From positions 1 through 64,000 of the forward strand of contig NZ_VRMG01000005.1 in NCBI RefSeq assembly GCF_008040105.1: 64,000 nt of DNA, read 5' to 3'. Source of the stretch: Lacisediminihabitans profunda (GTDB lineage Bacteria > Actinomycetota > Actinomycetes > Actinomycetales > Microbacteriaceae). Both the position numbers and the translations under genes were made by a program. Below, piece after piece: positions 1-64,000 of this stretch; positions within the stretch are counted from its first letter, which is position 1, and the number at the start of each line of letters is the position of its first letter. The notes under the pieces are model-generated. The model saw only the letters and a program-made list of their open reading frames with translations, ran no database searches and was not told the DNA's origin.

Positions 1-56
1 CCCGCCCTCACCCGCCCTCACCTGCCCTCACCCGCCCTCCCTCGCTCACTCACCCG
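1..56. repeat. Short tandem decamer repeats
   Basis: The window opens with about four imperfect copies of a CCCGCCCTCA decamer followed by degenerate CTCACT units. No coding signal is evident. It lies downstream of the helicase-associated gene, where an XPB-type helicase gene is often found in actinobacteria. The array may continue to the left of the window. Confidence 0.7.
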
Positions 57-154
57 CGTGCATAACTCCGGCAGAATTTTGCGGCGGGGTACCCGGCGCC
101 CGGGATTCCGGGGCGCGAGCCGGTCGGCGCGGATTTCTGCCGGAGTTATGCACG
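57..154. repeat. 20-bp perfect inverted repeat flanking a 58-bp GC-rich spacer
   Basis: Bases 57-76 (starting CGTGCATAACTCC) are the exact reverse complement of bases 135-154 (ending GGAGTTATGCACG). The spacer of 77-134 is very GC-rich and could fold further. No ORF is convincing here. The arms are far longer than chance for 20 perfect bases. It could be a dispersed intergenic palindromic element, a miniature element or a strong hairpin. No other copy was noticed in this window. Confidence 0.75.
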
Positions 155-174
155 GGCGACCGGCGGCCCAGCGA

Positions 175-290
175 GCCGTCGCGGCAGGCGCAGCGGGGCG
201 GCAGGCGCAGCGGGGCCGCGGGGCAGCGGGGCGGCAGGCGCTGCGGGGCGACAGGCGCAGCAGGCGGCAGCGGGTGCGACCGGGCGGACC
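175..290. repeat. Degenerate GC-rich tandem repeat (GCGGCAGGCG units)
   Basis: About six imperfect units around GCGGCAGGCGCAGCGGGGC follow one another. The ORFs that cross this stretch have compositionally biased Arg/Ala-rich translations and are not credible. It separates the inverted repeat from the stop codon of the helicase-associated gene at 295. Confidence 0.55.
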
Positions 291-294
291 GAAC

Positions 295-2169
295 TCAGAG
301 CGCGGGGCCGAGCCCGGCGATGCTCGCGAGCGGCAGCGTGCGCTCGATCGCCGACTTCTTGTCCCGCCCACGCAGCCGCCCGCCGGCCACGCTCGTCGGC
401 TCCAGCTGGTAGTCGATGACCGATCCGTTGGGCATGCTCACGCTCACGGTCAGCGCCGACCGCGCCTTGATCGCCACGTCGAGCTGGCGGATGAGCCAGG
501 CCTGACTGGCCTCGCCCTCCTCCGGCTCGCCGCCGAGCCGAAGGCGTTCGATCAGCGTCTCGATGGGGTTGACCGCGCCGGCTGCCGCCGACCGCGCGGT
601 GCGCTGTCGTCGGAGCGCGATGATCTCCCCGGTCGCATCCTCCGCCGCGATCGGGTAGCGCGCGTCGCTGAGCGACCAGAACACGACATCGCGCGAGAAC
701 CGGCTCTCCAGCCGACCGGCGTCGAGCCGGGCGAGCCCGAGCGCCGACAGGTTCTGGTCGACCATGATCGTGCCGAGCAGGTGCTCGTCGTCGGAGCGCA
801 GATAGCTTCTCGCCTCGGTGCCCGGCGCATCGACCACGCCCACCCGAACCAGTCCGTAGCGGGCGGCGGCCTCGCCGACGAGGTAGTCGAGGGGCTGCGG
901 GATGCCGGTGAGCGAGATGCTACGCAGGAATTCCAGGATCGACTCGGCGGTCTCTCCCGAGGCCATCGCGCGGTTGACGCTCGAGGTAGACACGCGGTAG
1001 CTGGAGGCGAGGGCGCGGCTCTCGGCATCCGCGATCGACCGCAGCCGGGCATCCACCCGGGGAGTGAGCGGCCCGGGCGCCACGACCGAGAGGTCGTGCT
1101 GCAGGTACACCTGCTCCACTTCGGCGGGCAGCAGGGCCGCCATGGCGGCCGCGGCGTCGTCCAGGGCGTCGCCCAGCAGGAGGGAGCCGGGACCGGTGGG
1201 GGCCTGGTTCGCCGTGATTCCGAGCAGCTCGGCGTCGCGGGTGTAGACGGTGATGCGTTCGTCCATCCAGTCGCCGCCCGCCGGGTACAGCCAGTCGACG
1301 TAGCCCCTCAGCCCCTGGCCCCAGACGGCGTGGGTTCGCTCGCCGAGGAGGGTTCGGATGTCGCCGGGCAAGTGACCGAACCAGGCGCCGGCGAGCACGG
1401 CCCAGCGCGCGCCCGAGGATTCGAGCAGCCAGGACGCCCCGGCCTCGGTGATCATCCAGGACCCGGTCTCGCGGGCCACCAGCTCGGCCCGGTCGGCCAC
1501 GGCGAGGAGGTTCGCGACCGACTCGAGATCCACGGACATCGCGTTGGCGAGCCGCTTGCTGTCCGGCAGCGCCACCCCGCCCTTGGCGAGTTCGCGGGCC
1601 GGATCGCGTTCGATCTCGACGAGCAGTTCGGTGATCGCGGTCGTGGCGGCGAAGGCGCGCTCGGCGCCCAGCCGGTCGATGAATCTGCGGTCGACGTCTG
1701 GCACGGGTTCGAGCGCGGCGGGCGGGGTCGCAAGCGCGAGGTCGGCAAGTCCCGGAAGGCCGAAGGCCGGCCACGATCGCAACTGCTGGCGCACGCCGTC
1801 GTAGGGGGCGACCGTCAGCGGGTCCTCCTCGAGCAGCAGCATGGCGCGCGCCTGGTCCGCGCGTTCGGCGATCACCTGGGCGGTGGGGGCGCTGCCCGCG
1901 ATCGAGGACAGCAGGGCCTCCACCCTGGCGAGGTCGGGGGCGTCCCCCGTCTGGTCGGCGAGCTGGCCGGCGGCCGCGAGCACCGCGAGGGTCTGCCGAT
2001 CAAGCCGGGTCAGGGCCTGCTGGATCGACGCCCTGTCGAGAAAGGCCTCGGCGAGGTCGAAGAAGTCCTTGATCCCGGAGGTGCCGACGCCTCGGTCGTT
2101 CATCGCCCGCGCGAGTTCCGCATCCGACATGGCGCGGAGCCGTGAGGCGAGCGACAGGGTGTTGCTCAT
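295..2169 (-). CDS. Helicase-associated domain protein (XPB/Ssl2 N-terminal-like)
   Basis: A 624-residue cytoplasmic protein resembling the actinobacterial Helicase_C_3-type protein usually encoded next to an XPB-like DNA repair helicase. The N-terminal third is alpha-helical with winged-helix-like segments. The C-terminal third (about residues 400-560) carries the helicase-associated domain, with SSVNRAMASGET and a segment around GIPQPLDYLVGEAA. No Walker A or DEAD motif is visible, so it is not itself a helicase. It probably partners a DNA repair helicase. The expected helicase gene would lie to the left, but the 294 bases there hold only repeats. The end contains a short basic patch before the terminal ASIAGLGPAL. 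Family assignment is from memory of the sequence type. Confidence 0.8.
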   Translation of the reverse strand: MSNTLSLASRLRAMSDAELARAMNDRGVGTSGIKDFFDLAEAFLDRASIQQALTRLDRQTLAVLAAAGQLADQTGDAPDLARVEALLSSIAGSAPTAQVIAERADQARAMLLLEEDPLTVAPYDGVRQQLRSWPAFGLPGLADLALATPPAALEPVPDVDRRFIDRLGAERAFAATTAITELLVEIERDPARELAKGGVALPDSKRLANAMSVDLESVANLLAVADRAELVARETGSWMITEAGASWLLESSGARWAVLAGAWFGHLPGDIRTLLGERTHAVWGQGLRGYVDWLYPAGGDWMDERITVYTRDAELLGITANQAPTGPGSLLLGDALDDAAAAMAALLPAEVEQVYLQHDLSVVAPGPLTPRVDARLRSIADAESRALASSYRVSTSSVNRAMASGETAESILEFLRSISLTGIPQPLDYLVGEAAARYGLVRVGVVDAPGTEARSYLRSDDEHLLGTIMVDQNLSALGLARLDAGRLESRFSRDVVFWSLSDARYPIAAEDATGEIIALRRQRTARSAAAGAVNPIETLIERLRLGGEPEEGEASQAWLIRQLDVAIKARSALTVSVSMPNGSVIDYQLEPTSVAGGRLRGRDKKSAIERTLPLASIAGLGPAL

Positions 2170-2217
2170 GGGCCCTCAATGTGAGTCGATGTCCGGCGGC
2201 GTCGCCGGGCGGTTGGG

Positions 2218-2517
2218 CTACTTCTTGGACTTGGATCGTGGCTTGGGCTTGGCCGACCGCTCGGCCTCGAGCTGGGCCCTGGCCTCCGCGCTGCGCCGGC
2301 GGGCGCTGATCACGGTGAGTGCCACGATGAGCAGGATGCCCAGCGGAAGTCCGATGAGCGGCAAGACCCCGAAGATCGGCCAGATGGATTTGGCTCCGGC
2401 CGCGGCGGCGATGAGCACACCGATGAGGTCGAGGATCGCGACGGCAATCACGGTCACGATCATGTACGCGAGCACACGTTCGTTACGATGAATGGTCACT
2501 GGGGTTTCTTTTGCCAC
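2218..2517 (-). CDS. Small two-TM membrane protein
   Basis: A 99-residue protein with a short polar N-terminus, two hydrophobic segments (about residues 16-38 and 46-70) and a Lys/Ser/Arg-rich cytoplasmic tail ending KPRSKSKK. It is probably an inner-membrane protein of unknown role. It is divergent from the cold-shock gene and shares its 69-bp upstream region. Similar small proteins occur beside helicase-associated genes in Microbacteriaceae. No catalytic motif is seen and no function is assigned. Confidence 0.75.
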   Translation of the reverse strand: MAKETPVTIHRNERVLAYMIVTVIAVAILDLIGVLIAAAAGAKSIWPIFGVLPLIGLPLGILLIVALTVISARRRSAEARAQLEAERSAKPKPRSKSKK

Positions 2518-2586
2518 AGTGACAAGGATAAGGCCCCCCGACTGCCCGTAGGCTTACAGCTAGGTCTAAGCGAAAGAGGTATTGCC

Positions 2587-2967
2587 ATGCCAACCGGCAA
2601 GGTCAAATTTTACGACGACGAGAAGGGCTTCGGCTTCATCAGTTCCGATGATGGCCAGGAAGTCTTCCTGCACGCGTCCGCCCTCCCAGCGGGAACCACG
2701 GTCAAGGCCGGAACAAAGCTCGAGTTCGGCATCGCCGACGGCAAGCGGGGCGCCCAGGCGCTCTCGGTTCGGGTCTTGGAGGCTCCACCGAGCCTCGTCA
2801 AACTGAGCCGCAAGCCGGCCGACGACATGGCCGTCATCATCGAAGACCTCGTCAAGCTCCTCGACGGCGTCGGCACGAACCTCAAACGGGGCCGTTACCC
2901 CGACAACAAGCACGGCAAGACGATTGCCGCGATGTTGCGCAAGGTCGCGGATGAGCTCGATGCCTGA
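2587..2967 (+). CDS. Cold-shock domain protein with C-terminal extension
   Basis: A 126-residue protein. Residues 1-65 are a cold-shock (OB-fold) nucleic-acid-binding domain with RNP1-like KGFGFI (after FYDDE) and RNP2-like VFLHAS. This is followed by an extension of about 60 residues (PPSLVKLSRK to the end) typical of the longer actinobacterial CspB-type proteins rather than the 67-residue classical form. The longer upstream reading frame was rejected because ATG 2587 has an AAAGAGG ribosome-binding site just before it and the domain begins right after the start (MPTGKVKF). Its stop overlaps the start of the DUF3027 gene by 8 bp, so the two are probably cotranslated. The role is likely as an RNA chaperone, constitutive or cold-induced. 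Confidence 0.92.
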   Translation: MPTGKVKFYDDEKGFGFISSDDGQEVFLHASALPAGTTVKAGTKLEFGIADGKRGAQALSVRVLEAPPSLVKLSRKPADDMAVIIEDLVKLLDGVGTNLKRGRYPDNKHGKTIAAMLRKVADELDA

Positions 2968-3652
2968 GTTGGACACAGTGCCTGAGTCGGCCTCCACGCC
3001 TGAGTCGAGCACGGCGTCGATCGCCGCGACGCCGGCCGACTTCGAACTGGGCCGCACGGCCCTGCTCGAGATCACGTCTGCGGCCTCGGTCGGCGCGCCG
3101 GCCGGGTCGATCGACCTGGGCGACGGCGTCGTCACCGTCTACTTCGACAGCCTGCTGGCCGGTTACCCCGGCTGGCGCTGGACGGTGAGCATCGCGCACG
3201 TCGACGGCGAGGCGAGCGCGCTGGAGACCGAGCTCACGCCGGGGGACGACGCGCTGCTGTCGCCTGCCTGGATTCCGTGGGTGGACCGTCTCGCCGACCT
3301 TCAGGTGGCCGAGGACGGGTTCGAGGCAGACGACTCTGACGACGACGATGACGATGAGGACGAAGACGAAGACGAAGACGACGATGACGACGACGACCTC
3401 GGCAGCGATGTGCTGCATGGCGGGGATCTCGATGGCGTCGACATCGACGAGGCGGTCGACCCCGAGCTGGGCAACTCGCTCGACGACCACATCGAAGACG
3501 ACGACGAGCTCGAACTAGGTGTGGCGCCAGTTGGTGTAGAGGATTCCGACGAGTCCGAGGGCGATTCCGACGACGCAGGTCCAGAGCCAGAGGCCGTTGC
3601 CGGCGGCGAGGAGTGGCCCGAGTACGGCCAGGAGCACGACAAGAGCTACTAG
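2960..3652 (+). CDS. DUF3027 family protein with long acidic tract
   Basis: A 230-residue protein. The N-terminal half has the DUF3027 signature: LLEITSAASVG, then LAGYPGWRWTVS, then LLSPAWIPWVDRLADLQ. The second half is a very acidic low-complexity region with a run of about 25 Asp/Glu around residues 128-152, then LGSDVLHGGDLDGVDIDE. The start at ATG 2960 overlaps the csp stop; an in-frame ATG at 2924 would only add residues out of the csp frame. The last 138 bases overlap the oppositely oriented DUF2530 gene, so either both proteins use this DNA or this tail is longer than in relatives. The function is unknown. Synteny csp-DUF3027-DUF2530-serC is conserved in actinobacteria. Confidence 0.85.
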   Translation: MPELDTVPESASTPESSTASIAATPADFELGRTALLEITSAASVGAPAGSIDLGDGVVTVYFDSLLAGYPGWRWTVSIAHVDGEASALETELTPGDDALLSPAWIPWVDRLADLQVAEDGFEADDSDDDDDDEDEDEDEDDDDDDDLGSDVLHGGDLDGVDIDEAVDPELGNSLDDHIEDDDELELGVAPVGVEDSDESEGDSDDAGPEPEAVAGGEEWPEYGQEHDKSY

Positions 3653-3748
3653 CCACAGGCTCACGCCCACGAGCATCGCCTTGCGGTCGTCGGTCTTCAC
3701 CGGCGACGGATCCGGCCGGCGCTCGGAGTCCTTCAGCCAGAGCCGCAT
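3515..3748 (-). CDS. DUF2530 family two-TM membrane protein
   Basis: A 77-residue protein with a soluble N-terminus containing RRPDPSPVKTDD, then two hydrophobic helices (about residues 26-45 and 52-72) and the family-type ending GILYTNWRHT. It matches the DUF2530 pattern of small actinobacterial membrane proteins next to serC. The gene is convergent with DUF3027 and overlaps it by 138 bp at the 3' end. It lies 3 bp upstream of the serC... stop side, reading in the same direction as serC and just downstream of it. No function is known. Confidence 0.82.
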   Translation of the reverse strand: MRLWLKDSERRPDPSPVKTDDRKAMLVGVSLWLVALVVLLAVLGPLLAAGNGLWLWTCVVGIALGLVGILYTNWRHT

Positions 3749-3751
3749 GGG

Positions 3752-5662
<1,911 letters not shown>

Positions 5663-5686
5663 TTTTCGCCACTTGGTGAACGCAAG

Positions 5687-5715
5687 GTGACAAAAAGGTA
5701 ACGGTCCCGTAGCCT
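5687..5715 (+). promoter_or_regulatory. Putative sigma70-type promoter and leader of NlpC/P60 gene
   Basis: GTGACA (5687-5692), a 17-bp spacer and TAGCCT (5710-5715) form a plausible -35/-10 pair. Transcription from about 5722 would give a leader of roughly 140 nt before the TTG start at 5861. Cell-wall NlpC/P60 genes in actinobacteria often have c-di-AMP riboswitch leaders, but I could not match the consensus here, so the leader is unclassified. Confidence 0.4.
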
Positions 5716-5860
5716 AGGCAGGTCCACACCACCCGAAACGCGGTAATTGGACCCGGAACTGCAACGTCTCACATCCAACCTGCAGACTCCGAGAATGCAC
5801 TCGATGAGCGAAAGGGATGGGGCGACTGCCTAGAGTCGTCGGGACGCAGGAGTCGAACTC

Positions 5861-6613
5861 TTGACCGAACTAGAACCACGCGGAACATCGCAAGAAATAC
5901 CCGCCAAGCTCGAAACCCCGGCCAGACAGAAGAGTCTTTCGCGCCTCCGTCATCGCGGCGGCCCGCTCAAGCTCGTGATTATCGCCGTCTCGACCGGGCT
6001 CATCGCCACTCTCGCCATCCCGGCCTACGCCTCCAACGAGAGCGCGGATGCCGAGAAGACCGCCGCCGCCACCGAGCAGCTCAACTTCGTGCACGCGAAC
6101 GCCCAGACCCTCAACGTGACTCCCGCCGTGGCCCTCGGCGCCGTCGAGCGCGACGCGTACACCGCCACCTCCGCGGTGAAGATCGCGGCCGCCAAGGCGG
6201 CCGCCAAGGCAACCGTCAAGACGGTCGCCGCCACACGCGGAACGGCCATCAACCCGGGCCTTCCGTCGTTCAGCCTCGACGGCATCTTCGCCGAAGGGAT
6301 GAAGTACGTCGGAGTGCCCTATGTCTACGGCGGGTCGACGCCGGCCGGCTTCGACTGCTCCGGGTTCGTGCTCTTCCTCTACTCGCACGTGGGCATCAGC
6401 CTCGCCCACAACGCCCGGATTCAGGGACAGTCCGGCACCGTCATCTCCCAGGCGGATGCCCGCCCCGGCGACCTGGTGATCTTCTACGGTGGAGCCCACG
6501 ACGGCATCTACGCCGGCAACAACATGGTGCTCGACGCGCCAAAGCCCGGAGGATCGGTGGGCGTCCGCGCGATCTGGACCTCCGACGTCTTCTTCGTTCG
6601 CCTCGGCATCTAG
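5861..6613 (+). CDS. Secreted or anchored NlpC/P60 peptidoglycan hydrolase
   Basis: A 250-residue C40-family cysteine peptidase. The cytoplasmic N-terminus is basic, a hydrophobic helix spans about residues 36-56 ending PAYASNE (signal peptide or signal anchor), then an Ala/Lys-rich linker and a Gly/Pro stretch lead to the NlpC/P60 domain (about 140-250). The catalytic Cys is C166 in FDCSGFV and the likely His is H213 in GGAHDGIY. It is expected to cut D-Glu-diaminopimelate-type bonds in cell-wall stem peptides during growth or division. It starts with TTG at 5861, preceded by GCAGGAG. It stands alone with a long leader. Confidence 0.88.
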   Translation: MTELEPRGTSQEIPAKLETPARQKSLSRLRHRGGPLKLVIIAVSTGLIATLAIPAYASNESADAEKTAAATEQLNFVHANAQTLNVTPAVALGAVERDAYTATSAVKIAAAKAAAKATVKTVAATRGTAINPGLPSFSLDGIFAEGMKYVGVPYVYGGSTPAGFDCSGFVLFLYSHVGISLAHNARIQGQSGTVISQADARPGDLVIFYGGAHDGIYAGNNMVLDAPKPGGSVGVRAIWTSDVFFVRLGI

Positions 6614-6715
6614 CTTCTGCCAGCCTTCCCGCCGCTTTAGCCGCCTGTAGCTGGCCTTTTCTGCCGCGCCCTGCGCCCTCCCCTGCCCCTCGGCCCCTCG
6701 GCCCCTCCCGGTCAT
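6614..6715. other. C-rich intergenic stretch
   Basis: Gap after the NlpC gene. It is pyrimidine-rich (repeated CCCCTCGG motifs) with no gene. It leads directly into the palindromic repeat array at 6716. Short ORFs here are shadow frames. Confidence 0.5.
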
Positions 6716-7006
6716 CCGTCACTAACTGCTGGCTGGGGCACCTGAGCGAGCACTTGGTGACGGTTGAGTGGCGGGGGAGGCGGGCCGCCGGGTGGCCTGA
6801 GCGTCACTTGCCGCACCCTCCCGGTCATCCGTCACTAACTGCTGGCTGGGTTACCTGAGCGAGCACTTGGTGACGGTTGACCGGGAGGGGCCGGTCGAGT
6901 GGCGGGGGAGGCGGGCCGGCGGGTGGCCTGAGCGTCACCTGGCGCACCCTCCCGGTGATCCGTCACTAACTGCTGGCTGGGGCCCCGGAGCGAGCACTTG
7001 GTGACG
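6716..7006. repeat. Three tandem copies of an imperfect-palindrome repeat
   Basis: Cores lie at 6716-6763, 6829-6876 and 6960-7006. Each begins CCGTCACTAACTGCTGGCTG and ends GAGCACTTGGTGACGG, and the two halves are near reverse complements (CCGTCACxAAxTGCTxGCT). The cores are separated by a conserved GC-rich linker containing GGCGGGGGAGGCGGGCC and GGCCTGAGCGTCAC. Spacing is 113 and then 131 bp, the difference being an insertion in the second unit. RNA from either strand would form a stem with regularly spaced mismatches. There are no ORFs. It looks like an intergenic palindromic repeat family amplified in tandem. Confidence 0.85.
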
Positions 7007-7150
7007 GTTGAATGGCGGGGGAGGCGGGCCGCCGCGAGCTAACGGCTGGTTAACGGATGGCGCTCGGGCGCGCCAAGGCTCAAAAGCGCCAAAATTCTGG
7101 GTTACCCTTAGATCCTTGCAATTCTGAGAGTTGATTTTTCGGGAGAGCCG

Positions 7151-7252
7151 ATGTCAGGAACGAGAGCCATCCAATCCGTGGATGCGCGCGCGCTCTTTTT
7201 CATACGGCACTGCAGTCAGCGGCGCGTGGTCACCCTCGCGCCATCGAGTTAG
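7151..7252 (+). CDS. Candidate 33-aa leader peptide upstream of HNH gene
   Basis: ATG 7151 is preceded by GGGAGAG at suitable spacing and opens a 33-codon frame (MSGTRAIQSV... ...VVTLAPSS) whose TAG stop at 7250-7252 abuts and slightly overlaps the stem of an intrinsic terminator. It is Arg- and Ser-rich with one Cys-Ser-Gln-Arg-Arg run. Position and size suit a transcription-attenuation leader or a small regulated peptide. I do not recognise the peptide. It could also be chance. Confidence 0.4.
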   Translation: MSGTRAIQSVDARALFFIRHCSQRRVVTLAPSS

Positions 7253-7278
7253 GCACTGTCTTCGACAGTGCCTTTTTT
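7252..7278 (+). terminator. Intrinsic terminator between small ORF and HNH gene
   Basis: GGCACTGTC (7252-7260), loop TTC, GACAGTGCC (7264-7272) and then six T form a textbook Rho-independent terminator on the + strand. It sits 85 bp before the HNH start, after the short ORF. The upstream transcription unit must therefore be short, or the terminator acts as an attenuator. Confidence 0.85.
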
Positions 7279-7362
7279 GTTGGCCGCGTTCTCCCAACTC
7301 CCAGATAGTCAGGGTGCATCGAACTGCCTGGAAGCCGTCCAGGCGTTTTCGAAAGGATGAGA

Positions 7363-7860
7363 ATGCGCACGCTGGTCCTCAACGCGGGCTTTGAGCCCCT
7401 CGCCGTGGTGTCCTTCAAGCGAGCACTCGTGCTCGTGATGAACCAGAAGGCTACGATAATCGCGGCGGATGCCGAACATCCGGTCTGGGGCTCGTCCGGC
7501 TCCTACGATCGCCCGTCGGTGATTCTGCTCACCCGCTACGTGCGTATCCCCTCAACGAGGCTGATCCCGGTCAGTCGTCGCGGGGTTCTGCGCCGGGACG
7601 GGCAACGCTGCGCGTACTGCGCCGGCTCGGCCAACACGATCGACCATGTGCTGCCACGTTCGCGCGGCGGCCAGGACTCGTGGGAGAACCTCGTTGCCTG
7701 CTGCCTGCACTGCAACAACGCCAAGGGCAACCGCACGCCGAGCGAGATGGGCTGGAACCTGCGGGTGCGGCCGAAGCCGCCGCACGGCACGGCGTGGCTC
7801 GTGCGCGGCGTGGAGCGCGCCGAGCAGCAGTGGGAAGAGTTTCTGGCGCCCGCCGCCTGA
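7363..7860 (+). CDS. HNH endonuclease family protein
   Basis: A 165-residue protein. The N-terminal part (MRTLVLNAGFEPLAVVSFKRALVL) is the conserved opening of the widespread actinobacterial HNH protein. The HNH domain is at about residues 80-125, with CAYC and CLHC as zinc-binding pairs and the HNH-type core IDHVLPRSRGG with N in WENLVACC and the later HCNNAKGN. Start ATG 7363 was preferred over ATG 7357 because AAAGGA lies at proper distance and the family begins MRTLVLN. It probably nicks or cuts DNA; the physiological role is unknown. It lies just upstream of tRNA-Arg. Confidence 0.9.
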   Translation: MRTLVLNAGFEPLAVVSFKRALVLVMNQKATIIAADAEHPVWGSSGSYDRPSVILLTRYVRIPSTRLIPVSRRGVLRRDGQRCAYCAGSANTIDHVLPRSRGGQDSWENLVACCLHCNNAKGNRTPSEMGWNLRVRPKPPHGTAWLVRGVERAEQQWEEFLAPAA

Positions 7861-7899
7861 CCGCTGCGCTCGCCCTCACCCGCTAAACTCGTTGAGCCA

Positions 7900-7971
7900 G
7901 CCTCTGTAGCTCAATGGAAGAGCAGTTCCGTCCTAAGGAAACGGTTGGGGGTTCGAGTCCCTCCAGGGGCA
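7900..7971 (+). tRNA. tRNA-Arg (anticodon CCT)
   Basis: The acceptor arms GCCTCTG and CAGGGGC pair with one G-U, the D stem is GCTC/GAGC, the anticodon stem is GTTCC/GGAA(A), the loop GTCCTAA has anticodon CCT, and the T arm GGGGG-TTCGAGT-CCCTC follows. CCA is not encoded. The position-32 base is G rather than the usual pyrimidine, and the outermost anticodon-stem pair is a G-A mismatch. Its 3' end is directly followed by a decayed gene, a typical context for past integration. Confidence 0.88.
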
Positions 7972-7976
7972 CACTG

Positions 7977-8111
7977 ATTTCAACGAATACGGCGAATCGC
8001 GGACGACAATGCGATTGGGCGTCAACCGGGTCAGTTCGGCCTCGATTGCCGTCGGGATCGAATCAGCCGACACCAGCAGAACCGGTTCACCGTCCTTGCT
8101 AAGCGCGAAGA
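7977..8111 (-). pseudogene. Remnant of a cell-wall-binding repeat 2 (CWB2) protein
   Basis: Read on the minus strand, about 44 codons give ALSKDGEPVLLVSADSIP, then TAIEAELTRLTPNRIVV, which is the pattern of one CWB2 (PF04122-like) surface repeat. The frame is closed upstream by a stop near 8114, and there is no start or further repeat. It is a stranded fragment between tRNA-Arg and the GlcG-like gene. It is probably left from a deletion or from an element inserted at the tRNA. Confidence 0.65.
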
Positions 8112-8112
8112 G

Positions 8113-8559
8113 TCAGTGCTCTTCGTCAAAGCCAGCTTGAGCGGGGCGCTGGCCGTCGAACAATCTCTTGGCTGCGTGGGCGCAGTCGTGATCTTCGGCC
8201 GCACTCGCTCCACTGACGCCTATTCCTCCGACGATGACCGGTCCATCGTGCAGTGGCACTCCGCCCCCGAAAATGACGTAGCGTCCGTTCCCGTTAGCGT
8301 GCAATCCAAACAGTGGACCGCCCGGCGCGGCGAGTATCGCCAACTCAGCCGTCGACACACTCTGCGCAACAGCGGTGTAGGCCTTGTCGACGGCGAGCGT
8401 CGGACCGGCAATTTCAGCACCGTCCATTCGCTGGAACGCCACCAGATGACCGCCTGAGTCGACGACGGCGATACTCACGTTCACCTCGAGCGCCGTGGCG
8501 TGCCGGTGGGCAGCCGTTATGAGCTGCTCCGCGATGTCCAGGGTCAGCGGTCGCGTCAC
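8113..8559 (-). CDS. GlcG/HbpS-family protein
   Basis: A 148-residue soluble protein of the GlcG/HbpS family, with SIAVVDSGGHLVAFQRMDGA, KAYTAVAQSV and a Gly-rich region FGGGVPLHDG followed by VGGIGVSGASAAEDHDCA. Members bind heme or act as small ligand-binding or accessory proteins in catabolic operons; enzymatic activity is not established. The start overlaps the upstream APC permease stop by 4 bp, so it is the second gene of that operon. Its role is probably linked to the transported amine. Confidence 0.85.
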   Translation of the reverse strand: MTRPLTLDIAEQLITAAHRHATALEVNVSIAVVDSGGHLVAFQRMDGAEIAGPTLAVDKAYTAVAQSVSTAELAILAAPGGPLFGLHANGNGRYVIFGGGVPLHDGPVIVGGIGVSGASAAEDHDCAHAAKRLFDGQRPAQAGFDEEH

Positions 8560-9995
8560 GAGACGTTTGTAGGCTCTGAGTCTGCGGTGTCGTCAACTTC
8601 ACCCGTGGCAAGAACCGCCCCGGCCCGTTGAAGCACTTCCGGCCGACGACGACCGATCCTGAACGCGATCAACGCCATGACCGCGATGAAGACAAGGACC
8701 AAGTACGGGAAGTAGGTTAGCGGGGCAGGCGGTGCCGGATAGACCTGACCGAAAATCGGTATTGCGAGCACGAGGATGCCCAGGATGGGGAGCACGACAT
8801 GTCGCCAAATCGACCTCTCTGAGCGACCCGGTCCGGCGAAATGACGCATGCAGGCAATGTTGGTCAAGATGTAGACCGGGATGATCGCAAGAGTGAGGAT
8901 CGATCCGAGGTAGATGTAGGCGTTGAACGGGCCGGAGAGAAGACCGACGCCGAACGTGAACACGACAGCCACGATGGCCTGCAACCAGATTGCGTTTGTC
9001 GGAGTGCGGTGCACGGTGTGCACTTTGCCAAGAGCCTTGGGGAGCAATCCCTCGCGGCCCATGGCGAACACAATGCGCACGATGCCGTTGTTGGCATTCA
9101 TGGTGACGGCGAAGATGCTCGAGATGCCGGCGAGGCCGACCAGCACCTGCAGCCACGGTGCGTACATGTTTGCCAGCGTAGTGAACGGCGCCGTGTCTGC
9201 GGTGAGCTTGCCAACGTTGGCGGTGCCGAATCCGATCATCTCGCTGTAGGTGCAGAAGAGGTAGATGAGCCCGACAAAGAGCAAAGAGAGAACGATCGCG
9301 CGGGGAACGTTGCGATGCGAGTCACGCACTTCCTCTCCGAGCGTGGTCGCCGCCTCGAAACCGACGAACGACAGGATTCCAAAGGTCATTCCGAGCGCGA
9401 GACCAGACAGGCCGGTCGGTGACGACGCGGGATTAAGCGGCGCGAGCGACAATCCGTGTGCTCCGCCTTTCGCCAAGATGATTGCGCTCAGAAGGACAAT
9501 GACGCCCACCTCGACGCTGAACAGGATTGCAGCTGTTCGCAGCGAACCGGTGATGCCTCGCAGCGACAGAACGACCATCAGCACGATGAAGAATGCCGAG
9601 ATGATCGTCCAATGGATGTGCACTCCGTAACCTGCGAGAAGGTCCGAAGTGTAAATGCCGATCAGGGCAAGCTCTGCAGGCACGAGAAGCGCGTACGCCA
9701 CGAACATCAGGCCACCGGTGACAAAACCACTCCGTGGACCCACCCCGCGGGAAACGTAGGTGTAGAAGGCTCCTGCGCTAGGAAACACTCGTGCCATTTC
9801 CATGATGCTGCTCGCCAGCACCAGCATGATCACCAGTGCGACGATGAAGACAAACGGGGTTGCAACTCCGGCACTCGCCGCCACGACCTGCGGGTTGAAG
9901 TAGACCGACACCGCGGGGCCCATGAGCGCCGCGGACATGATGACCGCACCGCCCAGACCCACCGCGTTAGTTCGTAGTGCGCCTCCACCAGACAT
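8556..9995 (-). CDS. APC-family amino acid/polyamine permease
   Basis: A protein of about 479 residues with roughly 12 hydrophobic segments of the APC fold. It has the family Gly-rich first helix (NAVGLGGAVIMSAALMGP) and FVGFEAATTLGEEVRDSHRNVPRAI, the conserved region near TM6. It probably imports an amino acid or amine by H+ or ion coupling. The frame allows a start at 10019, but ATG 9995 has GGGAG five bases before it. It is followed by the GlcG-like gene with a 4-bp overlap. It lies beside a PucR regulator and amine-catabolic genes, which suggests that putrescine, a diaminoalkane, GABA or beta-alanine is the substrate (inference). Confidence 0.88.
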   Translation of the reverse strand: MSGGGALRTNAVGLGGAVIMSAALMGPAVSVYFNPQVVAASAGVATPFVFIVALVIMLVLASSIMEMARVFPSAGAFYTYVSRGVGPRSGFVTGGLMFVAYALLVPAELALIGIYTSDLLAGYGVHIHWTIISAFFIVLMVVLSLRGITGSLRTAAILFSVEVGVIVLLSAIILAKGGAHGLSLAPLNPASSPTGLSGLALGMTFGILSFVGFEAATTLGEEVRDSHRNVPRAIVLSLLFVGLIYLFCTYSEMIGFGTANVGKLTADTAPFTTLANMYAPWLQVLVGLAGISSIFAVTMNANNGIVRIVFAMGREGLLPKALGKVHTVHRTPTNAIWLQAIVAVVFTFGVGLLSGPFNAYIYLGSILTLAIIPVYILTNIACMRHFAGPGRSERSIWRHVVLPILGILVLAIPIFGQVYPAPPAPLTYFPYLVLVFIAVMALIAFRIGRRRPEVLQRAGAVLATGEVDDTADSEPTNVS

Positions 9996-10042
9996 GACAA
10001 CTCCCATCGTTGCGCTCAAACAGTGCCCGAGCCGTGGGTCAG

Positions 10043-10072
10043 AAGCTAGGGCTCTCGGTCGGAGGCTGTCAA
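10043..10072 (-). promoter_or_regulatory. Putative promoter of the APC permease operon
   Basis: On the minus strand, a perfect TTGACA (+ strand 10067-10072), an 18-bp spacer and TAGCTT (10043-10048) lie about 50 bp before the permease start. No clear operator was identified beside it. Confidence 0.5.
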
Positions 10073-10181
10073 CGAGTTCTCAGGCAAAGAAGGCATTTCC
10101 GGACACTCTGACTAATTCAGGGCCCTTTCGATCCGCTTTGATCGGCGACGACCCAGACCATGAGCGGCGTGGCATCCGCGC

Positions 10182-11855
10182 TCAGCGCGTGGATCTGCGT
10201 CGTGCGAGGAGAGCCGTGTGCAGCGCGCTCACGGTCTCGCCGTCGTTGAGGTCGGCCCCGAGCAGCTCTTCTATGAGCGATATGCGCTGGTAGAAGACGG
10301 ATCGGGAGAGGTGGCTCGATGCTGCTGCCTGGGTTCGGTTTCCGGGGTGCGAAATATATGAAAGGAGCACTCTGAGAAGGTCGCCGCCTCGTCGCAGGTC
10401 GTAGTCAATCAGCGGGCGCAGCATCTGCTCGCTGTGGGCTTGCAGCCGCGGGTCGCCTCCGAGCGAGTTGACAAAGCGCAGCAGTGGGCGGTTCTTCACC
10501 CGGAAGACTGCGAGCCCGCGGCTGTGCGTGCTTCCGTGATGTCGAAGGAGTTCCGCCGCTTCTTCAAGCGACGACAATAGTCCGGCGACGTCAACTGCCT
10601 CTTCGCCGACCGCGACGACGAGTTCGTCGCCGTCAATTCCGCACTCGAGAGCGAATCGTCGAGCAAACAGGGCGAGCGCCTGGTCGGTCAATAGCAGGTT
10701 CTTGGGCAATGACAGAGCGACGATCAGGTGCGCTGACCCTGGCGTGGGGGCAACGCCGGCCAGTGCGTCTCCCCCGATTTCTCGTGCAGCTGCCCGTGCC
10801 GCTGCCCCGCAGGTGGCGGCATTCCAATGTGACACCGCGACGCCGACCCATCGCCGATCGCGCACGGGGACGCCCGCCGCTTCGAATCGCGCCGCAAGCC
10901 CCGTTTCGCTCCTATACCTACGCCCGAGGAGCGCGGTCAACAGGTGTTGATGACTCTGGCGGGTCCACTCGTCTGCATCCCTGTCGGCGAGGCGGCTGAG
11001 CGCGAGCGCGACTGCGGCCTGTTCGAGAACGTTTACCCTGCCGGCCGGATGCCGCTGCCCCGGCAACGCGATCAGGTACCCCCACCTGATTCCGCGGGCT
11101 TCGACGGGTGTGATGGTCCACCTCTGGTCATCGTCACTCTCGACGCTGTCAGGTGCCCTGATCGCGAATTCGCGATGCGCCATGCGCGACCTTTGTTCCC
11201 AGTCGATCAGTACGTCGTCGCCGAAATCCAGGCTCTCGATCGCAACGACTTGATGGTTCAGGTTCTCAAGCACGACGGGCGCACCCAGTGCTCGCCCCAC
11301 TTGGGCAACGATGAAATCGGCTGGGCTGCCGCGGAGGCTGAGTTCGGTGAAGAGCGCATGGATCTCGTCGCGCGCGCGCAGGGCAATCATCTGATCTGAG
11401 ATGATGCGCCCATGCACGGCTTCCGTGATGGCAATGAACCGGGTCTCCCGATGGAGCACGATGAGCGGAAAGTCGTGCGTGCGGCATTGCTCGAGCAGCC
11501 GGGATGGCGCTGTTTTGAAGCGTGCGCCGAGTTCGAGAATGAGGCCGGCGACACCTACCAGTGCAAGGCCTTCGACGTAACCGTCAAGTCCGTGCTCGCC
11601 CTGCGGCCAGCCAACGCCGGTCGACAGCAGCAATTCGCCGCCGTTGACCAGGCTCGCGGTGCCGGTGGTTTCGGTGACGTGCACCCAGCGAACGGGGTTG
11701 TCGAGTTTGCTTTCGCCCGCGAGCACTTCGGGCATTCCGCTTGCGACTGCGTCAAGCCGCAGTATGTCCCGGATACTCGGCAGGAGCGCACGGTCCGCGG
11801 CATCCAAGTTCAGACGATCTGTATTGACTACGGGAAATCGGCGACGATCTGGCAC
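10182..11855 (-). CDS. PucR-family transcriptional regulator
   Basis: A 557-residue regulator. The N-terminal PucR ligand-sensing domain spans about 25-150 (LPSIRDILRLDAVASGMPEVLAG, then VRWVHVTE and GGELLLSTG). A central GAF/GGDEF-like region follows, then the C-terminal PucR helix-turn-helix (about 495-550, HPGNRTQAAASSHLSRSVFY and QRISLIEELLG). Such proteins usually activate nearby catabolic genes on binding a pathway intermediate. It is divergent from mmsA and upstream of the APC operon, so it probably controls both. A short dyad in the divergent region is a candidate operator. Confidence 0.9.
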   Translation of the reverse strand: MPDRRRFPVVNTDRLNLDAADRALLPSIRDILRLDAVASGMPEVLAGESKLDNPVRWVHVTETTGTASLVNGGELLLSTGVGWPQGEHGLDGYVEGLALVGVAGLILELGARFKTAPSRLLEQCRTHDFPLIVLHRETRFIAITEAVHGRIISDQMIALRARDEIHALFTELSLRGSPADFIVAQVGRALGAPVVLENLNHQVVAIESLDFGDDVLIDWEQRSRMAHREFAIRAPDSVESDDDQRWTITPVEARGIRWGYLIALPGQRHPAGRVNVLEQAAVALALSRLADRDADEWTRQSHQHLLTALLGRRYRSETGLAARFEAAGVPVRDRRWVGVAVSHWNAATCGAAARAAAREIGGDALAGVAPTPGSAHLIVALSLPKNLLLTDQALALFARRFALECGIDGDELVVAVGEEAVDVAGLLSSLEEAAELLRHHGSTHSRGLAVFRVKNRPLLRFVNSLGGDPRLQAHSEQMLRPLIDYDLRRGGDLLRVLLSYISHPGNRTQAAASSHLSRSVFYQRISLIEELLGADLNDGETVSALHTALLARRRSTR

Positions 11856-11899
11856 CGATCAAACCCCTGTCGCTCTGCAAACATTGAGTCATCAGCATA

Positions 11900-11916
11900 A
11901 TGCCTTTGTCGGGCAT
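11900..11916. promoter_or_regulatory. Candidate PucR operator in pucR-mmsA intergenic region
   Basis: ATGCC-N7-GGCAT is a perfect 5-bp dyad midway between the divergent regulator and mmsA starts. A short dyad like this can arise by chance; the location is what makes it worth noting. Confidence 0.3.
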
Positions 11917-11976
11917 TTCGTCCGATCGGCCATTCTATTCGTGCGCCCGGTCGAATCTTGAGAGAGAAGACCGCCC

Positions 11977-13461
11977 ATGGCCCTCATCAGACACTTTGTC
12001 AGCGGAGAAGAATTCGGGAGCCCTGAGCGCACCGGTCCGGTCTTCAATCCGGCGACTGGTGAGCGCCAGCACGAGGTCATCCTTGCCTCAGTCTCCGATG
12101 TTGAGACCGCAATAGCGGCTGCGCGGACGGCGTTGCCCGCCTGGCGCAAGACCAGCCTCACCAAGCGTGCCGATGTCTTCTTCCGGCTGCGTCACCTGCT
12201 CACCGAACGTTCAGGCGAACTCGCAGCGATTGTCACCAGCGAGCACGGCAAGGTCCTGTCGGATGCTGGCGGGGAGATCGCTCGCGGTCTCGAGAACGTG
12301 GAATTCGCATCCGGCCTGGTCAACCTGCTCAAGGGCGGGTTCAGCCAGCAGGTTTCGACCGGAATCGACGTGCACAGCATCAAACAGCCCGTCGGGGTCG
12401 TCGCCTGTATCACGCCGTTCAACTTTCCCGTCATGGTCCCGCTCTGGATGATTGCAAGCGCCATCGCCTGCGGGAACACCGTCGTGCTCAAGCCGAGCGA
12501 GAAGGACCCCTCCGCAGCGGTATTCCTAGCGAAACTCTTTCTCGAAGCCGGCCTGCCTGCCGGCGTGCTGAATGTCGTCCATGGCGACAAGGTGGCCGTC
12601 GACGCGATCCTCGACAGCCCAGGCGTCGACGCCGTGAGCTTCGTCGGCTCGACGCCGATCGCCGAACTGATCTACTCCCGCGCGAGCGCCATGGGCAAGA
12701 GGGTGCAGGCCCTCGGCGGTGCCAAGAATCACATGGTCGTGCTCGAAGACGCCGACATCGAAGCTGCCGCCGACGCCGCCGTATCCGCCGCCTACGGGTC
12801 AGCCGGCGAGCGGTGCATGGCGGTGAGCGTTCTCGTCGCTGTGGGCGGTGTCGGCGACGCGCTCGTCGGGGCCATCCGGGACCGCCTTGGCAGACTCGTG
12901 ATCGGCGACGGCACTCACTCCAGCTCCGAGATGGGACCGCTCATCACGCGCGAGCACCGCGACAAGGTCGCCTCGTACGTCGCGGCCGCCGCCGCCGAGG
13001 GGGCAACCGTGGTCGTCGACGGCACCCAGAAGCAGTTCGACTCTGCGGGCTTCTACATCGGCGCGAGCCTCGTCGACAACGTGGGAACCGGGATGAGCGT
13101 GTACACCGACGAGATCTTCGGGCCCGTGCTGTCTGTCGTCCGCGTCGCGACCTTCGCGGATGCCGTCGCTCTCGTCAACGGCAACCAGTACGGCAACGGG
13201 GTCGCCCTCTTCACGCGCGACGGCGGGGCCGCGCGGGACTTCGAGTTCGAGATCGAGGTGGGCATGGTGGGCATCAACGTCCCCATCCCTGTGCCCGTCG
13301 GTGCCTACTCGTTCGGTGGCTGGAAGAAATCGCTCTTCGGCAATGCCCACATCTACGGTCCCGAATCGATCGATTTCTACACGCGAAGCAAGGTGGTCAC
13401 CTCCCGCTGGCCCGATCCCGCCCACTCGAAAATCGAGCTCGCCTTTCCGGGCAACTCCTGA
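11977..13461 (+). CDS. mmsA: CoA-acylating methylmalonate/malonate-semialdehyde dehydrogenase
   Basis: A 494-residue ALDH-superfamily enzyme converting malonate or methylmalonate semialdehyde plus CoA and NAD+ to acetyl- or propionyl-CoA and CO2. It has the MmsA-type ITPFNFPVMVPLWM, FVGSTPIAELIY, and GSAGERCMAVSV with catalytic C280. The ALDH general-base Glu is replaced in this family by the GGAKNHMVV segment seen here. It has a GAGAGAGAAG ribosome-binding region. It is the first gene of an operon with the aminotransferase and aminoaldehyde dehydrogenase, which fits terminal steps of beta-alanine or diaminopropane breakdown rather than valine degradation (inference). Confidence 0.92.
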   Translation: MALIRHFVSGEEFGSPERTGPVFNPATGERQHEVILASVSDVETAIAAARTALPAWRKTSLTKRADVFFRLRHLLTERSGELAAIVTSEHGKVLSDAGGEIARGLENVEFASGLVNLLKGGFSQQVSTGIDVHSIKQPVGVVACITPFNFPVMVPLWMIASAIACGNTVVLKPSEKDPSAAVFLAKLFLEAGLPAGVLNVVHGDKVAVDAILDSPGVDAVSFVGSTPIAELIYSRASAMGKRVQALGGAKNHMVVLEDADIEAAADAAVSAAYGSAGERCMAVSVLVAVGGVGDALVGAIRDRLGRLVIGDGTHSSSEMGPLITREHRDKVASYVAAAAAEGATVVVDGTQKQFDSAGFYIGASLVDNVGTGMSVYTDEIFGPVLSVVRVATFADAVALVNGNQYGNGVALFTRDGGAARDFEFEIEVGMVGINVPIPVPVGAYSFGGWKKSLFGNAHIYGPESIDFYTRSKVVTSRWPDPAHSKIELAFPGNS

Positions 13462-13478
13462 GCGCGAAAGGCACTTTC

Positions 13479-14873
13479 ATGGTTGAATCATTCACCGACC
13501 GGCGTGGTCAGGTTCATTCGTTCGGAGATGCTGTCGAAGAGCAGCGGGTTCGCGCTGACGACCGCGGCCACGTGTTTCACTCGTGGAGCGCGCAGGCCCG
13601 TATCAATCCCCTGCCGATTGCCGCGGGGAAGTCGTCGACGTTTTGGGATTACGAAGGCAACGCCTATCTCGACTTCAGCTCGCAGTTGGTGAACCTGAAT
13701 CTGGGCCACCAGCACCCGGATCTGGTGCGCGCAATTCAGGAGCAGGCGGGCAGACTGACCACTATCCAGCCTTCCATGGCAAACGACGTTCGGGGCGAAC
13801 TCGCTCGACGGATCGCCGAGGTCGCGCCCGGCGACCTGAACAAGGTGTTCTTCACCAACGGCGGAGCGGACGCCAACGAGTACGCGGTTCGAATGGCGCG
13901 CCAGGCCACAGGCCGCCGCAAAGTACTTTCGATGTACCGTTCGTATCACGGCGGTACCGCCACGGCGATTTCGCTCACCGGTGACCCTCGGCGCTGGGCG
14001 AACGAACCGTCCGACTCATCCGTCGCGCACTTCTTTGGCCCCTACCTGTACCGTTCGGCCTTCCACGCAACCACACAGGCGGAGGAGTCACAGCGCGCGC
14101 TGGAGCACCTCGAAAACGTCATCCTCCTCGAGGGCGCTTCGACGATCGCCGCCATCATCATCGAGACGATTGTTGGCACCAACGGCGTGCTCGTGCCGCC
14201 GCCGGGATACCTGCCCGGTGTTCGCATGCTGTGCGACAAGTACGGCATCATCTACATCGCAGATGAGGTCATGGTCGGTTTCGGTCGGGTCGGCGAGTGG
14301 TTTGCCGTCAACTCGTTTGACGTGGTCCCCGACCTCATCACCTTCGCCAAGGGCGTGAACTCGGGATACGTCCCGCTCGGCGGCGTCGTCATCTCTGATC
14401 GCATTTCGTCATTCTTCGACGACGTCGCGTTCCCCGGCGGTCTCACGTATTCGGGGCATCCGTTGGCGTGCGCTGCTGGCGTCGCAACATTTGAGGTGTT
14501 CGAACGGGACGGAATTCTCGAGCGCGTGCGGGATCTTGGCGCACGTGTGATCGAGCCCACCATTCGCGGCTGGATGGAAAAACACGCGTCGCTCGGGGAG
14601 GTGCGCGGGAGTGGGCTGTTTTGGGCGCTCGAGCTTGTGCGTTCCACCGAGACACGGGAGCCGCTTGTTCCGTTCAACGCCGCGGGGACCGAGGCGAAAC
14701 CGATGGCGGAGATCGCAAGCGCCTGCAAGGCTGCCGGCCTGTGGCCGTTCATCCACTTCAACCGCGTTCACATCGCCCCGCCTTTGGTGATTTCCGAGGA
14801 TGAACTGCGGCGCGGTCTCGACATTATCGATGAGGCGCTCACCGTCGCCGACTCCTTCGCGGTGCAGGAGTAG
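13479..14873 (+). CDS. Class III PLP aminotransferase
   Basis: A 464-residue fold-type I omega-aminotransferase. The Gly/Ala-rich PLP region is FFTNGGADANEYAVRMARQATG, with YRSYHGGT after it. The conserved Asp is in ADEVMVGFGRVGEW, and the PLP lysine is in TFAKGVNSGYVPLGGV. The start at ATG 13479 follows the mmsA stop by 17 bp; the long upstream frame is a shadow of mmsA. Given its neighbours, beta-alanine:pyruvate or putrescine/diaminopropane:pyruvate transamination is likely. Exact donor specificity cannot be read from motifs. Confidence 0.9.
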   Translation: MVESFTDRRGQVHSFGDAVEEQRVRADDRGHVFHSWSAQARINPLPIAAGKSSTFWDYEGNAYLDFSSQLVNLNLGHQHPDLVRAIQEQAGRLTTIQPSMANDVRGELARRIAEVAPGDLNKVFFTNGGADANEYAVRMARQATGRRKVLSMYRSYHGGTATAISLTGDPRRWANEPSDSSVAHFFGPYLYRSAFHATTQAEESQRALEHLENVILLEGASTIAAIIIETIVGTNGVLVPPPGYLPGVRMLCDKYGIIYIADEVMVGFGRVGEWFAVNSFDVVPDLITFAKGVNSGYVPLGGVVISDRISSFFDDVAFPGGLTYSGHPLACAAGVATFEVFERDGILERVRDLGARVIEPTIRGWMEKHASLGEVRGSGLFWALELVRSTETREPLVPFNAAGTEAKPMAEIASACKAAGLWPFIHFNRVHIAPPLVISEDELRRGLDIIDEALTVADSFAVQE

Positions 14874-14879
14874 AGCAGC

Positions 14880-16316
14880 ATGAGCAGCGCGCAACTGAGC
14901 AATTTCGTCAACGGCGAGTACGTCGAGGCGACCGCCGAGTCGTCCTTCGACCTCATCGATCCGGCCACCGAGGAGGTCTACGGCTCGTCGCCCGTCTCGA
15001 GCGCGGCGGATGTCGATTCCGCGTTCCGGTCCGCGGCGAAGGCCTTTCAGCAGTGGGGCGAGACCACCCCGGGGGAGAGGCAACTCGCGCTGTTCCGCAT
15101 CGCCGATGCGATCGAGGCCAACGCGGAGAAGTTCGCCGACCTGGAATCCAAGGACACGGGCAAGCCGCGGGCGAGCTTAGTGGCCGATGAGATCATGCTG
15201 TCGGTCGACCAGATCCGCTTCTTCGCCGGCGAGGCCCGTCACCTGAGCGGCATGGCCTCCGGGGAGTATCTGAAAGACCACACCTCGCACATCCGCCGCG
15301 AGCCGATCGGCGTGATCGCGCAGGTCACACCCTGGAACTACCCGCTCAACATGGCGGTCTGGAAGTTCGCCCCGGCGATCGCCGCTGGCAACACCACCGT
15401 GCTGAAGCCGTCGGACACGACGCCGTCGGCCACCCTCTTCCTCGCCGAGATCGCGGCCGAATTCCTGCCACCGGGAGTGCTCAACGTGATCACCGGCGAT
15501 CGCACGACCGGTGCCGCGATGATCGAGCACACCACCCCGCAGATGGTGTCCATCACCGGCTCTGTCCGTGCGGGAATGGAGGTCGCGAGGTCCGCGGCAT
15601 CCGACCTCAAGCGCGTGCACCTCGAACTCGGCGGCAAGGCTCCGGTCATCGTCTTCGACGACGCAGACATCGAATCCACCGTCGCCGGCATCGCGGTCGC
15701 GGGGTACTTCAATGCCGGTCAGGACTGCACGGCTGCGACCCGCATCATCGTGCAGGCCGGCATCCACGACGAGTTCGTGGCCGCGCTCGCCGCCTATGTC
15801 AGGGCGAACGCAGTGACCGGAGCCCCGAACGACGGCAACATCCTCTTCGGGCCGGTCAACAACGCCAACCAGCTTGCCCAGGTGCAGGGATTCATCCAGC
15901 GGCTACCCGACAATGCGACGATCGAGGCCGGCGGCCACCGCCAGGGAGCCATGGGATATTTCCACGAGGCGACGATCATCTCCGGGCTGCTGCAGTCCGA
16001 CGAGGCGGTGCAGAACGAGATCTTCGGACCGGTGATCACGGTGCAGGCGTTCACCGACGAGACGCAGGCACTCGAGTGGGCGAACGGCGTGCAATTCGGC
16101 CTCGCGTCGAGCGTCTGGACCCAGAATCACGGGCGAGCCATGCGATTCGCAAAACACCTGGACTTCGGCTGCGTGTGGATAAACACGCACATCCCGATCG
16201 TGGCGGAGATGCCGCACGGGGGATTCAAGCACTCCGGCTACGGTAAGGACCTCTCGTCCTACGGCTTCGAGGACTACACGCGAGTCAAGCACGTCATGAG
16301 TTTCATCGGCCGCTGA
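14880..16316 (+). CDS. Aminobutyraldehyde/aminoaldehyde dehydrogenase
   Basis: A 478-residue ALDH with QVTPWNYPLNMAVWKFAPAI, the NAD-binding SITGSVRAGMEVARSA, general base in HLELGGKAPVIVFDDAD and catalytic C283 in AGQDCTAATR. The overall pattern matches gamma-aminobutyraldehyde dehydrogenase (PatD/Prr type), which oxidises 4-aminobutanal to GABA or 3-aminopropanal to beta-alanine. It begins 6 bp after the aminotransferase stop. With the upstream enzymes it gives a plausible diamine route: transaminate, oxidise to the omega-amino acid, transaminate again, then MmsA. Confidence 0.88.
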   Translation: MSSAQLSNFVNGEYVEATAESSFDLIDPATEEVYGSSPVSSAADVDSAFRSAAKAFQQWGETTPGERQLALFRIADAIEANAEKFADLESKDTGKPRASLVADEIMLSVDQIRFFAGEARHLSGMASGEYLKDHTSHIRREPIGVIAQVTPWNYPLNMAVWKFAPAIAAGNTTVLKPSDTTPSATLFLAEIAAEFLPPGVLNVITGDRTTGAAMIEHTTPQMVSITGSVRAGMEVARSAASDLKRVHLELGGKAPVIVFDDADIESTVAGIAVAGYFNAGQDCTAATRIIVQAGIHDEFVAALAAYVRANAVTGAPNDGNILFGPVNNANQLAQVQGFIQRLPDNATIEAGGHRQGAMGYFHEATIISGLLQSDEAVQNEIFGPVITVQAFTDETQALEWANGVQFGLASSVWTQNHGRAMRFAKHLDFGCVWINTHIPIVAEMPHGGFKHSGYGKDLSSYGFEDYTRVKHVMSFIGR

Positions 16317-16381
16317 AGGCACGTCGAGCCGGGTGTCGCCAGACAATAGAGACATGCGACCGCACGATGGCGACGACACCG

Positions 16382-16535
16382 TCATCCGGGTAATTCGATA
16401 GGTCCCCCTGTGGTGAGCCCGAGGTTCGTGCCGTGCTGATGCGCGCGGTTCACCGTCGCGTCCACCGACACTTCCCGCTCGATCAACCCACCGGCATCGG
16501 CTTGGGCGAGCAGCTCCGCGAGGGTCTTGTCCCAG
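16382..16535 (-). pseudogene. IS5-family transposase fragment
   Basis: On the minus strand about 50 codons read WDKTLAELLAQADAGG, then EREVSVDATVNRAHQHGTN, which is a piece of the N-terminal/central part of IS5-type transposases. A stop follows at 16382-16384 after IELPG. No start is present and no terminal repeats were found. It abuts IS3-type debris, so two elements decayed into each other here. Confidence 0.7.
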
Positions 16536-16540
16536 GTACT

Positions 16541-16790
16541 GAATCGCCCCGGATTTAGTGGAGGGCGGGTTCTCCCTGTCGCGGTTGCGGCTGGGCGGTG
16601 TTTTCACGGCAGGGGACTGCGGTTCGTATTCGATCGGGGTGAGGTAGCCGATCGAGGAGTGCAGCCGGTTCTCATTGAACCAGTGCACCCAGGACAGGGT
16701 CGCGAGTTCGAGCTCGTCGATGGTCCGGAATGGGTCTTGACGCACTCGGTCTTGTAGAGGCCGATCACCACAGCATTCCCAACGTCGACG
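16541..16790 (-). pseudogene. IS3-family transposase C-terminal fragment, frameshifted
   Basis: The minus-strand reading VVIGLYKTE in one frame continues in the next as FRTIDELELATLSWVHWFNE and NRLHSSIGYLTPIEYE. This is the end of the DDE domain of IS3-family OrfB, including the LYKTE and WFNENRLHSSIGY motifs. A one-base change around 16740 breaks the frame. Upstream catalytic parts are missing. It is dead. Confidence 0.78.
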
Positions 16791-17002
16791 TGATGGTCCT
16801 TGCGCGGGCGTCCATGTTTTTCCGACTCGTCGATGTCCTGCAGGAGACGACCAACCGTCCGCTGCTGTCCAGCGCCCGAATGGGTTTCACGTATCTCGCC
16901 GTACGCGTCGCGGACCTGTAGCGCTGACGGTGCAGCAGCGACATGTGAGCCGCTGTTCTCATTGAGCGTTGACCGGCAGGAGGATCGCAGCAGAGAACCC
17001 GG
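16791..17002. other. Gap between IS debris and GntR gene
   Basis: Minus-strand reading stays open over about 45 codons (AYGEIRETHSGAG, VGRLLQDIDESEKHG), which could be another decayed coding fragment, but I do not recognise it. No intact gene, RNA or clear promoter was seen. Confidence 0.3.
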
Positions 17003-17815
17003 TCAGGGGACGTTCGGCGAAGGATTCGCAGTGATGTCCGTTGAGTGGCTTTCCCAAATCGAACTCATTTCAGCGGACGCTCGCTGCATGATTCCCAGCA
17101 TCGCTTCGTGCGCGTCCGCCGGGTTACCTCGCTGAATGGCGCTGGCGACGTTTACATGGAGTTGCAGCGCTTCGTTGTGCGGGTGGCTAGGCATGAGCCC
17201 GTATTGGGTGCGTCCGGTGAGCACTTCCGCAACGAGGGCGTTGAGCTTCGCGAACATCTCGTTCCCCGAACTCGCCAGCACAAGACGATGGAACTCGATG
17301 TCGAGGGTGAGAAACGCGGCCTCTTCGCCTGCCTGTCCGGCCGCCCAGAGTTTTCCGGCAAGGCCCATGAGCTCACTGGCGTTCGCCAATGGCGCACGCA
17401 CGGCGGCCAGCCGGGCCGCTTCCGGTTCGATCGCGGTTCGCAGCTCGGTCAGGGAACGCAACTGGGATATCCGGCCTGGCGAGGCGAGACGCCACCGGAT
17501 GACCTGCGGGTCGTAGAGATTCCACTCCGTCGCCGGTCGGATCTGCACGCCGACCCGCCGACGTGAGGCGACCATGCCCATGGATGCCAGAACTCGGATC
17601 GCTTCACGAACAACCGAGCGGGACACGCCGTAGCGTTCTTCCAGCTCCTCGATTCGAAGAACGGAGCCGCTGCGCAAGTCGCCGGCGCAGATTGCCAGGC
17701 CGACCTTGTCGAGAAGCTGGGCGTGCAGTCCGGTCCATGGTGACCCGACGTCCCCAATCGCCACGGACGCGACGGACGAACCGTCTTGCGGGCCTGATTC
17801 TGCGGCTTCCGTCAT
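17003..17815 (-). CDS. GntR-family regulator, FCD/FadR subgroup
   Basis: A 270-residue regulator. The winged helix is at about 30-100 (LRIEELEERYGVSRSVVREA, then IRVLASMGMV). The FCD all-alpha ligand domain (about 120-250) has LTELRTAIEPEAARLAA, DIEFHRLVLASSGNEMF and a late His-containing helix, giving a likely metal/carboxylate site. It is divergent from the sugar-acid ABC operon at 17952-22977, which it probably represses until a sugar acid such as galactonate or gluconate binds (inference from DgoR/GntR-type relatives). Confidence 0.9.
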   Translation of the reverse strand: MTEAAESGPQDGSSVASVAIGDVGSPWTGLHAQLLDKVGLAICAGDLRSGSVLRIEELEERYGVSRSVVREAIRVLASMGMVASRRRVGVQIRPATEWNLYDPQVIRWRLASPGRISQLRSLTELRTAIEPEAARLAAVRAPLANASELMGLAGKLWAAGQAGEEAAFLTLDIEFHRLVLASSGNEMFAKLNALVAEVLTGRTQYGLMPSHPHNEALQLHVNVASAIQRGNPADAHEAMLGIMQRASAEMSSIWESHSTDITANPSPNVP

Positions 17816-17847
17816 GGGCTGATCATATCGTTACCTCTTTGAATTGA

Positions 17848-17864
17848 AATAAGTATGCTTTATT
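17848..17864. promoter_or_regulatory. Candidate GntR operator
   Basis: AATAAGTATGCTTTATT is an AT-rich imperfect palindrome in the 136-bp region between the GntR start and the solute-binding protein start. It stands out against the GC-rich background and overlaps the place where both promoters would be. Confidence 0.45.
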
Positions 17865-17951
17865 AGGTATCGTCTTCAAACGAGGCAGATGTAAAGATGC
17901 ATCCGTTGGGTGTCTGCGCGTTACGGCAGGCCCATCAAGATTGGAGACACA

Positions 17952-19262
17952 GTGAAGCGTCATTCAGTTCGAATTGCGGTCATCGCGACCGCGGCGATCC
18001 TGGCAGCGGGGGTCCTTTCCTCCTGCAGTTCAGCAGCCCCAACCGGCGGTAGCACCGCGGCCAGCACGGGCTCGAAAACCATCCGGGTCACGCTCGCGAA
18101 CCACGTGTGGACCGATGCCATCAAGGCAAAGCTGCCCGAGTTTGAGAAGGAAACGGGCCTCAAGGTAGAGCTCAGCCAGTACGGTGAGGATCAACTCTCC
18201 GCTCAGTACAACGTCAAGCTGAACGCTGGGACGAACGAGATCGACGTGATGATGTACCGTCCGCTCCAGGAAGGCAAGCTCTTCGCAAAGGACGGCTACC
18301 TGGCGAACCTCAGCACGGACGTGAAGTCCGACCCCGCGTGGGGGTGGAGCGACTTCCAGTCGGGCCCGGTCGGGTCCACGACCTACAAGGACAAGGTGGT
18401 CGGAGTACCGATCATCACCGAACAGGAAGTGCTCTATTACCGCAAGGACCTGCTGGCGAAGGCCGGCCTGAAGGTTCCGAAGACCATGGCTGAGCTCGAG
18501 CAGGCGGCCAAGGCGATCAAAGCGCAGAACCCCGGTGTCGCAGGGTTCGTCGCCCGCACGGCAAAGAACGCCGCGGTGACGCAGTACTCCAGCTTTCTCT
18601 ACAGCTTCGGCGGGGACTTCATCGGCAAGAGCGGTAAGTCCGCGATCGCGAGTGACGCGGCCAAGAAGGCGTACGCCTACTACGGCGGCCTGATCCGCAA
18701 TTACGGGCCGGCGAACGTCAGCACCGACATGAGCTGGCCGGAAGCGATGGCCATCTTCACCCAGGGCAATGCCGGCCTCTACACCGAAGCGGACAGCCTC
18801 TATAAGAACGCCACCGATCCGGCCAAGTCGAAGGTCGCCGACACCGTCGGCTTCGCACCGATGCCGGCCGGTCCCGGCGGCTCAAAGGCCTACAACGTTC
18901 CCTCCTGGGCGCTTGGCATCAACGCCGCCTCGGACAATCAGTCCAACGCGTGGAAGTTCGTCAAGTGGGCCACCAGTAAGAAGCTGACCCTGGCGGTCCA
19001 GCAGGCCGGTGTTCCCAGCGCGCGTACCTCGGTCTGGGCGAACAAGGCGGGCACCGCCACCTACCCCGCGGACCTCGCGGCGGCGATCGCGGCCAGCACG
19101 AAGAACGGCATCGGCCACGACCGACCCCTCGTAATCAAAGTGCCGGAGTCGCGTGACATCGTCGGCGACCCGCTTGTGGTCGCCATCACCGGCGGAGACT
19201 CAAATGCCGCCGCCGACCAGGCGAGCACGGCGTTCCAAAAGCTCCTGGACGCCGAGAAGTAG
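17952..19262 (+). CDS. Sugar-type ABC transporter substrate-binding lipoprotein
   Basis: A 436-residue family 1 extracellular solute-binding protein. It has a lipoprotein signal with a basic start, hydrophobic core and lipobox LSSC (Cys at residue 25), then a Ser/Thr/Gly linker and the mature domain. GTG 17952 was chosen because GGAGA precedes it and it gives a normal signal; an ATG at 17910 would add a non-signal N-terminus. It is the first gene of an operon with two permeases, DgoD-like enolase and gluconokinase. Ligand: probably a sugar acid or a sugar that yields one (inference). Confidence 0.92.
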   Translation: MKRHSVRIAVIATAAILAAGVLSSCSSAAPTGGSTAASTGSKTIRVTLANHVWTDAIKAKLPEFEKETGLKVELSQYGEDQLSAQYNVKLNAGTNEIDVMMYRPLQEGKLFAKDGYLANLSTDVKSDPAWGWSDFQSGPVGSTTYKDKVVGVPIITEQEVLYYRKDLLAKAGLKVPKTMAELEQAAKAIKAQNPGVAGFVARTAKNAAVTQYSSFLYSFGGDFIGKSGKSAIASDAAKKAYAYYGGLIRNYGPANVSTDMSWPEAMAIFTQGNAGLYTEADSLYKNATDPAKSKVADTVGFAPMPAGPGGSKAYNVPSWALGINAASDNQSNAWKFVKWATSKKLTLAVQQAGVPSARTSVWANKAGTATYPADLAAAIAASTKNGIGHDRPLVIKVPESRDIVGDPLVVAITGGDSNAAADQASTAFQKLLDAEK

Positions 19263-19354
19263 TAAACGGCGCGTGAGGCTGCCTTCCCCGATCGGGGCTA
19301 GGCAGCCTTGCGCAACCCGCTTTCCATTCACCATCACCGAGTGCGAGGTACACG

Positions 19355-20278
19355 ATGACCGCAACGGTCGCCATCAGGCCCACCGCGTGGAAGACATATT
19401 CTGCCTGGGCAAATCGTCACCGCAAGTGGCTCTTCGCCGCCCCCGCGATGATTTTCGTCGGATTGCTCATCGCCGTGCCGCTAGCCTGGACGGCGTACTT
19501 GAGCGTCACCGACTCCCAGGGCTCCGTTCGAGCCCCGTCCAGCTTCGTTGGCATCGCTAACTACCTGAAGGTGCTCGGCGACACCGATCGCTACTGGCCC
19601 GCAGTGCTTCGCACATTCACTTTCACCGGCGGTGCGCTCGCGGCCGAATTGGTGCTCGGCATGGGGATCGCCCTTCTGCTCTGGCGTCCGTTTCGGGGCG
19701 AGAAATGGGTGCGCGTCGCGATCCTCCTGCCACTCGTGGCGACCCCGGTTGCGGTGGGGATGATGTGGCGACTCATCTTCGACCCCAACATCGGCTTCGC
19801 AAACCAGGTCCTCCGCTGGATCGGGATTCCGCCGCAGCCGTGGTTGTCCGGTCAGGCGACCGCACTGCCCACCCTCATGTTCGTCGACGTCTGGCAGTGG
19901 ACCCCGATGATCGTGCTGATACTGCTGGCTGGTCTGACGTCCCTGTCGGAGGAGCCGGACGAGGCCGCACGTATCGACGGGGCGAACGCCTGGCAGCGCT
20001 TCTGGTTCGTCACCCTCCCCCTGATGCGCACGACGGTCGTCGTCGCCATAGTGCTGCGCGGCATCGACGCGCTCAAGACGTTCGACATCCTGTACGCGAC
20101 GAAGGGCACGGGGGGCGGCTCGTTCCACGAGGTCGAGACGCTCAACGTCTACGCCTACGGGCTGAGCTTCGACTACAACGACTATGGGACGGCATCCACG
20201 GTGCTCATCCTGTTCTTCCTGCTCATCATCGCCATCATGTGGATGGTCACTTATCGCAGAAAGGGAAACCGGTCATGA
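19355..20278 (+). CDS. ABC sugar permease (MalF-like)
   Basis: A 307-residue inner-membrane permease with about six TM helices. The binding-protein-dependent transport loop EEPDEAARIDGANA contacts the ATPase. It forms a heterodimer with the next gene product. The 92-bp gap before it has no terminator evident. No ATPase gene is in this cluster. Confidence 0.93.
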   Translation: MTATVAIRPTAWKTYSAWANRHRKWLFAAPAMIFVGLLIAVPLAWTAYLSVTDSQGSVRAPSSFVGIANYLKVLGDTDRYWPAVLRTFTFTGGALAAELVLGMGIALLLWRPFRGEKWVRVAILLPLVATPVAVGMMWRLIFDPNIGFANQVLRWIGIPPQPWLSGQATALPTLMFVDVWQWTPMIVLILLAGLTSLSEEPDEAARIDGANAWQRFWFVTLPLMRTTVVVAIVLRGIDALKTFDILYATKGTGGGSFHEVETLNVYAYGLSFDYNDYGTASTVLILFFLLIIAIMWMVTYRRKGNRS

Positions 20279-21162
20279 CCGACACCCTGACAGTCCAGCC
20301 CGAGCTGATTCGTGCCAAACCCGAACCGGAACGCAGCGTCAAACGGCGCTCGAAGGGGCGGGCCTACCCGATCTTTCGGGTGCTGATGCTCACGCTCACA
20401 GTCGTCCTCTTCGTGGCCCCGCTGGTCTGGATGGTGATGGCGTCGTTGAAGACAAACGTGGACATCTATGACCCGGGCAAGACCTTTGCGTTCACACCGA
20501 CGTTGGACAATTACATCAACGTCTTGAGTCGCAACAACTACTTCACGTTCATCTTCAATAGCTTCTGGGTGGCCCTCTGGTCGACCATTTTCTCGTTGAT
20601 CCTGGGAGTGCCGGCCGCGTACGCGATGAGCCGATTCACCATGCACCGTTCGGCAATGGTCGTGCTCATGGCTCGCATCATCCCCGGAGTGAGCCTCCTG
20701 GTGCCGTGGTATTTCATCTTCGCCAACCTCAAGATGGTCGGCGGTTTCGGCGTGCTGATCCTTTCCCACATGTTCGTGGCGCTCCCGCTGATCGTGTACA
20801 TCATGATCAGCTACTTCGACTCGATGCCCCTTGAGCTGGAGGAACAGGCGCAGGTCGACGGATTGACTCCCATCGGCGCATTCCTCCGGATCAGCCTGCC
20901 GTTGTCGGCGCCGGGACTCGCGACGGCGGGAATCCTCTCCTTCATCTTCTCCTGGAACAACTTCATGTTCGCCCTGGTGCTTTCCGGGGCGAACACGAAG
21001 ACGCTCCCGGTGGCGATCTTCAACTTCGTGTCCTACGCGAGCATCGACTGGGGGAGCCTGATGTCGGCGGCCGTCGTTGTCACCGTGCCGATCATGGTGA
21101 TTGCGTTGTTCACCCAGAAGTACATCGTTTCCGGGCTCACCGCCGGCGCGACAAAGGGCTGA
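20275..21162 (+). CDS. ABC sugar permease (MalG-like)
   Basis: A 295-residue permease with six TM segments and the EAA-type loop ELEEQAQVDGLTPIGAF. The ATG at 20275 overlaps the stop of the preceding permease by 4 bp, which indicates coupled translation. The very long upstream frame is a shadow of the first permease. It pairs with the 19355 product to import the ligand of the 17952 lipoprotein. Confidence 0.93.
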   Translation: MTDTLTVQPELIRAKPEPERSVKRRSKGRAYPIFRVLMLTLTVVLFVAPLVWMVMASLKTNVDIYDPGKTFAFTPTLDNYINVLSRNNYFTFIFNSFWVALWSTIFSLILGVPAAYAMSRFTMHRSAMVVLMARIIPGVSLLVPWYFIFANLKMVGGFGVLILSHMFVALPLIVYIMISYFDSMPLELEEQAQVDGLTPIGAFLRISLPLSAPGLATAGILSFIFSWNNFMFALVLSGANTKTLPVAIFNFVSYASIDWGSLMSAAVVVTVPIMVIALFTQKYIVSGLTAGATKG

Positions 21163-21196
21163 TCGCCATGATCGACGCAGCAAGGGACGGCAGCCA

Positions 21197-22342
21197 ATGA
21201 ACATCAGCAGAGTTGAGACATTCCTGGTGGCGCCGCGGTGGCTGTTCGTGCGGATCGAAACCGAATCTGGTGTGGTCGGCTGGGGCGAGGCAAGCCTCGA
21301 GGGGCACTCGGATGCCGTGCGCACGGCGGTCGAACAGTTCGCCGAACTGCTGGTGGGCACCGATTCAGCGCGAATCGAAGACCATTGGCAAGTGCTGACC
21401 AAGGGCGGTTTCTACCGCGGGGGGCCTGTTCTCGGCAGCGCCGTGTCCGGTATTGACCAGGCGCTGTGGGACATCAAGGGCAAGTCCCTCGGGGTATCCG
21501 TCTACGAACTTCTCGGTGGCGCGGTGCGAGACAGAATTCGAATGTACGGCTGGGTCGGGGGAGACGACCCGAGCGGCATCGCCGATGCGGTGCAGGCCCA
21601 ACTCGACGTCGGGTTGACGGCAGTCAAAATGAACGCGTCCGGGGCGATGAGCCGATCGGGTACCGTCGCTGAAATCGATGGAGTTCTCAAGCGGGTTGCC
21701 GCGGCGCGCGAAGTCCTCGGGCCAGAGCGCGATGTGGCCGTCGACTTCCACGGCCGCTTCACCCTCGCCAATGCGCGCCGAATCGCGCCGCTGTTGGAGT
21801 CCTTGCACCCGTTCTTCATCGAGGAACCGGTGGTGCCGGAAAACTCGCACTTAATCGGGCAACTCGTGCAGGCCACATCAGTGCCGGTCGCCACGGGGGA
21901 GAGACTCTACAACCGCCAGGACTTCCTTCCGGTGTTCCAGGCCGGCATCGCCATCGCCCAGCCAGACCTCTCGCACGCGGGCGGCATCTCCGAGGTGCGC
22001 CGCATCGCGGCCATGGCCGAGGTCTACGACGTGCAACTCGCCCCGCACTGCCCCCTCGGCCCGATCGCACTCGCCGCCTGCCTGCAGGTCGGATTTGCGA
22101 CACCGAACTTCCTGATTCAGGAGCAAAGCATCGGGATCCACTACAACCAGGGCGCCGAGGTGCTTGACTACGTGCTCGACAAGTCTCCGCTCCAGTTCGT
22201 CAACGGCAACATCGAACGGCTCACTGGCCCCGGTATCGGAATCCAGATCGACGAGTCGGCGGTGCGCGCGGCCGACGCTCGCGGCCACTCCTGGCGGAGC
22301 CCGCTGTGGCGACACTCGGACGGGTCGCTGGCGGAATGGTGA
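21197..22342 (+). CDS. dgoD: D-galactonate dehydratase-like enolase-superfamily enzyme
   Basis: A 381-residue member of the mandelate racemase/enolase superfamily, close to E. coli DgoD along its length. Expected metal ligands are D183, E209 and E235; H185 in the DFHGR motif and H285 in APHCPLGPIALAACL fit the DgoD general base/acid pair. The C-terminus WRSPLWRHSDGSLAEW is DgoD-like. It dehydrates D-galactonate to 2-dehydro-3-deoxy-galactonate. Start ATG 21197 has AAGGGACGG before it. No KDGal kinase or aldolase lies in the operon, so KdgK/Eda at 51-53 kb or genes elsewhere may complete the route. Confidence 0.88.
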   Translation: MNISRVETFLVAPRWLFVRIETESGVVGWGEASLEGHSDAVRTAVEQFAELLVGTDSARIEDHWQVLTKGGFYRGGPVLGSAVSGIDQALWDIKGKSLGVSVYELLGGAVRDRIRMYGWVGGDDPSGIADAVQAQLDVGLTAVKMNASGAMSRSGTVAEIDGVLKRVAAAREVLGPERDVAVDFHGRFTLANARRIAPLLESLHPFFIEEPVVPENSHLIGQLVQATSVPVATGERLYNRQDFLPVFQAGIAIAQPDLSHAGGISEVRRIAAMAEVYDVQLAPHCPLGPIALAACLQVGFATPNFLIQEQSIGIHYNQGAEVLDYVLDKSPLQFVNGNIERLTGPGIGIQIDESAVRAADARGHSWRSPLWRHSDGSLAEW

Positions 22343-22389
22343 CCCGGCCTCGGGCGGCTTCCTCGCCGCGCTCGGTCAGGAGCGAATTG

Positions 22390-22977
22390 GTGCCATCATT
22401 CGAATTCGCGCATCGCTCGTACGACGAGATGCTGCACCCGGCTCACGAGCGGCCGTCGATCGTTGTAATGGGCGTTTCGGGCGCCGGAAAGACGACCACA
22501 GGCATCCTGATCGCAGACGTCCTCGGCGTGGAATTCGTCGATGCGGACTCTCTCCACCCGCAGGCCAACCGGCTCAAGATGGCCGGGGGAGAGCCGCTCA
22601 CCGATGAAGATCGCTGGCCCTGGCTCGATGAAGTCGGCCGCGCCATGGCACTCAGCGCGAACGTCGGCATCGTCATGGCGTGCTCGGCACTGAAGCGGTC
22701 CTATCGCGACGCAATCGTCCGCCTCGCTCCCAGCGTGCAGTTCGTCCACCTTCACGCCCCGACGCAACTCCTGGCCGCGCGAGTCGAACAGCGCGCGGGA
22801 CACTTCATGCCGTCCCGCCTGCTGGCCTCGCAACTCGATGCGCTGGAGGTTCTCGCCTCGGAAGAGTGCGGTGTAGAGGTATCCGTGGACGGACCGATCG
22901 GGGATGTGGTTGCCCGAGCGATCGCGGCGCTGGAATCCCTGGCGCCCCATCGACGGGGGCCGGTTGGGGCTCGGTGA
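22390..22977 (+). CDS. gntK: Gluconokinase
   Basis: A 195-residue P-loop kinase. It has Walker A GVSGAGKTTTG, then DADSLHPQANRLKMAGG, DRWPWLDEV, CSALKRSYRD and HFMPSRLLASQLDALE, all typical of gluconate kinases that make 6-phosphogluconate. The start is uncertain: GTG 22390 follows AGGAG by 7 bp and gives near-normal length, while ATG 22336 would overlap the dgoD stop and add 18 residues. Its presence after a galactonate-dehydratase-like gene suggests the operon handles more than one aldonate. Confidence 0.88.
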   Translation: MPSFEFAHRSYDEMLHPAHERPSIVVMGVSGAGKTTTGILIADVLGVEFVDADSLHPQANRLKMAGGEPLTDEDRWPWLDEVGRAMALSANVGIVMACSALKRSYRDAIVRLAPSVQFVHLHAPTQLLAARVEQRAGHFMPSRLLASQLDALEVLASEECGVEVSVDGPIGDVVARAIAALESLAPHRRGPVGAR

Positions 22978-23394
22978 CCATGTCCCGAACGCGGCCGAGG
23001 TGTCCAGAGAATCCCCAGGAATAACTAGAGCGTGCACGTTCCCAAGTGGGGAACTGCATCCAGAATCTCTTCAAGGGCGAAGCGCCCAACGCAAGAACCA
23101 CCCGCTTGTTGGTGGGTTACTTCTGGCGCTCGTCGATGATCCGCAGAGGAGCGGCGACGAGGGCCCGTCGCGGTGTGCCGCCCTCATGGGACGTGGCCCG
23201 CATTGATCGACTGTTCCGCGTGCATCGCGAACCTGCAATTACCGCGCCCCTTGCCCTCGTGGCTGGCGGCGGGGTTCGCCTCGGGAAGCGGCGAAAGTGA
23301 GGTTGATCTTCGGCCTCGTCCGCGCAGGTGCAGCGTGCATTAATACCACCGTCGGCCATGGCGCGGAAGAGCGTTGCGCGGCATGCTCGCCTGG
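22978..23394. other. Non-coding gap between gluconokinase and SGNH hydrolase
   Basis: 417 bp between convergent genes. Short ORFs on both strands have Arg/Pro-rich translations without recognisable motifs. No terminator hairpin with T-run, tRNA or repeat was seen. Confidence 0.4.
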
Positions 23395-24525
23395 TTAGAT
23401 CGCCAGGTGTCCCTCCAGCAGGCGACGCGCTACCAGAGTGAGCCGCGCCGCGATGAGGTCGTGTCCGAATTGGTCGGGATGCAGGTTGTCCGGCAGGTGT
23501 CCGTCTTCGACCCCGAGCAGTGTCAGCCCATCAACGAGGTGCAGCGCCGGGTCGTCACGGGCCGCGACGACCTGCTCGAGCAGCGAGCGGGTACGCCGAA
23601 GGGTCAGACTGCCGTCGCCGGCCCCAATCTCTCGCGGTGTCGCCCCGGCCTTGCCAGGGGAGGCCTCGCGGGTTGGGCCCGTCGCGACCTCGTGGATGGG
23701 GCAGGCGAGCGCGGTGATGACCGCAAGCGGTGTGAACGGATGCCCCTCCCTCACGAGGTTCAGAAAGTTGTGTGCGGCGGGCACGAAGGTGCGGGCGCGC
23801 ATCGCGTCGCCATTGACGACGTTGATTCCGATCTTGAGGCTGATCAGGTCTGCGGGTGCCTGCGCGATCGACCGCGCGACGAATGGGTCGAGCATGGCGT
23901 TGCCGGCGAAGCCCATGTTGGCTAGATCCAGGTCGAGGCGGCGGGCCACCTGCTGCGGCCATGGTCCGCGTGGACCGTCCAAGTCCGAGCCGTGGCTGAT
24001 CGAACTGCCGTAGTGAATCCACCTTGCCCTCTTCTCGGGCGCGGGCCGCAGCGGTGCGTCGGCGCTCATTTCGTGCAAGATGCAGGCGGCGGAATGCGGC
24101 AACCAGATCGTTACGACCCGCTCGGACTCGGTGGCCTCGAGCGCAAAGTGCACGTGCGAGCGCTTACCGTGCTCACGCACCGCGGTGCGGTCGGACGCCT
24201 CGACGAGCACATCCCCTTCGTCCATCGTGATACTGCAGCTAACCATGGCAGTCTCGGCAACGAGACGAAAGGGCCGCGCCGGATGCGCTCGCGAAGCCGT
24301 GCGGGTGAACGTGGCCTCGAGTTGGATGCTGTGAGCCGCCGTGAGAAGTCGGATGCAGACTCCGCTCAGCTGCGCCGACATCCTGTCTATGCCCCCGTCG
24401 GCGTGCTCGGCGCGTGTCCAGGCTGGCAATCGCAACGGTGCAATTCCGCCAGGAACCGACTCGAGCTCAAGGGCACCATGCACGCTGCTCGCGAGATCTT
24501 GCAGCGTCATCACGTACTCTGACAC
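23395..24525 (-). CDS. SGNH/GDSL-family esterase
   Basis: A 376-residue cytoplasmic protein. The first 170 residues form a beta-rich domain; the second half is an SGNH hydrolase with block I IHYGSSISHGSD (nucleophile Ser), block II around NMGFAGNAML, an Asn-containing KIGINVV block III and block V LPDNLHPDQFGH (Asp-x-x-His as DNLHPDQFGH). It probably removes acetyl or other acyl groups from an imported oligosaccharide. It has a GTG start at 24525. It is divergent from the MFS gene with a shared LacI-type operator between them, placing it in the glycan regulon. Confidence 0.82.
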   Translation of the reverse strand: MSEYVMTLQDLASSVHGALELESVPGGIAPLRLPAWTRAEHADGGIDRMSAQLSGVCIRLLTAAHSIQLEATFTRTASRAHPARPFRLVAETAMVSCSITMDEGDVLVEASDRTAVREHGKRSHVHFALEATESERVVTIWLPHSAACILHEMSADAPLRPAPEKRARWIHYGSSISHGSDLDGPRGPWPQQVARRLDLDLANMGFAGNAMLDPFVARSIAQAPADLISLKIGINVVNGDAMRARTFVPAAHNFLNLVREGHPFTPLAVITALACPIHEVATGPTREASPGKAGATPREIGAGDGSLTLRRTRSLLEQVVAARDDPALHLVDGLTLLGVEDGHLPDNLHPDQFGHDLIAARLTLVARRLLEGHLAI

Positions 24526-24564
24526 GTCGCCTTGTCCTTTCGCCGTTCCTGCCGCTAGGTTAGA

Positions 24565-24576
24565 GAAACCGCTTTC
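24565..24576. promoter_or_regulatory. LacI-family operator, copy 1 (SGNH/MFS divergent promoters)
   Basis: GAAACCGCTTTC lies between the divergent SGNH hydrolase and MFS genes. The same 12-mer occurs at 31512-31523 and 32671-32682, beside the LacI gene and its ABC genes. It has the GAAA...TTTC dyad with central CG usual for LacI/PurR-family sites. A weak TAGGTT -10 for the MFS gene is immediately upstream. Confidence 0.75.
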
Positions 24577-24618
24577 ACAAGAACGTTATCCCATGCTGGT
24601 CGACGAAGAAACTGTCAG

Positions 24619-25923
24619 ATGCTCAAGCCCGACGAGAGAACCACGCCACGCAACGGCTGGGCAATTGACTTAGCACCGCTCCGAGGCAACCCCGCCTATG
24701 CGCGCCTCTGGGCGGGCGGAGTGACCTCAGGAATAGGCGCCCAACTCACCGTCGTCGCTATCGGCGTGCAGATCTACGATCTGACCAAATCGACCTTCGC
24801 CGTCTCGCTCGTCGGCATCATCTCGTTCGCACCGATGATCGTCGTCGGCACCTTCGGTAGTAGTCTCGTCGACGCTTTCGACCGGCGCATTGTGCTGCTC
24901 TGTGCGGCCCTCACCTCCTGGGTGGCCGTTGGCGGGATCGCTGCCTTTGCCTGGGTTGGCGGCAATAATCTCACGCCGCTCTACGTGCTCGCGACGCTCA
25001 GTTCGGTCAGTTCGACGATCGTCGGCACTGCGCGGTTCTCAATACTGCCGCGACTTGTGCCAGCGAGCCAGCTGCCAGCCGCGGCCGCCCTCAGCGGCGT
25101 CTCCGCGGGTTTGCAGGTGACGTTCGGTCCGGCGCTGGCCGGACTGCTCATCGCGGGCTGTGGATTCGCTTGGACTTACTCGATCGACGTCATTCTGTAC
25201 ACGACGGCATTTCTGGGCATCGTGATGCTGCCGCCGATTCGTCCGGAGGGGAAGCGCATGAGCCTCGGGTCGCGCTCGGTGCTCGACGGCATCCATTTCC
25301 TAGCCACGAGTCCGGCGCTACGGGCGCCGATTCTCCTTCACGTTGTGTGCATGGTGTTCGGTCGTCCCCAGGCCCTCTACCCAGCCCTCGCGGCGACGGT
25401 CCTCGGAGGCGGTCCCATGGTCGTTGGCCTGCTCTCGTCGAGCGCGGCGATCGGGGTGCTCGCGAGCAGCGTGTTTTCCGGGAGACTAGTGCGAATCCGC
25501 AGGCAGGGTGTTGTGGTCGGGCTTGCGGCAACCAGCTTCGGCGCCTCGATCCTCGCGGTCGGAATTGTCATTGCCAGCGCGGGCAGGGACGCTCGCGGCA
25601 CCGAAATCGTCGCGGTGCCCCTTATCGCCGCATGCGTTCTTCTGTTCTTTTCTGGCGCTTCGGACAACGTCGCATCGATCTTCCGCACCACGATGATGCA
25701 GTCCGCCGCGCCCGACGCCGTGCGCGGCCGCATCCAGGGACTGACTACGGTGGTGCTCACAGCTGGTCCGCGTGTCGGCGACGCGTGGGTCGGGGCCCTT
25801 TCGGGTTTCTCATTCTGGGCGGCCCCGGTGGTCGGTGGCGCGATCATTGTGCTTGCCGCCGCCGCGACGACGCGCTGGGCACGAGGGATGCGCGAATATG
25901 TGCCCGTCGAGGTGCCGCAATGA
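24619..25923 (+). CDS. MFS transporter
   Basis: A 434-residue integral membrane protein with about 12 TM segments of the MFS_3/EntS-like type (WAGGVTSGIGAQLTVVAIGVQIYDLTKSTFAVSLVG near the start, R-rich loop DRRIVLL). It is most likely an exporter of a small metabolite or sugar. It is the first gene of an operon with the M24-like and GH5 genes and lies under a LacI-type operator. Stop and next start overlap by 4 bp. Confidence 0.85.
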   Translation: MLKPDERTTPRNGWAIDLAPLRGNPAYARLWAGGVTSGIGAQLTVVAIGVQIYDLTKSTFAVSLVGIISFAPMIVVGTFGSSLVDAFDRRIVLLCAALTSWVAVGGIAAFAWVGGNNLTPLYVLATLSSVSSTIVGTARFSILPRLVPASQLPAAAALSGVSAGLQVTFGPALAGLLIAGCGFAWTYSIDVILYTTAFLGIVMLPPIRPEGKRMSLGSRSVLDGIHFLATSPALRAPILLHVVCMVFGRPQALYPALAATVLGGGPMVVGLLSSSAAIGVLASSVFSGRLVRIRRQGVVVGLAATSFGASILAVGIVIASAGRDARGTEIVAVPLIAACVLLFFSGASDNVASIFRTTMMQSAAPDAVRGRIQGLTTVVLTAGPRVGDAWVGALSGFSFWAAPVVGGAIIVLAAAATTRWARGMREYVPVEVPQ

Positions 25924-26933
25924 CCGCCCGGGAACGCGTGCTCGCGGCGCTCCCGGTCGGGGTCGACGGAGTGATCCTGGAGACCCCTGCTGTCGTGTCG
26001 TGGTACCTCGGCGGGGCGCGCACGAGTGTGCCGCTTGGCGGGGCATCTGTCGTCGCGGTGCTGGTCGGCCGCGACGGGGACGAGGTGCGCTGCCACGTCA
26101 TGGAGGCTGAGCGCCTGATCGCGGAAGAGGGCATCACGGATGCGACGGCCGTCGATTGGATGCAGCCGCTGGTTCCCGAGGAATGGCGTCGCAATCCGCG
26201 CATCCGCTCTGAAGAACAACTCGAGTCCGAGTTGCGGATCGTGCGATCGTCTCTCACCGAAATCGAGGCCGACCGATACCGCACCCTCGGTGCCGAGGTT
26301 GCCGCCGCGCTGACGACCGTGGCGGCGGCAACCCGGCCGGGGGACACGGAGCGGTCGGTTGCGGGTGACCTCGCCGACAACCTTTTTTCCCTCGGTGCCG
26401 AGCCCGTGGTCTTGCTGGTTGCAGGCGCAAGCCGGGTCGGATACCGACATCCGCTGCCAACCGCAGCGGCCCTCGGCGAGCGCGCGATGCTTGTGGTGGG
26501 CGCGCGCCGCCACGGGCTGATCGTGAATCTCACCCGGTGGGTGCAGTTCTCGGGGTCCGAGCACCCGGGGGAGAGCGGCATCCGCACCGTCGAGGCCGAC
26601 GTGCTCGATGCGACGGTGCCGGGCGCAGCGATCGCCGATGTCTTCGCGGTGCTCCTGGCCTCCTACGCCGCCAACGGCTTCCCGGACGAGTGGCGCCACC
26701 ATCACCAGGGCGGACCGACCGGCTACCTCGGTCGCGATCCCAAGGTCACCCTGAGCACGACCGGCGTGATCGCCGAGCGGCAGGCCTTCGCCTGGAACCC
26801 CAGCGCGCAGGGCGTGAAGGTCGAGGACACGGTGCTGGCGACCTCGGCGGGAATCGAACTGCTCACGCGCGATCCCGCCTGGCCAACCGTTGAGGTCGCC
26901 GGCCGGCCTCGCCCCCTGACGATGCACCTATGA
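25920..26933 (+). CDS. M24 (aminopeptidase P-like) family protein, probably atypical
   Basis: A 337-residue protein with an N-terminal creatinase-like domain (about 1-110) and a pita-bread-like C-terminal domain containing SLTEIEADRYRTLGAEVAAAL, HGLIVNLTRWVQFSG and EWRHHHQGGPTGYLGRDP. The Asp pair that normally follows the first substrate strand (as in DxG...D) is not visible and NLTRW takes its place, so metal-dependent peptidase activity is doubtful. The long upstream frame is a shadow of the MFS gene. It is placed between a transporter and GH5 glycosidase; its role there is unknown. Confidence 0.75.
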   Translation: MTARERVLAALPVGVDGVILETPAVVSWYLGGARTSVPLGGASVVAVLVGRDGDEVRCHVMEAERLIAEEGITDATAVDWMQPLVPEEWRRNPRIRSEEQLESELRIVRSSLTEIEADRYRTLGAEVAAALTTVAAATRPGDTERSVAGDLADNLFSLGAEPVVLLVAGASRVGYRHPLPTAAALGERAMLVVGARRHGLIVNLTRWVQFSGSEHPGESGIRTVEADVLDATVPGAAIADVFAVLLASYAANGFPDEWRHHHQGGPTGYLGRDPKVTLSTTGVIAERQAFAWNPSAQGVKVEDTVLATSAGIELLTRDPAWPTVEVAGRPRPLTMHL

Positions 26934-26946
26934 GATTGGAAACCCA

Positions 26947-28344
26947 ATGACAACCCTTCCCTGGATCCACGTGGACGGCACCCGGCTCGTAAACGAGTCG
27001 GGCGAGACCGTGCTGCTCCGGGGCGTCGGCCTCGGCGGCTGGATGAACATGGAAAACTTCGTGACCGGGTATCCAGGTTCGGAGCAGGGCATCCGCCGAC
27101 AACTGCTCGCCACGATGGGACCGGAGGCCTACGACGCCTTCTTCGACGCCTTCTACGTCGACTTCTTCGACGAGGCGGATGCAGCGCATCTGGCGTCGAT
27201 CGGAATGAACTCGGTGCGCATACCGGTGAATTATCGCCACTTCGAGAACGACGACCGGCCATTCGAACTCACAGAGGAAGGCTTTGCCCGGCTCGACCGG
27301 GTGATCACCTTGCTTGCGCGGCAGGGCATCTATTCGATCATCGATCTTCATGCGCTGCCCGGCCACCAAAACCAGCACTGGCACAGCGACAACCCGACGC
27401 ACCTCGCGACCTTCTGGGACCATCCGCACTTCCAAGACCGGGTAGTGCACCTGTGGGAGGCCCTTGCCGACCGCTATAAGAACCGGCCCGAAGTCGCCGG
27501 CTACAACCCGATCAATGAGCCGTCAGACCCGAGCAACGAGAGGTTGCTGCCCTTCTACGAGCGAGTGGAGAAGGCCGTTCGGGCCATCGACCCGCGGCAC
27601 GTGCTCTTTCTCGACGGTAACAAATACTCCACCGACTTCAGCGCGTTCGATACCAGGCCCGAGCCGCTGCCCAACGCCGTCTACACCGCGCACGACTACG
27701 CGCTGCCCGGCATCACGAGCGCCACCGCGTACCCGGGTGTCACGCGCGGCGAGTACTTTGACCGCGACGTGATCGAGCAGACCTTCCTCCGTCGCACCGA
27801 GTACATGCGGCGCACGGGCACCCCGATCTGGATCGGTGAATTCGGCCCGGTGTACTCGACCGACCGGTCGCAGGACAGCTGGCGCTATCAGTTGCTGCGC
27901 GACCAGCTCGAGGTCTACCGCGATCACGGGGCGAGCTGGGCGCTGTGGACCTACAAGGACATCGGCCTCCAGGGTCTCGTTCACGCGGCCCCCGACAGCG
28001 AATACATCTCGCTCATCGAACCAGTGCTCGAGGCGAAGAAGCGGCTGGGCGTGGACTCCTGGGGTGGGTCAGACGCGGGCGTCCGCGACATCCTGGATCC
28101 GATCGACGCGACCTTCGATCGGGAGTTCCCCGGGTACGCGCCGTATCCGTGGGGGCGCCAGCCCCACATCGCGGTCCTCGTGCGCCACATCCTGCTGGCC
28201 GAGCCGCTCGCGGAACGCTTCGGAAAGCTCTTTGATGGCGTCGATGCCGATCGAGCCCGCGCTCTCGCGCACTCCTTTCGCTTCGAGAACGCCATCGAAC
28301 GCACCGGGCTCACCGAGGTTCTGCGCTTCCACCTCGCGGGATAG
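26947..28344 (+). CDS. Cytoplasmic glycoside hydrolase family 5
   Basis: A 465-residue TIM-barrel glycosidase. The acid/base is E191 in GYNPINEPSD and the nucleophile is E298 in PIWIGEFGP, with RIPVNYRHF and DLHALPGHQNQHWHS forming the active-site rim. About 110 extra residues follow the barrel. There is no signal peptide, so it acts on imported oligosaccharides rather than polymer. Beta-glucosidic or beta-mannosidic linkages are likely for GH5. It is last in the operon with MFS and M24-like genes, under the LacI-type operator; it is convergent with the MGH1-like gene 6 bp away. Confidence 0.9.
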   Translation: MTTLPWIHVDGTRLVNESGETVLLRGVGLGGWMNMENFVTGYPGSEQGIRRQLLATMGPEAYDAFFDAFYVDFFDEADAAHLASIGMNSVRIPVNYRHFENDDRPFELTEEGFARLDRVITLLARQGIYSIIDLHALPGHQNQHWHSDNPTHLATFWDHPHFQDRVVHLWEALADRYKNRPEVAGYNPINEPSDPSNERLLPFYERVEKAVRAIDPRHVLFLDGNKYSTDFSAFDTRPEPLPNAVYTAHDYALPGITSATAYPGVTRGEYFDRDVIEQTFLRRTEYMRRTGTPIWIGEFGPVYSTDRSQDSWRYQLLRDQLEVYRDHGASWALWTYKDIGLQGLVHAAPDSEYISLIEPVLEAKKRLGVDSWGGSDAGVRDILDPIDATFDREFPGYAPYPWGRQPHIAVLVRHILLAEPLAERFGKLFDGVDADRARALAHSFRFENAIERTGLTEVLRFHLAG

Positions 28345-28350
28345 CGCCGA

Positions 28351-29985
28351 TCAGGCCCGGGGTGCGATGAACCCCGGGCCCGAGCGCTCGACGACACGAC
28401 CGTCCCGGAACGAGACGCGCTCGTTTGGCCCGACGACGAGCGGGATCGTGCGTCCCTCGGCCACGAGCTCACCTGGAATAGCGACCGGCGACAGACCCAC
28501 GACGGCGCTGACCGAGCCCGCCCGATCGGTAACCACCCGCCATCCGCGCGGGAAGCGCACATGCTCGACGCGGTCGCGGTAGACGATCACCGACTCGTCG
28601 TCACCGGCCAGTTCGAACTCGACGGCGTCCACCGTGCGCGCGTAGGCGGAGGCCGTGGTCGCCGTTCCGTGCTCGAGGCGGGTTGGGATGAGACCGCTGA
28701 ACCACAGCTCACCGTCGGGACGGGGCAGGATGCCGCTGTGCCGCTCAATCGCGTCCAGAAGCCACAGGATCGACGGCGAGTACTTGCTTGTGAATCCGGG
28801 CGTTCCTGTCCACGGGTCGAGGCACTGAGGGAACCGGTCGGAGGACGCGACCGCGGACAGCACCGGCATTGCCGAGACTGCGAGTTCCGCGAAATGTCCG
28901 TGATGTTCGAATGCGTGAGGCGCGCGAATGAGGCTGAGGAAGTTGCTTGGCCCACCCCACGAGTTGCGTGAGTAGTCGTGGTCGAAGCGGGGGTCGTCCA
29001 TGGCCAGTGAGGTGAATCCGTAGTGGGCGAGGAACTTGCGTGTGTTCATCAGGTAGCGCTCGAGGGAGGCCGTGAAAAACACCGCGTCGCCCACTTCGCA
29101 GGCCAGCACACGCAGCAGCACGTCGGACTGGATGCGCCTCAGCGCACCCGTGGCGTCGCGATCATAGAAGGCGGCGTCATCCCCATCGAAACACTGCTCG
29201 AACAGTGCTGAGAGCGAGGCCGCAGCCTTCTCCCGCCACGGCTTGGGGTCGAGCCCGAGTTCCTCGGCTATGAGCGCGAGATAGGAGCGTTGGCACGCGA
29301 CGTTGGCTGTCAGGTCGGGGGCGATGTAGGGAAGCACGGGCGATGCCGGGTCGTAGTGCCGGGCGTCGTCGTGATAGCAGCGTTCGGGGATGAACCAGAA
29401 GCGCGGGGAGAGGTCATGACCGGTATCGAAGGTGCAGAAGGCCTCCACTGCTCCGGTGCCGCCGCTGTCACGATACTCGGCGAGCCAGGCGTCATAGCGC
29501 TCCATGGCGTCGTACATCGTGCGCAGGTACGAGGCATCCCGACCGCAAAGCAGGTACTGGTTCCACACGGTACGGGCGAACGGGGTGACGATCTGGATCT
29601 GGCTGAACGCCGGTCCGGCGTCCGTCACCTTGTAGGGCATCATGCCGTCCTCGCGCTGGAACTGCGCGAACAGCAGGTGGGTGTCGTGAGTCACGCTAGG
29701 CGCGAAGCGGGAAAGCAACTCGGCGTTGATGGTCGCCGTGCTCTCGATCCAGCTGCCCAGATAAACACCACCTTCGTTGAGCACAGCCGAACTGCCTGCG
29801 AGCGGGCGGATGCACTCGGCGAGTTCGACGAGCGCTTGGTTCCAGCGCTTCTCAAGGGGGCCGCCAATTGCCGCGAAGCGCACCCCGGCGGTACGCATCC
29901 CATCAGGCACGGGCCCGTCACCGACGGCAGCAGACGACCTCAGCCGCGCGAGTGCATCGTCGATCGAGGTCACAACTACATCCAC
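28351..29985 (-). CDS. MGH1-like (alpha/alpha)6 glycoside hydrolase
   Basis: A 544-residue cytoplasmic protein. The central part resembles the MGH1/GH63-type six-hairpin catalytic domain (HLLFAQFQREDGMMPYKVTD, DTGHDLSPRF, YSRNSWGGPSNFLSLIRAPH, FTSKYSPSILWLLDAIERH), and the C-terminal 80 residues form a beta-sandwich-like cap. The catalytic acid residues cannot be named with certainty; the Asp and Glu in QREDGMMP and DHDYSRNSWGG are candidates. Start GTG 29985 is used. It follows the solute-binding gene on the same strand but is separated by a terminator and tandem repeats. Confidence 0.72.
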   Translation of the reverse strand: MDVVVTSIDDALARLRSSAAVGDGPVPDGMRTAGVRFAAIGGPLEKRWNQALVELAECIRPLAGSSAVLNEGGVYLGSWIESTATINAELLSRFAPSVTHDTHLLFAQFQREDGMMPYKVTDAGPAFSQIQIVTPFARTVWNQYLLCGRDASYLRTMYDAMERYDAWLAEYRDSGGTGAVEAFCTFDTGHDLSPRFWFIPERCYHDDARHYDPASPVLPYIAPDLTANVACQRSYLALIAEELGLDPKPWREKAAASLSALFEQCFDGDDAAFYDRDATGALRRIQSDVLLRVLACEVGDAVFFTASLERYLMNTRKFLAHYGFTSLAMDDPRFDHDYSRNSWGGPSNFLSLIRAPHAFEHHGHFAELAVSAMPVLSAVASSDRFPQCLDPWTGTPGFTSKYSPSILWLLDAIERHSGILPRPDGELWFSGLIPTRLEHGTATTASAYARTVDAVEFELAGDDESVIVYRDRVEHVRFPRGWRVVTDRAGSVSAVVGLSPVAIPGELVAEGRTIPLVVGPNERVSFRDGRVVERSGPGFIAPRA

Positions 29986-30035
29986 TCTTTTGTAAAAAAC
30001 ACTGCTTCTGTAAACGACACTGCTTCTGTAAAAAA
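29983..30035. repeat. Three 18-bp tandem repeats at the start of the MGH1-like gene
   Basis: Units at 29983-29999, 30000-30017 and 30018-30035 follow CACTGCTTCTGTAAAnnn; the last two share 15 identical bases and the first is diverged. The first unit includes the GTG start codon of the glycosidase gene. The unit is AT-rich in a GC-rich genome. The number of copies could alter the distance between the upstream terminator and the ribosome-binding region. Confidence 0.7.
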
Positions 30036-30066
30036 TACTGTGGGCGGCCCGTCAGGACCGCCCACA
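30030..30066 (-). terminator. Intrinsic terminator after the solute-binding protein gene
   Basis: TGTGGGCGG and CCGCCCACA (30039-30047 and 30058-30066) form a 9-bp stem, followed on the minus strand by a T-rich run (30030-30036). It directly follows the binding-protein stop and should reduce transcription into the MGH1-like gene, the usual way to make binding protein in excess. Confidence 0.85.
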
Positions 30067-30083
30067 GCGTTGTCAAGCGAAGG

Positions 30084-31403
30084 CTACTTCAGGTCGGCCG
30101 AGAGCTTCTGGACCCAGGTTGTAGCGGCTTGTAGCGGCGTCTGACGACCGAACAGCACTTCAGCCTCACCATTCTGCGTGTACTGGTTCATGTTGGCACC
30201 GCCGTTCGGCTGCGGTGGAGCCACTGTGCCGGAATCGAGCACCGACTTCACGTACTTCGCCGCGTCCTTGCTTGGTCCTTCGAGCAGCGGAGTCACGATC
30301 GCGGCCATGTCGGGGTTGAATGGCACGCCGCGGGTGTCCTTGATCAGCTTGATGGCGGCAGGCTCGTTGAGGAACCAGTTCATCAGCATTGCGGCCTCCT
30401 TCGGGTGCTTGGTTTCCGCATTGAGCGACCAGAATGCCGACGGCAGGAGCGCGACGCCGTTCTTCTTGGTGTCAGTTGGCGGCGGCAGGAGGAGTGTGGC
30501 ACCGGCCTTGTCGTAGGTTCCGACCAGGTTGCTGTAACCGAAGGTGATCGCCGCCTGTCCGAGGGTGTACAACTGCTGGTCCGGCGGAAGTGCCCAGCCC
30601 GCGCTGACGATGGTCGGATCCGGCAGGCCGCCGCCGTTCTTGAGCTTGAGTTCCTTCTGATACAAACCCGCGATCGTCTTGGCGTTGACGTCGAGCTTGC
30701 CCTTGAAGTTGTAGACGCCGTATTTGGTTTCCTGCGCAGCGTAGGTGCCGACGATGTCCGCCACACGGAGGTCGAGGCCATAGATCGGGGCACCGGTGGC
30801 CGACTTCAGGCCAGCAGATCCGATCTTGTTGGCGGCACTGATCAGGTCATCCCAGTTCCAACTCGCGTCGGGGACTTTCACGCCGGCCTTCTTGAAGATG
30901 TCGGTGTTGACGAACGCGGCGGTTGCGTTGCCGCCGGTCGGCAGGCCGTAAAGCTTGCCATTTACCTTCGCGCTCGTGGTCGAGAAGTCCGGATACTTAT
31001 TCACCTGCACGATGTTCTTGACCGAGGCGAGGTCGAGCAGCGCTCCAGCCGAACCGTACTCCTGCGGCTTCGCGCCACCGAGGGCGAACACGTCGGGAGC
31101 GGTGGTGCCGCCGCCGCCAAAGTCCGTCGCAAGTCGGTTGAACAGGTCGTCCGGGCTTCCGACCGGCGTCTGCTTCACGGTGATGTTCGGATACTTCGCT
31201 TCGAACTTGTCGATGATTTGGCCGAAGAGCGTCGCGCGAGCGTCGTCACCCCACCAAGACATCTCCAGCGTAACTTTCTTGGCCGCATCGGACTTGGGGG
31301 AACTCGATGCTGGGGATGTGGAACATCCCGCCAGAACCAGTGTCGCGGCGATGGCGGATCCGAGGATCGCCTTGCTCGCGAGGGACCGTTTTATGCGCGT
31401 CAT
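30084..31403 (-). CDS. Sugar ABC transporter substrate-binding lipoprotein
   Basis: A 439-residue family 1 solute-binding protein. It has a lipoprotein signal with KRSLASKAILGSAIAATLVL and lipobox LAGC (Cys 27), then a Ser/Pro linker. The mature part has EMSWWGDDARATLFG at its start, typical of oligosaccharide binders. ATG 31403 was chosen because the frame upstream crosses the promoter and operator. It pairs with the permeases at 32728-34579, which are transcribed away from it across the LacI gene. It is controlled by the promoter/operator at 31512-31557. Confidence 0.92.
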   Translation of the reverse strand: MTRIKRSLASKAILGSAIAATLVLAGCSTSPASSSPKSDAAKKVTLEMSWWGDDARATLFGQIIDKFEAKYPNITVKQTPVGSPDDLFNRLATDFGGGGTTAPDVFALGGAKPQEYGSAGALLDLASVKNIVQVNKYPDFSTTSAKVNGKLYGLPTGGNATAAFVNTDIFKKAGVKVPDASWNWDDLISAANKIGSAGLKSATGAPIYGLDLRVADIVGTYAAQETKYGVYNFKGKLDVNAKTIAGLYQKELKLKNGGGLPDPTIVSAGWALPPDQQLYTLGQAAITFGYSNLVGTYDKAGATLLLPPPTDTKKNGVALLPSAFWSLNAETKHPKEAAMLMNWFLNEPAAIKLIKDTRGVPFNPDMAAIVTPLLEGPSKDAAKYVKSVLDSGTVAPPQPNGGANMNQYTQNGEAEVLFGRQTPLQAATTWVQKLSADLK

Positions 31404-31511
31404 CGCGCCTCGATTCGTGTCGTGGTGGGGGTCACCATGCTGATTACAGGAGGTAGCCGGAAGTTGTTCTGTCTCCAGCCAGCGATCGTACGACGCGCAG
31501 GACTCCGTCGT

Positions 31512-31557
31512 GAAACCGCTTTCTCGGAAAATTAGCACCCGCGTCGGGATCTGTCAA
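31512..31557 (-). promoter_or_regulatory. Promoter and LacI-type operator, copy 2 (binding-protein gene)
   Basis: On the minus strand TTGACA (31552-31557), a 17-bp spacer and TAATTT (31529-31534) make a strong sigma70-type promoter. The GAAACCGCTTTC element (31512-31523) lies just downstream, about where transcription starts, which is ideal for repression. The neighbouring gene on the right is the LacI regulator. Confidence 0.82.
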
Positions 31558-31571
31558 CGGTGGCGAAAGAT

Positions 31572-32576
31572 TCAGCTGCGAGGAGCGGCTGTCGACCGGC
31601 GAACCTCGAGCCGCGGGTGGAACTCGATGTTTGCCCCAGGTGTCTCTCCGGTTATCAGGGAATGCATCCGATGCCAGGCCTCTGCCCCGAGGTCCTCATT
31701 CGGCACCGAGACCGTCGTCAATGTCGGTGCGCTGAACCTAGCGAACGGGATGTCGTCGAAGCCCGTCACGGACATGTCTTCCGGCACGCGGACGCCGAGT
31801 TGGATGAGTCCGTTGAGCAGTCCGATCGCGACGAGGTCGTTGAATGCGAGTGCAGCCGTGGCCCCGGAGTCGCGCACTGGGCCGGCCGCCGCGAGGCCGT
31901 CTTCGCTCGTCGCGCCGCCGGACATCCGGTCAATGCGCACCCCGGGCATACGTCGCGCGAACTCGGCAAGGCCCTCGAGGCGGTGGCGGTTTGACACGCT
32001 TTCGGCCGGACCCTCGACGAAAACCAGATGGCGGTGGCCGAGATCCCAGAGGTGTTGGGCGAGGTCCTGGATGCCGGAGCGGTAGTCGACCGAGAGCGAT
32101 GGCGCGCCGAGCTTGGGGTTCGTGCGGTTGATGAGCACGAGAGGGCTCAGCGAGTCAGCCATCGCGACGAGTTCCGCGTCAGACATGCGTGGAGCGCACA
32201 GCACGACTGCGTCACAGCGGTGCCGGATTTCGCTGACGAGAGCCGGCTCGTCGCGTGGCGACTCGGCCGAATCGGCGACGAGCACCCGGTATCCATCCTT
32301 CGCAGCCGCCTTGCTCAAGCTCGACAGCATCGCCTGGAATGCGGGGTTCGCAAGGTCTGGCACCACGAATGCGATTGCGCTTGTTTGGCCGAGTGCGAGG
32401 CTGCGGGCCAGGTGACTCGGCGAGTAGGCAAGTTCCGTCGCGACAGAGAGCACACGTTCGGCGATCGTCGCATCGCCGAAGAACCGTTGATTCATGACTC
32501 GAGACACGGTCGCCGGAGAGACTCCCGCCTTCTTCGCGACTTCGGAGATCGTTGCTGACCCTGAGCGACGTTTCAC
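31572..32576 (-). CDS. LacI-family transcriptional repressor
   Basis: A 334-residue repressor. The N-terminal HTH and hinge helix read ATISEVAKKAGVSPATVSRV ... YSPSHLARSL. The periplasmic-binding-protein-like core starts at about 60 (QTSAIAFVVPDLANPAFQ) and includes FNDLVAIGLLNGLIQLGVRV and MSVTGFDDIPFARFSAPTLT. It sits between the divergent binding-protein and permease genes, and matching operators flank it. It is the probable repressor of the whole 23.4-40 kb glycan/uronate regulon, with an imported oligosaccharide or breakdown product as inducer (inference). Confidence 0.93.
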   Translation of the reverse strand: MKRRSGSATISEVAKKAGVSPATVSRVMNQRFFGDATIAERVLSVATELAYSPSHLARSLALGQTSAIAFVVPDLANPAFQAMLSSLSKAAAKDGYRVLVADSAESPRDEPALVSEIRHRCDAVVLCAPRMSDAELVAMADSLSPLVLINRTNPKLGAPSLSVDYRSGIQDLAQHLWDLGHRHLVFVEGPAESVSNRHRLEGLAEFARRMPGVRIDRMSGGATSEDGLAAAGPVRDSGATAALAFNDLVAIGLLNGLIQLGVRVPEDMSVTGFDDIPFARFSAPTLTTVSVPNEDLGAEAWHRMHSLITGETPGANIEFHPRLEVRRSTAAPRS

Positions 32577-32627
32577 ATCGGCCCTTCCTCTTAGCTCTGG
32601 TCAAACGATAACGGCGCGGGGCTCGGG

Positions 32628-32682
32628 TTGACGATTTCCTGTCAGAACGGCATAATCGGACATCACGCGTGAAACCGCTTTC
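32628..32682 (+). promoter_or_regulatory. Promoter and LacI-type operator, copy 3 (permease/uronate operon)
   Basis: TTGACG (32628-32633), 17-bp spacer and CATAAT (32651-32656) form a good promoter. GAAACCGCTTTC follows at 32671-32682, about 8 bp past the likely start point. This drives the permease-oxidoreductase-uronate operon beginning at 32728. Confidence 0.8.
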
Positions 32683-32727
32683 TCGGAGTGACCGATCAAG
32701 CGATTCACAGTTTACGAGGAGGTCAAC

Positions 32728-33693
32728 GTGAGCGGTCTCGGTGAGTTGCGCTCACTGGCGTTGAACGCGCGCCGCAGGGGCGACGGCACCCCACGGCTCA
32801 AGGAGCGGATGCCGGACAATCGGGCGGCATTCCTCTTCTTGTTGCCGTGGCTGATCGGACTCCTCGTCTTCTCGATCGGTCCGATACTCGCCTCGCTGTA
32901 CCTGTCGTTCACGGACTACAACCTCTTGAAGTCGCCGCTCAAGTACCCGCCCGTATTCACCGGGCTCGAGAACTACATGAAGATGTTCTCCGACCCCGCG
33001 TTCTGGAATTCCTTCCGCGTCACGGTGACCTACGTGGCTGTGTCCGTTCCACTTCAGCTCGCACTCGCACTCGCCCTCGCGCTTCTACTCGATCGTGGAA
33101 TGCGAGGGCTGGGGTTCTACCGCTCGATCTTCTATCTCCCGAGTCTCTTAGGCGGGTCGGTCGCCGTCGCGATCCTTTGGCGCCAAGTGTTTAGCAAGGA
33201 CGGCCTCCTCAACGGCTTCCTCGGCTTGTTCGGCATCGATGCCCCGGGCTGGATCGGACACCCTGACTACGCTCTTGGCACGATCGTGATTCTGCACATC
33301 TGGACCTTCGGATCACCGATGATCATCTTCCTTGCGGGCCTTCGGCAGATTCCCGAGATGTACCACGAAGCGGCGTCGGTCGACGGCGCGGGTCGAGCCC
33401 GAAAATTCTTCTCGATTACGCTTCCGCTTCTCACACCGATTATCTTCTTCAACTTGGTGCTCCAAATCATCTTCGCTTTCCAGACTTTCACCCAGGCCTA
33501 CGTGGTCTCCGGTGGAACGGGCGGGCCCGCCGACTCGACGATGTTCTACACGCTGTTCCTCTATCGGATCGGCTTCCTCCAATACAACATGGGTTACGCC
33601 TCGGCGATGGCCTGGTTCCTTCTAATCGTGATTGCGGCATTCACCGCATTCAACTTCTGGCTATCGAAATTCTGGGTGTTCTATGACGACTGA
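32728..33693 (+). CDS. ABC sugar permease (MalF-like)
   Basis: A 321-residue, six-TM permease starting with GTG after GAGG. The cytoplasmic loop PEMYHEAASVDGAGRAR is the EAA motif. It is the first gene of a seven-gene operon running to 40223 with stop/start overlaps at most junctions. It partners the 30084 lipoprotein and 33683 permease. No ATPase gene is nearby. Confidence 0.93.
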   Translation: MSGLGELRSLALNARRRGDGTPRLKERMPDNRAAFLFLLPWLIGLLVFSIGPILASLYLSFTDYNLLKSPLKYPPVFTGLENYMKMFSDPAFWNSFRVTVTYVAVSVPLQLALALALALLLDRGMRGLGFYRSIFYLPSLLGGSVAVAILWRQVFSKDGLLNGFLGLFGIDAPGWIGHPDYALGTIVILHIWTFGSPMIIFLAGLRQIPEMYHEAASVDGAGRARKFFSITLPLLTPIIFFNLVLQIIFAFQTFTQAYVVSGGTGGPADSTMFYTLFLYRIGFLQYNMGYASAMAWFLLIVIAAFTAFNFWLSKFWVFYDD

Positions 33694-34579
33694 GAACGCG
33701 CGCGAGCGATTGCTTCCCTCAACCCCGAAGCGCATTGCTCATCGCAGCAGTCGGAACAGGGTGTCCTCGGTGCTGAAGCATGCTGGGCTCATCGCGGGGG
33801 CACTGGTGATGATGTATCCGCTTCTCTGGCTGGTGGTATCAAGCTTCAAGCCCAATGACCAGATCTTTCGGGACCTGAGTATCTTCACCACCCATTTGAC
33901 CATCGAGAATTACATCCACGGGTGGAACAACCTTCAGTATCCGTTCGGGGTGTTCCTGCTCAACTCCACGATGATCGCGGTTGGCTCGATCATCGGGAAT
34001 CTTGTCTCATGCTCACTCGCCGCGTATGCGTTCGGGCGGCTCAAGTTCCGCGGCCGAAACTTGCTCTTCGCGATCATGCTGGCGACAATCATGCTTCCGT
34101 TTCAGGTCGTGCTAGTGCCGCAGTTCACCATTTTCAAGGAACTCGGCTGGCTTAACACATTCTTGCCGCTCATCGTGCCGAAGTTCCTTGCTACCGACGC
34201 GTTCTTCGTCTTCCTCATGGTGCAGTTCATTCGCGCCCTTCCGGGAGAGCTCTTCGAGGCTGCGCGGATCGACGGCGCAGGGCACTTCCGCACCTACTTC
34301 CAGATCACGCTCCCGCTGATGACGCCGGCGCTGGCCACGACCGCGATATTCACCTTCATCTGGAGCTGGAGCGACTTCCTTAGTCCGCTGCTCTATTTGC
34401 GGGTTCCTGCGCTATTTACAGCGTCAGTCGCGCTGAAGGGGTTCCTCGATTCGCAATCGAGTTCTGATTTCGGGTCGATGTTTGCCATGTCCGTGGTGTC
34501 GCTCGTGCCACTGTTCGTGGTATTCCTCTTCGGCCAGCGGTATCTCATCAAGGGCTTTGCTACCACGGGGATGAAGTAA
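33683..34579 (+). CDS. ABC sugar permease (MalG-like)
   Basis: A 298-residue permease with six TM helices and EAA loop GELFEAARIDGAGHFRTY. ATG 33683 overlaps the preceding stop by 11 bp; the longer frame is a shadow. Its last base is the first base of the next start (TAATG). Confidence 0.93.
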   Translation: MTTENARERLLPSTPKRIAHRSSRNRVSSVLKHAGLIAGALVMMYPLLWLVVSSFKPNDQIFRDLSIFTTHLTIENYIHGWNNLQYPFGVFLLNSTMIAVGSIIGNLVSCSLAAYAFGRLKFRGRNLLFAIMLATIMLPFQVVLVPQFTIFKELGWLNTFLPLIVPKFLATDAFFVFLMVQFIRALPGELFEAARIDGAGHFRTYFQITLPLMTPALATTAIFTFIWSWSDFLSPLLYLRVPALFTASVALKGFLDSQSSSDFGSMFAMSVVSLVPLFVVFLFGQRYLIKGFATTGMK

Positions 34580-35934
34580 TGACCAAAGAACGCCTTCGCT
34601 ATGCGATCGTCGGCACGGGATCTCGCGCTCAGATGTACATCGATGCGATCACCGGCGCCCACGCCGAGGTCGCCGAACTTGTCGCTTGGGCCGATACCAA
34701 CCCCGGCCGTCTTGCTTACTACGAAGCCAGACTTCCGGCCGGTGTCCCGCTGCCCCACCGCTTCACTCCCGATCGGCTCGCCGCTGTGATCGAGAAACAT
34801 CAGATCGACCGTGTGATCGTCACCTCGCCCGATGCATTCCATGCGGCCACAGCAGTCACCGCGCTCGACGCTGGCGCCGATGCGATCATCGAGAAGCCGC
34901 TCACAACCAGCGCGGATGGCGTGCGGTCCATTGCGGCTGCCGTAGAACGTACAGGGCGCAATGTAACGATCACCTTCAACTATCGTTACTCCCCTCGCAA
35001 TACGGCGCTGCGCCAAGTCATTGCGGATGGCAGGATTGGCAACGTCACCTCCGTGCACTTCGAGTGGGTGCTCGACACTGCCCACGGCGCCGACTACTTT
35101 CGGCGCTGGCACCGAGACAAACAGACCTCGGGCGGTCTCCTCATCCACAAGTCCTCGCACCATTTCGACCTTGTCAACTGGTGGATTGACGACGTTCCAA
35201 CGCGTGTGTTCGCGAGCGGTGGACTCCGCTTCTACGGGCGCAAGAACGCGACTGCGCGGGGAATTGGCGAACGCCCGGAGCGCGGCACCACCGACTCCCC
35301 GTTGCGCGACGAGTTCAGCTTGGATCTTCGGGCGGATGACCAGCTTCGCGGGCTCTACCTCGAGCAGGAGGGGTTCGACGGCTATCGTCGAGACAAAGAC
35401 GTCTTCGACCCGGGAATCACTATCGAAGACAACCTCTCGCTCGTCGTTGACTACGCGCGCGGCGCGACAATGTCGTACTCGCTCAATGCCCATTCGCCGT
35501 GGGAGGGCTACACGATCTCGGTGAACGGCACCAAAGGTCGCGCCGAGTTGCGCGTTGTCGAACGCGGCGCCGTGCTACTCGACGAGCAGGGCCGCGTCAT
35601 CGTCGACCCGAGTGCCCGTCCCGATCTCGTCGTCGAGGAGGGGAGCAGGCCGACCTCGGAGACGCTCACCGTGCAGAGCCATTTCGCACCGGCTGAGGAG
35701 ATCGTCATCCCCACCGGCACTGGCGGCCATGGCGGCGGCGACACCGCCCTGCTGTGGGACGTGTTCCGTGGAGTGGGTGACGATCCGCTCGGCCGCGCGG
35801 CGTCGTGGAGAGACGGAGTGCGCGCTGTCGTGGTTGGCCTCGCTGGAAACAGATCGCTGGAAAACGGGTCCGCGGTGCGCATGACCGATCTGGACCTCGG
35901 CGCCGCTGCGGGGTCTTTAGAGGATCGCTCGTGA
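34579..35934 (+). CDS. Gfo/Idh/MocA-family oxidoreductase
   Basis: A 451-residue NAD(P)-dependent oxidoreductase. The Rossmann part begins YAIVGTGSRAQMYIDAI, and the family motif is IIEKPLTTSADG. The C-terminal alpha/beta domain has LIHKSSHHFDLVNWWIDDVP, whose Lys/His pair is the usual catalytic site. It is longer than the typical 340-380 residues. It lies between importer and uronate genes, so it may oxidise or epimerise the imported glycoside or its sugar unit before cleavage (inference). Start overlaps the permease stop by one base. Confidence 0.9.
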   Translation: MTKERLRYAIVGTGSRAQMYIDAITGAHAEVAELVAWADTNPGRLAYYEARLPAGVPLPHRFTPDRLAAVIEKHQIDRVIVTSPDAFHAATAVTALDAGADAIIEKPLTTSADGVRSIAAAVERTGRNVTITFNYRYSPRNTALRQVIADGRIGNVTSVHFEWVLDTAHGADYFRRWHRDKQTSGGLLIHKSSHHFDLVNWWIDDVPTRVFASGGLRFYGRKNATARGIGERPERGTTDSPLRDEFSLDLRADDQLRGLYLEQEGFDGYRRDKDVFDPGITIEDNLSLVVDYARGATMSYSLNAHSPWEGYTISVNGTKGRAELRVVERGAVLLDEQGRVIVDPSARPDLVVEEGSRPTSETLTVQSHFAPAEEIVIPTGTGGHGGGDTALLWDVFRGVGDDPLGRAASWRDGVRAVVVGLAGNRSLENGSAVRMTDLDLGAAAGSLEDRS

Positions 35935-36830
35935 GTCGCTACCTGGTCACCGGCGGCTCCGGACGGCTGGGACGTTCCGTCGTCGCCGTGCTGGCCGGTG
36001 CCGGCCACGAGGTCATCTCGGTTGACCGCGAGCCACGCGCCGCGGGTACGGAACGGAGCATCGCTTGCGACCTCTCGGATGCGAACGCAACGGCAGAGCT
36101 TTTCGCTGAAGTGCGGCCCGATGCAGTTGTTCATCTCGCAGGCATAGCCATTCCGTTCGGCCGGCCCGACCCTGAGCTCTATGCAATAAATACGGGTCTC
36201 GCATTCAGCGTGCTCGAGGCAAGCCTGACCAGCGGGGTTTCATCCTTGCTGTTTGCCAGCAGCCCTACGGTCATTGGCTACGGCGCACCGGACGGGTGGC
36301 AGCCGGCGTATCTTCCGATCGACGAGCAGCACCCCCTCGCACCGTGGAACGCCTACGCTCTCGCGAAGCAGGCAGTCGAGGGCCTTGTCGCCATGGTCGT
36401 GCGCGCCCACGGCGATCGCCTTCGGATTGGGGCTTTCCGGCCGTGCTACGTGATCACGCCCGAAGAGTGGGCCGGTGCGCCGACGCAGCAGGGGCACACC
36501 GTGATCGAACGCCTCGACCGGCCCGAGCTGTCGGCGGTCGCGCTTTTCAATTACGTCGACGCGCGTGACGTCGGCGAATTCGTGCTCGCCTGGATTGATC
36601 GTGCCCACGAGATCCCGAACGGTGCAACCTTCTTCGTCGGAGCATCGGACTCGCTTGCCCGGGAGCCGATTACCGACCTTTTCCCCCGTTATCGGCCCGA
36701 ACTCGTTGAGGCCGCCGGCGCACTCGCTGTCCACGCACCGATATTCAGCTCGGAGCGGGCCGAGAGACTTCTGGGCTGGCGGGCGTCGCGCACTTGGCGC
36801 ACCGAACTCGCTAGGGAGGATGTCTCATGA
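35931..36830 (+). CDS. Uronate dehydrogenase-like SDR/epimerase-family enzyme
   Basis: A 299-residue extended SDR with N-terminal YLVTGGSGRLGRSV, HLAGIAIPFGRPDPE, a Ser-containing FASSPTVIGYG and catalytic Y142/K146 in YALAKQAVE. NAD-dependent uronate dehydrogenases share this layout, and the next three genes are the aldarate pathway, so oxidation of galacturonate or glucuronate to aldarolactone is likely. A plain sugar-nucleotide epimerase is the alternative. It starts with GTG 35931, overlapping the previous stop by 4 bp. Confidence 0.8.
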   Translation: MSRYLVTGGSGRLGRSVVAVLAGAGHEVISVDREPRAAGTERSIACDLSDANATAELFAEVRPDAVVHLAGIAIPFGRPDPELYAINTGLAFSVLEASLTSGVSSLLFASSPTVIGYGAPDGWQPAYLPIDEQHPLAPWNAYALAKQAVEGLVAMVVRAHGDRLRIGAFRPCYVITPEEWAGAPTQQGHTVIERLDRPELSAVALFNYVDARDVGEFVLAWIDRAHEIPNGATFFVGASDSLAREPITDLFPRYRPELVEAAGALAVHAPIFSSERAERLLGWRASRTWRTELAREDVS

Positions 36831-37741
36831 GTGAACTTGTCTTTCCACAGCGGGTGCTCTACTTTCCGGTCACTCCGTTCGATGAGCGTGGTGCTGTGGC
36901 GCCAGATGCCCTGGACGAACATCTCGCCTCTCGTCTCGTGCACAACCCCGGCGCCGTATTCATCGCCTGTGGCACCGGCGAGTTCCACGCGCTCTCGCTC
37001 GCCGAGTACGAGCTCGTCGTCGGGCGGGGGGTCGCAGTGACCTCTGGCACGGTGCCGGTGGTCGCTGGCACCGGTGGCCCGCTCGGCCATGCCATCGAGT
37101 GTGCGATCGCGGCCGAGAAACTCGGCGCAAACGCCCTGCTGGTCATGCCTCCCTATCTCGTTACCGGTCCGCAGGCGGGGACCGTCGCCTACGTGGAGAC
37201 GATCGCTGCCGCAACCGATCTACCACTCATCGTCTACCACCGCGGAGCCTCCCAGCTGAGCATTTCCTCGTTCGAAGTCCTCGCGGCCAACCCGCGTGTC
37301 GCCGGATTCAAGGACGGCGTAGGAGACATCGCTCTTGCCCAGGAGTTCGTGCTCGCTGCAGGTCGTTCCGGTCGCAGCGATCTCCAGTTCTTCAACGGGC
37401 TGCTCACGGCTGAACTAAGCCAGCGCGCTTACCGGGCTGTCGGGGTGCCGCTATATTCCTCCGCGGTGTTTGCGATGGCGCCTGAGATAGCCAACGCCTG
37501 GTTCCGGGCTTACATCGCACACGACGACGCGCGCCTCGATGAGCTTCTCGAGGGCTTCTTTGTTCCTCTCGTGCGCTTGCGCGACACAACACCTGGCTAC
37601 GCGGTCGCGCTCATTAAGGCCGGCCTTGAACTCGCCGGCGCGCGAGTCGGGGGGGTGCGGCCACCGCTAGTCGCCCCGTCTGCCGAGCACAGAGAGCGGC
37701 TCGCTCGCGTCCTCGAGCGCGGGAGGGAGCTCGTCGGATGA
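36827..37741 (+). CDS. kdgD: 5-dehydro-4-deoxyglucarate dehydratase
   Basis: A 304-residue DapA-superfamily TIM-barrel. The Schiff-base lysine is K162 in GFKDGVGD, the supporting tyrosine is Y137 in IVYHRG, and GTGEFHALS replaces the DapA GTTGE-type loop, a pattern of KdgD. It dehydrates and decarboxylates 5-dehydro-4-deoxy-glucarate to 2-oxoglutarate semialdehyde. It overlaps both neighbours by 4 bp. It is the key marker that identifies this cluster as the oxidative hexuronate/aldarate route. Confidence 0.9.
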   Translation: MSELVFPQRVLYFPVTPFDERGAVAPDALDEHLASRLVHNPGAVFIACGTGEFHALSLAEYELVVGRGVAVTSGTVPVVAGTGGPLGHAIECAIAAEKLGANALLVMPPYLVTGPQAGTVAYVETIAAATDLPLIVYHRGASQLSISSFEVLAANPRVAGFKDGVGDIALAQEFVLAAGRSGRSDLQFFNGLLTAELSQRAYRAVGVPLYSSAVFAMAPEIANAWFRAYIAHDDARLDELLEGFFVPLVRLRDTTPGYAVALIKAGLELAGARVGGVRPPLVAPSAEHRERLARVLERGRELVG

Positions 37742-38799
37742 CGGGCCTGATCGAAAGCGTATCGACGCGCGTCATCCATGTACCGCTCTCGCGTCCGTGG
37801 GCTGAAGATGTGCGAGAGATCGGCGTCGTAGAAGTCTGTGTCAGCCGCGACGACGGGATCGTTGGCCACGGCTTCTCCTGGACCCCGTCAATCGGAGCGA
37901 CTGCCGTCGACGCCCTCATCCGCGACGACCTCGCCCCATGGTTGACTGGCCGACCGGCTGACGCGAGCATCTGGCAGCAAGCCTGGGAGCACGTGCACGA
38001 GGCCGGCGGCGGAGGCATTACGACAATCGCGCTCGCGGGAGTCGACCTCGCCCTCTGGGATCTCAACTTGCGCGAGCGCGGGCTCGCCCTAGCCGACGCG
38101 CTCGGCCGAAAGCATGAGAGCCTGCCCGCCTACGGCAGCGGCGTTAACCTGCACTACACGATTGAGGAACTCGTGTCGCAGGCTGCGCGTTGGCGCGACG
38201 CCGGTTACGGCGGGGCAAAGATCAAAGTGGGCAAGCCCGACCTCGCCGAAGACGTCGACCGGGTTGCCGCCGTCCGCGAGACGATCGGGCCAAACCTTCG
38301 ACTCATGATTGACGCCAACCAACGTTGGGATCTCGGCCGCGCGACCCATGCTGTCGCCGAGCTTGCGCCCTTCGGCCTCGAGTGGATCGAGGAGCCGCTG
38401 CGCTCCGACGACAGCCGCGGTTATCGCCAACTTCACGACCTGATCGACGTGCCGATCGCACTCGGCGAAAACCTTCACACCATCCACCGTTTCCGGGAAC
38501 TCATCGACGCCGAGGCGATCGACGTCATTCAGCCGAACGTCGTGCGGGTCGGCGGCATCACCCCTTTCCTCCGCATCGTGGAACTCGCGCGGGAATCGGG
38601 TCTGCTTCTCGCCCCGCACCTCTTGCCGGAGCTCTCCGCCCAGCTGGCCTTCGCTCTGCCGGAGAAATGCTGGGTGGAGGATGTGGAGGACGCAGGATTC
38701 GCCTCGCTCGGAGCGTTGGCGGAGCCGAGTGGAGTAGACATCGTGTCAGGCAGGGCCGTCGGCGGTCACGCCCTCGGTATTGGCATCAGGTTCGCGTGA
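37738..38799 (+). CDS. Aldarate dehydratase-like enolase-superfamily enzyme
   Basis: A 353-residue mandelate racemase-type enzyme. Visible catalytic residues are the KxK pair K161/K163 in AKIKVGK, metal ligands D192 (MIDANQ), E218 (WIEEPL) and E244 (LGENLH), and H294 in LAPHLLPELS. The AEDVDRVAAVRE and late WVEDVE segments resemble galactarate/L-talarate dehydratases. In context it should turn galactarate or glucarate (or the aldarolactone, as galactarolactone cycloisomerases do) into 5-dehydro-4-deoxyglucarate for KdgD. No lactonase gene is present, which makes the cycloisomerase option worth testing. Confidence 0.85.
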   Translation: MTGLIESVSTRVIHVPLSRPWAEDVREIGVVEVCVSRDDGIVGHGFSWTPSIGATAVDALIRDDLAPWLTGRPADASIWQQAWEHVHEAGGGGITTIALAGVDLALWDLNLRERGLALADALGRKHESLPAYGSGVNLHYTIEELVSQAARWRDAGYGGAKIKVGKPDLAEDVDRVAAVRETIGPNLRLMIDANQRWDLGRATHAVAELAPFGLEWIEEPLRSDDSRGYRQLHDLIDVPIALGENLHTIHRFRELIDAEAIDVIQPNVVRVGGITPFLRIVELARESGLLLAPHLLPELSAQLAFALPEKCWVEDVEDAGFASLGALAEPSGVDIVSGRAVGGHALGIGIRFA

Positions 38800-38813
38800 A
38801 CGGGGAGAACACC

Positions 38814-40223
38814 ATGGACAATTCGATATTCGAACTGGCTGCCGGGGCGGCCTCCGTGATGGTGCGCTCGTCCGGCGTTCAGCGCGCGGGGTGGCTGCGG
38901 GCGGTGGCCGCCGCCCTTGATGCGCACACAGCGGAACTGGTCGCTGTCGCCGACGTTGAGACCCGCCTCGGAGTGGCACGGCTATCCGGCGAGGTCGCGC
39001 GCACCAGCGGGCAATTGCGGCTGTTCGCTGACGTGGTCACGGAGGGCTCGTACATCGAGGCCACGATCGACCATGCCGACCCAGGAACGGCTCCTCCCCG
39101 GCCGGACCTCCGGAGGATGCTGCGGCCCCTCGGCCCGGTCGCCGTCTTCTCTGCGTCCAACTTTCCCTTTGCATTCTCGGTCGCCGGCGGTGACACTGCC
39201 TCCGCGCTCGCCGTCGGATGCCCCGTGATCGTCAAAGCACACCCCGGGCATCCGGAACTTTCACGACTTACCGCAGGCATCGTCCAGGAGGCACTGCTGG
39301 CGGCGGGCGCTCCTGTTGGGGCATTCGCTCTCGCCGAGGGGTATGAGGCAGGTGTAGCGCTCGTGCAACATCCCGTCATCACTGCGGTGGCCTTTACCGG
39401 CTCGGTTGCCGGTGGCCGGGCACTGCACGATCTCGCCGCAGCGCGCCCGGCGCCGATCCCGTTCTATGGCGAGCTCGGCAGCATCAACCCCGTCGTAGTC
39501 ACCCGCGCAGCCGATGCTGCGCGGGGTGCGGCGCTCGCGAACGGACTCGCTGGCTCGTTCACCCTCGGCGCCGGGCAGTTCTGCACCAAGCCCGGAGTCG
39601 TCTTCATTCCAAGAGGCTCAGAGCTGGAACGGGAGCTTGCGACGCTTGCCGTGCCGGCAGCCCATACCATGCTCACGGAATCGATCGCGAAGGGCTTCGC
39701 CTCCGGTGTCGAGCGGCTGCTCGCGATCCCCGGCGTTGAACGTGTCGCCGGGACCCAGGACGGGCCGCTCGTCGTCACGGCCTCATTCGACGCGCTCGAT
39801 GCGCACGCGGATGAGTTGCTCGCGGAAGTGTTCGGGCCAGTGACCGTGCTCCTGCGTTACGACTCGGAAGAGCAGTTGCTCGCCGCGCTCGACATCTTGG
39901 AGGGAAGCCTCACCGCGACGCTTCACTCCGAGGACTCCGACGACACTGTGGCAGTGATCGAGCGGCTCGAACAAGTCGCAGGGCGCGTGCTGTTCGCCGG
40001 CTGGCCCACCGGAGTCGCTGTCACCTGGGCACAGCACCATGGCGGTCCGTGGCCGTCGACGACTTCGCAGTTCACGTCCGTGGGCGCAACGGCAGTTCGA
40101 CGCTTCCTCCGCCCGATCGCGTACCAGGACGCTCCGGACGCGATGCTGCCGCCCGCGCTACGCGAGGAGAACCCGCTCGGCATTCCGCGGCGGGTGGACG
40201 GCGTGCTGGTCTGCGTGACATGA
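38814..40223 (+). CDS. 2-oxoglutarate-semialdehyde (2,5-dioxovalerate) dehydrogenase
   Basis: A 469-residue ALDH of the KGSADH type. It has the short motif ASNFPFAFSVAGGDTASALA, AFTGSVAGGRAL, general base in FYGELGSINPVVV and catalytic C257 in GAGQFCTKPG; the C-terminus includes WPTGVAVTWAQHHGGPWPST. It oxidises the KdgD product to 2-oxoglutarate, feeding the TCA cycle. ATG 38814 has GGGGAG at the right spacing. It is the last gene of the operon that starts at 32728. Confidence 0.92.
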   Translation: MDNSIFELAAGAASVMVRSSGVQRAGWLRAVAAALDAHTAELVAVADVETRLGVARLSGEVARTSGQLRLFADVVTEGSYIEATIDHADPGTAPPRPDLRRMLRPLGPVAVFSASNFPFAFSVAGGDTASALAVGCPVIVKAHPGHPELSRLTAGIVQEALLAAGAPVGAFALAEGYEAGVALVQHPVITAVAFTGSVAGGRALHDLAAARPAPIPFYGELGSINPVVVTRAADAARGAALANGLAGSFTLGAGQFCTKPGVVFIPRGSELERELATLAVPAAHTMLTESIAKGFASGVERLLAIPGVERVAGTQDGPLVVTASFDALDAHADELLAEVFGPVTVLLRYDSEEQLLAALDILEGSLTATLHSEDSDDTVAVIERLEQVAGRVLFAGWPTGVAVTWAQHHGGPWPSTTSQFTSVGATAVRRFLRPIAYQDAPDAMLPPALREENPLGIPRRVDGVLVCVT

Positions 40224-40354
40224 ACGCACTCGGTCTCCTGTGCTGGAGACTTCCAGGCCCGCTCGTCGAGTCGGGAGCGATTCGAGATTGGCGGTATGAA
40301 GCTCGGGCCGCATTGAGCGTCGAGTTGTCGGCAAGCCTTTCTACGGTCTCCTGA

Positions 40355-40714
40355 TATCGCGTACAAGGGAGTAACGACGTCGACGAGCTGGGATCGCATG
40401 TCCTCGTACTCGAGACCGCCTGACGAGACAATGGTGCGCAGGTTGTCGACCATCCCGTGCTTCGTTGCTGCCCAGTCGGCAAACAGATCCATCCACGTGC
40501 GCAGCGCCTGGAACGGCAGCGCGCTGGTCAGCAGTTCGTCTGCGCTGGTGCTCAATCGCTCGACTTGGTCGCGATAAACGGCCGCGACTAGGGCTTCGCG
40601 TGTGGGGAAGTGGCGGTAGAGCGTGCCGATTTCGACGCCCGCTACTTGCGCGATTGACTCCAGCGGCACGCGATTCTCACTGGTGGCGAACGCGCGAGTG
40701 GCGACTGCGATGAG
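40355..40714 (-). pseudogene. TetR-family regulator remnant
   Basis: On the minus strand ATRAFATSENRVPLESIAQV and GTLYRHFPTREALVAAVYRD give the TetR helix-turn-helix, followed by a ligand-domain start to about DVVTPLYAIS. Upstream, the expected N-terminal start is replaced by unrelated hydrophobic sequence. Downstream, the frame leaves TetR-like sequence and runs antisense into the dehydrogenase gene. Both ends are therefore broken and the gene is probably dead. Flanks 40224-40354 and 40715-40932 hold no gene. Confidence 0.7.
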
Positions 40715-40932
40715 GGTTACGGCCAGCCCCACGGCAATCGAGCCGTCGGCAATCGCACAAGCATTCTGGACAATGACCAAACAGCGCATAGCAACCCGAG
40801 TGCGTATCGCGGAGTGATTTCACCTTCGTCACCGCGCCGCAGTTCGCATCCACCAGAGGGTTCGGCTGGTGACCTGTGCGTCAGGACCTTCGACCCTTGC
40901 CGGAACGGACAACGCGAAGCGACCATAACGTG

Positions 40933-41721
40933 ATGCTGGTGAAGGAGGGTGGCCGCGACCGCCATGAACCGATCTACTCCCTCGCGATAGGAATTGGCCG
41001 TGTCTTGTTCGGCGGGCTGCTCCAGCTGAAGCCAATCGTGTCGGGCATCGAACTGATTCCGCGCAGCGGAGGGGCGGTGCTCGCCCTGACGCATTTCGGC
41101 TACCTGGATTTTGCGTTGACCGAGTGGGTGGTCTGGCTGCACACCCGGCGCCGCATCCGGTTCCTGGCGACCCAGGCCGCGTTCGATAAGCCCGTTGTCG
41201 GCTGGCTGTTGCGGTCAATGAGGCACATCTCGGTGAACATGCAGGCTGGCGGCGACGCCTACGTCAACGCTGTCGAGGCACTTCGGTCCGGGGAACTGGT
41301 AGGGGTCTTCCCGGAAGCCGGTGTGAGCGCATCGTTCACCGTGCGGAAGTTCAAGACCGGTGCAGTTCGGATGTCGGCAGAAGCCGGCACCCCGATCGTT
41401 CCGATAGTCGTCTGGGGCGGGCAGATGCTGAAGACCAAGGCGCATCGCGCTCGGCTTCGTGACGCCTTCCGCGCGCCCATCCTCGTCGACGTGGCCGAAC
41501 CGATTCGGGTCAGTTCCGCGGATGATCCTCAAGTGGCTACCGAGCAGCTCCGGCAGACCATGCAAGCCCACCTCAACAGAACTCAGGCCTCCTACCCACG
41601 CACTGGATCGGGCCAATGGTGGCAACCCGCACATCTCGGCGGGACTGCGCCCACGCCGGAGGTCGCAGCGGTCGCCGAGACAGAGCGACAGCGACGCAAG
41701 GCCGCGGCCCGTGGCCGGTAG
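40933..41721 (+). CDS. PlsC-type 1-acylglycerol-3-phosphate acyltransferase
   Basis: A protein of about 262 residues. It has the acyltransferase HX4D motif in LTHFGYLDFAL, a second block around RIRFLATQAAFDKPVVGWLL, the phosphate/glycerol-binding FPEAGVS and the VPIVVWGG block IV. It transfers acyl chains to lysophosphatidic acid or related acceptors at the membrane. The start is uncertain (GTG 40876, GTG 40930 or ATG 40933, none with a strong Shine-Dalgarno). Its stop overlaps the next gene's GTG by 11 bp. Confidence 0.85.
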   Translation: MLVKEGGRDRHEPIYSLAIGIGRVLFGGLLQLKPIVSGIELIPRSGGAVLALTHFGYLDFALTEWVVWLHTRRRIRFLATQAAFDKPVVGWLLRSMRHISVNMQAGGDAYVNAVEALRSGELVGVFPEAGVSASFTVRKFKTGAVRMSAEAGTPIVPIVVWGGQMLKTKAHRARLRDAFRAPILVDVAEPIRVSSADDPQVATEQLRQTMQAHLNRTQASYPRTGSGQWWQPAHLGGTAPTPEVAAVAETERQRRKAAARGR

Positions 41722-43474
41722 CAGTCTCGCCGCCTACGCTTCGCGACCATGGCTGGCCTCCTATCCCGACGGTGTGCCCGCCGAAATCGACATGCCCACC
41801 GGTTCCCTCGTCGACCTGATCGACCATTCCGTGTCCGAGTTCGGGGCCACGGTGGCGCTGCAGTTCTTCGGCCGACGCATCACCTACACGCAACTGGGTG
41901 AGCGGATCAGCTCTGCCGCGGAGGCGCTCCGGCGGTTGGGCGTGAAGGCAGGCGACCGCGTCGCCTTGGTCCTGCCGAATTGCCCGCAGCTTGTGGTGGC
42001 GTTTTACGCAGTGTTGCGTCTGGGGGCGATCGTGGTGGAACACAACCCGCTTTACACCGCAACGGAACTCGAGCAGCAGTTCGCGGACCACGGCGCAGGT
42101 GTGGCAGTCGTCTGGAACAAGGCCGCGGAGAAGGTCGCCAATCTTCCCGACCCGGTGCGGCCCGCGGCGATTCTGTCGGTCGACCTGATTTCGGAGATGC
42201 CCGTTCACACCCGGTTGGCGCTTCGCCTGCCCCTGGCGAAGTCTCGGTCTGCTCGTGCGCAATTGACGACAGAGGCGACGTTGACGGGGACAGATCGCTG
42301 GGATCGACTCGTCCACGGTCCGACGATCGACCCCGCACACGTACGGCCTTCCATCGACGACGTCGCCGTTCTGCAGTACACGAGCGGAACCACGGGGGCA
42401 CCCAAGGGGGCCATCCTCACGCACGGCAACCTGGTAGCCAACGCCGCCCAGGGCAGGGCGTGGGTTCCCGGGCTTCAACCGGGCAAAGAGACTATCTATG
42501 CCGTGCTTCCGCTCTTTCACGCCTACGGGCTCACGCTCTGCCTCACCTACGCGATGAGCATCGGAGCCACCTTGGTGCTCTTCCCGCGGTTCGACGTCGA
42601 CCTGGTGCTCGATGCGATGCGCCGAACACCCGCCACCTTCCTTCCTGGTGTTCCTCCGATCTACGAGCGACTGGTCGTGGGGGCAGCGCGACGCAGCATC
42701 AAGCTCACGGGCATCCGATATTCCCTCTCCGGCGCGATGAGCCTGCCGGCGGCAACGATCAAGATCTGGGAAGAGGTGACCGGTGGCCTCTTGGTCGAGG
42801 GATACGGCCTGACGGAAACGTCTCCAGTGGCCCTGGGCAACCCGATGGGCCCGGCGCGACGACCCGGCACGGTCGGGATCCCGTTTCCGAGCACCGAGAT
42901 CCGTGTCGTCGATCCCGATGATCCGGCGAGTGATCGCCCTGTGGGGGTTGCTGGCGAGTTGCTGATTCGAGGACCGCAGGTCTTCTCCGGCTACTGGAAT
43001 CGACCCGCCGAGACGGCCGCGGCGCTCTTGCCCGGCGGCTGGTTGCGATCGGGCGACATCGTCACGATGTCCGCCGACGGCTTCGTGACCGTGGTGGACC
43101 GAATCAAAGAGTTGATCATCACCGGTGGATTCAACGTCGCCCCGACCGAGGTCGAAGAGCAATTGATGGAGCACCCCGACGTTGTCGCTGCGGCCGTCGT
43201 CGGAGTGCCGTCGAGATCGGGCGAGGACGTGATGGCCGCCGTCGTCCTGCGCGATGGTGCACTATTCGATTCGGAGGCGCTCCGGGAGTTCTGCAGGAGA
43301 CGTCTCACGGCGTACAAGGTGCCCAAGCGCATAGTCCGCGTCGACGAATTGCCGCGTTCGTTGATCGGCAAGGTGCTTCGTCGCCAGGTGCGTTCGACGA
43401 TCATGGCTGTGCTGCAAGCGAACGCTGCGTCTTCTGAGAACCCGCCTAGTGCGCGGGCTGAAGACGGCGCCTAA
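41711..43474 (+). CDS. Long-chain fatty-acid-CoA ligase
   Basis: A 587-residue AMP-forming ligase of the ANL superfamily. The P-loop is YTSGTTGAPKGA (about residue 223), followed by LPLFHAYGLTLCLTYAM, EGYGLTETSPVALG, the hinge region DIVTMSADGFVTVVDRIKELI and the C-terminal lysine in LIGKVLRR. GTG 41711 was chosen because it gives usual family length and couples to plsC. It activates fatty acids with ATP and CoA for lipid synthesis or degradation, here probably for lipid remodelling with its neighbours. Confidence 0.9.
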   Translation: MAGSSLAAYASRPWLASYPDGVPAEIDMPTGSLVDLIDHSVSEFGATVALQFFGRRITYTQLGERISSAAEALRRLGVKAGDRVALVLPNCPQLVVAFYAVLRLGAIVVEHNPLYTATELEQQFADHGAGVAVVWNKAAEKVANLPDPVRPAAILSVDLISEMPVHTRLALRLPLAKSRSARAQLTTEATLTGTDRWDRLVHGPTIDPAHVRPSIDDVAVLQYTSGTTGAPKGAILTHGNLVANAAQGRAWVPGLQPGKETIYAVLPLFHAYGLTLCLTYAMSIGATLVLFPRFDVDLVLDAMRRTPATFLPGVPPIYERLVVGAARRSIKLTGIRYSLSGAMSLPAATIKIWEEVTGGLLVEGYGLTETSPVALGNPMGPARRPGTVGIPFPSTEIRVVDPDDPASDRPVGVAGELLIRGPQVFSGYWNRPAETAAALLPGGWLRSGDIVTMSADGFVTVVDRIKELIITGGFNVAPTEVEEQLMEHPDVVAAAVVGVPSRSGEDVMAAVVLRDGALFDSEALREFCRRRLTAYKVPKRIVRVDELPRSLIGKVLRRQVRSTIMAVLQANAASSENPPSARAEDGA

Positions 43475-43562
43475 CCTGAAAGTAGTCGAGTAACCCCGGA
43501 CCGTGGTCGCTTCTCTCCTTCCCCGCACGGGGAAATGACCTACCTACCGAGATGAAAAACGC

Positions 43563-44660
43563 ATGACCAGCACAGCCCCCGCCCAACCCCTTTTCTTGAA
43601 GACGAAGCCCAAGTCTGGCCGAGCGAATCCCACGACGGAGTACTCGGCACTCCTCCACACGGTTCGTGATGCCGGCCTTCTGCGCAGACGCACCGGCTTC
43701 TACTTCCTGGTCTTCGGACTCATCACTCTGGCACTCGGTGGTGCCGTGGCGGGGATCTTGCTGCTCGCCCACACCTGGCTCGTGCTTCTCATCGCCGCAG
43801 CGCTCGGGATCATCTTCACCCAATATGCGTTCCTCGCCCACGAGGCGTCGCACCGACAAGTCTTCACCTCCGGGAAAGCGAACGATGTCGCCGGCCGTAC
43901 CATCGCCAATCTCTTCGTAGGCATCAGCTATTCGTGGTGGATGACGAAACACAGCCGCCATCACGCCAACCCGAACGTGATCGGCAAGGACCCGGACATC
44001 GAGCCAGACTTCGTCTCCTTCACGGCCGACGACGCCGCCAGGACGAGAGGGTTCCGCGCCTGGTTCACCAAGCGGCAGGGATACCTCTTCTTCCCCATCC
44101 TGATGTTCGAGGGACTGAACCTGCATTTCCACGGGTTCCGCACCGTCTTCGGCCGGGGCAAGGTGGATAAGCGCTGGCTCGAGATACTGATGCTGACCAC
44201 GCGAGTCGCACTCTACCTTGCGGCAATCTTCCTGCTCCTGTCGCCCGGAATGGCGTTCGCGTTCATCGGCGTGCAGTTGGCGGTGTTCGGAATCTACATG
44301 GGCGCGTCCTTCGCGCCGAACCATAAGGGCATGCCCGTTCTCGCCAAAGACAGCAAGGTCGATTTCCTGCGGCGGCAGGTGCTGACCTCACGCAACATCG
44401 CCGGTGGCGGCCTGGTCGACGCCTTCATGGGCGGCCTGAATTACCAGGTTGAACATCATCTCTTTCCGAACATGCCCAGACCGCATCTCAAAAGGGCTCA
44501 GGTCATCACCCGGGAGTATTGCGCGGCCAACGACATCCTCTACACCGAGACAACGCTGCGAAAGTCGTACGCGATCGTCATCCGCTACCTCAATCGGGTC
44601 GGCCTCAGCGCGGTAGGCGACCCATTCGACTGTCCGGCGGCTACCGCATTCGGCCGTTAG
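43563..44660 (+). CDS. Membrane acyl-CoA fatty acid desaturase
   Basis: A 365-residue integral membrane di-iron desaturase. The three histidine boxes are HEASH (H93, H97), HSRHH (H130, H133, H134) and QVEHH (H298, H299), with hydrophobic pairs at about 45-85 and 215-245. It introduces a double bond into acyl chains using O2 and an electron carrier, often cold-induced in this group. It lies 88 bp after the acyl-CoA ligase and is probably part of the same lipid module. Confidence 0.92.
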   Translation: MTSTAPAQPLFLKTKPKSGRANPTTEYSALLHTVRDAGLLRRRTGFYFLVFGLITLALGGAVAGILLLAHTWLVLLIAAALGIIFTQYAFLAHEASHRQVFTSGKANDVAGRTIANLFVGISYSWWMTKHSRHHANPNVIGKDPDIEPDFVSFTADDAARTRGFRAWFTKRQGYLFFPILMFEGLNLHFHGFRTVFGRGKVDKRWLEILMLTTRVALYLAAIFLLLSPGMAFAFIGVQLAVFGIYMGASFAPNHKGMPVLAKDSKVDFLRRQVLTSRNIAGGGLVDAFMGGLNYQVEHHLFPNMPRPHLKRAQVITREYCAANDILYTETTLRKSYAIVIRYLNRVGLSAVGDPFDCPAATAFGR

Positions 44661-44680
44661 GGATTTCGCGCCGGCGGGCC

Positions 44681-45412
44681 CTACCCCGCGGCCGCTTCGG
44701 GTTCCTGATTCCGTGCCTCCTCAAGGTAGGCATACGCGGTGACCCGCGAGATGCCCAGGCGGGCAGCGATGCCTTCGACGCCCTTTCTCATCTGAAGTAC
44801 GCCCTGTTGGTCCAGCCGGGTGAGCACGGCGATGCGGTCGTCTCGGCTCATCTGGCCCACGGGCTTGCCGATCTCGCGGATGGCCTCGGTGACCATGGTA
44901 TCCATCACTGCCACCAGGTCCTGCCCGAAGAACTCGTTCGGCTGATTTTGGGAGCTGGAAGCGGCTCCCGGCAGCAGGCCGTCGAGCAGTGCCCGGGCCC
45001 GTTCGATGATGCTGACGTCGAAGTTCACGCACAACGCGGCGATGATCCGCCCGGCTGAGTTGCGAAAATACACCGAGGAGCAGCGCAATTCGCGTCCATC
45101 GCTGGTGAATCCTCGGTATCCGAACGCGTTGTGGTCCGCTTCCTGATTGTGAAGCACGCCGATCCCGAGGCTGCTGGAGGGGCCGCCGACTTCGCGTCCG
45201 GTGACGTGCCCGTTCTCGATCGCTGCGATCGTGTGGCTGAGGTCCGGATCCGGGGCAGACAGGTCGTGGAGCACGACCTCGCAACTGGGACCGGCCGCCG
45301 CGGCCAATGCATGCATGACGGGGCGGAAGGCGGTGAGAATGTCCGCCACTGACTCGTAGGTGTCCGTGTCGGTGAGCTGGCCCAGCAAAGACGGCGTCGA
45401 ATGCGCGGTCAT
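44681..45412 (-). CDS. YheO/DauR-type PAS and HTH regulator
   Basis: A 243-residue regulator. The YheO-like PAS domain (about 30-140) has GPSCEVVLHDLSAPD, ENGHVTGREVGGPSSSLG and SSVYFRNSAGRIIAALCVNFD; the C-terminal HTH has LGISRVTAYAYLEEAR. Relatives such as DauR control D-amino-acid catabolism. ATG 45412 has GGGAG just before it; an upstream in-frame start is less good. It is divergent from the MHS permease and RidA genes and is likely to control them. Confidence 0.85.
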   Translation of the reverse strand: MTAHSTPSLLGQLTDTDTYESVADILTAFRPVMHALAAAAGPSCEVVLHDLSAPDPDLSHTIAAIENGHVTGREVGGPSSSLGIGVLHNQEADHNAFGYRGFTSDGRELRCSSVYFRNSAGRIIAALCVNFDVSIIERARALLDGLLPGAASSSQNQPNEFFGQDLVAVMDTMVTEAIREIGKPVGQMSRDDRIAVLTRLDQQGVLQMRKGVEGIAARLGISRVTAYAYLEEARNQEPEAAAG

Positions 45413-45586
45413 CTTGTCTCCCTCACTCATCAAGCCATCATTATCCCGCGCTCTCCATGCGTACAAAAGTTTAAGCGCGTAGACATATTGTTCGACTTGC
45501 TGTTAGCTTATGCGGGGGTCGTGCGGCGGGCAACCCAAAGATTGGCGCCCCGCACCGCATCTTCACCCAGGGCAAGGAGGCTCTCA

Positions 45587-46924
45587 ATGGTCCAGGCACA
45601 AGAAACGCAAAGTAAGTCGTGGGGATTCGCAATATCGCCGAAGCAACGCAGGATGGTCGCTGCGGGCGCCATCGGCACTCTCATGGAGTACTACGACTAC
45701 TATCTCTACGGCCTTGCGGCTGCCGTCGTGTTCCCCACGGTGTTCTTCCCGAACGATAACGCCGCGGTTGCGACCCTCGCATCGTTCGGGAGTTTTGCTT
45801 TCGGCTTCTTGCTGCGCCCCCTCGGCGGCCTCTTCTGGGGCTTCATCGGCGATCGTTTCGGGCGCAAACCCGCTCTGCTGGCCACGGTGATCGGGATGGG
45901 GATCTGCACGGCCGCAATCGGCCTGACCCCCTCGTTCGCGTCGCTCGGGATCGTCGCGCCGATACTGCTACTGCTGTTCCGATTGCTGCAGGGACTGTTT
46001 GTGGGCGGCGAAATGGGGGCGGCCGCGACACTCGTCATCGAGCACGCCCCGGTGGGTCGACGCGGCCTGTTCGGGGCGATCCTGATCAGCGGTGCCGGCG
46101 TCGCGAACGTCGCATCGGCTGGCTTCATGGCCCTGCTGGGCGCCGGTTCCGCATCCTTCTTCATGGCATGGGGATGGCGCATTCCGTTTGTGTTTGCACT
46201 CGTGCTCGCCGTGATCGCCGTGGTGTTGCGCTCGAAACTGGAGGAGCCCGAAGAGTTCAAGGAGCACACCCAGGCCATCGAGCTCGGCCACGTCAAGCGC
46301 ACGAACCCGCTGAAGGAGGCTCTTCGTCATCCGAAGAATGCGATCCTCGGCATTCTCATCGGCCTGCCACAGAGCATTGCCGGCTACGTCGTGCTCACCT
46401 TCGGACTTGCCTTCATGGTTTCCAAGGGAACTCAGGCCCAGGTCGGCTTCATCGGCACCATGATCGTCGGCGTCCTGCAGATCTTCGCCGCGCCGTTCTG
46501 GGGGTGGGTCTCCGACAAGGTCGGCCGCCGCAGGTTCTACATCGCCGCTGCCATCGTTTTCGCGCTGCTGCTCTACCCCGCCTTCGCGTTGTACAGCACG
46601 AATGTCGCGGTGCTCATCTGGCTCGGCATGGTGGTCGGCTTCGTCATCCCGGGTGTCGCCATGCAGGGCACCCTGCAGACGATGCTCACGGAGATGTTCG
46701 ATGTCGAGGCGCGTATTACGGGCGTGAACATCGGCTACCAGTTCTCGAACATGCTCGGAGGATTCGCGCCATTGATCGCCACCGCGCTGTCGCTTGCCTT
46801 CGGCTCGATCGTGCCGATCATCGTCTTCGCGTCTGTCGTCGTGATCATCGGTGTCGTCGCCACGGCATACGCGTCGTTCCGGCCCGATGTGGAAGACGCG
46901 GGTCGGCTGCACACCCTCGCCTAG
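45587..46924 (+). CDS. Metabolite:H+ symporter (MHS family MFS)
   Basis: A 445-residue, 12-TM MFS protein. It has the MHS opening GTLMEYYDYYLYGLAAAVVF, the conserved loop GFIGDRFGRKPALL and RLLQGLFVGGEMGAAAT. MHS members import carboxylates such as shikimate, alpha-ketoglutarate or proline betaine. ATG 45587 is preceded by AAGGAGG. Its location suggests import of an acidic substrate such as N-acetyl-D-glucosaminate or an N-acyl-D-amino acid (inference). RidA follows 76 bp later. Confidence 0.9.
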   Translation: MVQAQETQSKSWGFAISPKQRRMVAAGAIGTLMEYYDYYLYGLAAAVVFPTVFFPNDNAAVATLASFGSFAFGFLLRPLGGLFWGFIGDRFGRKPALLATVIGMGICTAAIGLTPSFASLGIVAPILLLLFRLLQGLFVGGEMGAAATLVIEHAPVGRRGLFGAILISGAGVANVASAGFMALLGAGSASFFMAWGWRIPFVFALVLAVIAVVLRSKLEEPEEFKEHTQAIELGHVKRTNPLKEALRHPKNAILGILIGLPQSIAGYVVLTFGLAFMVSKGTQAQVGFIGTMIVGVLQIFAAPFWGWVSDKVGRRRFYIAAAIVFALLLYPAFALYSTNVAVLIWLGMVVGFVIPGVAMQGTLQTMLTEMFDVEARITGVNIGYQFSNMLGGFAPLIATALSLAFGSIVPIIVFASVVVIIGVVATAYASFRPDVEDAGRLHTLA

Positions 46925-47000
46925 CGTGCGGAGCAGGGCACCGAACGGCCACGGTGCCCTGCCACCCGACTTAAGACCTCGATAATAAGGAGTACCAATC

Positions 47001-47384
47001 ATGGCGAAGACCGCCTTCCGCACCACGAACGCGCCGCAGCCTGCGGGCCCGTACAGCCAAGGCATTGAGGCGAACGGGTTCTTCTATACGGCCGGATTCG
47101 GGCCACAGGACCCTGTCACCGGAGACATGGCAGAGTCCGTGGGCGACCAGACCCGGCAGGTGCTGCGGAACATTCGGTCCGTTCTCGCCGAGCGCGGGCT
47201 GACCATGGACGATTGCGTCAAGAGCACGGTGCACCTTGCCGATCTGGCCGACTTCGCCGAATTCAACCTGGCATACGCGGAGTTCTTTTCTGAGCCTTAT
47301 CCCGTGCGCACCACTGTCGGGTCGCAACTGGCGAACATCCTCGTCGAGATCGACGTCGTCGCCGTCGTGCGGGACGGTGCGTAG
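47001..47384 (+). CDS. RidA-family enamine/imine deaminase
   Basis: A 127-residue YjgF/YER057c/UK114 protein with GPYSQGIEANGFFYTAG and the family signature around YPVRTTVGSQLA, including catalytic R103 and E116. It hydrolyses reactive enamines and imines released by PLP dehydratases. Ribosome-binding site AAGGAG lies before the ATG. A PLP deaminase is encoded 2.3 kb away in the same functional cluster, which gives it an obvious job. Confidence 0.93.
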   Translation: MAKTAFRTTNAPQPAGPYSQGIEANGFFYTAGFGPQDPVTGDMAESVGDQTRQVLRNIRSVLAERGLTMDDCVKSTVHLADLADFAEFNLAYAEFFSEPYPVRTTVGSQLANILVEIDVVAVVRDGA

Positions 47385-47388
47385 CCCG

Positions 47389-48120
47389 CTACCCGAGCTC
47401 GCGAGCGATCTGCGTCGCGGTGCGCTGCAGGAGCGGGATGTGCACTTTGATCTGCTCCAGGTCGTGCTTCATGCGGATGGCGGTGAGTGAGAGCGCACCG
47501 ACAACCCCGGCGGAACTCCGGATGGGCACGGCCACGCAGTTGACGAAGTCCTCGAACTCCCCGTTATCCACGGCCCACCCCTGCTTGGCTACCGCGTCCA
47601 GCTCGGCATCCAGGGCTTTGCGGGTGGTGATGGTCGTGTCCGTGTACTTCGTCCACGTCGCGCCGTCGAGGACGGCATCGCGTCTGGCTGTGTCGAGGTC
47701 GGCGAGGATCGCCTTGCCGACGGCGCTGCAGTGCGGGCGTACCGGGAAACCGATCCGCGAGTACATGCGCACGCCGCTGGCGTCTTCGACCTTGTCGACG
47801 TAGATGATCGCATCGTCCATGAGTGCGGCCACGTGCACCGTGTTTCCGACGAGCTGGTGAAGTCGGCGCACCTGCGCGTAGGAGGACTGACGCAGATCGA
47901 GGTTCTCGAGTGAGGCCTGCGCGAGCGACGCCAAGTGGAAAGCGAGCGCATAGGTGCCGTCCTTGCGGCGCCGGACGTACCCGACCTCCTCGAGCGTCTG
48001 AAGTTCCCGGAACATGGTCGAGCGGTGCAGCCCGAACTCCTCCGCCAGCTGCGCGACCGTCTTCGGCTGCGCGGCGATCGAGTCGATGATTCCCACCGCC
48101 CTCTTCACGCTCTGCGACAC
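47389..48120 (-). CDS. IclR-family transcriptional regulator
   Basis: A 243-residue regulator. The winged HTH is at about 5-60 (TVAQLAEEFGLHRSTMFREL, then QTLEEVGYVRRRKDGTY); the GAF-like effector domain (about 75-240) has RIGFPVRPHCSAVGKAILADL and GWAVDNGEFEDFVNCVAVPI. It is third in the minus-strand set deaminase, amidohydrolase, iclR, and convergent with ridA. It probably controls both this operon and the divergent kdgK operon through the dyad at 51119-51134. Confidence 0.92.
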   Translation of the reverse strand: MSQSVKRAVGIIDSIAAQPKTVAQLAEEFGLHRSTMFRELQTLEEVGYVRRRKDGTYALAFHLASLAQASLENLDLRQSSYAQVRRLHQLVGNTVHVAALMDDAIIYVDKVEDASGVRMYSRIGFPVRPHCSAVGKAILADLDTARRDAVLDGATWTKYTDTTITTRKALDAELDAVAKQGWAVDNGEFEDFVNCVAVPIRSSAGVVGALSLTAIRMKHDLEQIKVHIPLLQRTATQIARELG

Positions 48121-48128
48121 GGATTCCC

Positions 48129-49697
48129 TTACCCTTCAGCCTGTTCGCGCCGGAGGCCCCGGCCCGGTCTGCTGTTCACGAGCGCGCCGTTCGCGAGCAC
48201 CGGCACTCCGGCCACCAGCACGTCGTCGATGCCGACGGCCTCGCCCAGTGGCTCGTCGTAGCTGGCGGTGTCGGCCACCGAACGCGGGTCGACCACGATG
48301 AGGTCGGCAACCCAGCCGGCGGCAACTCTGCCTCGTCGCCCCAGGCCGAAGCGAGCCGCCGGTGCGGACGAGAGGTGACCCACGGCATCCGACCATGACC
48401 ACTCCGGCGATTCACGCACATACTCGCGCAGATACCGGGCGAAGGTGCCGCGAGCCCGCGGATGCGGATGAGCGCCAATGAAGATGCCGTCTGAGCCGCC
48501 CAGGTGACCGGGATGCCCGAAGATGCGCGCGAGCTCCTCGACAGGGCGCTCGTACCGCACCGCCATGACGGCATTGACCTGGAGGCGGGAGGCGGCCAGC
48601 ACATCCAGGGCGAGATCGATCGCGTCGATGCCGGCTCGCGCAGCGGCATCCTCCAGGGTGAGTCCGTGGGCCCACGCGAACTCCGGAGCGGCCACATGCG
48701 CAAGCGTGATCATCGAGGGCCACTCGGGCCCGAGGCTCGCGTTGCGTTCGACGGCCGGGAACCAGTCGCGGCGCAGGCGCCGCCGCTCGCCCGGGTCGGT
48801 GATGACCTCGACGACCGTGTCGGCCGAGAGCACTGCGAGTTCCGGTGGCAGCAATGGCATGCCCAGCAGTGTGCAGCCGCGAGTGTACGGATACGCGTCG
48901 AAGGTCGCGTCAACGCCTCCGCGCTGGAGAGCGTCGAGCTGGTCATGAACGATGTGGGCCTGGGCGTGAAAGTGCGAGATGTGGACGCGCACGCCGGACG
49001 CCGCAGAGATTCGCGCGATCTCCTCGATGCCCGCGGCCGAATTGGATTCGTAGCCGCCGCGCATGTGCGTGACATAGATGCCGCCGGCGCGGGCCACTGG
49101 CGCGCACAGTGCCGCAATCTCATCCGCGGTGGCGAAGATGCCGGGAACGTAGTCGAGGCCGGTCGAGAGTCCAACGGCGCCGTCGCTCATCCCCGCTTCG
49201 ACCAGGGCAACCATCAGCGCACGCTGCTCATCGTCGGCCGGCGTTCTCGAGCGCCCGCACACCTCCCAGCGAACCGTCCCCGCGGGGACGAGGTAGGCGA
49301 GGTTCAGCCGCGACCGTCCGTCGACCGCCCTGAGGAACTCGCCAATGCCGCCGCCCGAGTAGCTCGGATGCTCGCCGTTGATGGCGGCGAAGTACTCACG
49401 CGCGTACGTCCCGTCGCCCGGCGCATAGGAGACGCCGTCTTGCCCGGCAATCACCGTAGTCACACCCTGCCTGAGCAGGGCCCGCTGCACGGATTCGTCC
49501 TCCATGAGCCCGTCCACGTGCGAGTGGGTATCGACGAACCCGGGCAGCACGAAACGCCCACGGCAGTCGATGACCCGATCGTCCTCGCCGGCGGGGATGT
49601 CGCCGACCTCGCTGACCGTCTCGCCCTCGATCGCGACATCAGCGCGTCGCATCCCGTCGCCGTCGACGACCGTTCCGCCGCGCATCACCCACCGCAT
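48129..49697 (-). CDS. D-aminoacylase-like amidohydrolase (N-acyl deacetylase)
   Basis: A 522-residue metal-dependent amidohydrolase. The HxH is H58/H60 in FVDTHSHVDG, with THMRGGYESNS, HISHFHAQ and a C-terminal GRRGRVAAGWVADLIVVD closing the composite beta-sandwich. Classical D-aminoacylases have a metal-binding Cys in a TTVVxGNCG segment; here the matching place reads TTVIAGQDGVS, so that Cys is absent. It cuts an N-acyl group from a D-configured amino acid or from N-acetyl-D-glucosaminate. ATG 49697 was used; the longer frame runs into the upstream gene. It is cotranscribed with deaminase and iclR. Confidence 0.85.
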   Translation of the reverse strand: MRWVMRGGTVVDGDGMRRADVAIEGETVSEVGDIPAGEDDRVIDCRGRFVLPGFVDTHSHVDGLMEDESVQRALLRQGVTTVIAGQDGVSYAPGDGTYAREYFAAINGEHPSYSGGGIGEFLRAVDGRSRLNLAYLVPAGTVRWEVCGRSRTPADDEQRALMVALVEAGMSDGAVGLSTGLDYVPGIFATADEIAALCAPVARAGGIYVTHMRGGYESNSAAGIEEIARISAASGVRVHISHFHAQAHIVHDQLDALQRGGVDATFDAYPYTRGCTLLGMPLLPPELAVLSADTVVEVITDPGERRRLRRDWFPAVERNASLGPEWPSMITLAHVAAPEFAWAHGLTLEDAAARAGIDAIDLALDVLAASRLQVNAVMAVRYERPVEELARIFGHPGHLGGSDGIFIGAHPHPRARGTFARYLREYVRESPEWSWSDAVGHLSSAPAARFGLGRRGRVAAGWVADLIVVDPRSVADTASYDEPLGEAVGIDDVLVAGVPVLANGALVNSRPGRGLRREQAEG

Positions 49698-49722
49698 GCT
49701 GTGCCCCTGCCGACTGTGCTGG

Positions 49723-51024
49723 TCAAAAGAAAGTGCGAACGAGATCGACCACGCGGTCGGACCCCTGTGAGGCCACCACCGGCAGGTAGCGCCACTTGTC
49801 GAACGTGGTGCACGGATGCGACAGTCCCAGTGCCACGACAGTGCCGATCGCACCAGGTTGAGCGCCGAACGCGCCATTCTCGCCCGTCAACCCCAGATAG
49901 CTGTGTTGATCGTTCATGGCGAGAATCGACGCATCTTGTAGTGGGGCCCATTCTTGACCGAGGTCGCTCGCGACCTGACGGGGGATTGGCAGCCCCTCGT
50001 CGAACGGGAAGTCGCGCTTGCCGCCGTCGAGCAGCGCAAGGCCCGGCTCGGGGTGCGACACCACGCGGGCAATGCCGCGCATCGCGGAGCGCAGCCGATA
50101 GGGCCCGGCGCCGCCCTCGTCGAGTGGTGAAATGCCGCGATAGAAGCCATCGTCGTGCACGACATACGCCCCGCTGCGAAGGGTCCACAACGTGCGCGAA
50201 TCGGCGGCGATCGCGCTGGCGAATGCCTCCGCGACCAGATCGAAGTACGCGCTTCCGCCCGCAGTCACATAGACGTCGCCGTCATCGTCGTAGAGATCGT
50301 GAAACACGTCGTGTAATTCGACCTGTCGCTGAAGATAGGCGCGCACCGCATCCAGCGACTCGTCTGAGCGGTCGTGGGCGAGACTTCCTTCGTAGCCGGC
50401 GACTCCGGCCAGGCGAAGGACGTCTGACGCGGCGATCCGCCGGGCGACCTCGAGTGCCTCGGCGTTGGTTCGGGCGCCGGTGCGCCCGTCGGCAGCACCG
50501 ATCTCGACGCAGACGTCGACGGGTCGCGGGGTGCGGGCCTCGCGGAGGGTGCTTTCCATCGCCTCGACCGTCGCTATCGAGTCGGCCCAGCAGACGAAGC
50601 GAAACTCCGGGTCGGCAAGCTGGGTGGCGAGGTAGCGCAGGGAACGATCGTCGACCGCGGCGTTGGCGAGCATGATCGAGTCCAGCCCGAAGGTGCGCGC
50701 CGTGCGCACCTGGCCCATCGTCGCCAGGGTGATGCCCAGGCTCCCCGCGTCAAGCTGACGCTGCCACAGCGCGGGGGCCATGGTTGTCTTGCCGTGCGGC
50801 ATCAGCTCGAGCCCATGGGAAGCGCTCCACTGGGCCATGACGGTCAGGTTGTTCTCGATGGCCTCGTCGTCGAGTGTGACGATCGGGGTCCAGAACTCAG
50901 AGAGCCGGGGGTCGCTCGCCAGGAACTCGGTCACCGCCATGCCGAATGCCCGCTCCGGGACTCCTTTGTCGCGCGCGGACAAGCGCTCATTCCCCAGCTC
51001 GTCCAACAGAAGCGCTCGTGTCAT
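49723..51024 (-). CDS. Fold-type III PLP deaminase (D-serine/D-glucosaminate dehydratase-like)
   Basis: A 433-residue protein of the alanine-racemase-like N-terminal family that includes D-threonine aldolase, D-serine dehydratase and D-glucosaminate ammonia-lyase. The PLP lysine is K79 in MPHGKTTMAP; the C-terminal metal-site region has MNDQHSYLGL. It removes ammonia from a beta-hydroxy D-amino acid through an enamine. With KDG kinase and KDPG aldolase next door, D-glucosaminate to KDG is the most economical reaction (inference). ATG 51024 follows GGGGA; the longer frame invades the promoter. Confidence 0.85.
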   Translation of the reverse strand: MTRALLLDELGNERLSARDKGVPERAFGMAVTEFLASDPRLSEFWTPIVTLDDEAIENNLTVMAQWSASHGLELMPHGKTTMAPALWQRQLDAGSLGITLATMGQVRTARTFGLDSIMLANAAVDDRSLRYLATQLADPEFRFVCWADSIATVEAMESTLREARTPRPVDVCVEIGAADGRTGARTNAEALEVARRIAASDVLRLAGVAGYEGSLAHDRSDESLDAVRAYLQRQVELHDVFHDLYDDDGDVYVTAGGSAYFDLVAEAFASAIAADSRTLWTLRSGAYVVHDDGFYRGISPLDEGGAGPYRLRSAMRGIARVVSHPEPGLALLDGGKRDFPFDEGLPIPRQVASDLGQEWAPLQDASILAMNDQHSYLGLTGENGAFGAQPGAIGTVVALGLSHPCTTFDKWRYLPVVASQGSDRVVDLVRTFF

Positions 51025-51118
51025 TGGGTCCCCTTCGGGATTTCGCGTGCAATGGGCCACATCGTGAGGCGTGGCGACAGTCAACTATAGATCTGACGTG
51101 GCGACCGTGTGCAAATGA

Positions 51119-51134
51119 CGCAACGCGAGTTGCG
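51119..51134. promoter_or_regulatory. Candidate IclR operator in divergent promoter
   Basis: CGCAAC-GCGA-GTTGCG is a perfect 6-bp dyad located between the divergent deaminase and KDG kinase genes, 32 bp before the kinase start. IclR regulators often bind a single palindrome in such a region, and an iclR gene is in the cluster. Confidence 0.5.
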
Positions 51135-51165
51135 CATGTCGCACCATAGAGGTCATAGTGGGGCT

Positions 51166-52131
51166 ATGACGCTCGAGGCAACACCGCGCTTGATCGCCCT
51201 CGGCGAGACGATGATGATGTTCGCCCCGGCGCGGGCAGAATCCCTCGCCACCGCCGAGGACGTGGGCGTTCACCCTGGCGGCGCGGAGTCGAACGTCGCG
51301 TGTCACGTGGCGCAGGCGGGCCTCTCGTCCGCGTGGGTGGGCGTGCTCGGCGACGATGTTCTCGGCCACCGGATACGCCGGTCTATCGAGCGTCTCGGCG
51401 TCGATACTCGGTGGGTCAGCTTCGACTCGGCCGCGCCCACCGGCGTCTACTTCAAGGACCCCGGACACGGCGTGCTGTATTACCGCAGCGGGTCGGCCGC
51501 ATCCCGGATGAGCCCAGCCACGGTTGAGCGCATCCCCCTGGAGGAAGCCGATGTCGTGCACCTCTCGGGCATCACTCCAGCGCTGTCGGCGAGTTGCGCA
51601 GCCCTGGTGGAAACGGTGTTCGACCGGGTCGCAGCGAGCAGCGCGAGACTGAGCTTTGACGTCAACTTCCGGCCCTCGCTCTGGCCGGAGGGCGCTGCGG
51701 CCTCGGTGCTGCGCACGCTGGCGAACCGTGCAGACATCGTCTTCGTCGGTCGCGATGAAGCACAGGTGTTGTGGGGGTGCGGCACGGCGGATGACGTGCG
51801 GGTGCTGCTGCCGGGACCGGGGCGGCTCATCGTGAAGGACAGCGATATCGGGGCCACGGAGTTCAGTGCGGACGGCAGCGTCTTCGAGCCGGCGATCCCC
51901 ACTGAGGTGCTGGAGGCGGTGGGGGCCGGCGATGCATTCGCCGCCGGCTATCTCGCGGCCCTGCTGCGAGGCGAAAACACCAAGGGTCGGCTGCGCGCCG
52001 GCCACGAGCGCGCGCGGCTGGTGCTGATGTCACCAAGCGACTTCGTCGCGCAAGTCGCCTCGACCGGCGTATCGGCCGGAACCGTCGCCCCTGTCCTGCC
52101 CACCGAACCCCGATTGAAAGGCCCAGCCTGA
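51166..52131 (+). CDS. kdgK: 2-dehydro-3-deoxygluconokinase (PfkB family)
   Basis: A 321-residue ribokinase-fold sugar kinase. It has GGAESNVACHVAQAGL, the substrate-lid region GVYFKDPGHGVLYYRSGSAAS, SFDVNFRPSLWP and the catalytic VGAGDAFAAGYL anion hole with Asp. KDG kinases share the SFDVNFRPSLW and YYR segments. It converts KDG to KDPG. ATG 51166 follows GGGG; an earlier in-frame ATG would read through the operator. The next gene, KDPG aldolase, starts 2 bp after its stop. Confidence 0.9.
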   Translation: MTLEATPRLIALGETMMMFAPARAESLATAEDVGVHPGGAESNVACHVAQAGLSSAWVGVLGDDVLGHRIRRSIERLGVDTRWVSFDSAAPTGVYFKDPGHGVLYYRSGSAASRMSPATVERIPLEEADVVHLSGITPALSASCAALVETVFDRVAASSARLSFDVNFRPSLWPEGAAASVLRTLANRADIVFVGRDEAQVLWGCGTADDVRVLLPGPGRLIVKDSDIGATEFSADGSVFEPAIPTEVLEAVGAGDAFAAGYLAALLRGENTKGRLRAGHERARLVLMSPSDFVAQVASTGVSAGTVAPVLPTEPRLKGPA

Positions 52132-52133
52132 CC

Positions 52134-52760
52134 ATGGTCGAAAACGCGCAGTTCAGCGAGATCTTCAACGCAGCGCCACTCATGGCCATCTTGCGCGGCA
52201 TGGGCGTGGAGCGCAGCCTCTCCGTCGCGACAACCGCCTGGGATCTCGGCATAGACGTCATTGAGCTGCCGATTCAGACGCCGGATGACATCGAGGCGCT
52301 GCGGGTTGTCGTCAGGGCCGCCCGCGAGCGGGGAAAGGTGGTAGGCGCCGGCACCATCGTCTCGCTCGAGCACGTGCGGCAGGCGGCGGATGCGGGAGCC
52401 GAGTTCACCGTGTCTCCGGGCTTCGATCTCGAAGTCGTGCGGGCGTCGTCCGATGCCGGGATGCCTTCGATGCCGGGGGTGGCAACCGCAAGCGAGGTGC
52501 AGCTTGCGCTGAAGGAGGGACTGACCTGGCTCAAGGCGTTCCCCGCATCCGTGCTCGGGACGGAGTGGATCACGGCGATGCATGGTCCGTTCCCGCAGGC
52601 GACGTTCGTCACCACCGGCGGCATGAATGCCGCGAATGCGGGCGCATTCCTGAGGGCGGGTGCGCGCGTCGTGGCCATCGGCTCGGCACTCGAGGACCCG
52701 TCACAGCTTCCCAATCTTGCCGCGCTGCTCGAGCCTGCTGCGCCGTCTGCCGGGAATTGA
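52134..52760 (+). CDS. eda: KDPG/KHG aldolase
   Basis: A 208-residue class I aldolase. Schiff-base K134 is in WLKAFPAS, E44 in DVIELPIQTPD is the general acid/base, and VVGAGTIVSLEHVRQAADAGAEF and TVSPGFD are family blocks. It splits KDPG into pyruvate and glyceraldehyde 3-phosphate. It is tightly packed between kdgK and the rhodanese gene. Confidence 0.93.
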   Translation: MVENAQFSEIFNAAPLMAILRGMGVERSLSVATTAWDLGIDVIELPIQTPDDIEALRVVVRAARERGKVVGAGTIVSLEHVRQAADAGAEFTVSPGFDLEVVRASSDAGMPSMPGVATASEVQLALKEGLTWLKAFPASVLGTEWITAMHGPFPQATFVTTGGMNAANAGAFLRAGARVVAIGSALEDPSQLPNLAALLEPAAPSAGN

Positions 52761-52762
52761 CC

Positions 52763-53173
52763 GTGGTCTCGCAGAGCGATCTTCTCGCGTTCGTGGACGC
52801 GAGGCTGGCGTACGAGATAGACGTGGTCGCTGCCTCGCGTGCCCAGATCGATGGCACGGCCACATTCGTCGATACCCGCAGACAGCTCTCGTGGGACCAC
52901 GGTCACATCGCCGGCGCCCTGCACCTACCGGCCGACACCCTGGATGCCCAGCTCGCCACCCTGCCCCGCGACCGCGTCCTCGTCGTCTACGGCTGGGGCC
53001 CCGGCTGCAACGGTGCTACGCACACCGCCCGCCGCCTGCTCGCCGAGGGCTTCGACGTGCGCGAGTTGATCGGGGGGTACGAGTACTGGGTGCGAAATGG
53101 TTTTTCGCTCGAACGTGGTGCCGCCGTCACGAGGCAGGCGCCCGATCCCCTCGTGACCGCCGAAAGTCGCTGA
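52763..53173 (+). CDS. Rhodanese-like protein
   Basis: A 136-residue single rhodanese domain. It has FVDTRRQLSWDHGHIAGALHLP and an active-site loop YGWGPGCNGATHTAR with C82. The GTG start at 52763 lies 2 bp after the aldolase stop. It may transfer sulfane sulfur or act in detoxification; its link to sugar-acid breakdown is unclear, but it recurs as an operon partner here. Confidence 0.87.
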   Translation: MVSQSDLLAFVDARLAYEIDVVAASRAQIDGTATFVDTRRQLSWDHGHIAGALHLPADTLDAQLATLPRDRVLVVYGWGPGCNGATHTARRLLAEGFDVRELIGGYEYWVRNGFSLERGAAVTRQAPDPLVTAESR

Positions 53174-53388
53174 GGTCTGGGTGGTCTCCTCTTCCTCTTC
53201 CGTGCTGCAGGTGGCCCGTTCTTCGGCATCGATGCCGCGGTAGCCGCGCCCTCCAGGCCCCTTTCGTCGAGCTGCTCGGTGAAGGTTTTCCGTACGAGGC
53301 GAATTATGCCGTCGCCGCCGGCGAGGCTCCGACGCCCCGACGGTGCGCCGCGAACCGGCAGCAATTCGCACCCTTTGGCGCACGGAGA
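53174..53388. other. Non-coding gap after rhodanese gene
   Basis: About 215 bp without a credible ORF, RNA or T-tailed hairpin before the ROK promoter. Overlapping long frames are antisense shadows. Confidence 0.4.
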
Positions 53389-53444
53389 TTGACAATTCGG
53401 AGAACGGCACGCTAATGTCCGGAGATAGATAGGAAAGTTTCTAT
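53389..53444 (+). promoter_or_regulatory. Promoter and palindromic operator of the ROK gene
   Basis: TTGACA (53389-53394), 18-bp spacer and TAATGT (53413-53418) make a strong promoter. ATAGGAAAGTTTCTAT (53429-53444) is a near-palindrome at the expected transcription start region and is AT-rich, as NagC/ROK operators tend to be. It suggests autoregulation. Confidence 0.65.
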
Positions 53445-53481
53445 ACGATCCTGTCGCTGGTCGATAGTCTCCCGTTTCACC

Positions 53482-54690
53482 GTGACGAAAAGAGCGAACA
53501 TCGTGGTTTCTGGCAGCCCCAGCGTCCTGCGTGCGTTGAATGACCGTTCTGCGCTCGAGATCCTGCTGCGCGAGTCCGAGGTGTCGCGGGCGCAGCTTGA
53601 AACGATGACCGGGCTGTCGAAGCCGGCCACCTCGCAGTTGCTCAACCGATTGGAAGCTGTCGGACTCGTCAAGCGGGTCGGTCTGCGAGACGGAGGCCCA
53701 GGTCCCCGTGCCCAGCTTTGGAGCTTGAACGCTGAAGCCGCCTATGTCGCAGGCATCGACGTGACAGCGACCGAGATCGATGTGTCGATCGCCGATCTTC
53801 AAGGCGCTACCGTCTCACATCTGACTACACCGGTAATCCCGGGCAGGGGCGAAGCAGCTGACGCGCTGTTCGGCACCGTTTCCGAAGCCTGCGCATTGAT
53901 CGATCTCAATCCGTCCGATCTCGCGCACGTGACGATCGGAATGCCCGGCGCGGTCGATCCGGTTTCAGGGCAACTGCGGTACGCCTCTGATCTGCCCGAC
54001 TGGGCCGGCATAGACATTCTTCGGACCCTCAGCGACCACCTGGCTGTTCCGGTCACCGTCGAGAACGACGTGAATCTCGTCGCCCTCAACGAGATGGCCA
54101 CAGGGACGGCCCTCGGGGCGACAGACTTCGTCCTGCTCTGGCTCTCCGACCGCGGCGTCGGATCCTCCGTCGTCTTGCGAGGAGAACTGCTACGGGGGTC
54201 GACTCTGGGCGCCGGCGAAATCGGCTTCATGCCCGTGCCCGACCTGGCCCGAGCGACAACCCCGAGCACAGGTTTCCGATACGGAGACCGCCTGGCCCAG
54301 CCCGCCGTTCTCGCCCTGGCGAAGGCCTACGGTATCAGCGCACCCACCGGCACGAACGCGGTGACCCAGGCTCTCGCGGACAAGCACTCCTCGACTCCCG
54401 GATTCCTCGACGACCTCGCACGTCGCATCGCGGCAGGACTCGCCGGAGTGGTCGCCCTGATCGACCCCGAACTCATCGTCCTCGGTGGGGATGTGGGGTT
54501 GGCCGGGGGAGAGGTGCTCTGCAACCTCATCGCCTCCAGCCTGGCTGAACTCGTGCAGCAGCGTGTGACCATCCGGCCCGGCCAAACCGACCGCGGGTCC
54601 GTGGGCGCCGGTGCCGTCCAATCCGCTGTCATCCCGGCCCGCGAGCGCTATTTTGCCGCCGGTTCTACCCTCGATCTCCCGTCAGCCTGA
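53482..54690 (+). CDS. ROK-family transcriptional regulator
   Basis: A 402-residue NagC/XylR-like protein. The N-terminal winged HTH (about 10-75) has SRAQLETMTGLSKPATSQLL and NRLEAVGLVKRVG. The ROK domain has AGIDVTATEIDVSIAD, GMPGAVDP, ENDVNLVALNEM and DRGVGSSVVLRGELLRGSTLGAGEIGF, but the zinc-type CxCGxxGC motif is missing. GTG 53482 lacks a good ribosome-binding site; GTG 53503, after AAAAGAG, is a plausible alternative. It probably regulates the downstream import and amino-sugar genes. Confidence 0.88.
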   Translation: MTKRANIVVSGSPSVLRALNDRSALEILLRESEVSRAQLETMTGLSKPATSQLLNRLEAVGLVKRVGLRDGGPGPRAQLWSLNAEAAYVAGIDVTATEIDVSIADLQGATVSHLTTPVIPGRGEAADALFGTVSEACALIDLNPSDLAHVTIGMPGAVDPVSGQLRYASDLPDWAGIDILRTLSDHLAVPVTVENDVNLVALNEMATGTALGATDFVLLWLSDRGVGSSVVLRGELLRGSTLGAGEIGFMPVPDLARATTPSTGFRYGDRLAQPAVLALAKAYGISAPTGTNAVTQALADKHSSTPGFLDDLARRIAAGLAGVVALIDPELIVLGGDVGLAGGEVLCNLIASSLAELVQQRVTIRPGQTDRGSVGAGAVQSAVIPARERYFAAGSTLDLPSA

Positions 54691-54737
54691 CGGTACAGCA
54701 CCACTAACCCCTGAATACGCATAGCAAAGGAGCACAC

Positions 54738-56069
54738 ATGCAAAAAATTCTCCCGGTCGCCGCCCTCGGTGTCGCGGCCCTCATCGCTCTAAGCGCCTGT
54801 TCGAGCGGGCCGAGCGCCACCGGTTCGAAGCTGGCGCCTCTCCCCAAGTCCAGCGACAAAATCACCCTGACGGTGTGGAGCGGATTCACCGACAGCGATC
54901 TCGCCGCGCTGAACACCACGCTCGCGGGATTCCACACACTGCACCCGAACATCACCATCACGAGTGAGGGCAGCCAGGACGATGACAAGATCTCCCAGGC
55001 CATCCGAGGTGGAACCGCTCCTGACGTCGCCATCTCCGGCAACGCCAACGCGCTGGGCCAATATTGCAGTTCCGGCGCATTCCAGGACCTGGCCGGTTAC
55101 ATCTCTCGCGATAAGGTCGACCTCTCACAGATCCCCCTTGCGGTTCAGAAGTTCACCTCGTACAAGGGCATACGGTGCGCGATGCCGCTTCTCGCCGACG
55201 ACTATGGCCTGTACTACAACAAGGAGCTCTTTGCCAAGGCGGGCATCACCTCTCCGCCGAAGACGATGAGCGAACTGGCCAAAGACGCCAAGAAACTCAC
55301 CGAACTCAACACAGATGGCAGCATCAAGGTTGCCGGATTCGTTCCCACCATCGGCTTCTACAACAACAGACTCGACGTGTGGGCACCCCAGTGGGGAGCG
55401 GCCTGGCAGTCCAGCGCCGGCAAGTCGAGCCTCGGAACCAGTTCCGGGTGGACCGACATGTTCGCCTGGCAGAAGAGTCTCACCGAGTTCTACGGGGCTG
55501 ACAAGCTGACGGCCTTCACCTCCGCCGCCGGACAGAAGTACTCTGCCGACAACTCGTTCCAGACCGGGCAGATCGCGATGATGTTCGATGGAGAATTTCG
55601 CACCGGCTTCGTCGACAGCCAGGCCCCCAACCTCAAGTACGGGACCGCGCCGCTGCCCGTTGCCGACAAACTCAGCGCCCACTATGGCGGGAGCGACATC
55701 GGCGGCAACATCATCGGAATCCCGAAGGGCGCCCAGCACACCGGCGCCGCCTGGCAGCTGATCAAATACATGAGCACGCAGACTGCACCGCTGGTGACGC
55801 TCGCGAACGGGCTGAAGAACATCCCCACCACGCTCGACGCCATCAAATCGCCCGATCTCGTCAGTAGCGCGAATTTCGCGCCGTTCCTCCGCATATTCGC
55901 GAACCCGAATTCAAGCTCATTGCCTTCCACCCCGAACGGAGGCGCCTTCCTGAAGACCGCCACCGACTTCGCAGTGAAATGGCAGACCGGGGGCACAACG
56001 GATCTGAGCGCCGGGCTGAGCGCAGCCGACTCCGAAATCACAAGCGCATTGGCACTGAAGGCACCGTGA
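54738..56069 (+). CDS. Sugar ABC transporter substrate-binding lipoprotein
   Basis: A 443-residue family 1 binding protein. The signal peptide MQKILPVAALGVAALIAL ends in lipobox LSAC (Cys 21), followed by SSGPSATGS. The mature region starts ITLTVWSGFTDSDLAALN. It is the first gene of an operon to 61374. The permease GTG overlaps its stop by 4 bp. The ligand is probably an amino-sugar disaccharide or other beta-glycoside (inference from GH4, kinase and SIS genes). Confidence 0.92.
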   Translation: MQKILPVAALGVAALIALSACSSGPSATGSKLAPLPKSSDKITLTVWSGFTDSDLAALNTTLAGFHTLHPNITITSEGSQDDDKISQAIRGGTAPDVAISGNANALGQYCSSGAFQDLAGYISRDKVDLSQIPLAVQKFTSYKGIRCAMPLLADDYGLYYNKELFAKAGITSPPKTMSELAKDAKKLTELNTDGSIKVAGFVPTIGFYNNRLDVWAPQWGAAWQSSAGKSSLGTSSGWTDMFAWQKSLTEFYGADKLTAFTSAAGQKYSADNSFQTGQIAMMFDGEFRTGFVDSQAPNLKYGTAPLPVADKLSAHYGGSDIGGNIIGIPKGAQHTGAAWQLIKYMSTQTAPLVTLANGLKNIPTTLDAIKSPDLVSSANFAPFLRIFANPNSSSLPSTPNGGAFLKTATDFAVKWQTGGTTDLSAGLSAADSEITSALALKAP

Positions 56070-57094
56070 CCTCCTCTGCAGCGACGGGAACGGCGACGCC
56101 ACGAACAGTGGCGTCGCCGGCCCCCGGGGCGAACTCCGTAGGAAGAACACGTCGGGGTGATGGCGATCACAAACGCCGCAGGCACCAGCGCCTGGTTGTC
56201 CTGGCGTTCATGTCACCGTGGATCATCGGATTCGGAGTCTTCTTCGTCTACCCGCTGCTGGCAACAGTGTTCCTCTCATTCACCAGTTACGACCTGATCA
56301 GCGATCCGATCTGGGTCGGCGTGAAGAACTACGTCTTCATGTTCACCAGCGACCCACTCGTATGGACGGCGATTCGGAACACCACCTATCTGGTAGTCGC
56401 CATCACGATCGGCCGGGTCGGTTACGCGCTCGCTTCCGCGATGGTGTTATCGAAGGTGCGACGGGGGTCGGGAGTCTTCCGGACACTGTTCTACCTGCCC
56501 GCCCTGGCCCCGCCGGTGGCGGCGGCCCTGGCGTTCGTCTTCCTGTTCAACCCCGGGACCGGGCCGGTAAACCAAGTGCTGGGCTGGTTCGGCATCAAAG
56601 GCCTGCTCTGGTTCAACGATCCGCTCCTGGCGAAGCCTGCGCTGACCGTGTTGGCGCTGTGGGCTTCCGGCGAAATAATGGTCATCCTGTTGGCCGCACT
56701 CCTTGACGTGCCCACCGAGTACTACGAAGCGGCCGCCCTCGACGGCGCCGGCTCGTTCACCCGGTTCTGGCACATCACTCTCCCCACCATCGCGCCGGTG
56801 CTCACGTTCGCCGTCATCAACTCGATCATCGTTGGGCTGCAGTACTTCACAGAAGCGGTCGTCGCCGGTGCCGTGGCATCGGGATCGAGCGATGCCGTGG
56901 GATCCGGCACCCAGCTCGGCTACCCCGACAATTCCACCCTCACCTTCCCAATGTGGCTGTATCAACAGGGCTTTCACTACTACAACATGGGCTACGCCTC
57001 GACGATGGCAATTGTGCTTTTCATCGTTTCGGCCATATTCACCGTCATTCTGGTGCGGCAACTGCGCAAATCCGGGATGACAGAGGAGGACTGA
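56066..57094 (+). CDS. ABC sugar permease (MalF-like)
   Basis: A 342-residue permease with a long cytoplasmic N-terminus (about 45 residues, basic), six TM helices and EAA loop TEYYEAAALDGAGSFTRF. GTG 56066 overlaps the binding-protein stop; the longer frame is a shadow. Confidence 0.92.
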   Translation: MTSSAATGTATPRTVASPAPGANSVGRTRRGDGDHKRRRHQRLVVLAFMSPWIIGFGVFFVYPLLATVFLSFTSYDLISDPIWVGVKNYVFMFTSDPLVWTAIRNTTYLVVAITIGRVGYALASAMVLSKVRRGSGVFRTLFYLPALAPPVAAALAFVFLFNPGTGPVNQVLGWFGIKGLLWFNDPLLAKPALTVLALWASGEIMVILLAALLDVPTEYYEAAALDGAGSFTRFWHITLPTIAPVLTFAVINSIIVGLQYFTEAVVAGAVASGSSDAVGSGTQLGYPDNSTLTFPMWLYQQGFHYYNMGYASTMAIVLFIVSAIFTVILVRQLRKSGMTEED

Positions 57095-57097
57095 ACA

Positions 57098-57976
57098 TTG
57101 GCCATAGCCACGCACGCGGGCGCACCGCTCACTCGCACCAAGAGTTCACAGGCGAAACGTCGCGACTTCCTCGCCTGGATCGCTCTCCACGCCGTCGCTA
57201 TCGCGATGGCCATAGGATTCCTCGCCCCGCTGGTCTTCGTGCTGCTCACCGCATTCATGACCGACCAACAGGCGCTGACCAAGGACCTGTGGCCCCAAAC
57301 CTGGCAGTGGCAGAACTTCGGAGCGGTATTCGAGAAAGCCCCACTGCTGCGCTACTTCGGCCAGAGCCTGACCTACTCGGTGTTGTCCACCGTCGGAATG
57401 CTCATCTCGAGCGTGCCCATCGCCTATGGCCTGGCACGGCTGAAATGGAAGGGCCGCACCTGGGCCTTCTACCTTGTCATCGTCGCCATGATGCTGCCGC
57501 CTCAGGTCATCGCGGTGCCGATGTACGTGCTGTGGGCGAAAGCCGGACTCACCGGAACGCTCTGGCCATTGATCATCCCCAACTTCTTCGGAGATGCCTT
57601 CAGCATCTTCCTTATTCGACAATTCCTAATCTCGATTCCGCAGTCCTATATCGACGCAGCACGAATCGACGGCGCGAGCGAACTCGGAATTCTCTGGCGC
57701 ATTGTCATTCCCATGGCGAAGCCCGGGCTCGCTGCCGCGGCCCTTTTCATGTTCCTCCGCACCTGGAACGACTACTTCGGGCCACTCCTCTATACCGGCG
57801 AAAGCCCTGCCAACTGGACCCTCTCGGTCGGGCTGGCCTCCTTCAGGAGCGTTCACCAGGTGCAGTGGAACCTCACCATGGCCGCCACGGTTCTCGTGAT
57901 GCTGCCGGTGATCATCCTGTTCTTCTTCGCTCAGAAGTCCTTCATCGAAGGCATCAAACTCTCGGGAGTCAAATAA
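57098..57976 (+). CDS. ABC sugar permease (MalG-like)
   Basis: A 292-residue permease with six TM segments and EAA loop QSYIDAARIDGASELGIL. It starts with TTG 57098 after a strong GAGGAGG ribosome-binding site. It pairs with the previous permease. As in the other two importers of this window, no ATPase is encoded nearby. Confidence 0.92.
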   Translation: MAIATHAGAPLTRTKSSQAKRRDFLAWIALHAVAIAMAIGFLAPLVFVLLTAFMTDQQALTKDLWPQTWQWQNFGAVFEKAPLLRYFGQSLTYSVLSTVGMLISSVPIAYGLARLKWKGRTWAFYLVIVAMMLPPQVIAVPMYVLWAKAGLTGTLWPLIIPNFFGDAFSIFLIRQFLISIPQSYIDAARIDGASELGILWRIVIPMAKPGLAAAALFMFLRTWNDYFGPLLYTGESPANWTLSVGLASFRSVHQVQWNLTMAATVLVMLPVIILFFFAQKSFIEGIKLSGVK

Positions 57977-57978
57977 CA

Positions 57979-59235
57979 ATGAAACTCACAGTCGTTGGCG
58001 GAGGGTCTACCTATACCCCCGAACTCATCGACGGATTGCTGCAGACATCCGCCGCATTCCAGATCGACGAAATCGCACTGATGGACACTGATCCGGTGCG
58101 GCTTGAGGTCATCTCCGCCTTCGCCCGACGCATGGTGGCCGCCGCCGGGCAACCCACCGTCATCAGCGCAACAAACGACCTCGCCCGTGCGGTTGACGGG
58201 GCCGCCGCCGTGCTCATCCAACTGAGGGTCGGCGGCCAGCGCACGCGGTTGTCCGATGAAACCTTCCCCCACGACTGCGGGTGCATCGGTCAGGAGACCA
58301 CCGGAGCCGGCGGATTAGCCAAGGCGCTTCGCACGGTGCCGGTCGTCATCGATATCGCTGACCAGATACGGCGCCTTGCCGGTGACGACACCTGGATCAT
58401 CGACTTCACCAACCCCGTAGGCATCGTCACTCGCGGGCTGCTCGAGGCGGGGCATAAAGCGGTGGGCTTGTGCAACGTCGCCATCAACTTCGAACGCAAC
58501 TTCTCCCGCATCCTCGACGTCGCTCCCGAACGGGTTCAACTCAAGCATGTCGGGCTCAACCACCTGAGCTGGGAGACCGGCGTCCTCGTCGACGGGGAAG
58601 ACCAGCTGCCCGCGTTGTTCCAGCACCGTCTCGCCGATGTTGCGCGCGAGTTCCGGATCTCCGAAAGCCATCTCCTCTTGCAGCAGGCGGTTCCTTCCTA
58701 CTATCTGAGGTACTACTTCGCCCATGATGAGGTGTTCAACGAACAGCTGCGCGAGCCTGCCCGCGCTGCGGTCGTCATGAACGTGGAGAACGAGTTGCTC
58801 GACATCTATCGGGACGAGAGCGTCGTCACCAAGCCTCTTCAGCTGCAGGAGCGAGGGGGACGCTACTACTCGTTGGCCGCCATCCAGCTGGTGGCGTCGC
58901 TGCTGAGCGACACCGGGGACGTGCAGGTGGTCAACGTGCGAAACCGCGGCACTCTGCCGTTCCTCCCCGAGGATGCGGTCATCGAAGCGGCCTCCGTGAT
59001 CACCGCGGCCGGCCCCATGCCGTTACCGATCGGCCGAGTCGACCCGTTGATGGAAGGTCTGATCGGTCACCACTTCGCCTACGAGCAACTGGCGCTTGAC
59101 GCCGCACTGCATGGTGGCCGCGCCCGGGTGGTCAAAGCGTTGCTCGCGCATCCGCTGGTCGGACAATATGCGATCGCGGAAAAGCTCGCCGACAATCTGC
59201 TGGCGGCAAACAAGCACTTCCTCCCGTGGGCGTAG
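57979..59235 (+). CDS. NAD-dependent family 4 glycosidase (6-phospho-beta-glucosidase-like)
   Basis: A 418-residue GH4 enzyme. The N-terminal dinucleotide fold is MKLTVVGGGSTYTPELIDGL; the family motifs are CGCIGQETTGAGG (E106), DFTNPVGIV and GLCNVAIN (C165, N166, metal/substrate site) with VGLNH near H195. GH4 uses NAD and a divalent metal in a redox elimination mechanism. Beta-type members act on 6-phospho-glucosides or chitobiose 6-phosphate, yet no PTS is present; the nearby kinase may supply the phosphate, or the enzyme accepts free disaccharide. It starts 2 bp after the permease stop. Confidence 0.9.
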   Translation: MKLTVVGGGSTYTPELIDGLLQTSAAFQIDEIALMDTDPVRLEVISAFARRMVAAAGQPTVISATNDLARAVDGAAAVLIQLRVGGQRTRLSDETFPHDCGCIGQETTGAGGLAKALRTVPVVIDIADQIRRLAGDDTWIIDFTNPVGIVTRGLLEAGHKAVGLCNVAINFERNFSRILDVAPERVQLKHVGLNHLSWETGVLVDGEDQLPALFQHRLADVAREFRISESHLLLQQAVPSYYLRYYFAHDEVFNEQLREPARAAVVMNVENELLDIYRDESVVTKPLQLQERGGRYYSLAAIQLVASLLSDTGDVQVVNVRNRGTLPFLPEDAVIEAASVITAAGPMPLPIGRVDPLMEGLIGHHFAYEQLALDAALHGGRARVVKALLAHPLVGQYAIAEKLADNLLAANKHFLPWA

Positions 59236-60302
59236 TGGATCCGCGTGACGACCGTGTTCTTCTGGCGATCGACGGGGGGAATAGTAAGACGGACGTGGCA
59301 GTAGTGGGATTTGACGGCACTGTGCTCGCCCAGTTCAGAGGCGCCGGCGTCTCCCAGCACATATTCGGGGCTCGACAGTCGGTACTCGCGCTCGAACAAA
59401 TGGTGCGCACGGCGCTGAGCAGCGCCGGCCGGGCGCTGGGCCCGCAGCATGTCAGGCACACCGCCGCGTACCTCGCGGGGGTCGATCTTCCGCGGGAACA
59501 ATCGACCCTGCTGAGCGTCGTCGTGGAGCGTGCATGGTCAGAATCGACGAGCGTCGATAACGACACCTTCGCGCTTCTGCGCGTCGGATCACCATCCGGT
59601 TTCGGCGTCGCCGTCGTGTGCGGCGCCGGCATCAACTGCGTTGCAGTCGATTCGCATGGCCGGACAATTCGATTCCCGTCCCTCGGCCAGCTTTCCGGTG
59701 ACTGGGGCGGCGGCGAGCATCTCGGCGGGGAGGTCATGTTCGCTGCCTCACGTGCGGAAGACCAGCGCGACGTGAACACATCGCTTCGCAGCGCCGTGAT
59801 CCGGCACTTCGGCACAACAACCGTGCTTGAAGTGATCGAGGCCATGCAATACAAAGAGATTCCGGCAGAACGGATTCACGAACTGGTGCCGGTGCTCTTC
59901 GACGAAGCCGATGCTGGCGACGCGGTAGCGTGCGCGCTCGTTGAACGACTCGCGTCAGAAGTGGCGCGATACGCTGTCTCGGCCCTGAGGCAACTCGGGA
60001 TGCTCGCGTCTGACGCCCCCATCGTGCTCGGCGGGGGAGTCCTGGCAGCACGACGACCCATCCTGGTCGAATCGGTTGAGAGACGCATCGTGAACGATGC
60101 GCCCAACGTGCGGTTTGCTTACGTCGACCGTGCCCCGATTGCGGGAGCCGCGCTTCTCGGCCTCGATCACATCGGGATGACCGTCGATGCCACGGTCGAG
60201 CAGAGGATCCGCCGCCAATACGGTCTGGAGCAGGCGATAGCCGGCCCGCTGGTGAGCGCACCTTCGCACCCGGTCCTCCGACCGTCATCGCTCCCGGATT
60301 AG
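59226..60302 (+). CDS. N-acetylglucosamine kinase-like (BadF/BadG/BcrA/BcrD) ATPase
   Basis: A 358-residue ASKHA-fold kinase. Phosphate 1 is LLAIDGGNSKTDVAVV, adenosine-type GGGEHLGGEV and GGGVLAARRPILVESV are visible, and GAGINCVAVDSHG is the phosphate 2 region. Members phosphorylate GlcNAc, glucosamine or related sugars. It starts with GTG 59226, overlapping the GH4 stop by 10 bp; GTG 59235 is an alternative. It fits phosphorylation of the sugar freed by, or offered to, the GH4 enzyme. Confidence 0.85.
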   Translation: MGVVDPRDDRVLLAIDGGNSKTDVAVVGFDGTVLAQFRGAGVSQHIFGARQSVLALEQMVRTALSSAGRALGPQHVRHTAAYLAGVDLPREQSTLLSVVVERAWSESTSVDNDTFALLRVGSPSGFGVAVVCGAGINCVAVDSHGRTIRFPSLGQLSGDWGGGEHLGGEVMFAASRAEDQRDVNTSLRSAVIRHFGTTTVLEVIEAMQYKEIPAERIHELVPVLFDEADAGDAVACALVERLASEVARYAVSALRQLGMLASDAPIVLGGGVLAARRPILVESVERRIVNDAPNVRFAYVDRAPIAGAALLGLDHIGMTVDATVEQRIRRQYGLEQAIAGPLVSAPSHPVLRPSSLPD

Positions 60303-60318
60303 AAGGAATACCTCACTG

Positions 60319-61374
60319 ATGAACTCGACCCGGTCAGGTGCCCAATCGGGCACCGCCATGGAGCGCGAAATCCGCCAGCAGCCGCTCATGTGGAGCAATC
60401 TCATCGACCAGCACGAGGAGATCCTCAACGTTGTGGCCGCGATCCGGGCATTCGCACCGCGCTCGATTCAATTCATCGCCCGCGGCACGAGCGACCACGC
60501 GGCGATCTACGCCAAATATCTCGCGGAGGTCCTGTGCGGACTCCCTGCCGGGCTGGCATCCCCGTCGACGATGACACTCTACGGAGCACGCCCTGACCTT
60601 AGTGACGTGCTCGTCATCGGCATCAGCCAGTCAGGCGGTTCGCCAGACCTGTCGCACGCCATGGGGGTATCACGCGAATGCGGAGCTCTCACCATCGCCC
60701 TGACCAACGACCCAAGATCTGCGATGGCGACCGCCGCAAAACACCACATCGATATGCGGGCTGGCGAAGAACTGGCCGTCGCCGCGACAAAGTCGTACAC
60801 CGCTGAACTGTTGAACCTCTTCCTTCTCTTCGACGCGCTTGCCGGCGGTACCGGAGGTGCCACCGCGATGCTTCCAGAACTTGGCGAACAACTCATCAAC
60901 GACGCCGGATGCCTGCCTGAACTGGTCGATCGCTTCCAGGGCGTGGAACGAACGGTAGTCACCGGGCGCGGATACTCATTCGCTACCGCCCGGGAGGGAG
61001 CGTTGAAGCTCATGGAGACGACCTACCTGTCAGCGCAGGCATTTTCCGGTGCTGACCTGCTGCACGGACCCATCGCCATGATTGGCACCGGATTTCCCGT
61101 GCTGCTCGTAGCCGGCGACGGGGCGGGAGGAGACGCGATGACGACAGTCGTCGAACGCCTTCGAGAATTGGATGCGGACCTGTTCGTGATCGGGTCGCAG
61201 GCGATTGTCGATCGGACCGGAGCGGGCATCGTCGTCCCCGGTCACGTCGGCGAGAAGCTCTCGCCGGTCCTTGAGATACTGCCATTCCAACTTCTCGCAC
61301 TCAATCTCGCACGTGCGAAAGGTATCGATCCTGACCAGCCACGCGGGTTGCTGAAGGTGACCCGAACACTCTGA
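60319..61374 (+). CDS. Double SIS-domain protein, glucosamine-6-phosphate deaminase (NagB-II)-like
   Basis: A 351-residue protein with two SIS domains, like the isomerase half of GlmS without the glutaminase. It has FIARGTSDHAAIYAKYLAE, GISQSGGSPDLSHAM, AATKSYTAELLNLFLLFDAL and GRGYSFATAREGALKLMETT, then SGADLLHGPIAMI. Such stand-alone proteins deaminate or isomerise glucosamine-6-phosphate (NagB-II/AgaS). It is the last gene of the ROK operon, completing conversion of an amino sugar to fructose-6-phosphate (inference). Confidence 0.87.
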   Translation: MNSTRSGAQSGTAMEREIRQQPLMWSNLIDQHEEILNVVAAIRAFAPRSIQFIARGTSDHAAIYAKYLAEVLCGLPAGLASPSTMTLYGARPDLSDVLVIGISQSGGSPDLSHAMGVSRECGALTIALTNDPRSAMATAAKHHIDMRAGEELAVAATKSYTAELLNLFLLFDALAGGTGGATAMLPELGEQLINDAGCLPELVDRFQGVERTVVTGRGYSFATAREGALKLMETTYLSAQAFSGADLLHGPIAMIGTGFPVLLVAGDGAGGDAMTTVVERLRELDADLFVIGSQAIVDRTGAGIVVPGHVGEKLSPVLEILPFQLLALNLARAKGIDPDQPRGLLKVTRTL

Positions 61375-61378
61375 CTGA

Positions 61379-61412
61379 GTATCCCGCAGGCGGCGGTAAG
61401 GACCGGGGATAC
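61379..61412. terminator. Weak hairpin between convergent operons
   Basis: GTATCCC and GGGATAC can pair with a 20-base loop just after the SIS gene stop. There is no T-run, so it is at best a weak bidirectional terminator for the convergent SIS and isomerase genes. Confidence 0.3.
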
Positions 61413-61495
61413 GGCGCGCTCGGTGGTCCGTGAGCTGCGGAATGGCAGGTCAGATGCGTTTCACGCTTGAATGGCCAGGCAAATCGGTTCTTGGC

Positions 61496-62347
61496 CTACG
61501 CGTTGAGAGTAAACCCGGGCCGATTCATCTCGGCGATCCAGCCCAGGCTCTGCTCGGTCTGTCCGTTTGGCAGATACTCACAGGAGACCGCTCCCGAGTA
61601 GCCGATTTCAACCAGGGCATCGAACACCGCACGGAAATTGATCGCCCCGGTCCCCGGCGCACCACGGCCCGGGGCATCCGCCACTTGGACGTGACCGATG
61701 AAATCGCCGGCCAGATGGATTGCCGCCACGAGGTCGTCTTCATTGTTGCTGAGGTGAAACGTGTCGAAGAGCAGCGCAATAGTTTTCAGACCGGCAGTCT
61801 CGCGCGCCCGCTGGATGAGCGGAATCGCGTCGGAGACGGTCTGGATCGGGTAGTCGCCATTGAGCCCGCGGCTGAGAGGCTCGAGAAGCACTGTGCCGCC
61901 GACCCGCCCCAGTTCGCGGGCGGCCAAGGCCAGATTCGTCACGGCGGTGGCTTCCTGCAGTTCCTTCGAGAGCCCGGGTTGACGTTGACCATAGAGGGCG
62001 TTAAAGACACGGCAACCTGTCGCACGAGCGATCTCCGCGACAACGGCGACGTTCGCCTCGAACTGGTCGCGTCGGTCCGGTAGTGACACCACCCCTCGCT
62101 CTCCGCCGGCCATGTCGCCCGCCCAGAGGTTCATGCCCCTAAGGGCGATGCCCGACTTGCTGATCGCGGATGTCAGCCTCACGAGATCGGCAGCGATGGG
62201 TACCGCGTCGGCGAACGGCCACCAGAGCTCGACGGAGTGGAAGCCCGCGCTCGCCGCCGCGGAGAATCGGTCGAGCAGGGGCAATTCGGTGAATAGCAAC
62301 GAGACATTTGCCACCAGGTCGAATTCGCCTGCAGGCACGCTGGGCAT
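61496..62347 (-). CDS. 2-oxo-tetronate isomerase/hydroxypyruvate isomerase-like protein
   Basis: A 283-residue AP-endonuclease-2-like TIM barrel. It has ANVSLLFTELPLLDRFSAAA, FHSVELWWPF, the metal/catalytic Glu in VLLEPLS, LLFDTFHLSN, HVQVADAPGRGAPGTG and a second Glu in VSCEYLPNG. This is the Hyi/OtnI pattern. Next to DenD, isomerisation of 2-oxo-tetronate to 3-oxo-tetronate is the likely reaction; hydroxypyruvate isomerase is the alternative. It starts 3 bp after the stop of the next gene upstream. Confidence 0.87.
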   Translation of the reverse strand: MPSVPAGEFDLVANVSLLFTELPLLDRFSAAASAGFHSVELWWPFADAVPIAADLVRLTSAISKSGIALRGMNLWAGDMAGGERGVVSLPDRRDQFEANVAVVAEIARATGCRVFNALYGQRQPGLSKELQEATAVTNLALAARELGRVGGTVLLEPLSRGLNGDYPIQTVSDAIPLIQRARETAGLKTIALLFDTFHLSNNEDDLVAAIHLAGDFIGHVQVADAPGRGAPGTGAINFRAVFDALVEIGYSGAVSCEYLPNGQTEQSLGWIAEMNRPGFTLNA

Positions 62348-62350
62348 CGC

Positions 62351-63313
62351 TCAGAGCCCTGGTGCGGGCCCGAGGGCCTTCCGAAGCGCCGAGAGCGCTA
62401 CGTACGCCCGGTTGCGGTAGTCGACGAGGGCAACCACGTCCTTCGCGTCGATGTCCAGGAACCCGCCGCCCGACTTGATGCCCAGGTGACCGTGCGCGAC
62501 CATCGAACTCAACATGGCGGGCGACGCGAGTCGTTCTCCATATTCCGCCTCGAGCGAGGAATAGGACGCATTGTAGACATCCAGGCCAGCCATGTCGGCG
62601 ATGGCGAACGGGCCGAAGAGAGCCAACCGGAATCCAAAGGCGTTCGAGACCACCTCATCGACCTCGGATGGGGTAGCGCTGCCCTCCTCGACGATTCGTA
62701 CCGCCTCTTTGAAGAGGGCGAACTGCAGCCGGTTCGCGACAAATCCCGGGGTGTCCGCGACGCGCACCGGGGCCTTGCCCGCGCTGCGAATGAATGCCTC
62801 AACGGTGTCGACGACGTCCGCGCGGGTCGCCTCAGCCGCGATCAGCTCCACGGCGGGAATGAAGGGAGCCGGGTTCATCCAGTGCACACCGAGGAATCGT
62901 TCGGGGTGTCGAACGGATTGCGCGAGTTCCTGGATCGGGATCGCCGAGGTATTGCTACCGATCACGGCTGAGGCGGGCGCCGCTGCGGATATCCGGGATA
63001 AGGCATCCGCCTTAATCTCGCGGCTCTCTGGCACCGCTTCCGTGACGTAATCGGCCTCGGCAACAGCATCTTCGAGGGTGGGCGCGATGCGCAGCCGACT
63101 CCTCAGAACCATCGCTGAACCCTGATCGAGCAGATGGGCGATCTCGAAGGCTTCGGCCTCCTTCACGATCCGCTCGAAGGCGAGCGATGCCGTTTGCTCG
63201 TCAACGTCGCCCAGTGTCACCGTGGAGCCCGCCAGGGCGAGCACCTGCGCGATCCCGCCGCCCATGTAGCCGGACCCGATTGCCGCGACACGACATTGCG
63301 AATTGACCGTCAT
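62351..63313 (-). CDS. 3-hydroxyacyl-CoA dehydrogenase-family NAD-dependent dehydrogenase
   Basis: A 320-residue protein. The Rossmann motif is VAAIGSGYMGGGIAQVLALAG, then TEAVPESREIKADALSRI, SNTSAIPIQELAQ, the catalytic His region RFLGVHWMNPAPFIPAVELI and GFVANRLQFALFKEAVRIVEEG. In sugar-acid clusters this family oxidises hydroxy acids such as gulonate or threonate rather than acyl-CoA. ATG 63313 overlaps the denD stop by 4 bp. It may handle a second tetronate epimer that DenD does not use. Confidence 0.87.
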   Translation of the reverse strand: MTVNSQCRVAAIGSGYMGGGIAQVLALAGSTVTLGDVDEQTASLAFERIVKEAEAFEIAHLLDQGSAMVLRSRLRIAPTLEDAVAEADYVTEAVPESREIKADALSRISAAAPASAVIGSNTSAIPIQELAQSVRHPERFLGVHWMNPAPFIPAVELIAAEATRADVVDTVEAFIRSAGKAPVRVADTPGFVANRLQFALFKEAVRIVEEGSATPSEVDEVVSNAFGFRLALFGPFAIADMAGLDVYNASYSSLEAEYGERLASPAMLSSMVAHGHLGIKSGGGFLDIDAKDVVALVDYRNRAYVALSALRKALGPAPGL

Positions 63314-64000
63314 CGCTGGTCCTCGTCTCGTGTGGTTGAGAGCGCGCGTGCGCGGTCGAGGTCGTCGAGGTAGGAGCGAATGACGCTCTCGAAGTCGGGG
63401 TCGGCCTCGAGCCCGAGTGATTTGGCGCGCTCGGAATTGAACTTGGCGGGCCATGAGGTGACGATTTCGGCGATTCGTGCATCGGGGATCCAGTCCACAA
63501 GCGCGGCGACCTCTGGGCCGGCCACTGCGGACAAGGCATCGACGATTCCGCCGACCGTCACGGTCAGCGCTGGCAAGGTGAGGGCGGTCAGTGGACCCCA
63601 CTCCACATCCGTCGCGGTCGCCGCCCGCACAAGGCCCTCAATCGTGCTGGCCGGAGAGAGTACAGCTACCTCGGTCCCGGGCGGTACGGGGCTGACGCTT
63701 CTGACGCCGGCCATGGGCTCTCGAACAATCCCCGAGAGGAACCCGGAAGCCGCCGCGTTCGGGACTCCCGGTCGAACTGTCACTGTCATCAAACGGACGG
63801 TGCGACCCGGAACCAGACCCTGGCGCGCGTAGTCGGCAACGAGCTGCTCGCCGATGAACTTCTGGATTCCGTAACTCGATTGAGGCGTTGGCAATGTCGA
63901 GTCTTCGATCACGTCAGGAAGGGGAAGCAGCGACGTTCGCCCGAAGACGGCAAGTGAGCTGGCGAAGATCAGGCGGGGCGGGCGGGATTGCCTGCGGCAG
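63310..64000 (-). CDS. denD: D-erythronate dehydrogenase-like, N-terminus beyond right edge
   Basis: Partial: at least 229 codons are present, and the N-terminal Rossmann region lies outside. Visible parts are RLIFASSLAVFGR, the SDR Y-x-x-x-K in SSYGIQKFIGEQLVADYARQ and TVRPGVPNAAASGFLSGIVRE, followed by LTLPALTVTVGGIVDAL, all as in DenD. It oxidises D-erythronate to 2-oxo-tetronate with NAD. It is the first visible gene of the minus-strand tetronate operon, whose kinase and decarboxylase (OtnK, OtnC) would have to lie to the right or elsewhere. Confidence 0.85.
   Translation of the reverse strand, partial: CRRQSRPPRLIFASSLAVFGRTSLLPLPDVIEDSTLPTPQSSYGIQKFIGEQLVADYARQGLVPGRTVRLMTVTVRPGVPNAAASGFLSGIVREPMAGVRSVSPVPPGTEVAVLSPASTIEGLVRAATATDVEWGPLTALTLPALTVTVGGIVDALSAVAGPEVAALVDWIPDARIAEIVTSWPAKFNSERAKSLGLEADPDFESVIRSYLDDLDRARALSTTRDEDQR

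Follow-up and report, generated by a model that had tools for sequence, protein, structure and literature searches.

The window, a stretch of 64,000 nucleotides of Lacisediminihabitans profunda DNA, carries a cluster in which a D-aminoacylase-like amidohydrolase and a PLP deaminase lie together with a sugar-acid kinase and an aldolase, which raises the question of what compound such a gene set would degrade. From family matches and gene neighbourhoods, the cluster probably serves the breakdown of an N-acetyl-D-hexosaminate, with N-acetyl-D-glucosaminate (GlcNAc1A) as the likeliest substrate. GlcNAc1A catabolism is assigned to the ong cluster (OngB, OngC, OngD and KdgK) of Pseudoalteromonas prydzensis ACAM 620, and complete pathways are described there only for Gammaproteobacteria and one Achromobacter (PMC9537276). 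All genes named in an earlier note on this DNA were recovered as open frames with family matches, and they are listed below with their neighbours.

Features of the cluster and of the adjoining cassette in the window
Feature	Coordinates	Strand	Basis
YheO/DauR-type transcriptional regulator	44681..45466	-	PAS_6 and HTH_22 matches
MHS-type MFS permease	about 45587..46924	+	best NCBIfam match TIGR00883
RidA-family enamine/imine deaminase	47001..47384	+	TIGR00004 above cut-off
IclR-family regulator	47389..48120	-	best NCBIfam match the KdgR model, below cut-off
GQDG-type amidohydrolase, putative N-acetyl-hexosaminate deacetylase	48129..49697	-	D-aminoacylase-like
Fold-III PLP deaminase, putative D-glucosaminate ammonia-lyase	49723..51084	-	PF14031 and PF01168
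PfkB-family KDG-type kinase	51109..52131	+	PF00294 above curated cut-off
Near-palindrome GCAACNNNNRTTGC (GCAAC-N4-RTTGC), candidate operator between deaminase and kinase	51120..51133	.	
KDPG/KHG aldolase	52134..52760	+	PF01081 above curated cut-off
Rhodanese-domain protein	52757..53173	+	kept in L045, L046, L048 and L100
ROK-family regulator of the neighbouring cassette	53482..54690	+	family match
Sugar ABC transporter, binding protein and two permeases	54738..57976	+	assigned from frames
GH4 glycosidase	57979..59235	+	best solved matches 6-phospho-beta-glucosidases
BadF-type kinase, NagK-like	59226..60302	+	62 bits, cut-off 370
SIS-domain protein, NagB-II-like glucosamine-6-phosphate deaminase	60319..61374	+	210 bits, cut-off 430

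The MHS permease scored 337 bits against TIGR00883 (metabolite/H+ symporter), below the 443-bit cut-off, and the best NCBIfam match of the amidohydrolase was PRK09061 (189 bits, below the cut-off of 340), its best solved match being D-aminoacylase. The deaminase was matched best by 3gwq, a protein named D-serine deaminase, and the kinase by the KDG kinase 1v19, no NCBIfam kinase model reaching its cut-off. The aldolase, the sole PF01081 match (E <= 1e-15) in this genome, obtained 156.0 bits with TIGR01182 and was short of the cut-off (156.05) by 0.05 bits.

The proposed route for N-acetyl-D-glucosaminate is as follows. The acid sugar would be brought in by the MHS permease, and acetate would be taken off by the GQDG amidohydrolase, as its family, its context and one GH20 fusion suggest. 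D-glucosaminate could then be converted by the PLP deaminase into 2-keto-3-deoxygluconate and ammonia, with RidA perhaps aiding hydrolysis of the enamine/imine. By family assignment, KDPG would be formed by the kinase and cleaved by the aldolase into pyruvate and glyceraldehyde-3-phosphate, and the IclR and YheO-type regulators may govern the cluster. This logic, to deacetylate, eliminate ammonia, phosphorylate and cleave, was already suggested in the earlier note, and it agrees with the ong pathway of Pseudoalteromonas (PMC9537276).

The deaminase, the amidohydrolase and their partners are a real unit. Of the 47 deaminase genomes in the family sample (n=150), 31 carried the amidohydrolase no further than 10 kb from the deaminase; RidA, IclR, kinase, deaminase, amidohydrolase, aldolase and GntP occurred together in Tsukamurella and Arthrobacter, and the YheO-type regulator, MHS permease and RidA stayed side by side in L048, L053 and L100. 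A kinase or aldolase was near the deaminase in 16/47 family loci and 26/40 named deaminase loci, and since this linkage spans loci of six actinobacterial orders, the association goes beyond chance. Several family loci (L055, L075, L078, L086 and L091) stop at contig ends, so neighbours there can be missed. The second deaminase places of G296, G392 and G359 were left out of the 10-kb linkage count, the second G359 locus was left out of the 47-locus neighbour count, and G234 (contig of 5,960 bases) was left out of the phylum synteny. In L057 a DHDPS-family gene separates amidohydrolase from RidA; its role as an alternative KDG aldolase was considered and rejected, as no such model matched at cut-off.

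The same enzymes might instead serve the use of N-acyl-D-amino acids, with a D-aminoacylase, a D-serine/D-threonine dehydratase and RidA to clear the enamine, the kinase and aldolase being chance neighbours or belonging to another sugar acid. The best solved matches, D-aminoacylase and the so-called D-serine deaminase, fit this reading, as do proteobacterial deaminase homologues which, with RidA and IclR, adjoin amino-acid ABC transporter genes. Neither kinase nor aldolase lies nearby in 31/47 family loci, and PF01081 (E <= 1e-15) has no match anywhere in 13/47 deaminase genomes; in those cases the pair may have another function. N-acyl-D-amino acid use is nevertheless unlikely for the window cluster, given the kinase/aldolase linkage in six orders and the GntP, GH20, nagB and GH20 fusion of relatives. 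The objection of the earlier note, that plain N-acyl-D-amino acid use leaves the kinase and aldolase unexplained, is supported: kinase and aldolase accompany the deaminase/amidohydrolase pair in many family loci, if not in the majority, and in some relatives they are joined by GntP, by nagB and by GH20, the last once as a fusion. RidA was dropped as evidence for the enamine step because it is unspecific, being found also beside homologous deaminases that adjoin amino-acid ABC transporter genes.

The GH20, nagB and single GH20-amidohydrolase fusion of relatives point to an N-acetyl-hexosaminate. GH20 (beta-hexosaminidase) lay 10 kb or less from the deaminase in 5/47 genomes (two share a genus code) against 0.26 expected, with second pieces of split GH20 genes left out and with genomes treated as independent, shared ancestry being ignored here as in the GH4 and LPMO tests below. 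It was also present in 5/40 named deaminase loci, fused to the amidohydrolase in one single-contig genome, and in three genomes, all deaminase-bearing, its midpoint was no more than 2 kb from that of the KDPG aldolase; the window genome itself gave no GH20 match. Near the deaminase, nagB (glucosamine-6-phosphate deaminase) was found in 7/47 family loci, and GntP in 18/40 named loci but 2/47 family loci, with both GntP proteins tested over the gluconate:H+ symporter cut-off. The same logic could also act on another hexosaminate, either N-acetyl-D-galactosaminate through KDGal and KDPGal or some other N-acyl-2-amino sugar acid, since PfkB kinases, PF01081 aldolases and GH20 enzymes are not always confined to a single epimer and the Klebsiella ong-type locus encodes, by annotation, a KDGal kinase and a KDPGal aldolase. 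This is quite unlikely, as the best solved match of the kinase is a KDG kinase, both of the nearby nagB proteins scanned (L028 and L050) exceed the nagB cut-off, and we know of no comparable natural source of N-acetylgalactosaminate.

The metal site of OngB is Cys97/His222/His252 with Asp368 (PMC12017989). His222, His252 and Asp368 are kept in the window amidohydrolase and Cys97 is Asp, so that the Cys metal ligand which subtype V D-aminoacylases carry in GNCG is missing from the window protein, which has GQDG. The GlcNAc1A-binding Ser290, Ser292 and Glu226 of OngB are changed to Gly, Thr and Tyr, with a small insertion near position 226 of the alignment; the acetamido/carboxylate anchors Tyr194, Tyr285 and Arg379 are kept, and Lys254 and Ser291 are His and Cys. 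The specificity column Gln298 gave Arg in the window protein and also in the D-aminoacylase AfDam, where the paper has Leu; the alignment is thus wrong at this column, and position 298 was left out of the comparison with OngB. Among 44 scored loci, which were found through the deaminase, position 97 was Asp in 27/27 kinase-linked amidohydrolases and five amidohydrolases were Cys-type, 0/5 of them kinase-linked; the Asp in every kinase-linked protein scored is a further point against N-acyl-D-amino acid use. GQDG frequencies in the named-genome scan are biased upwards because the search pattern contains GQDG. In a quick tree of 50 rows, 38 Asp-type actinobacterial amidohydrolases formed one branch (SH-aLRT 99) outside OngB, and in the whole GQDG clade the Cys ligand is Asp, position 254 holds His or Thr instead of Lys, and position 226 mostly Tyr, with two Ala, instead of Glu (PpOngB numbering). 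L038 was left out of this tree and of the deaminase tree for its broken genes.

A single divergent promoter had been claimed in the earlier note; two divergent regions are present, one between the YheO-type regulator and the MHS permease and one between deaminase and kinase. As the frames are read, the true starts of deaminase and kinase are probably near 51024 and 51166, inside the listed frames, which makes a gap of about 140 bp. In the homologous gap of five aligned relatives, the near-palindrome was exact in three (L045, L046 and L048), had one mismatch in L047, and in L019 was a base short and carried a mismatch. When at most one mismatch was allowed, it gave 9 matches in the window vs 7.2 expected, not above chance, and no second exact copy beside the 51120 site, so it was dropped as a regulon-wide motif. 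A longer operator pattern proves nothing because it was drawn from the 51120 site itself.

Amino-sugar genes at 53482-61374, absent from the earlier note, adjoin the cluster. Homologues of their ABC transporter sit with GH4 in L024, L059, L061-L063 and L151, and in Glaciibacter the deaminase-amidohydrolase pair leads directly into ROK-ABC-GH4-NagK. The deaminase was present in 15/22 genomes with a close GH4 vs 47/150 overall (p = 1e-4, ancestry ignored; 18 weaker places of 41 left out of the GH4 search), and three GH4-deaminase pairs lay within 20 kb, including that of the window. Because L059 and L061-L063 have the GH4-NagK-ABC cassette at a distance from the deaminase, it is regarded as associated with the cluster and not as a part of it. 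The ABC-GH4-NagK-NagB cassette could take up a disaccharide with GlcNAc1A at its end, cleave it and process the GlcNAc half, a role that GH20 and nagB may have in relatives.

Chitin attacked by LPMOs carries oxidised ends, and actinomycetes are major soil chitin degraders. It is unproven that this host itself produces the substrate as an oxidised chitin end: the genome has no AA10 LPMO (LPMO_10), no GH20 and one GH18 match (30 bits at a 29.6-bit cut-off). AA10 LPMO genomes numbered 2/150 in the family sample, and the deaminase was in 2/2 of these vs 45/148 others (p = 0.10), about 100 kb from the LPMO in G319 and on a separate contig in G379. The phylum sample had the deaminase in 8/12 LPMO genomes, a co-occurrence confounded because all 8 share one genus code. 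The search for the cluster beside LPMO genes, proposed in the earlier note, gave none adjoining in these eight genomes, where each LPMO is either on a different contig or hundreds of kb distant. It is conceivable, if not quite to be expected, that Actinomycetes including Streptomyces own a pathway for oxidised chitin ends assembled independently of the marine one, in which a separate Asp-for-Cys amidohydrolase clade deacetylates N-acetylglucosaminate freed intracellularly by GH20/GH4 from imported oxidised chitobiose. A literature search of open-licence papers found no description of the actinomycete fate of LPMO-oxidised chitin ends; if Actinomycetes do have a second route, whose amidohydrolase clade carries an altered metal ligand, it would fill that gap and could correct the database names D-aminoacylase, alanine racemase and D-serine deaminase.

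In a 75-row deaminase tree, rooted on one very long row, the window deaminase was placed in a 37-row actinobacterial branch (95/98), and those of L035, L036 and L096 (OngB signature) and L040 (amidohydrolase without the signature) were in a proteobacterial branch (99/96) with others. The L048 deaminase is split in two pieces, one of which (300 aa) was used unchanged. Judged from the sequences, the window cluster is not the ong cluster by descent, because it has Asp for Cys at the metal position and its amidohydrolase belongs to a clade of its own. Had an actinobacterium acquired a genuine ong cluster, related by descent, the enzyme superfamilies and reaction order would be those seen here, and the window deaminase is 35% identical to that of the Pseudoalteromonas ong cluster L035 (the kinases, 26%), but such an origin is highly improbable: PpOngB is nearer to AfDam, at 46%, than it is to the amidohydrolase of the window, at 26%, both enzymes stand on separate branches, and the window genes include neither SSS transporter nor RpiR regulator. 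An actinobacterial version of the marine pathway, as the earlier note had it, could not be upheld in the sense of an ong orthologue, with the OngB metal ligand replaced and separate branches in both trees.

Most likely the cluster works like the marine ong pathway, with a separate deaminase branch and a different amidohydrolase clade. As in ong (PMC9537276), a D-aminoacylase-type amidohydrolase, fold-III PLP deaminase, RidA and PfkB kinase are clustered, with a KDPG aldolase in some clusters and GH20 in the cluster of some actinobacterial relatives. Unlike ong, the window amidohydrolase has Asp for the metal Cys and lies in another clade, its deaminase is outside the branch holding the ong deaminases, the SSS transporter OngIT is replaced by MHS here and GntP in relatives, and the RpiR regulator OngR by IclR and YheO types; the GH20 of relatives has no evident signal peptide where checked, and the window genome has no LPMO match and no counterpart of the GH20 OngA. 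By family the amidohydrolase resembles AfDam (1m7j) and BbDam (3gip), and HxH, two His and the catalytic Asp are kept in the alignment with AfDam, but unlike in D-aminoacylases the Cys ligand is replaced by Asp throughout the GQDG clade. The window deaminase shares its fold-III family with the D-serine deaminase 3gwq and the D-threonine aldolases, and 3gwq falls outside the actinobacterial branch, grouping with the ong-type deaminase of Cupriavidus.

The cluster and gene calls proposed in the earlier note were upheld when ten proteins of the window were scanned against Pfam and NCBIfam, and the families assigned are listed in the table. Most NCBIfam scores were below the curated cut-offs, so the exact functions could not be read from the NCBIfam models. 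The best solved match was 3gwq, a D-serine deaminase, for the deaminase, D-aminoacylase 1m7j for the amidohydrolase and 2-keto-3-deoxygluconate (KDG) kinase 1v19 for the kinase, while the aldolase was the sole match to the KDPG aldolase family PF01081 found in its own genome (E <= 1e-15). Two divergent pairs, YheO/MHS and deaminase/kinase, replace the single divergent arrangement described before.

Features of the window cluster and the neighbouring cassette
Feature	Position (strand)	Assignment
YheO-type regulator		Pfam PAS_6/HTH_22
MHS-type MFS permease		Pfam/NCBIfam scans
RidA and IclR		Pfam/NCBIfam scans
Amidohydrolase, D-aminoacylase type	48129-49697 (-)	Pfam/NCBIfam scans
Fold-III PLP protein (deaminase)	49723-51084 (-)	PF14031
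PfkB kinase and KDPG/KHG aldolase		Pfam/NCBIfam scans
Rhodanese domain protein and ROK regulator		Pfam/NCBIfam scans
Cassette	53482-61374	ROK, sugar ABC transporter, GH4, NagK-like and NagB-II-like proteins

By pathway reasoning, the combination of deacylase, ammonia-lyase, KDG-type kinase and KDPG aldolase suggests an N-acylated 2-amino sugar acid as the substrate, and N-acetyl-D-glucosaminate (GlcNAc1A) is the likely candidate. No paper on an actinobacterial pathway for GlcNAc1A or glucosaminate was among those listed in a literature search made largely without subscription journals. Sco4986 is an N-acyl-D-amino acid deacylase of Streptomyces and a possible member of the Asp-type (GQDG) clade of the window amidohydrolase; no paper bearing this name was among those listed. 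The cluster is a coherent, widely conserved and apparently undescribed pathway variant built from ordinary enzyme families.

Among 150 Microbacteriaceae genomes, the deaminase was found in 47 and the amidohydrolase in 38 (both E <= 1e-30); 32 genomes had both, not more than 10 kb apart in 31 when one deaminase place per genome was counted. One locus was compared for each of the 47 deaminase genomes, window included: the amidohydrolase was nearby in 31, RidA in 30, IclR in 19, the kinase in 15, the aldolase in 15 and kinase plus aldolase in 14, with both missing nearby in 31; MHS was present in five and GntP in two. PF01081 had no match in 13 of these 47 genomes, a point against the proposed pathway. 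The full window set, including MHS, YheO and rhodanese, was found again in L048, the locus of a relative, and in Cryobacterium algoritolerans (L100), the latter with 80-90% identity. Within the window's own genus, the amidohydrolase was present in only 3 of 13 genomes, the window's included (E <= 1e-60), which also counts against it.

In the phylum sample, a deaminase homologue (E <= 1e-40) was found in 18 of 296 genomes, window genome counted. Flanks were compared for 16 of these 18 loci, leaving out the window's own and one short contig, and deaminase, amidohydrolase, kinase and IclR were together in 10 of the 16, eight of the ten coming from one genus (genomes of 7-10 Mb). The best 80 of 308 confirmed amidohydrolase relatives in named genomes, a set which may share species with the two samples, included 40 with the deaminase nearby (38 actinobacterial, 20 from Streptomyces); these 40 had RidA in 37, IclR in 30, the kinase in 25, GntP in 18, the aldolase in 9, MHS in 1, and kinase or aldolase in 26. 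Linkage to kinase or aldolase was observed in six orders, Kitasatosporales, Micrococcales, Pseudonocardiales, Mycobacteriales, Propionibacteriales and Streptosporangiales. The genes of Tsukamurella were in the row RidA-IclR-kinase-deaminase-amidohydrolase-aldolase-gluconate:H+ symporter, and both GntP proteins tested, with scores of 394 and 366 bits, exceeded the 293-bit cut-off for a gluconate:H+ symporter.

GH20 was present in 48 of the 150 family genomes and in 27 of the 47 with deaminase. In five of the 47 (two from one genus) it was no more than 10 kb from the deaminase, against 0.26 expected by random placement, a test which takes no account of shared ancestry. In L028, from a single-contig genome, a 1102-aa frame (6045-9353, minus strand) joined an amidohydrolase with the GQDG motif to GH20 domain 2 and then the GH20 catalytic domain, with nagB (over cut-off) and ROK genes downstream and deaminase and RidA also adjoining. 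The order in L050 was deaminase-aldolase-GH20-nagB, with the amidohydrolase missing, and in two genomes (G419 and G352; L183 and L184) the aldolase adjoined GH20 remote from the deaminase locus. GH20 was also found in 5 of the 40 named deaminase loci from the best 80 of 308 relatives (L103, L105, L111, L121 and L126), and in L112 without a deaminase match. Ten GH20 proteins (L050, L064-L066, L103, L105, L111, L112, L121 and L126) are probably cytosolic, since their N-termini had no strong hydrophobic stretch in a crude check with uncertain start codons (largest 12-residue mean 0.25-1.76, vs 2.44 in the L035 GH20).

Some layouts differed. L064 and L065 carried amidohydrolases of the Cys type (GNCG) with GH20, nagB, ABC permeases and deaminase, the kinase missing, and are possibly a further variant. 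In L057 (6313-10563), a DHDPS-family gene was located between amidohydrolase and RidA/deaminase, with kinase and KDPG aldolase missing; this could possibly be a non-phosphorylating variant.

The neighbouring cassette may import and cleave a disaccharide ending in GlcNAc1A. The deaminase was found in 15 of 22 genomes with a close GH4 homologue, vs 47 of 150 overall, a co-occurrence above expectation, and in three genomes, one of them the window's, the two were no more than 20 kb apart. In Glaciibacter (L151) the deaminase-amidohydrolase pair was directly followed by ROK-ABC-GH4-NagK; RidA, deaminase, nagB, NagK and GH4 were grouped in L044, and deaminase, kinase, ABC transporter, ROK and GH4 in L024, from a different family. 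Homologous cassettes were also located remote from the deaminase (L059, L061-L063). An Anaerolineaceae contig (L154) had an amidohydrolase relative amid ABC transporter, GH4 and NagK-like matches, with the deaminase missing.

Further points against the reading came from the window's own genome, where neither LPMO_10 nor GH20 had a match and GH18 had one, of 30 bits (cut-off 29.6 bits). LPMO_10 was found in 2 of 150 family genomes and in 12 of 296 phylum genomes, eight of the twelve with deaminase and all eight from one genus. No LPMO was close to the cluster in these eight genomes. The host would therefore depend on other organisms to release GlcNAc1A, unless the acid comes from another source.

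The marine GlcNAc1A pathway (ong) of Pseudoalteromonas prydzensis (PMC9537276) was compared using ong-type loci from plasmid records of Pseudoalteromonas and Klebsiella. Of the OngB residues named in PMC12017989, the window amidohydrolase shared His68, His70, His222, His252, Asp368, Tyr194, Tyr285 and Arg379, but Cys97 was replaced by Asp, Lys254 by His, Glu226 by Tyr, Ser291 by Cys and Ser292 by Thr. Among 44 actinobacterial amidohydrolases encoded near a deaminase, the window's counted, 39 had Asp and 5 had Cys at position 97, and all 27 kinase-linked ones had Asp; the Asp-type rows formed one branch (SH-aLRT 99). In a 75-row deaminase tree, rooted on one very long row, the ong-type rows fell into a proteobacterial branch without forming a single clade there, and the window was in an actinobacterial branch. 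Kinase-linked rows were scattered (9 changes, of which at least 5 were forced), consistent with either an old function retained in several lines or repeated linkage.

The Klebsiella ong-type locus (L036) had annotated KDGal kinase and KDPGal aldolase genes (11493-12951) and no PfkB kinase; zero branch length separated its amidohydrolase (7968-9407) from the 'Amidohydrolase family protein' PDB 9g5m, which kept the OngB signature residues. PDB 3gwq may be a glucosaminate deaminase, since it grouped (100/99) with the Cupriavidus campinensis deaminase (L096) beside an OngB-type gene. A Comamonadaceae plasmid locus (L040) had deaminase, RpiR regulator and a Cys-type amidohydrolase without OngB Ser292/Gln298, adjoining an ABC transporter; this similarly arranged cluster may serve N-acyl-D-amino acids.

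PpOngB was 46% identical to D-aminoacylase AfDam (1m7j), vs 26% to the window protein. Membership of ong by descent was ruled out by the OngB residues, the separate branches of both enzymes and this closeness of PpOngB to AfDam, and it was concluded that the window cluster would function like ong and is not a member of it by descent.
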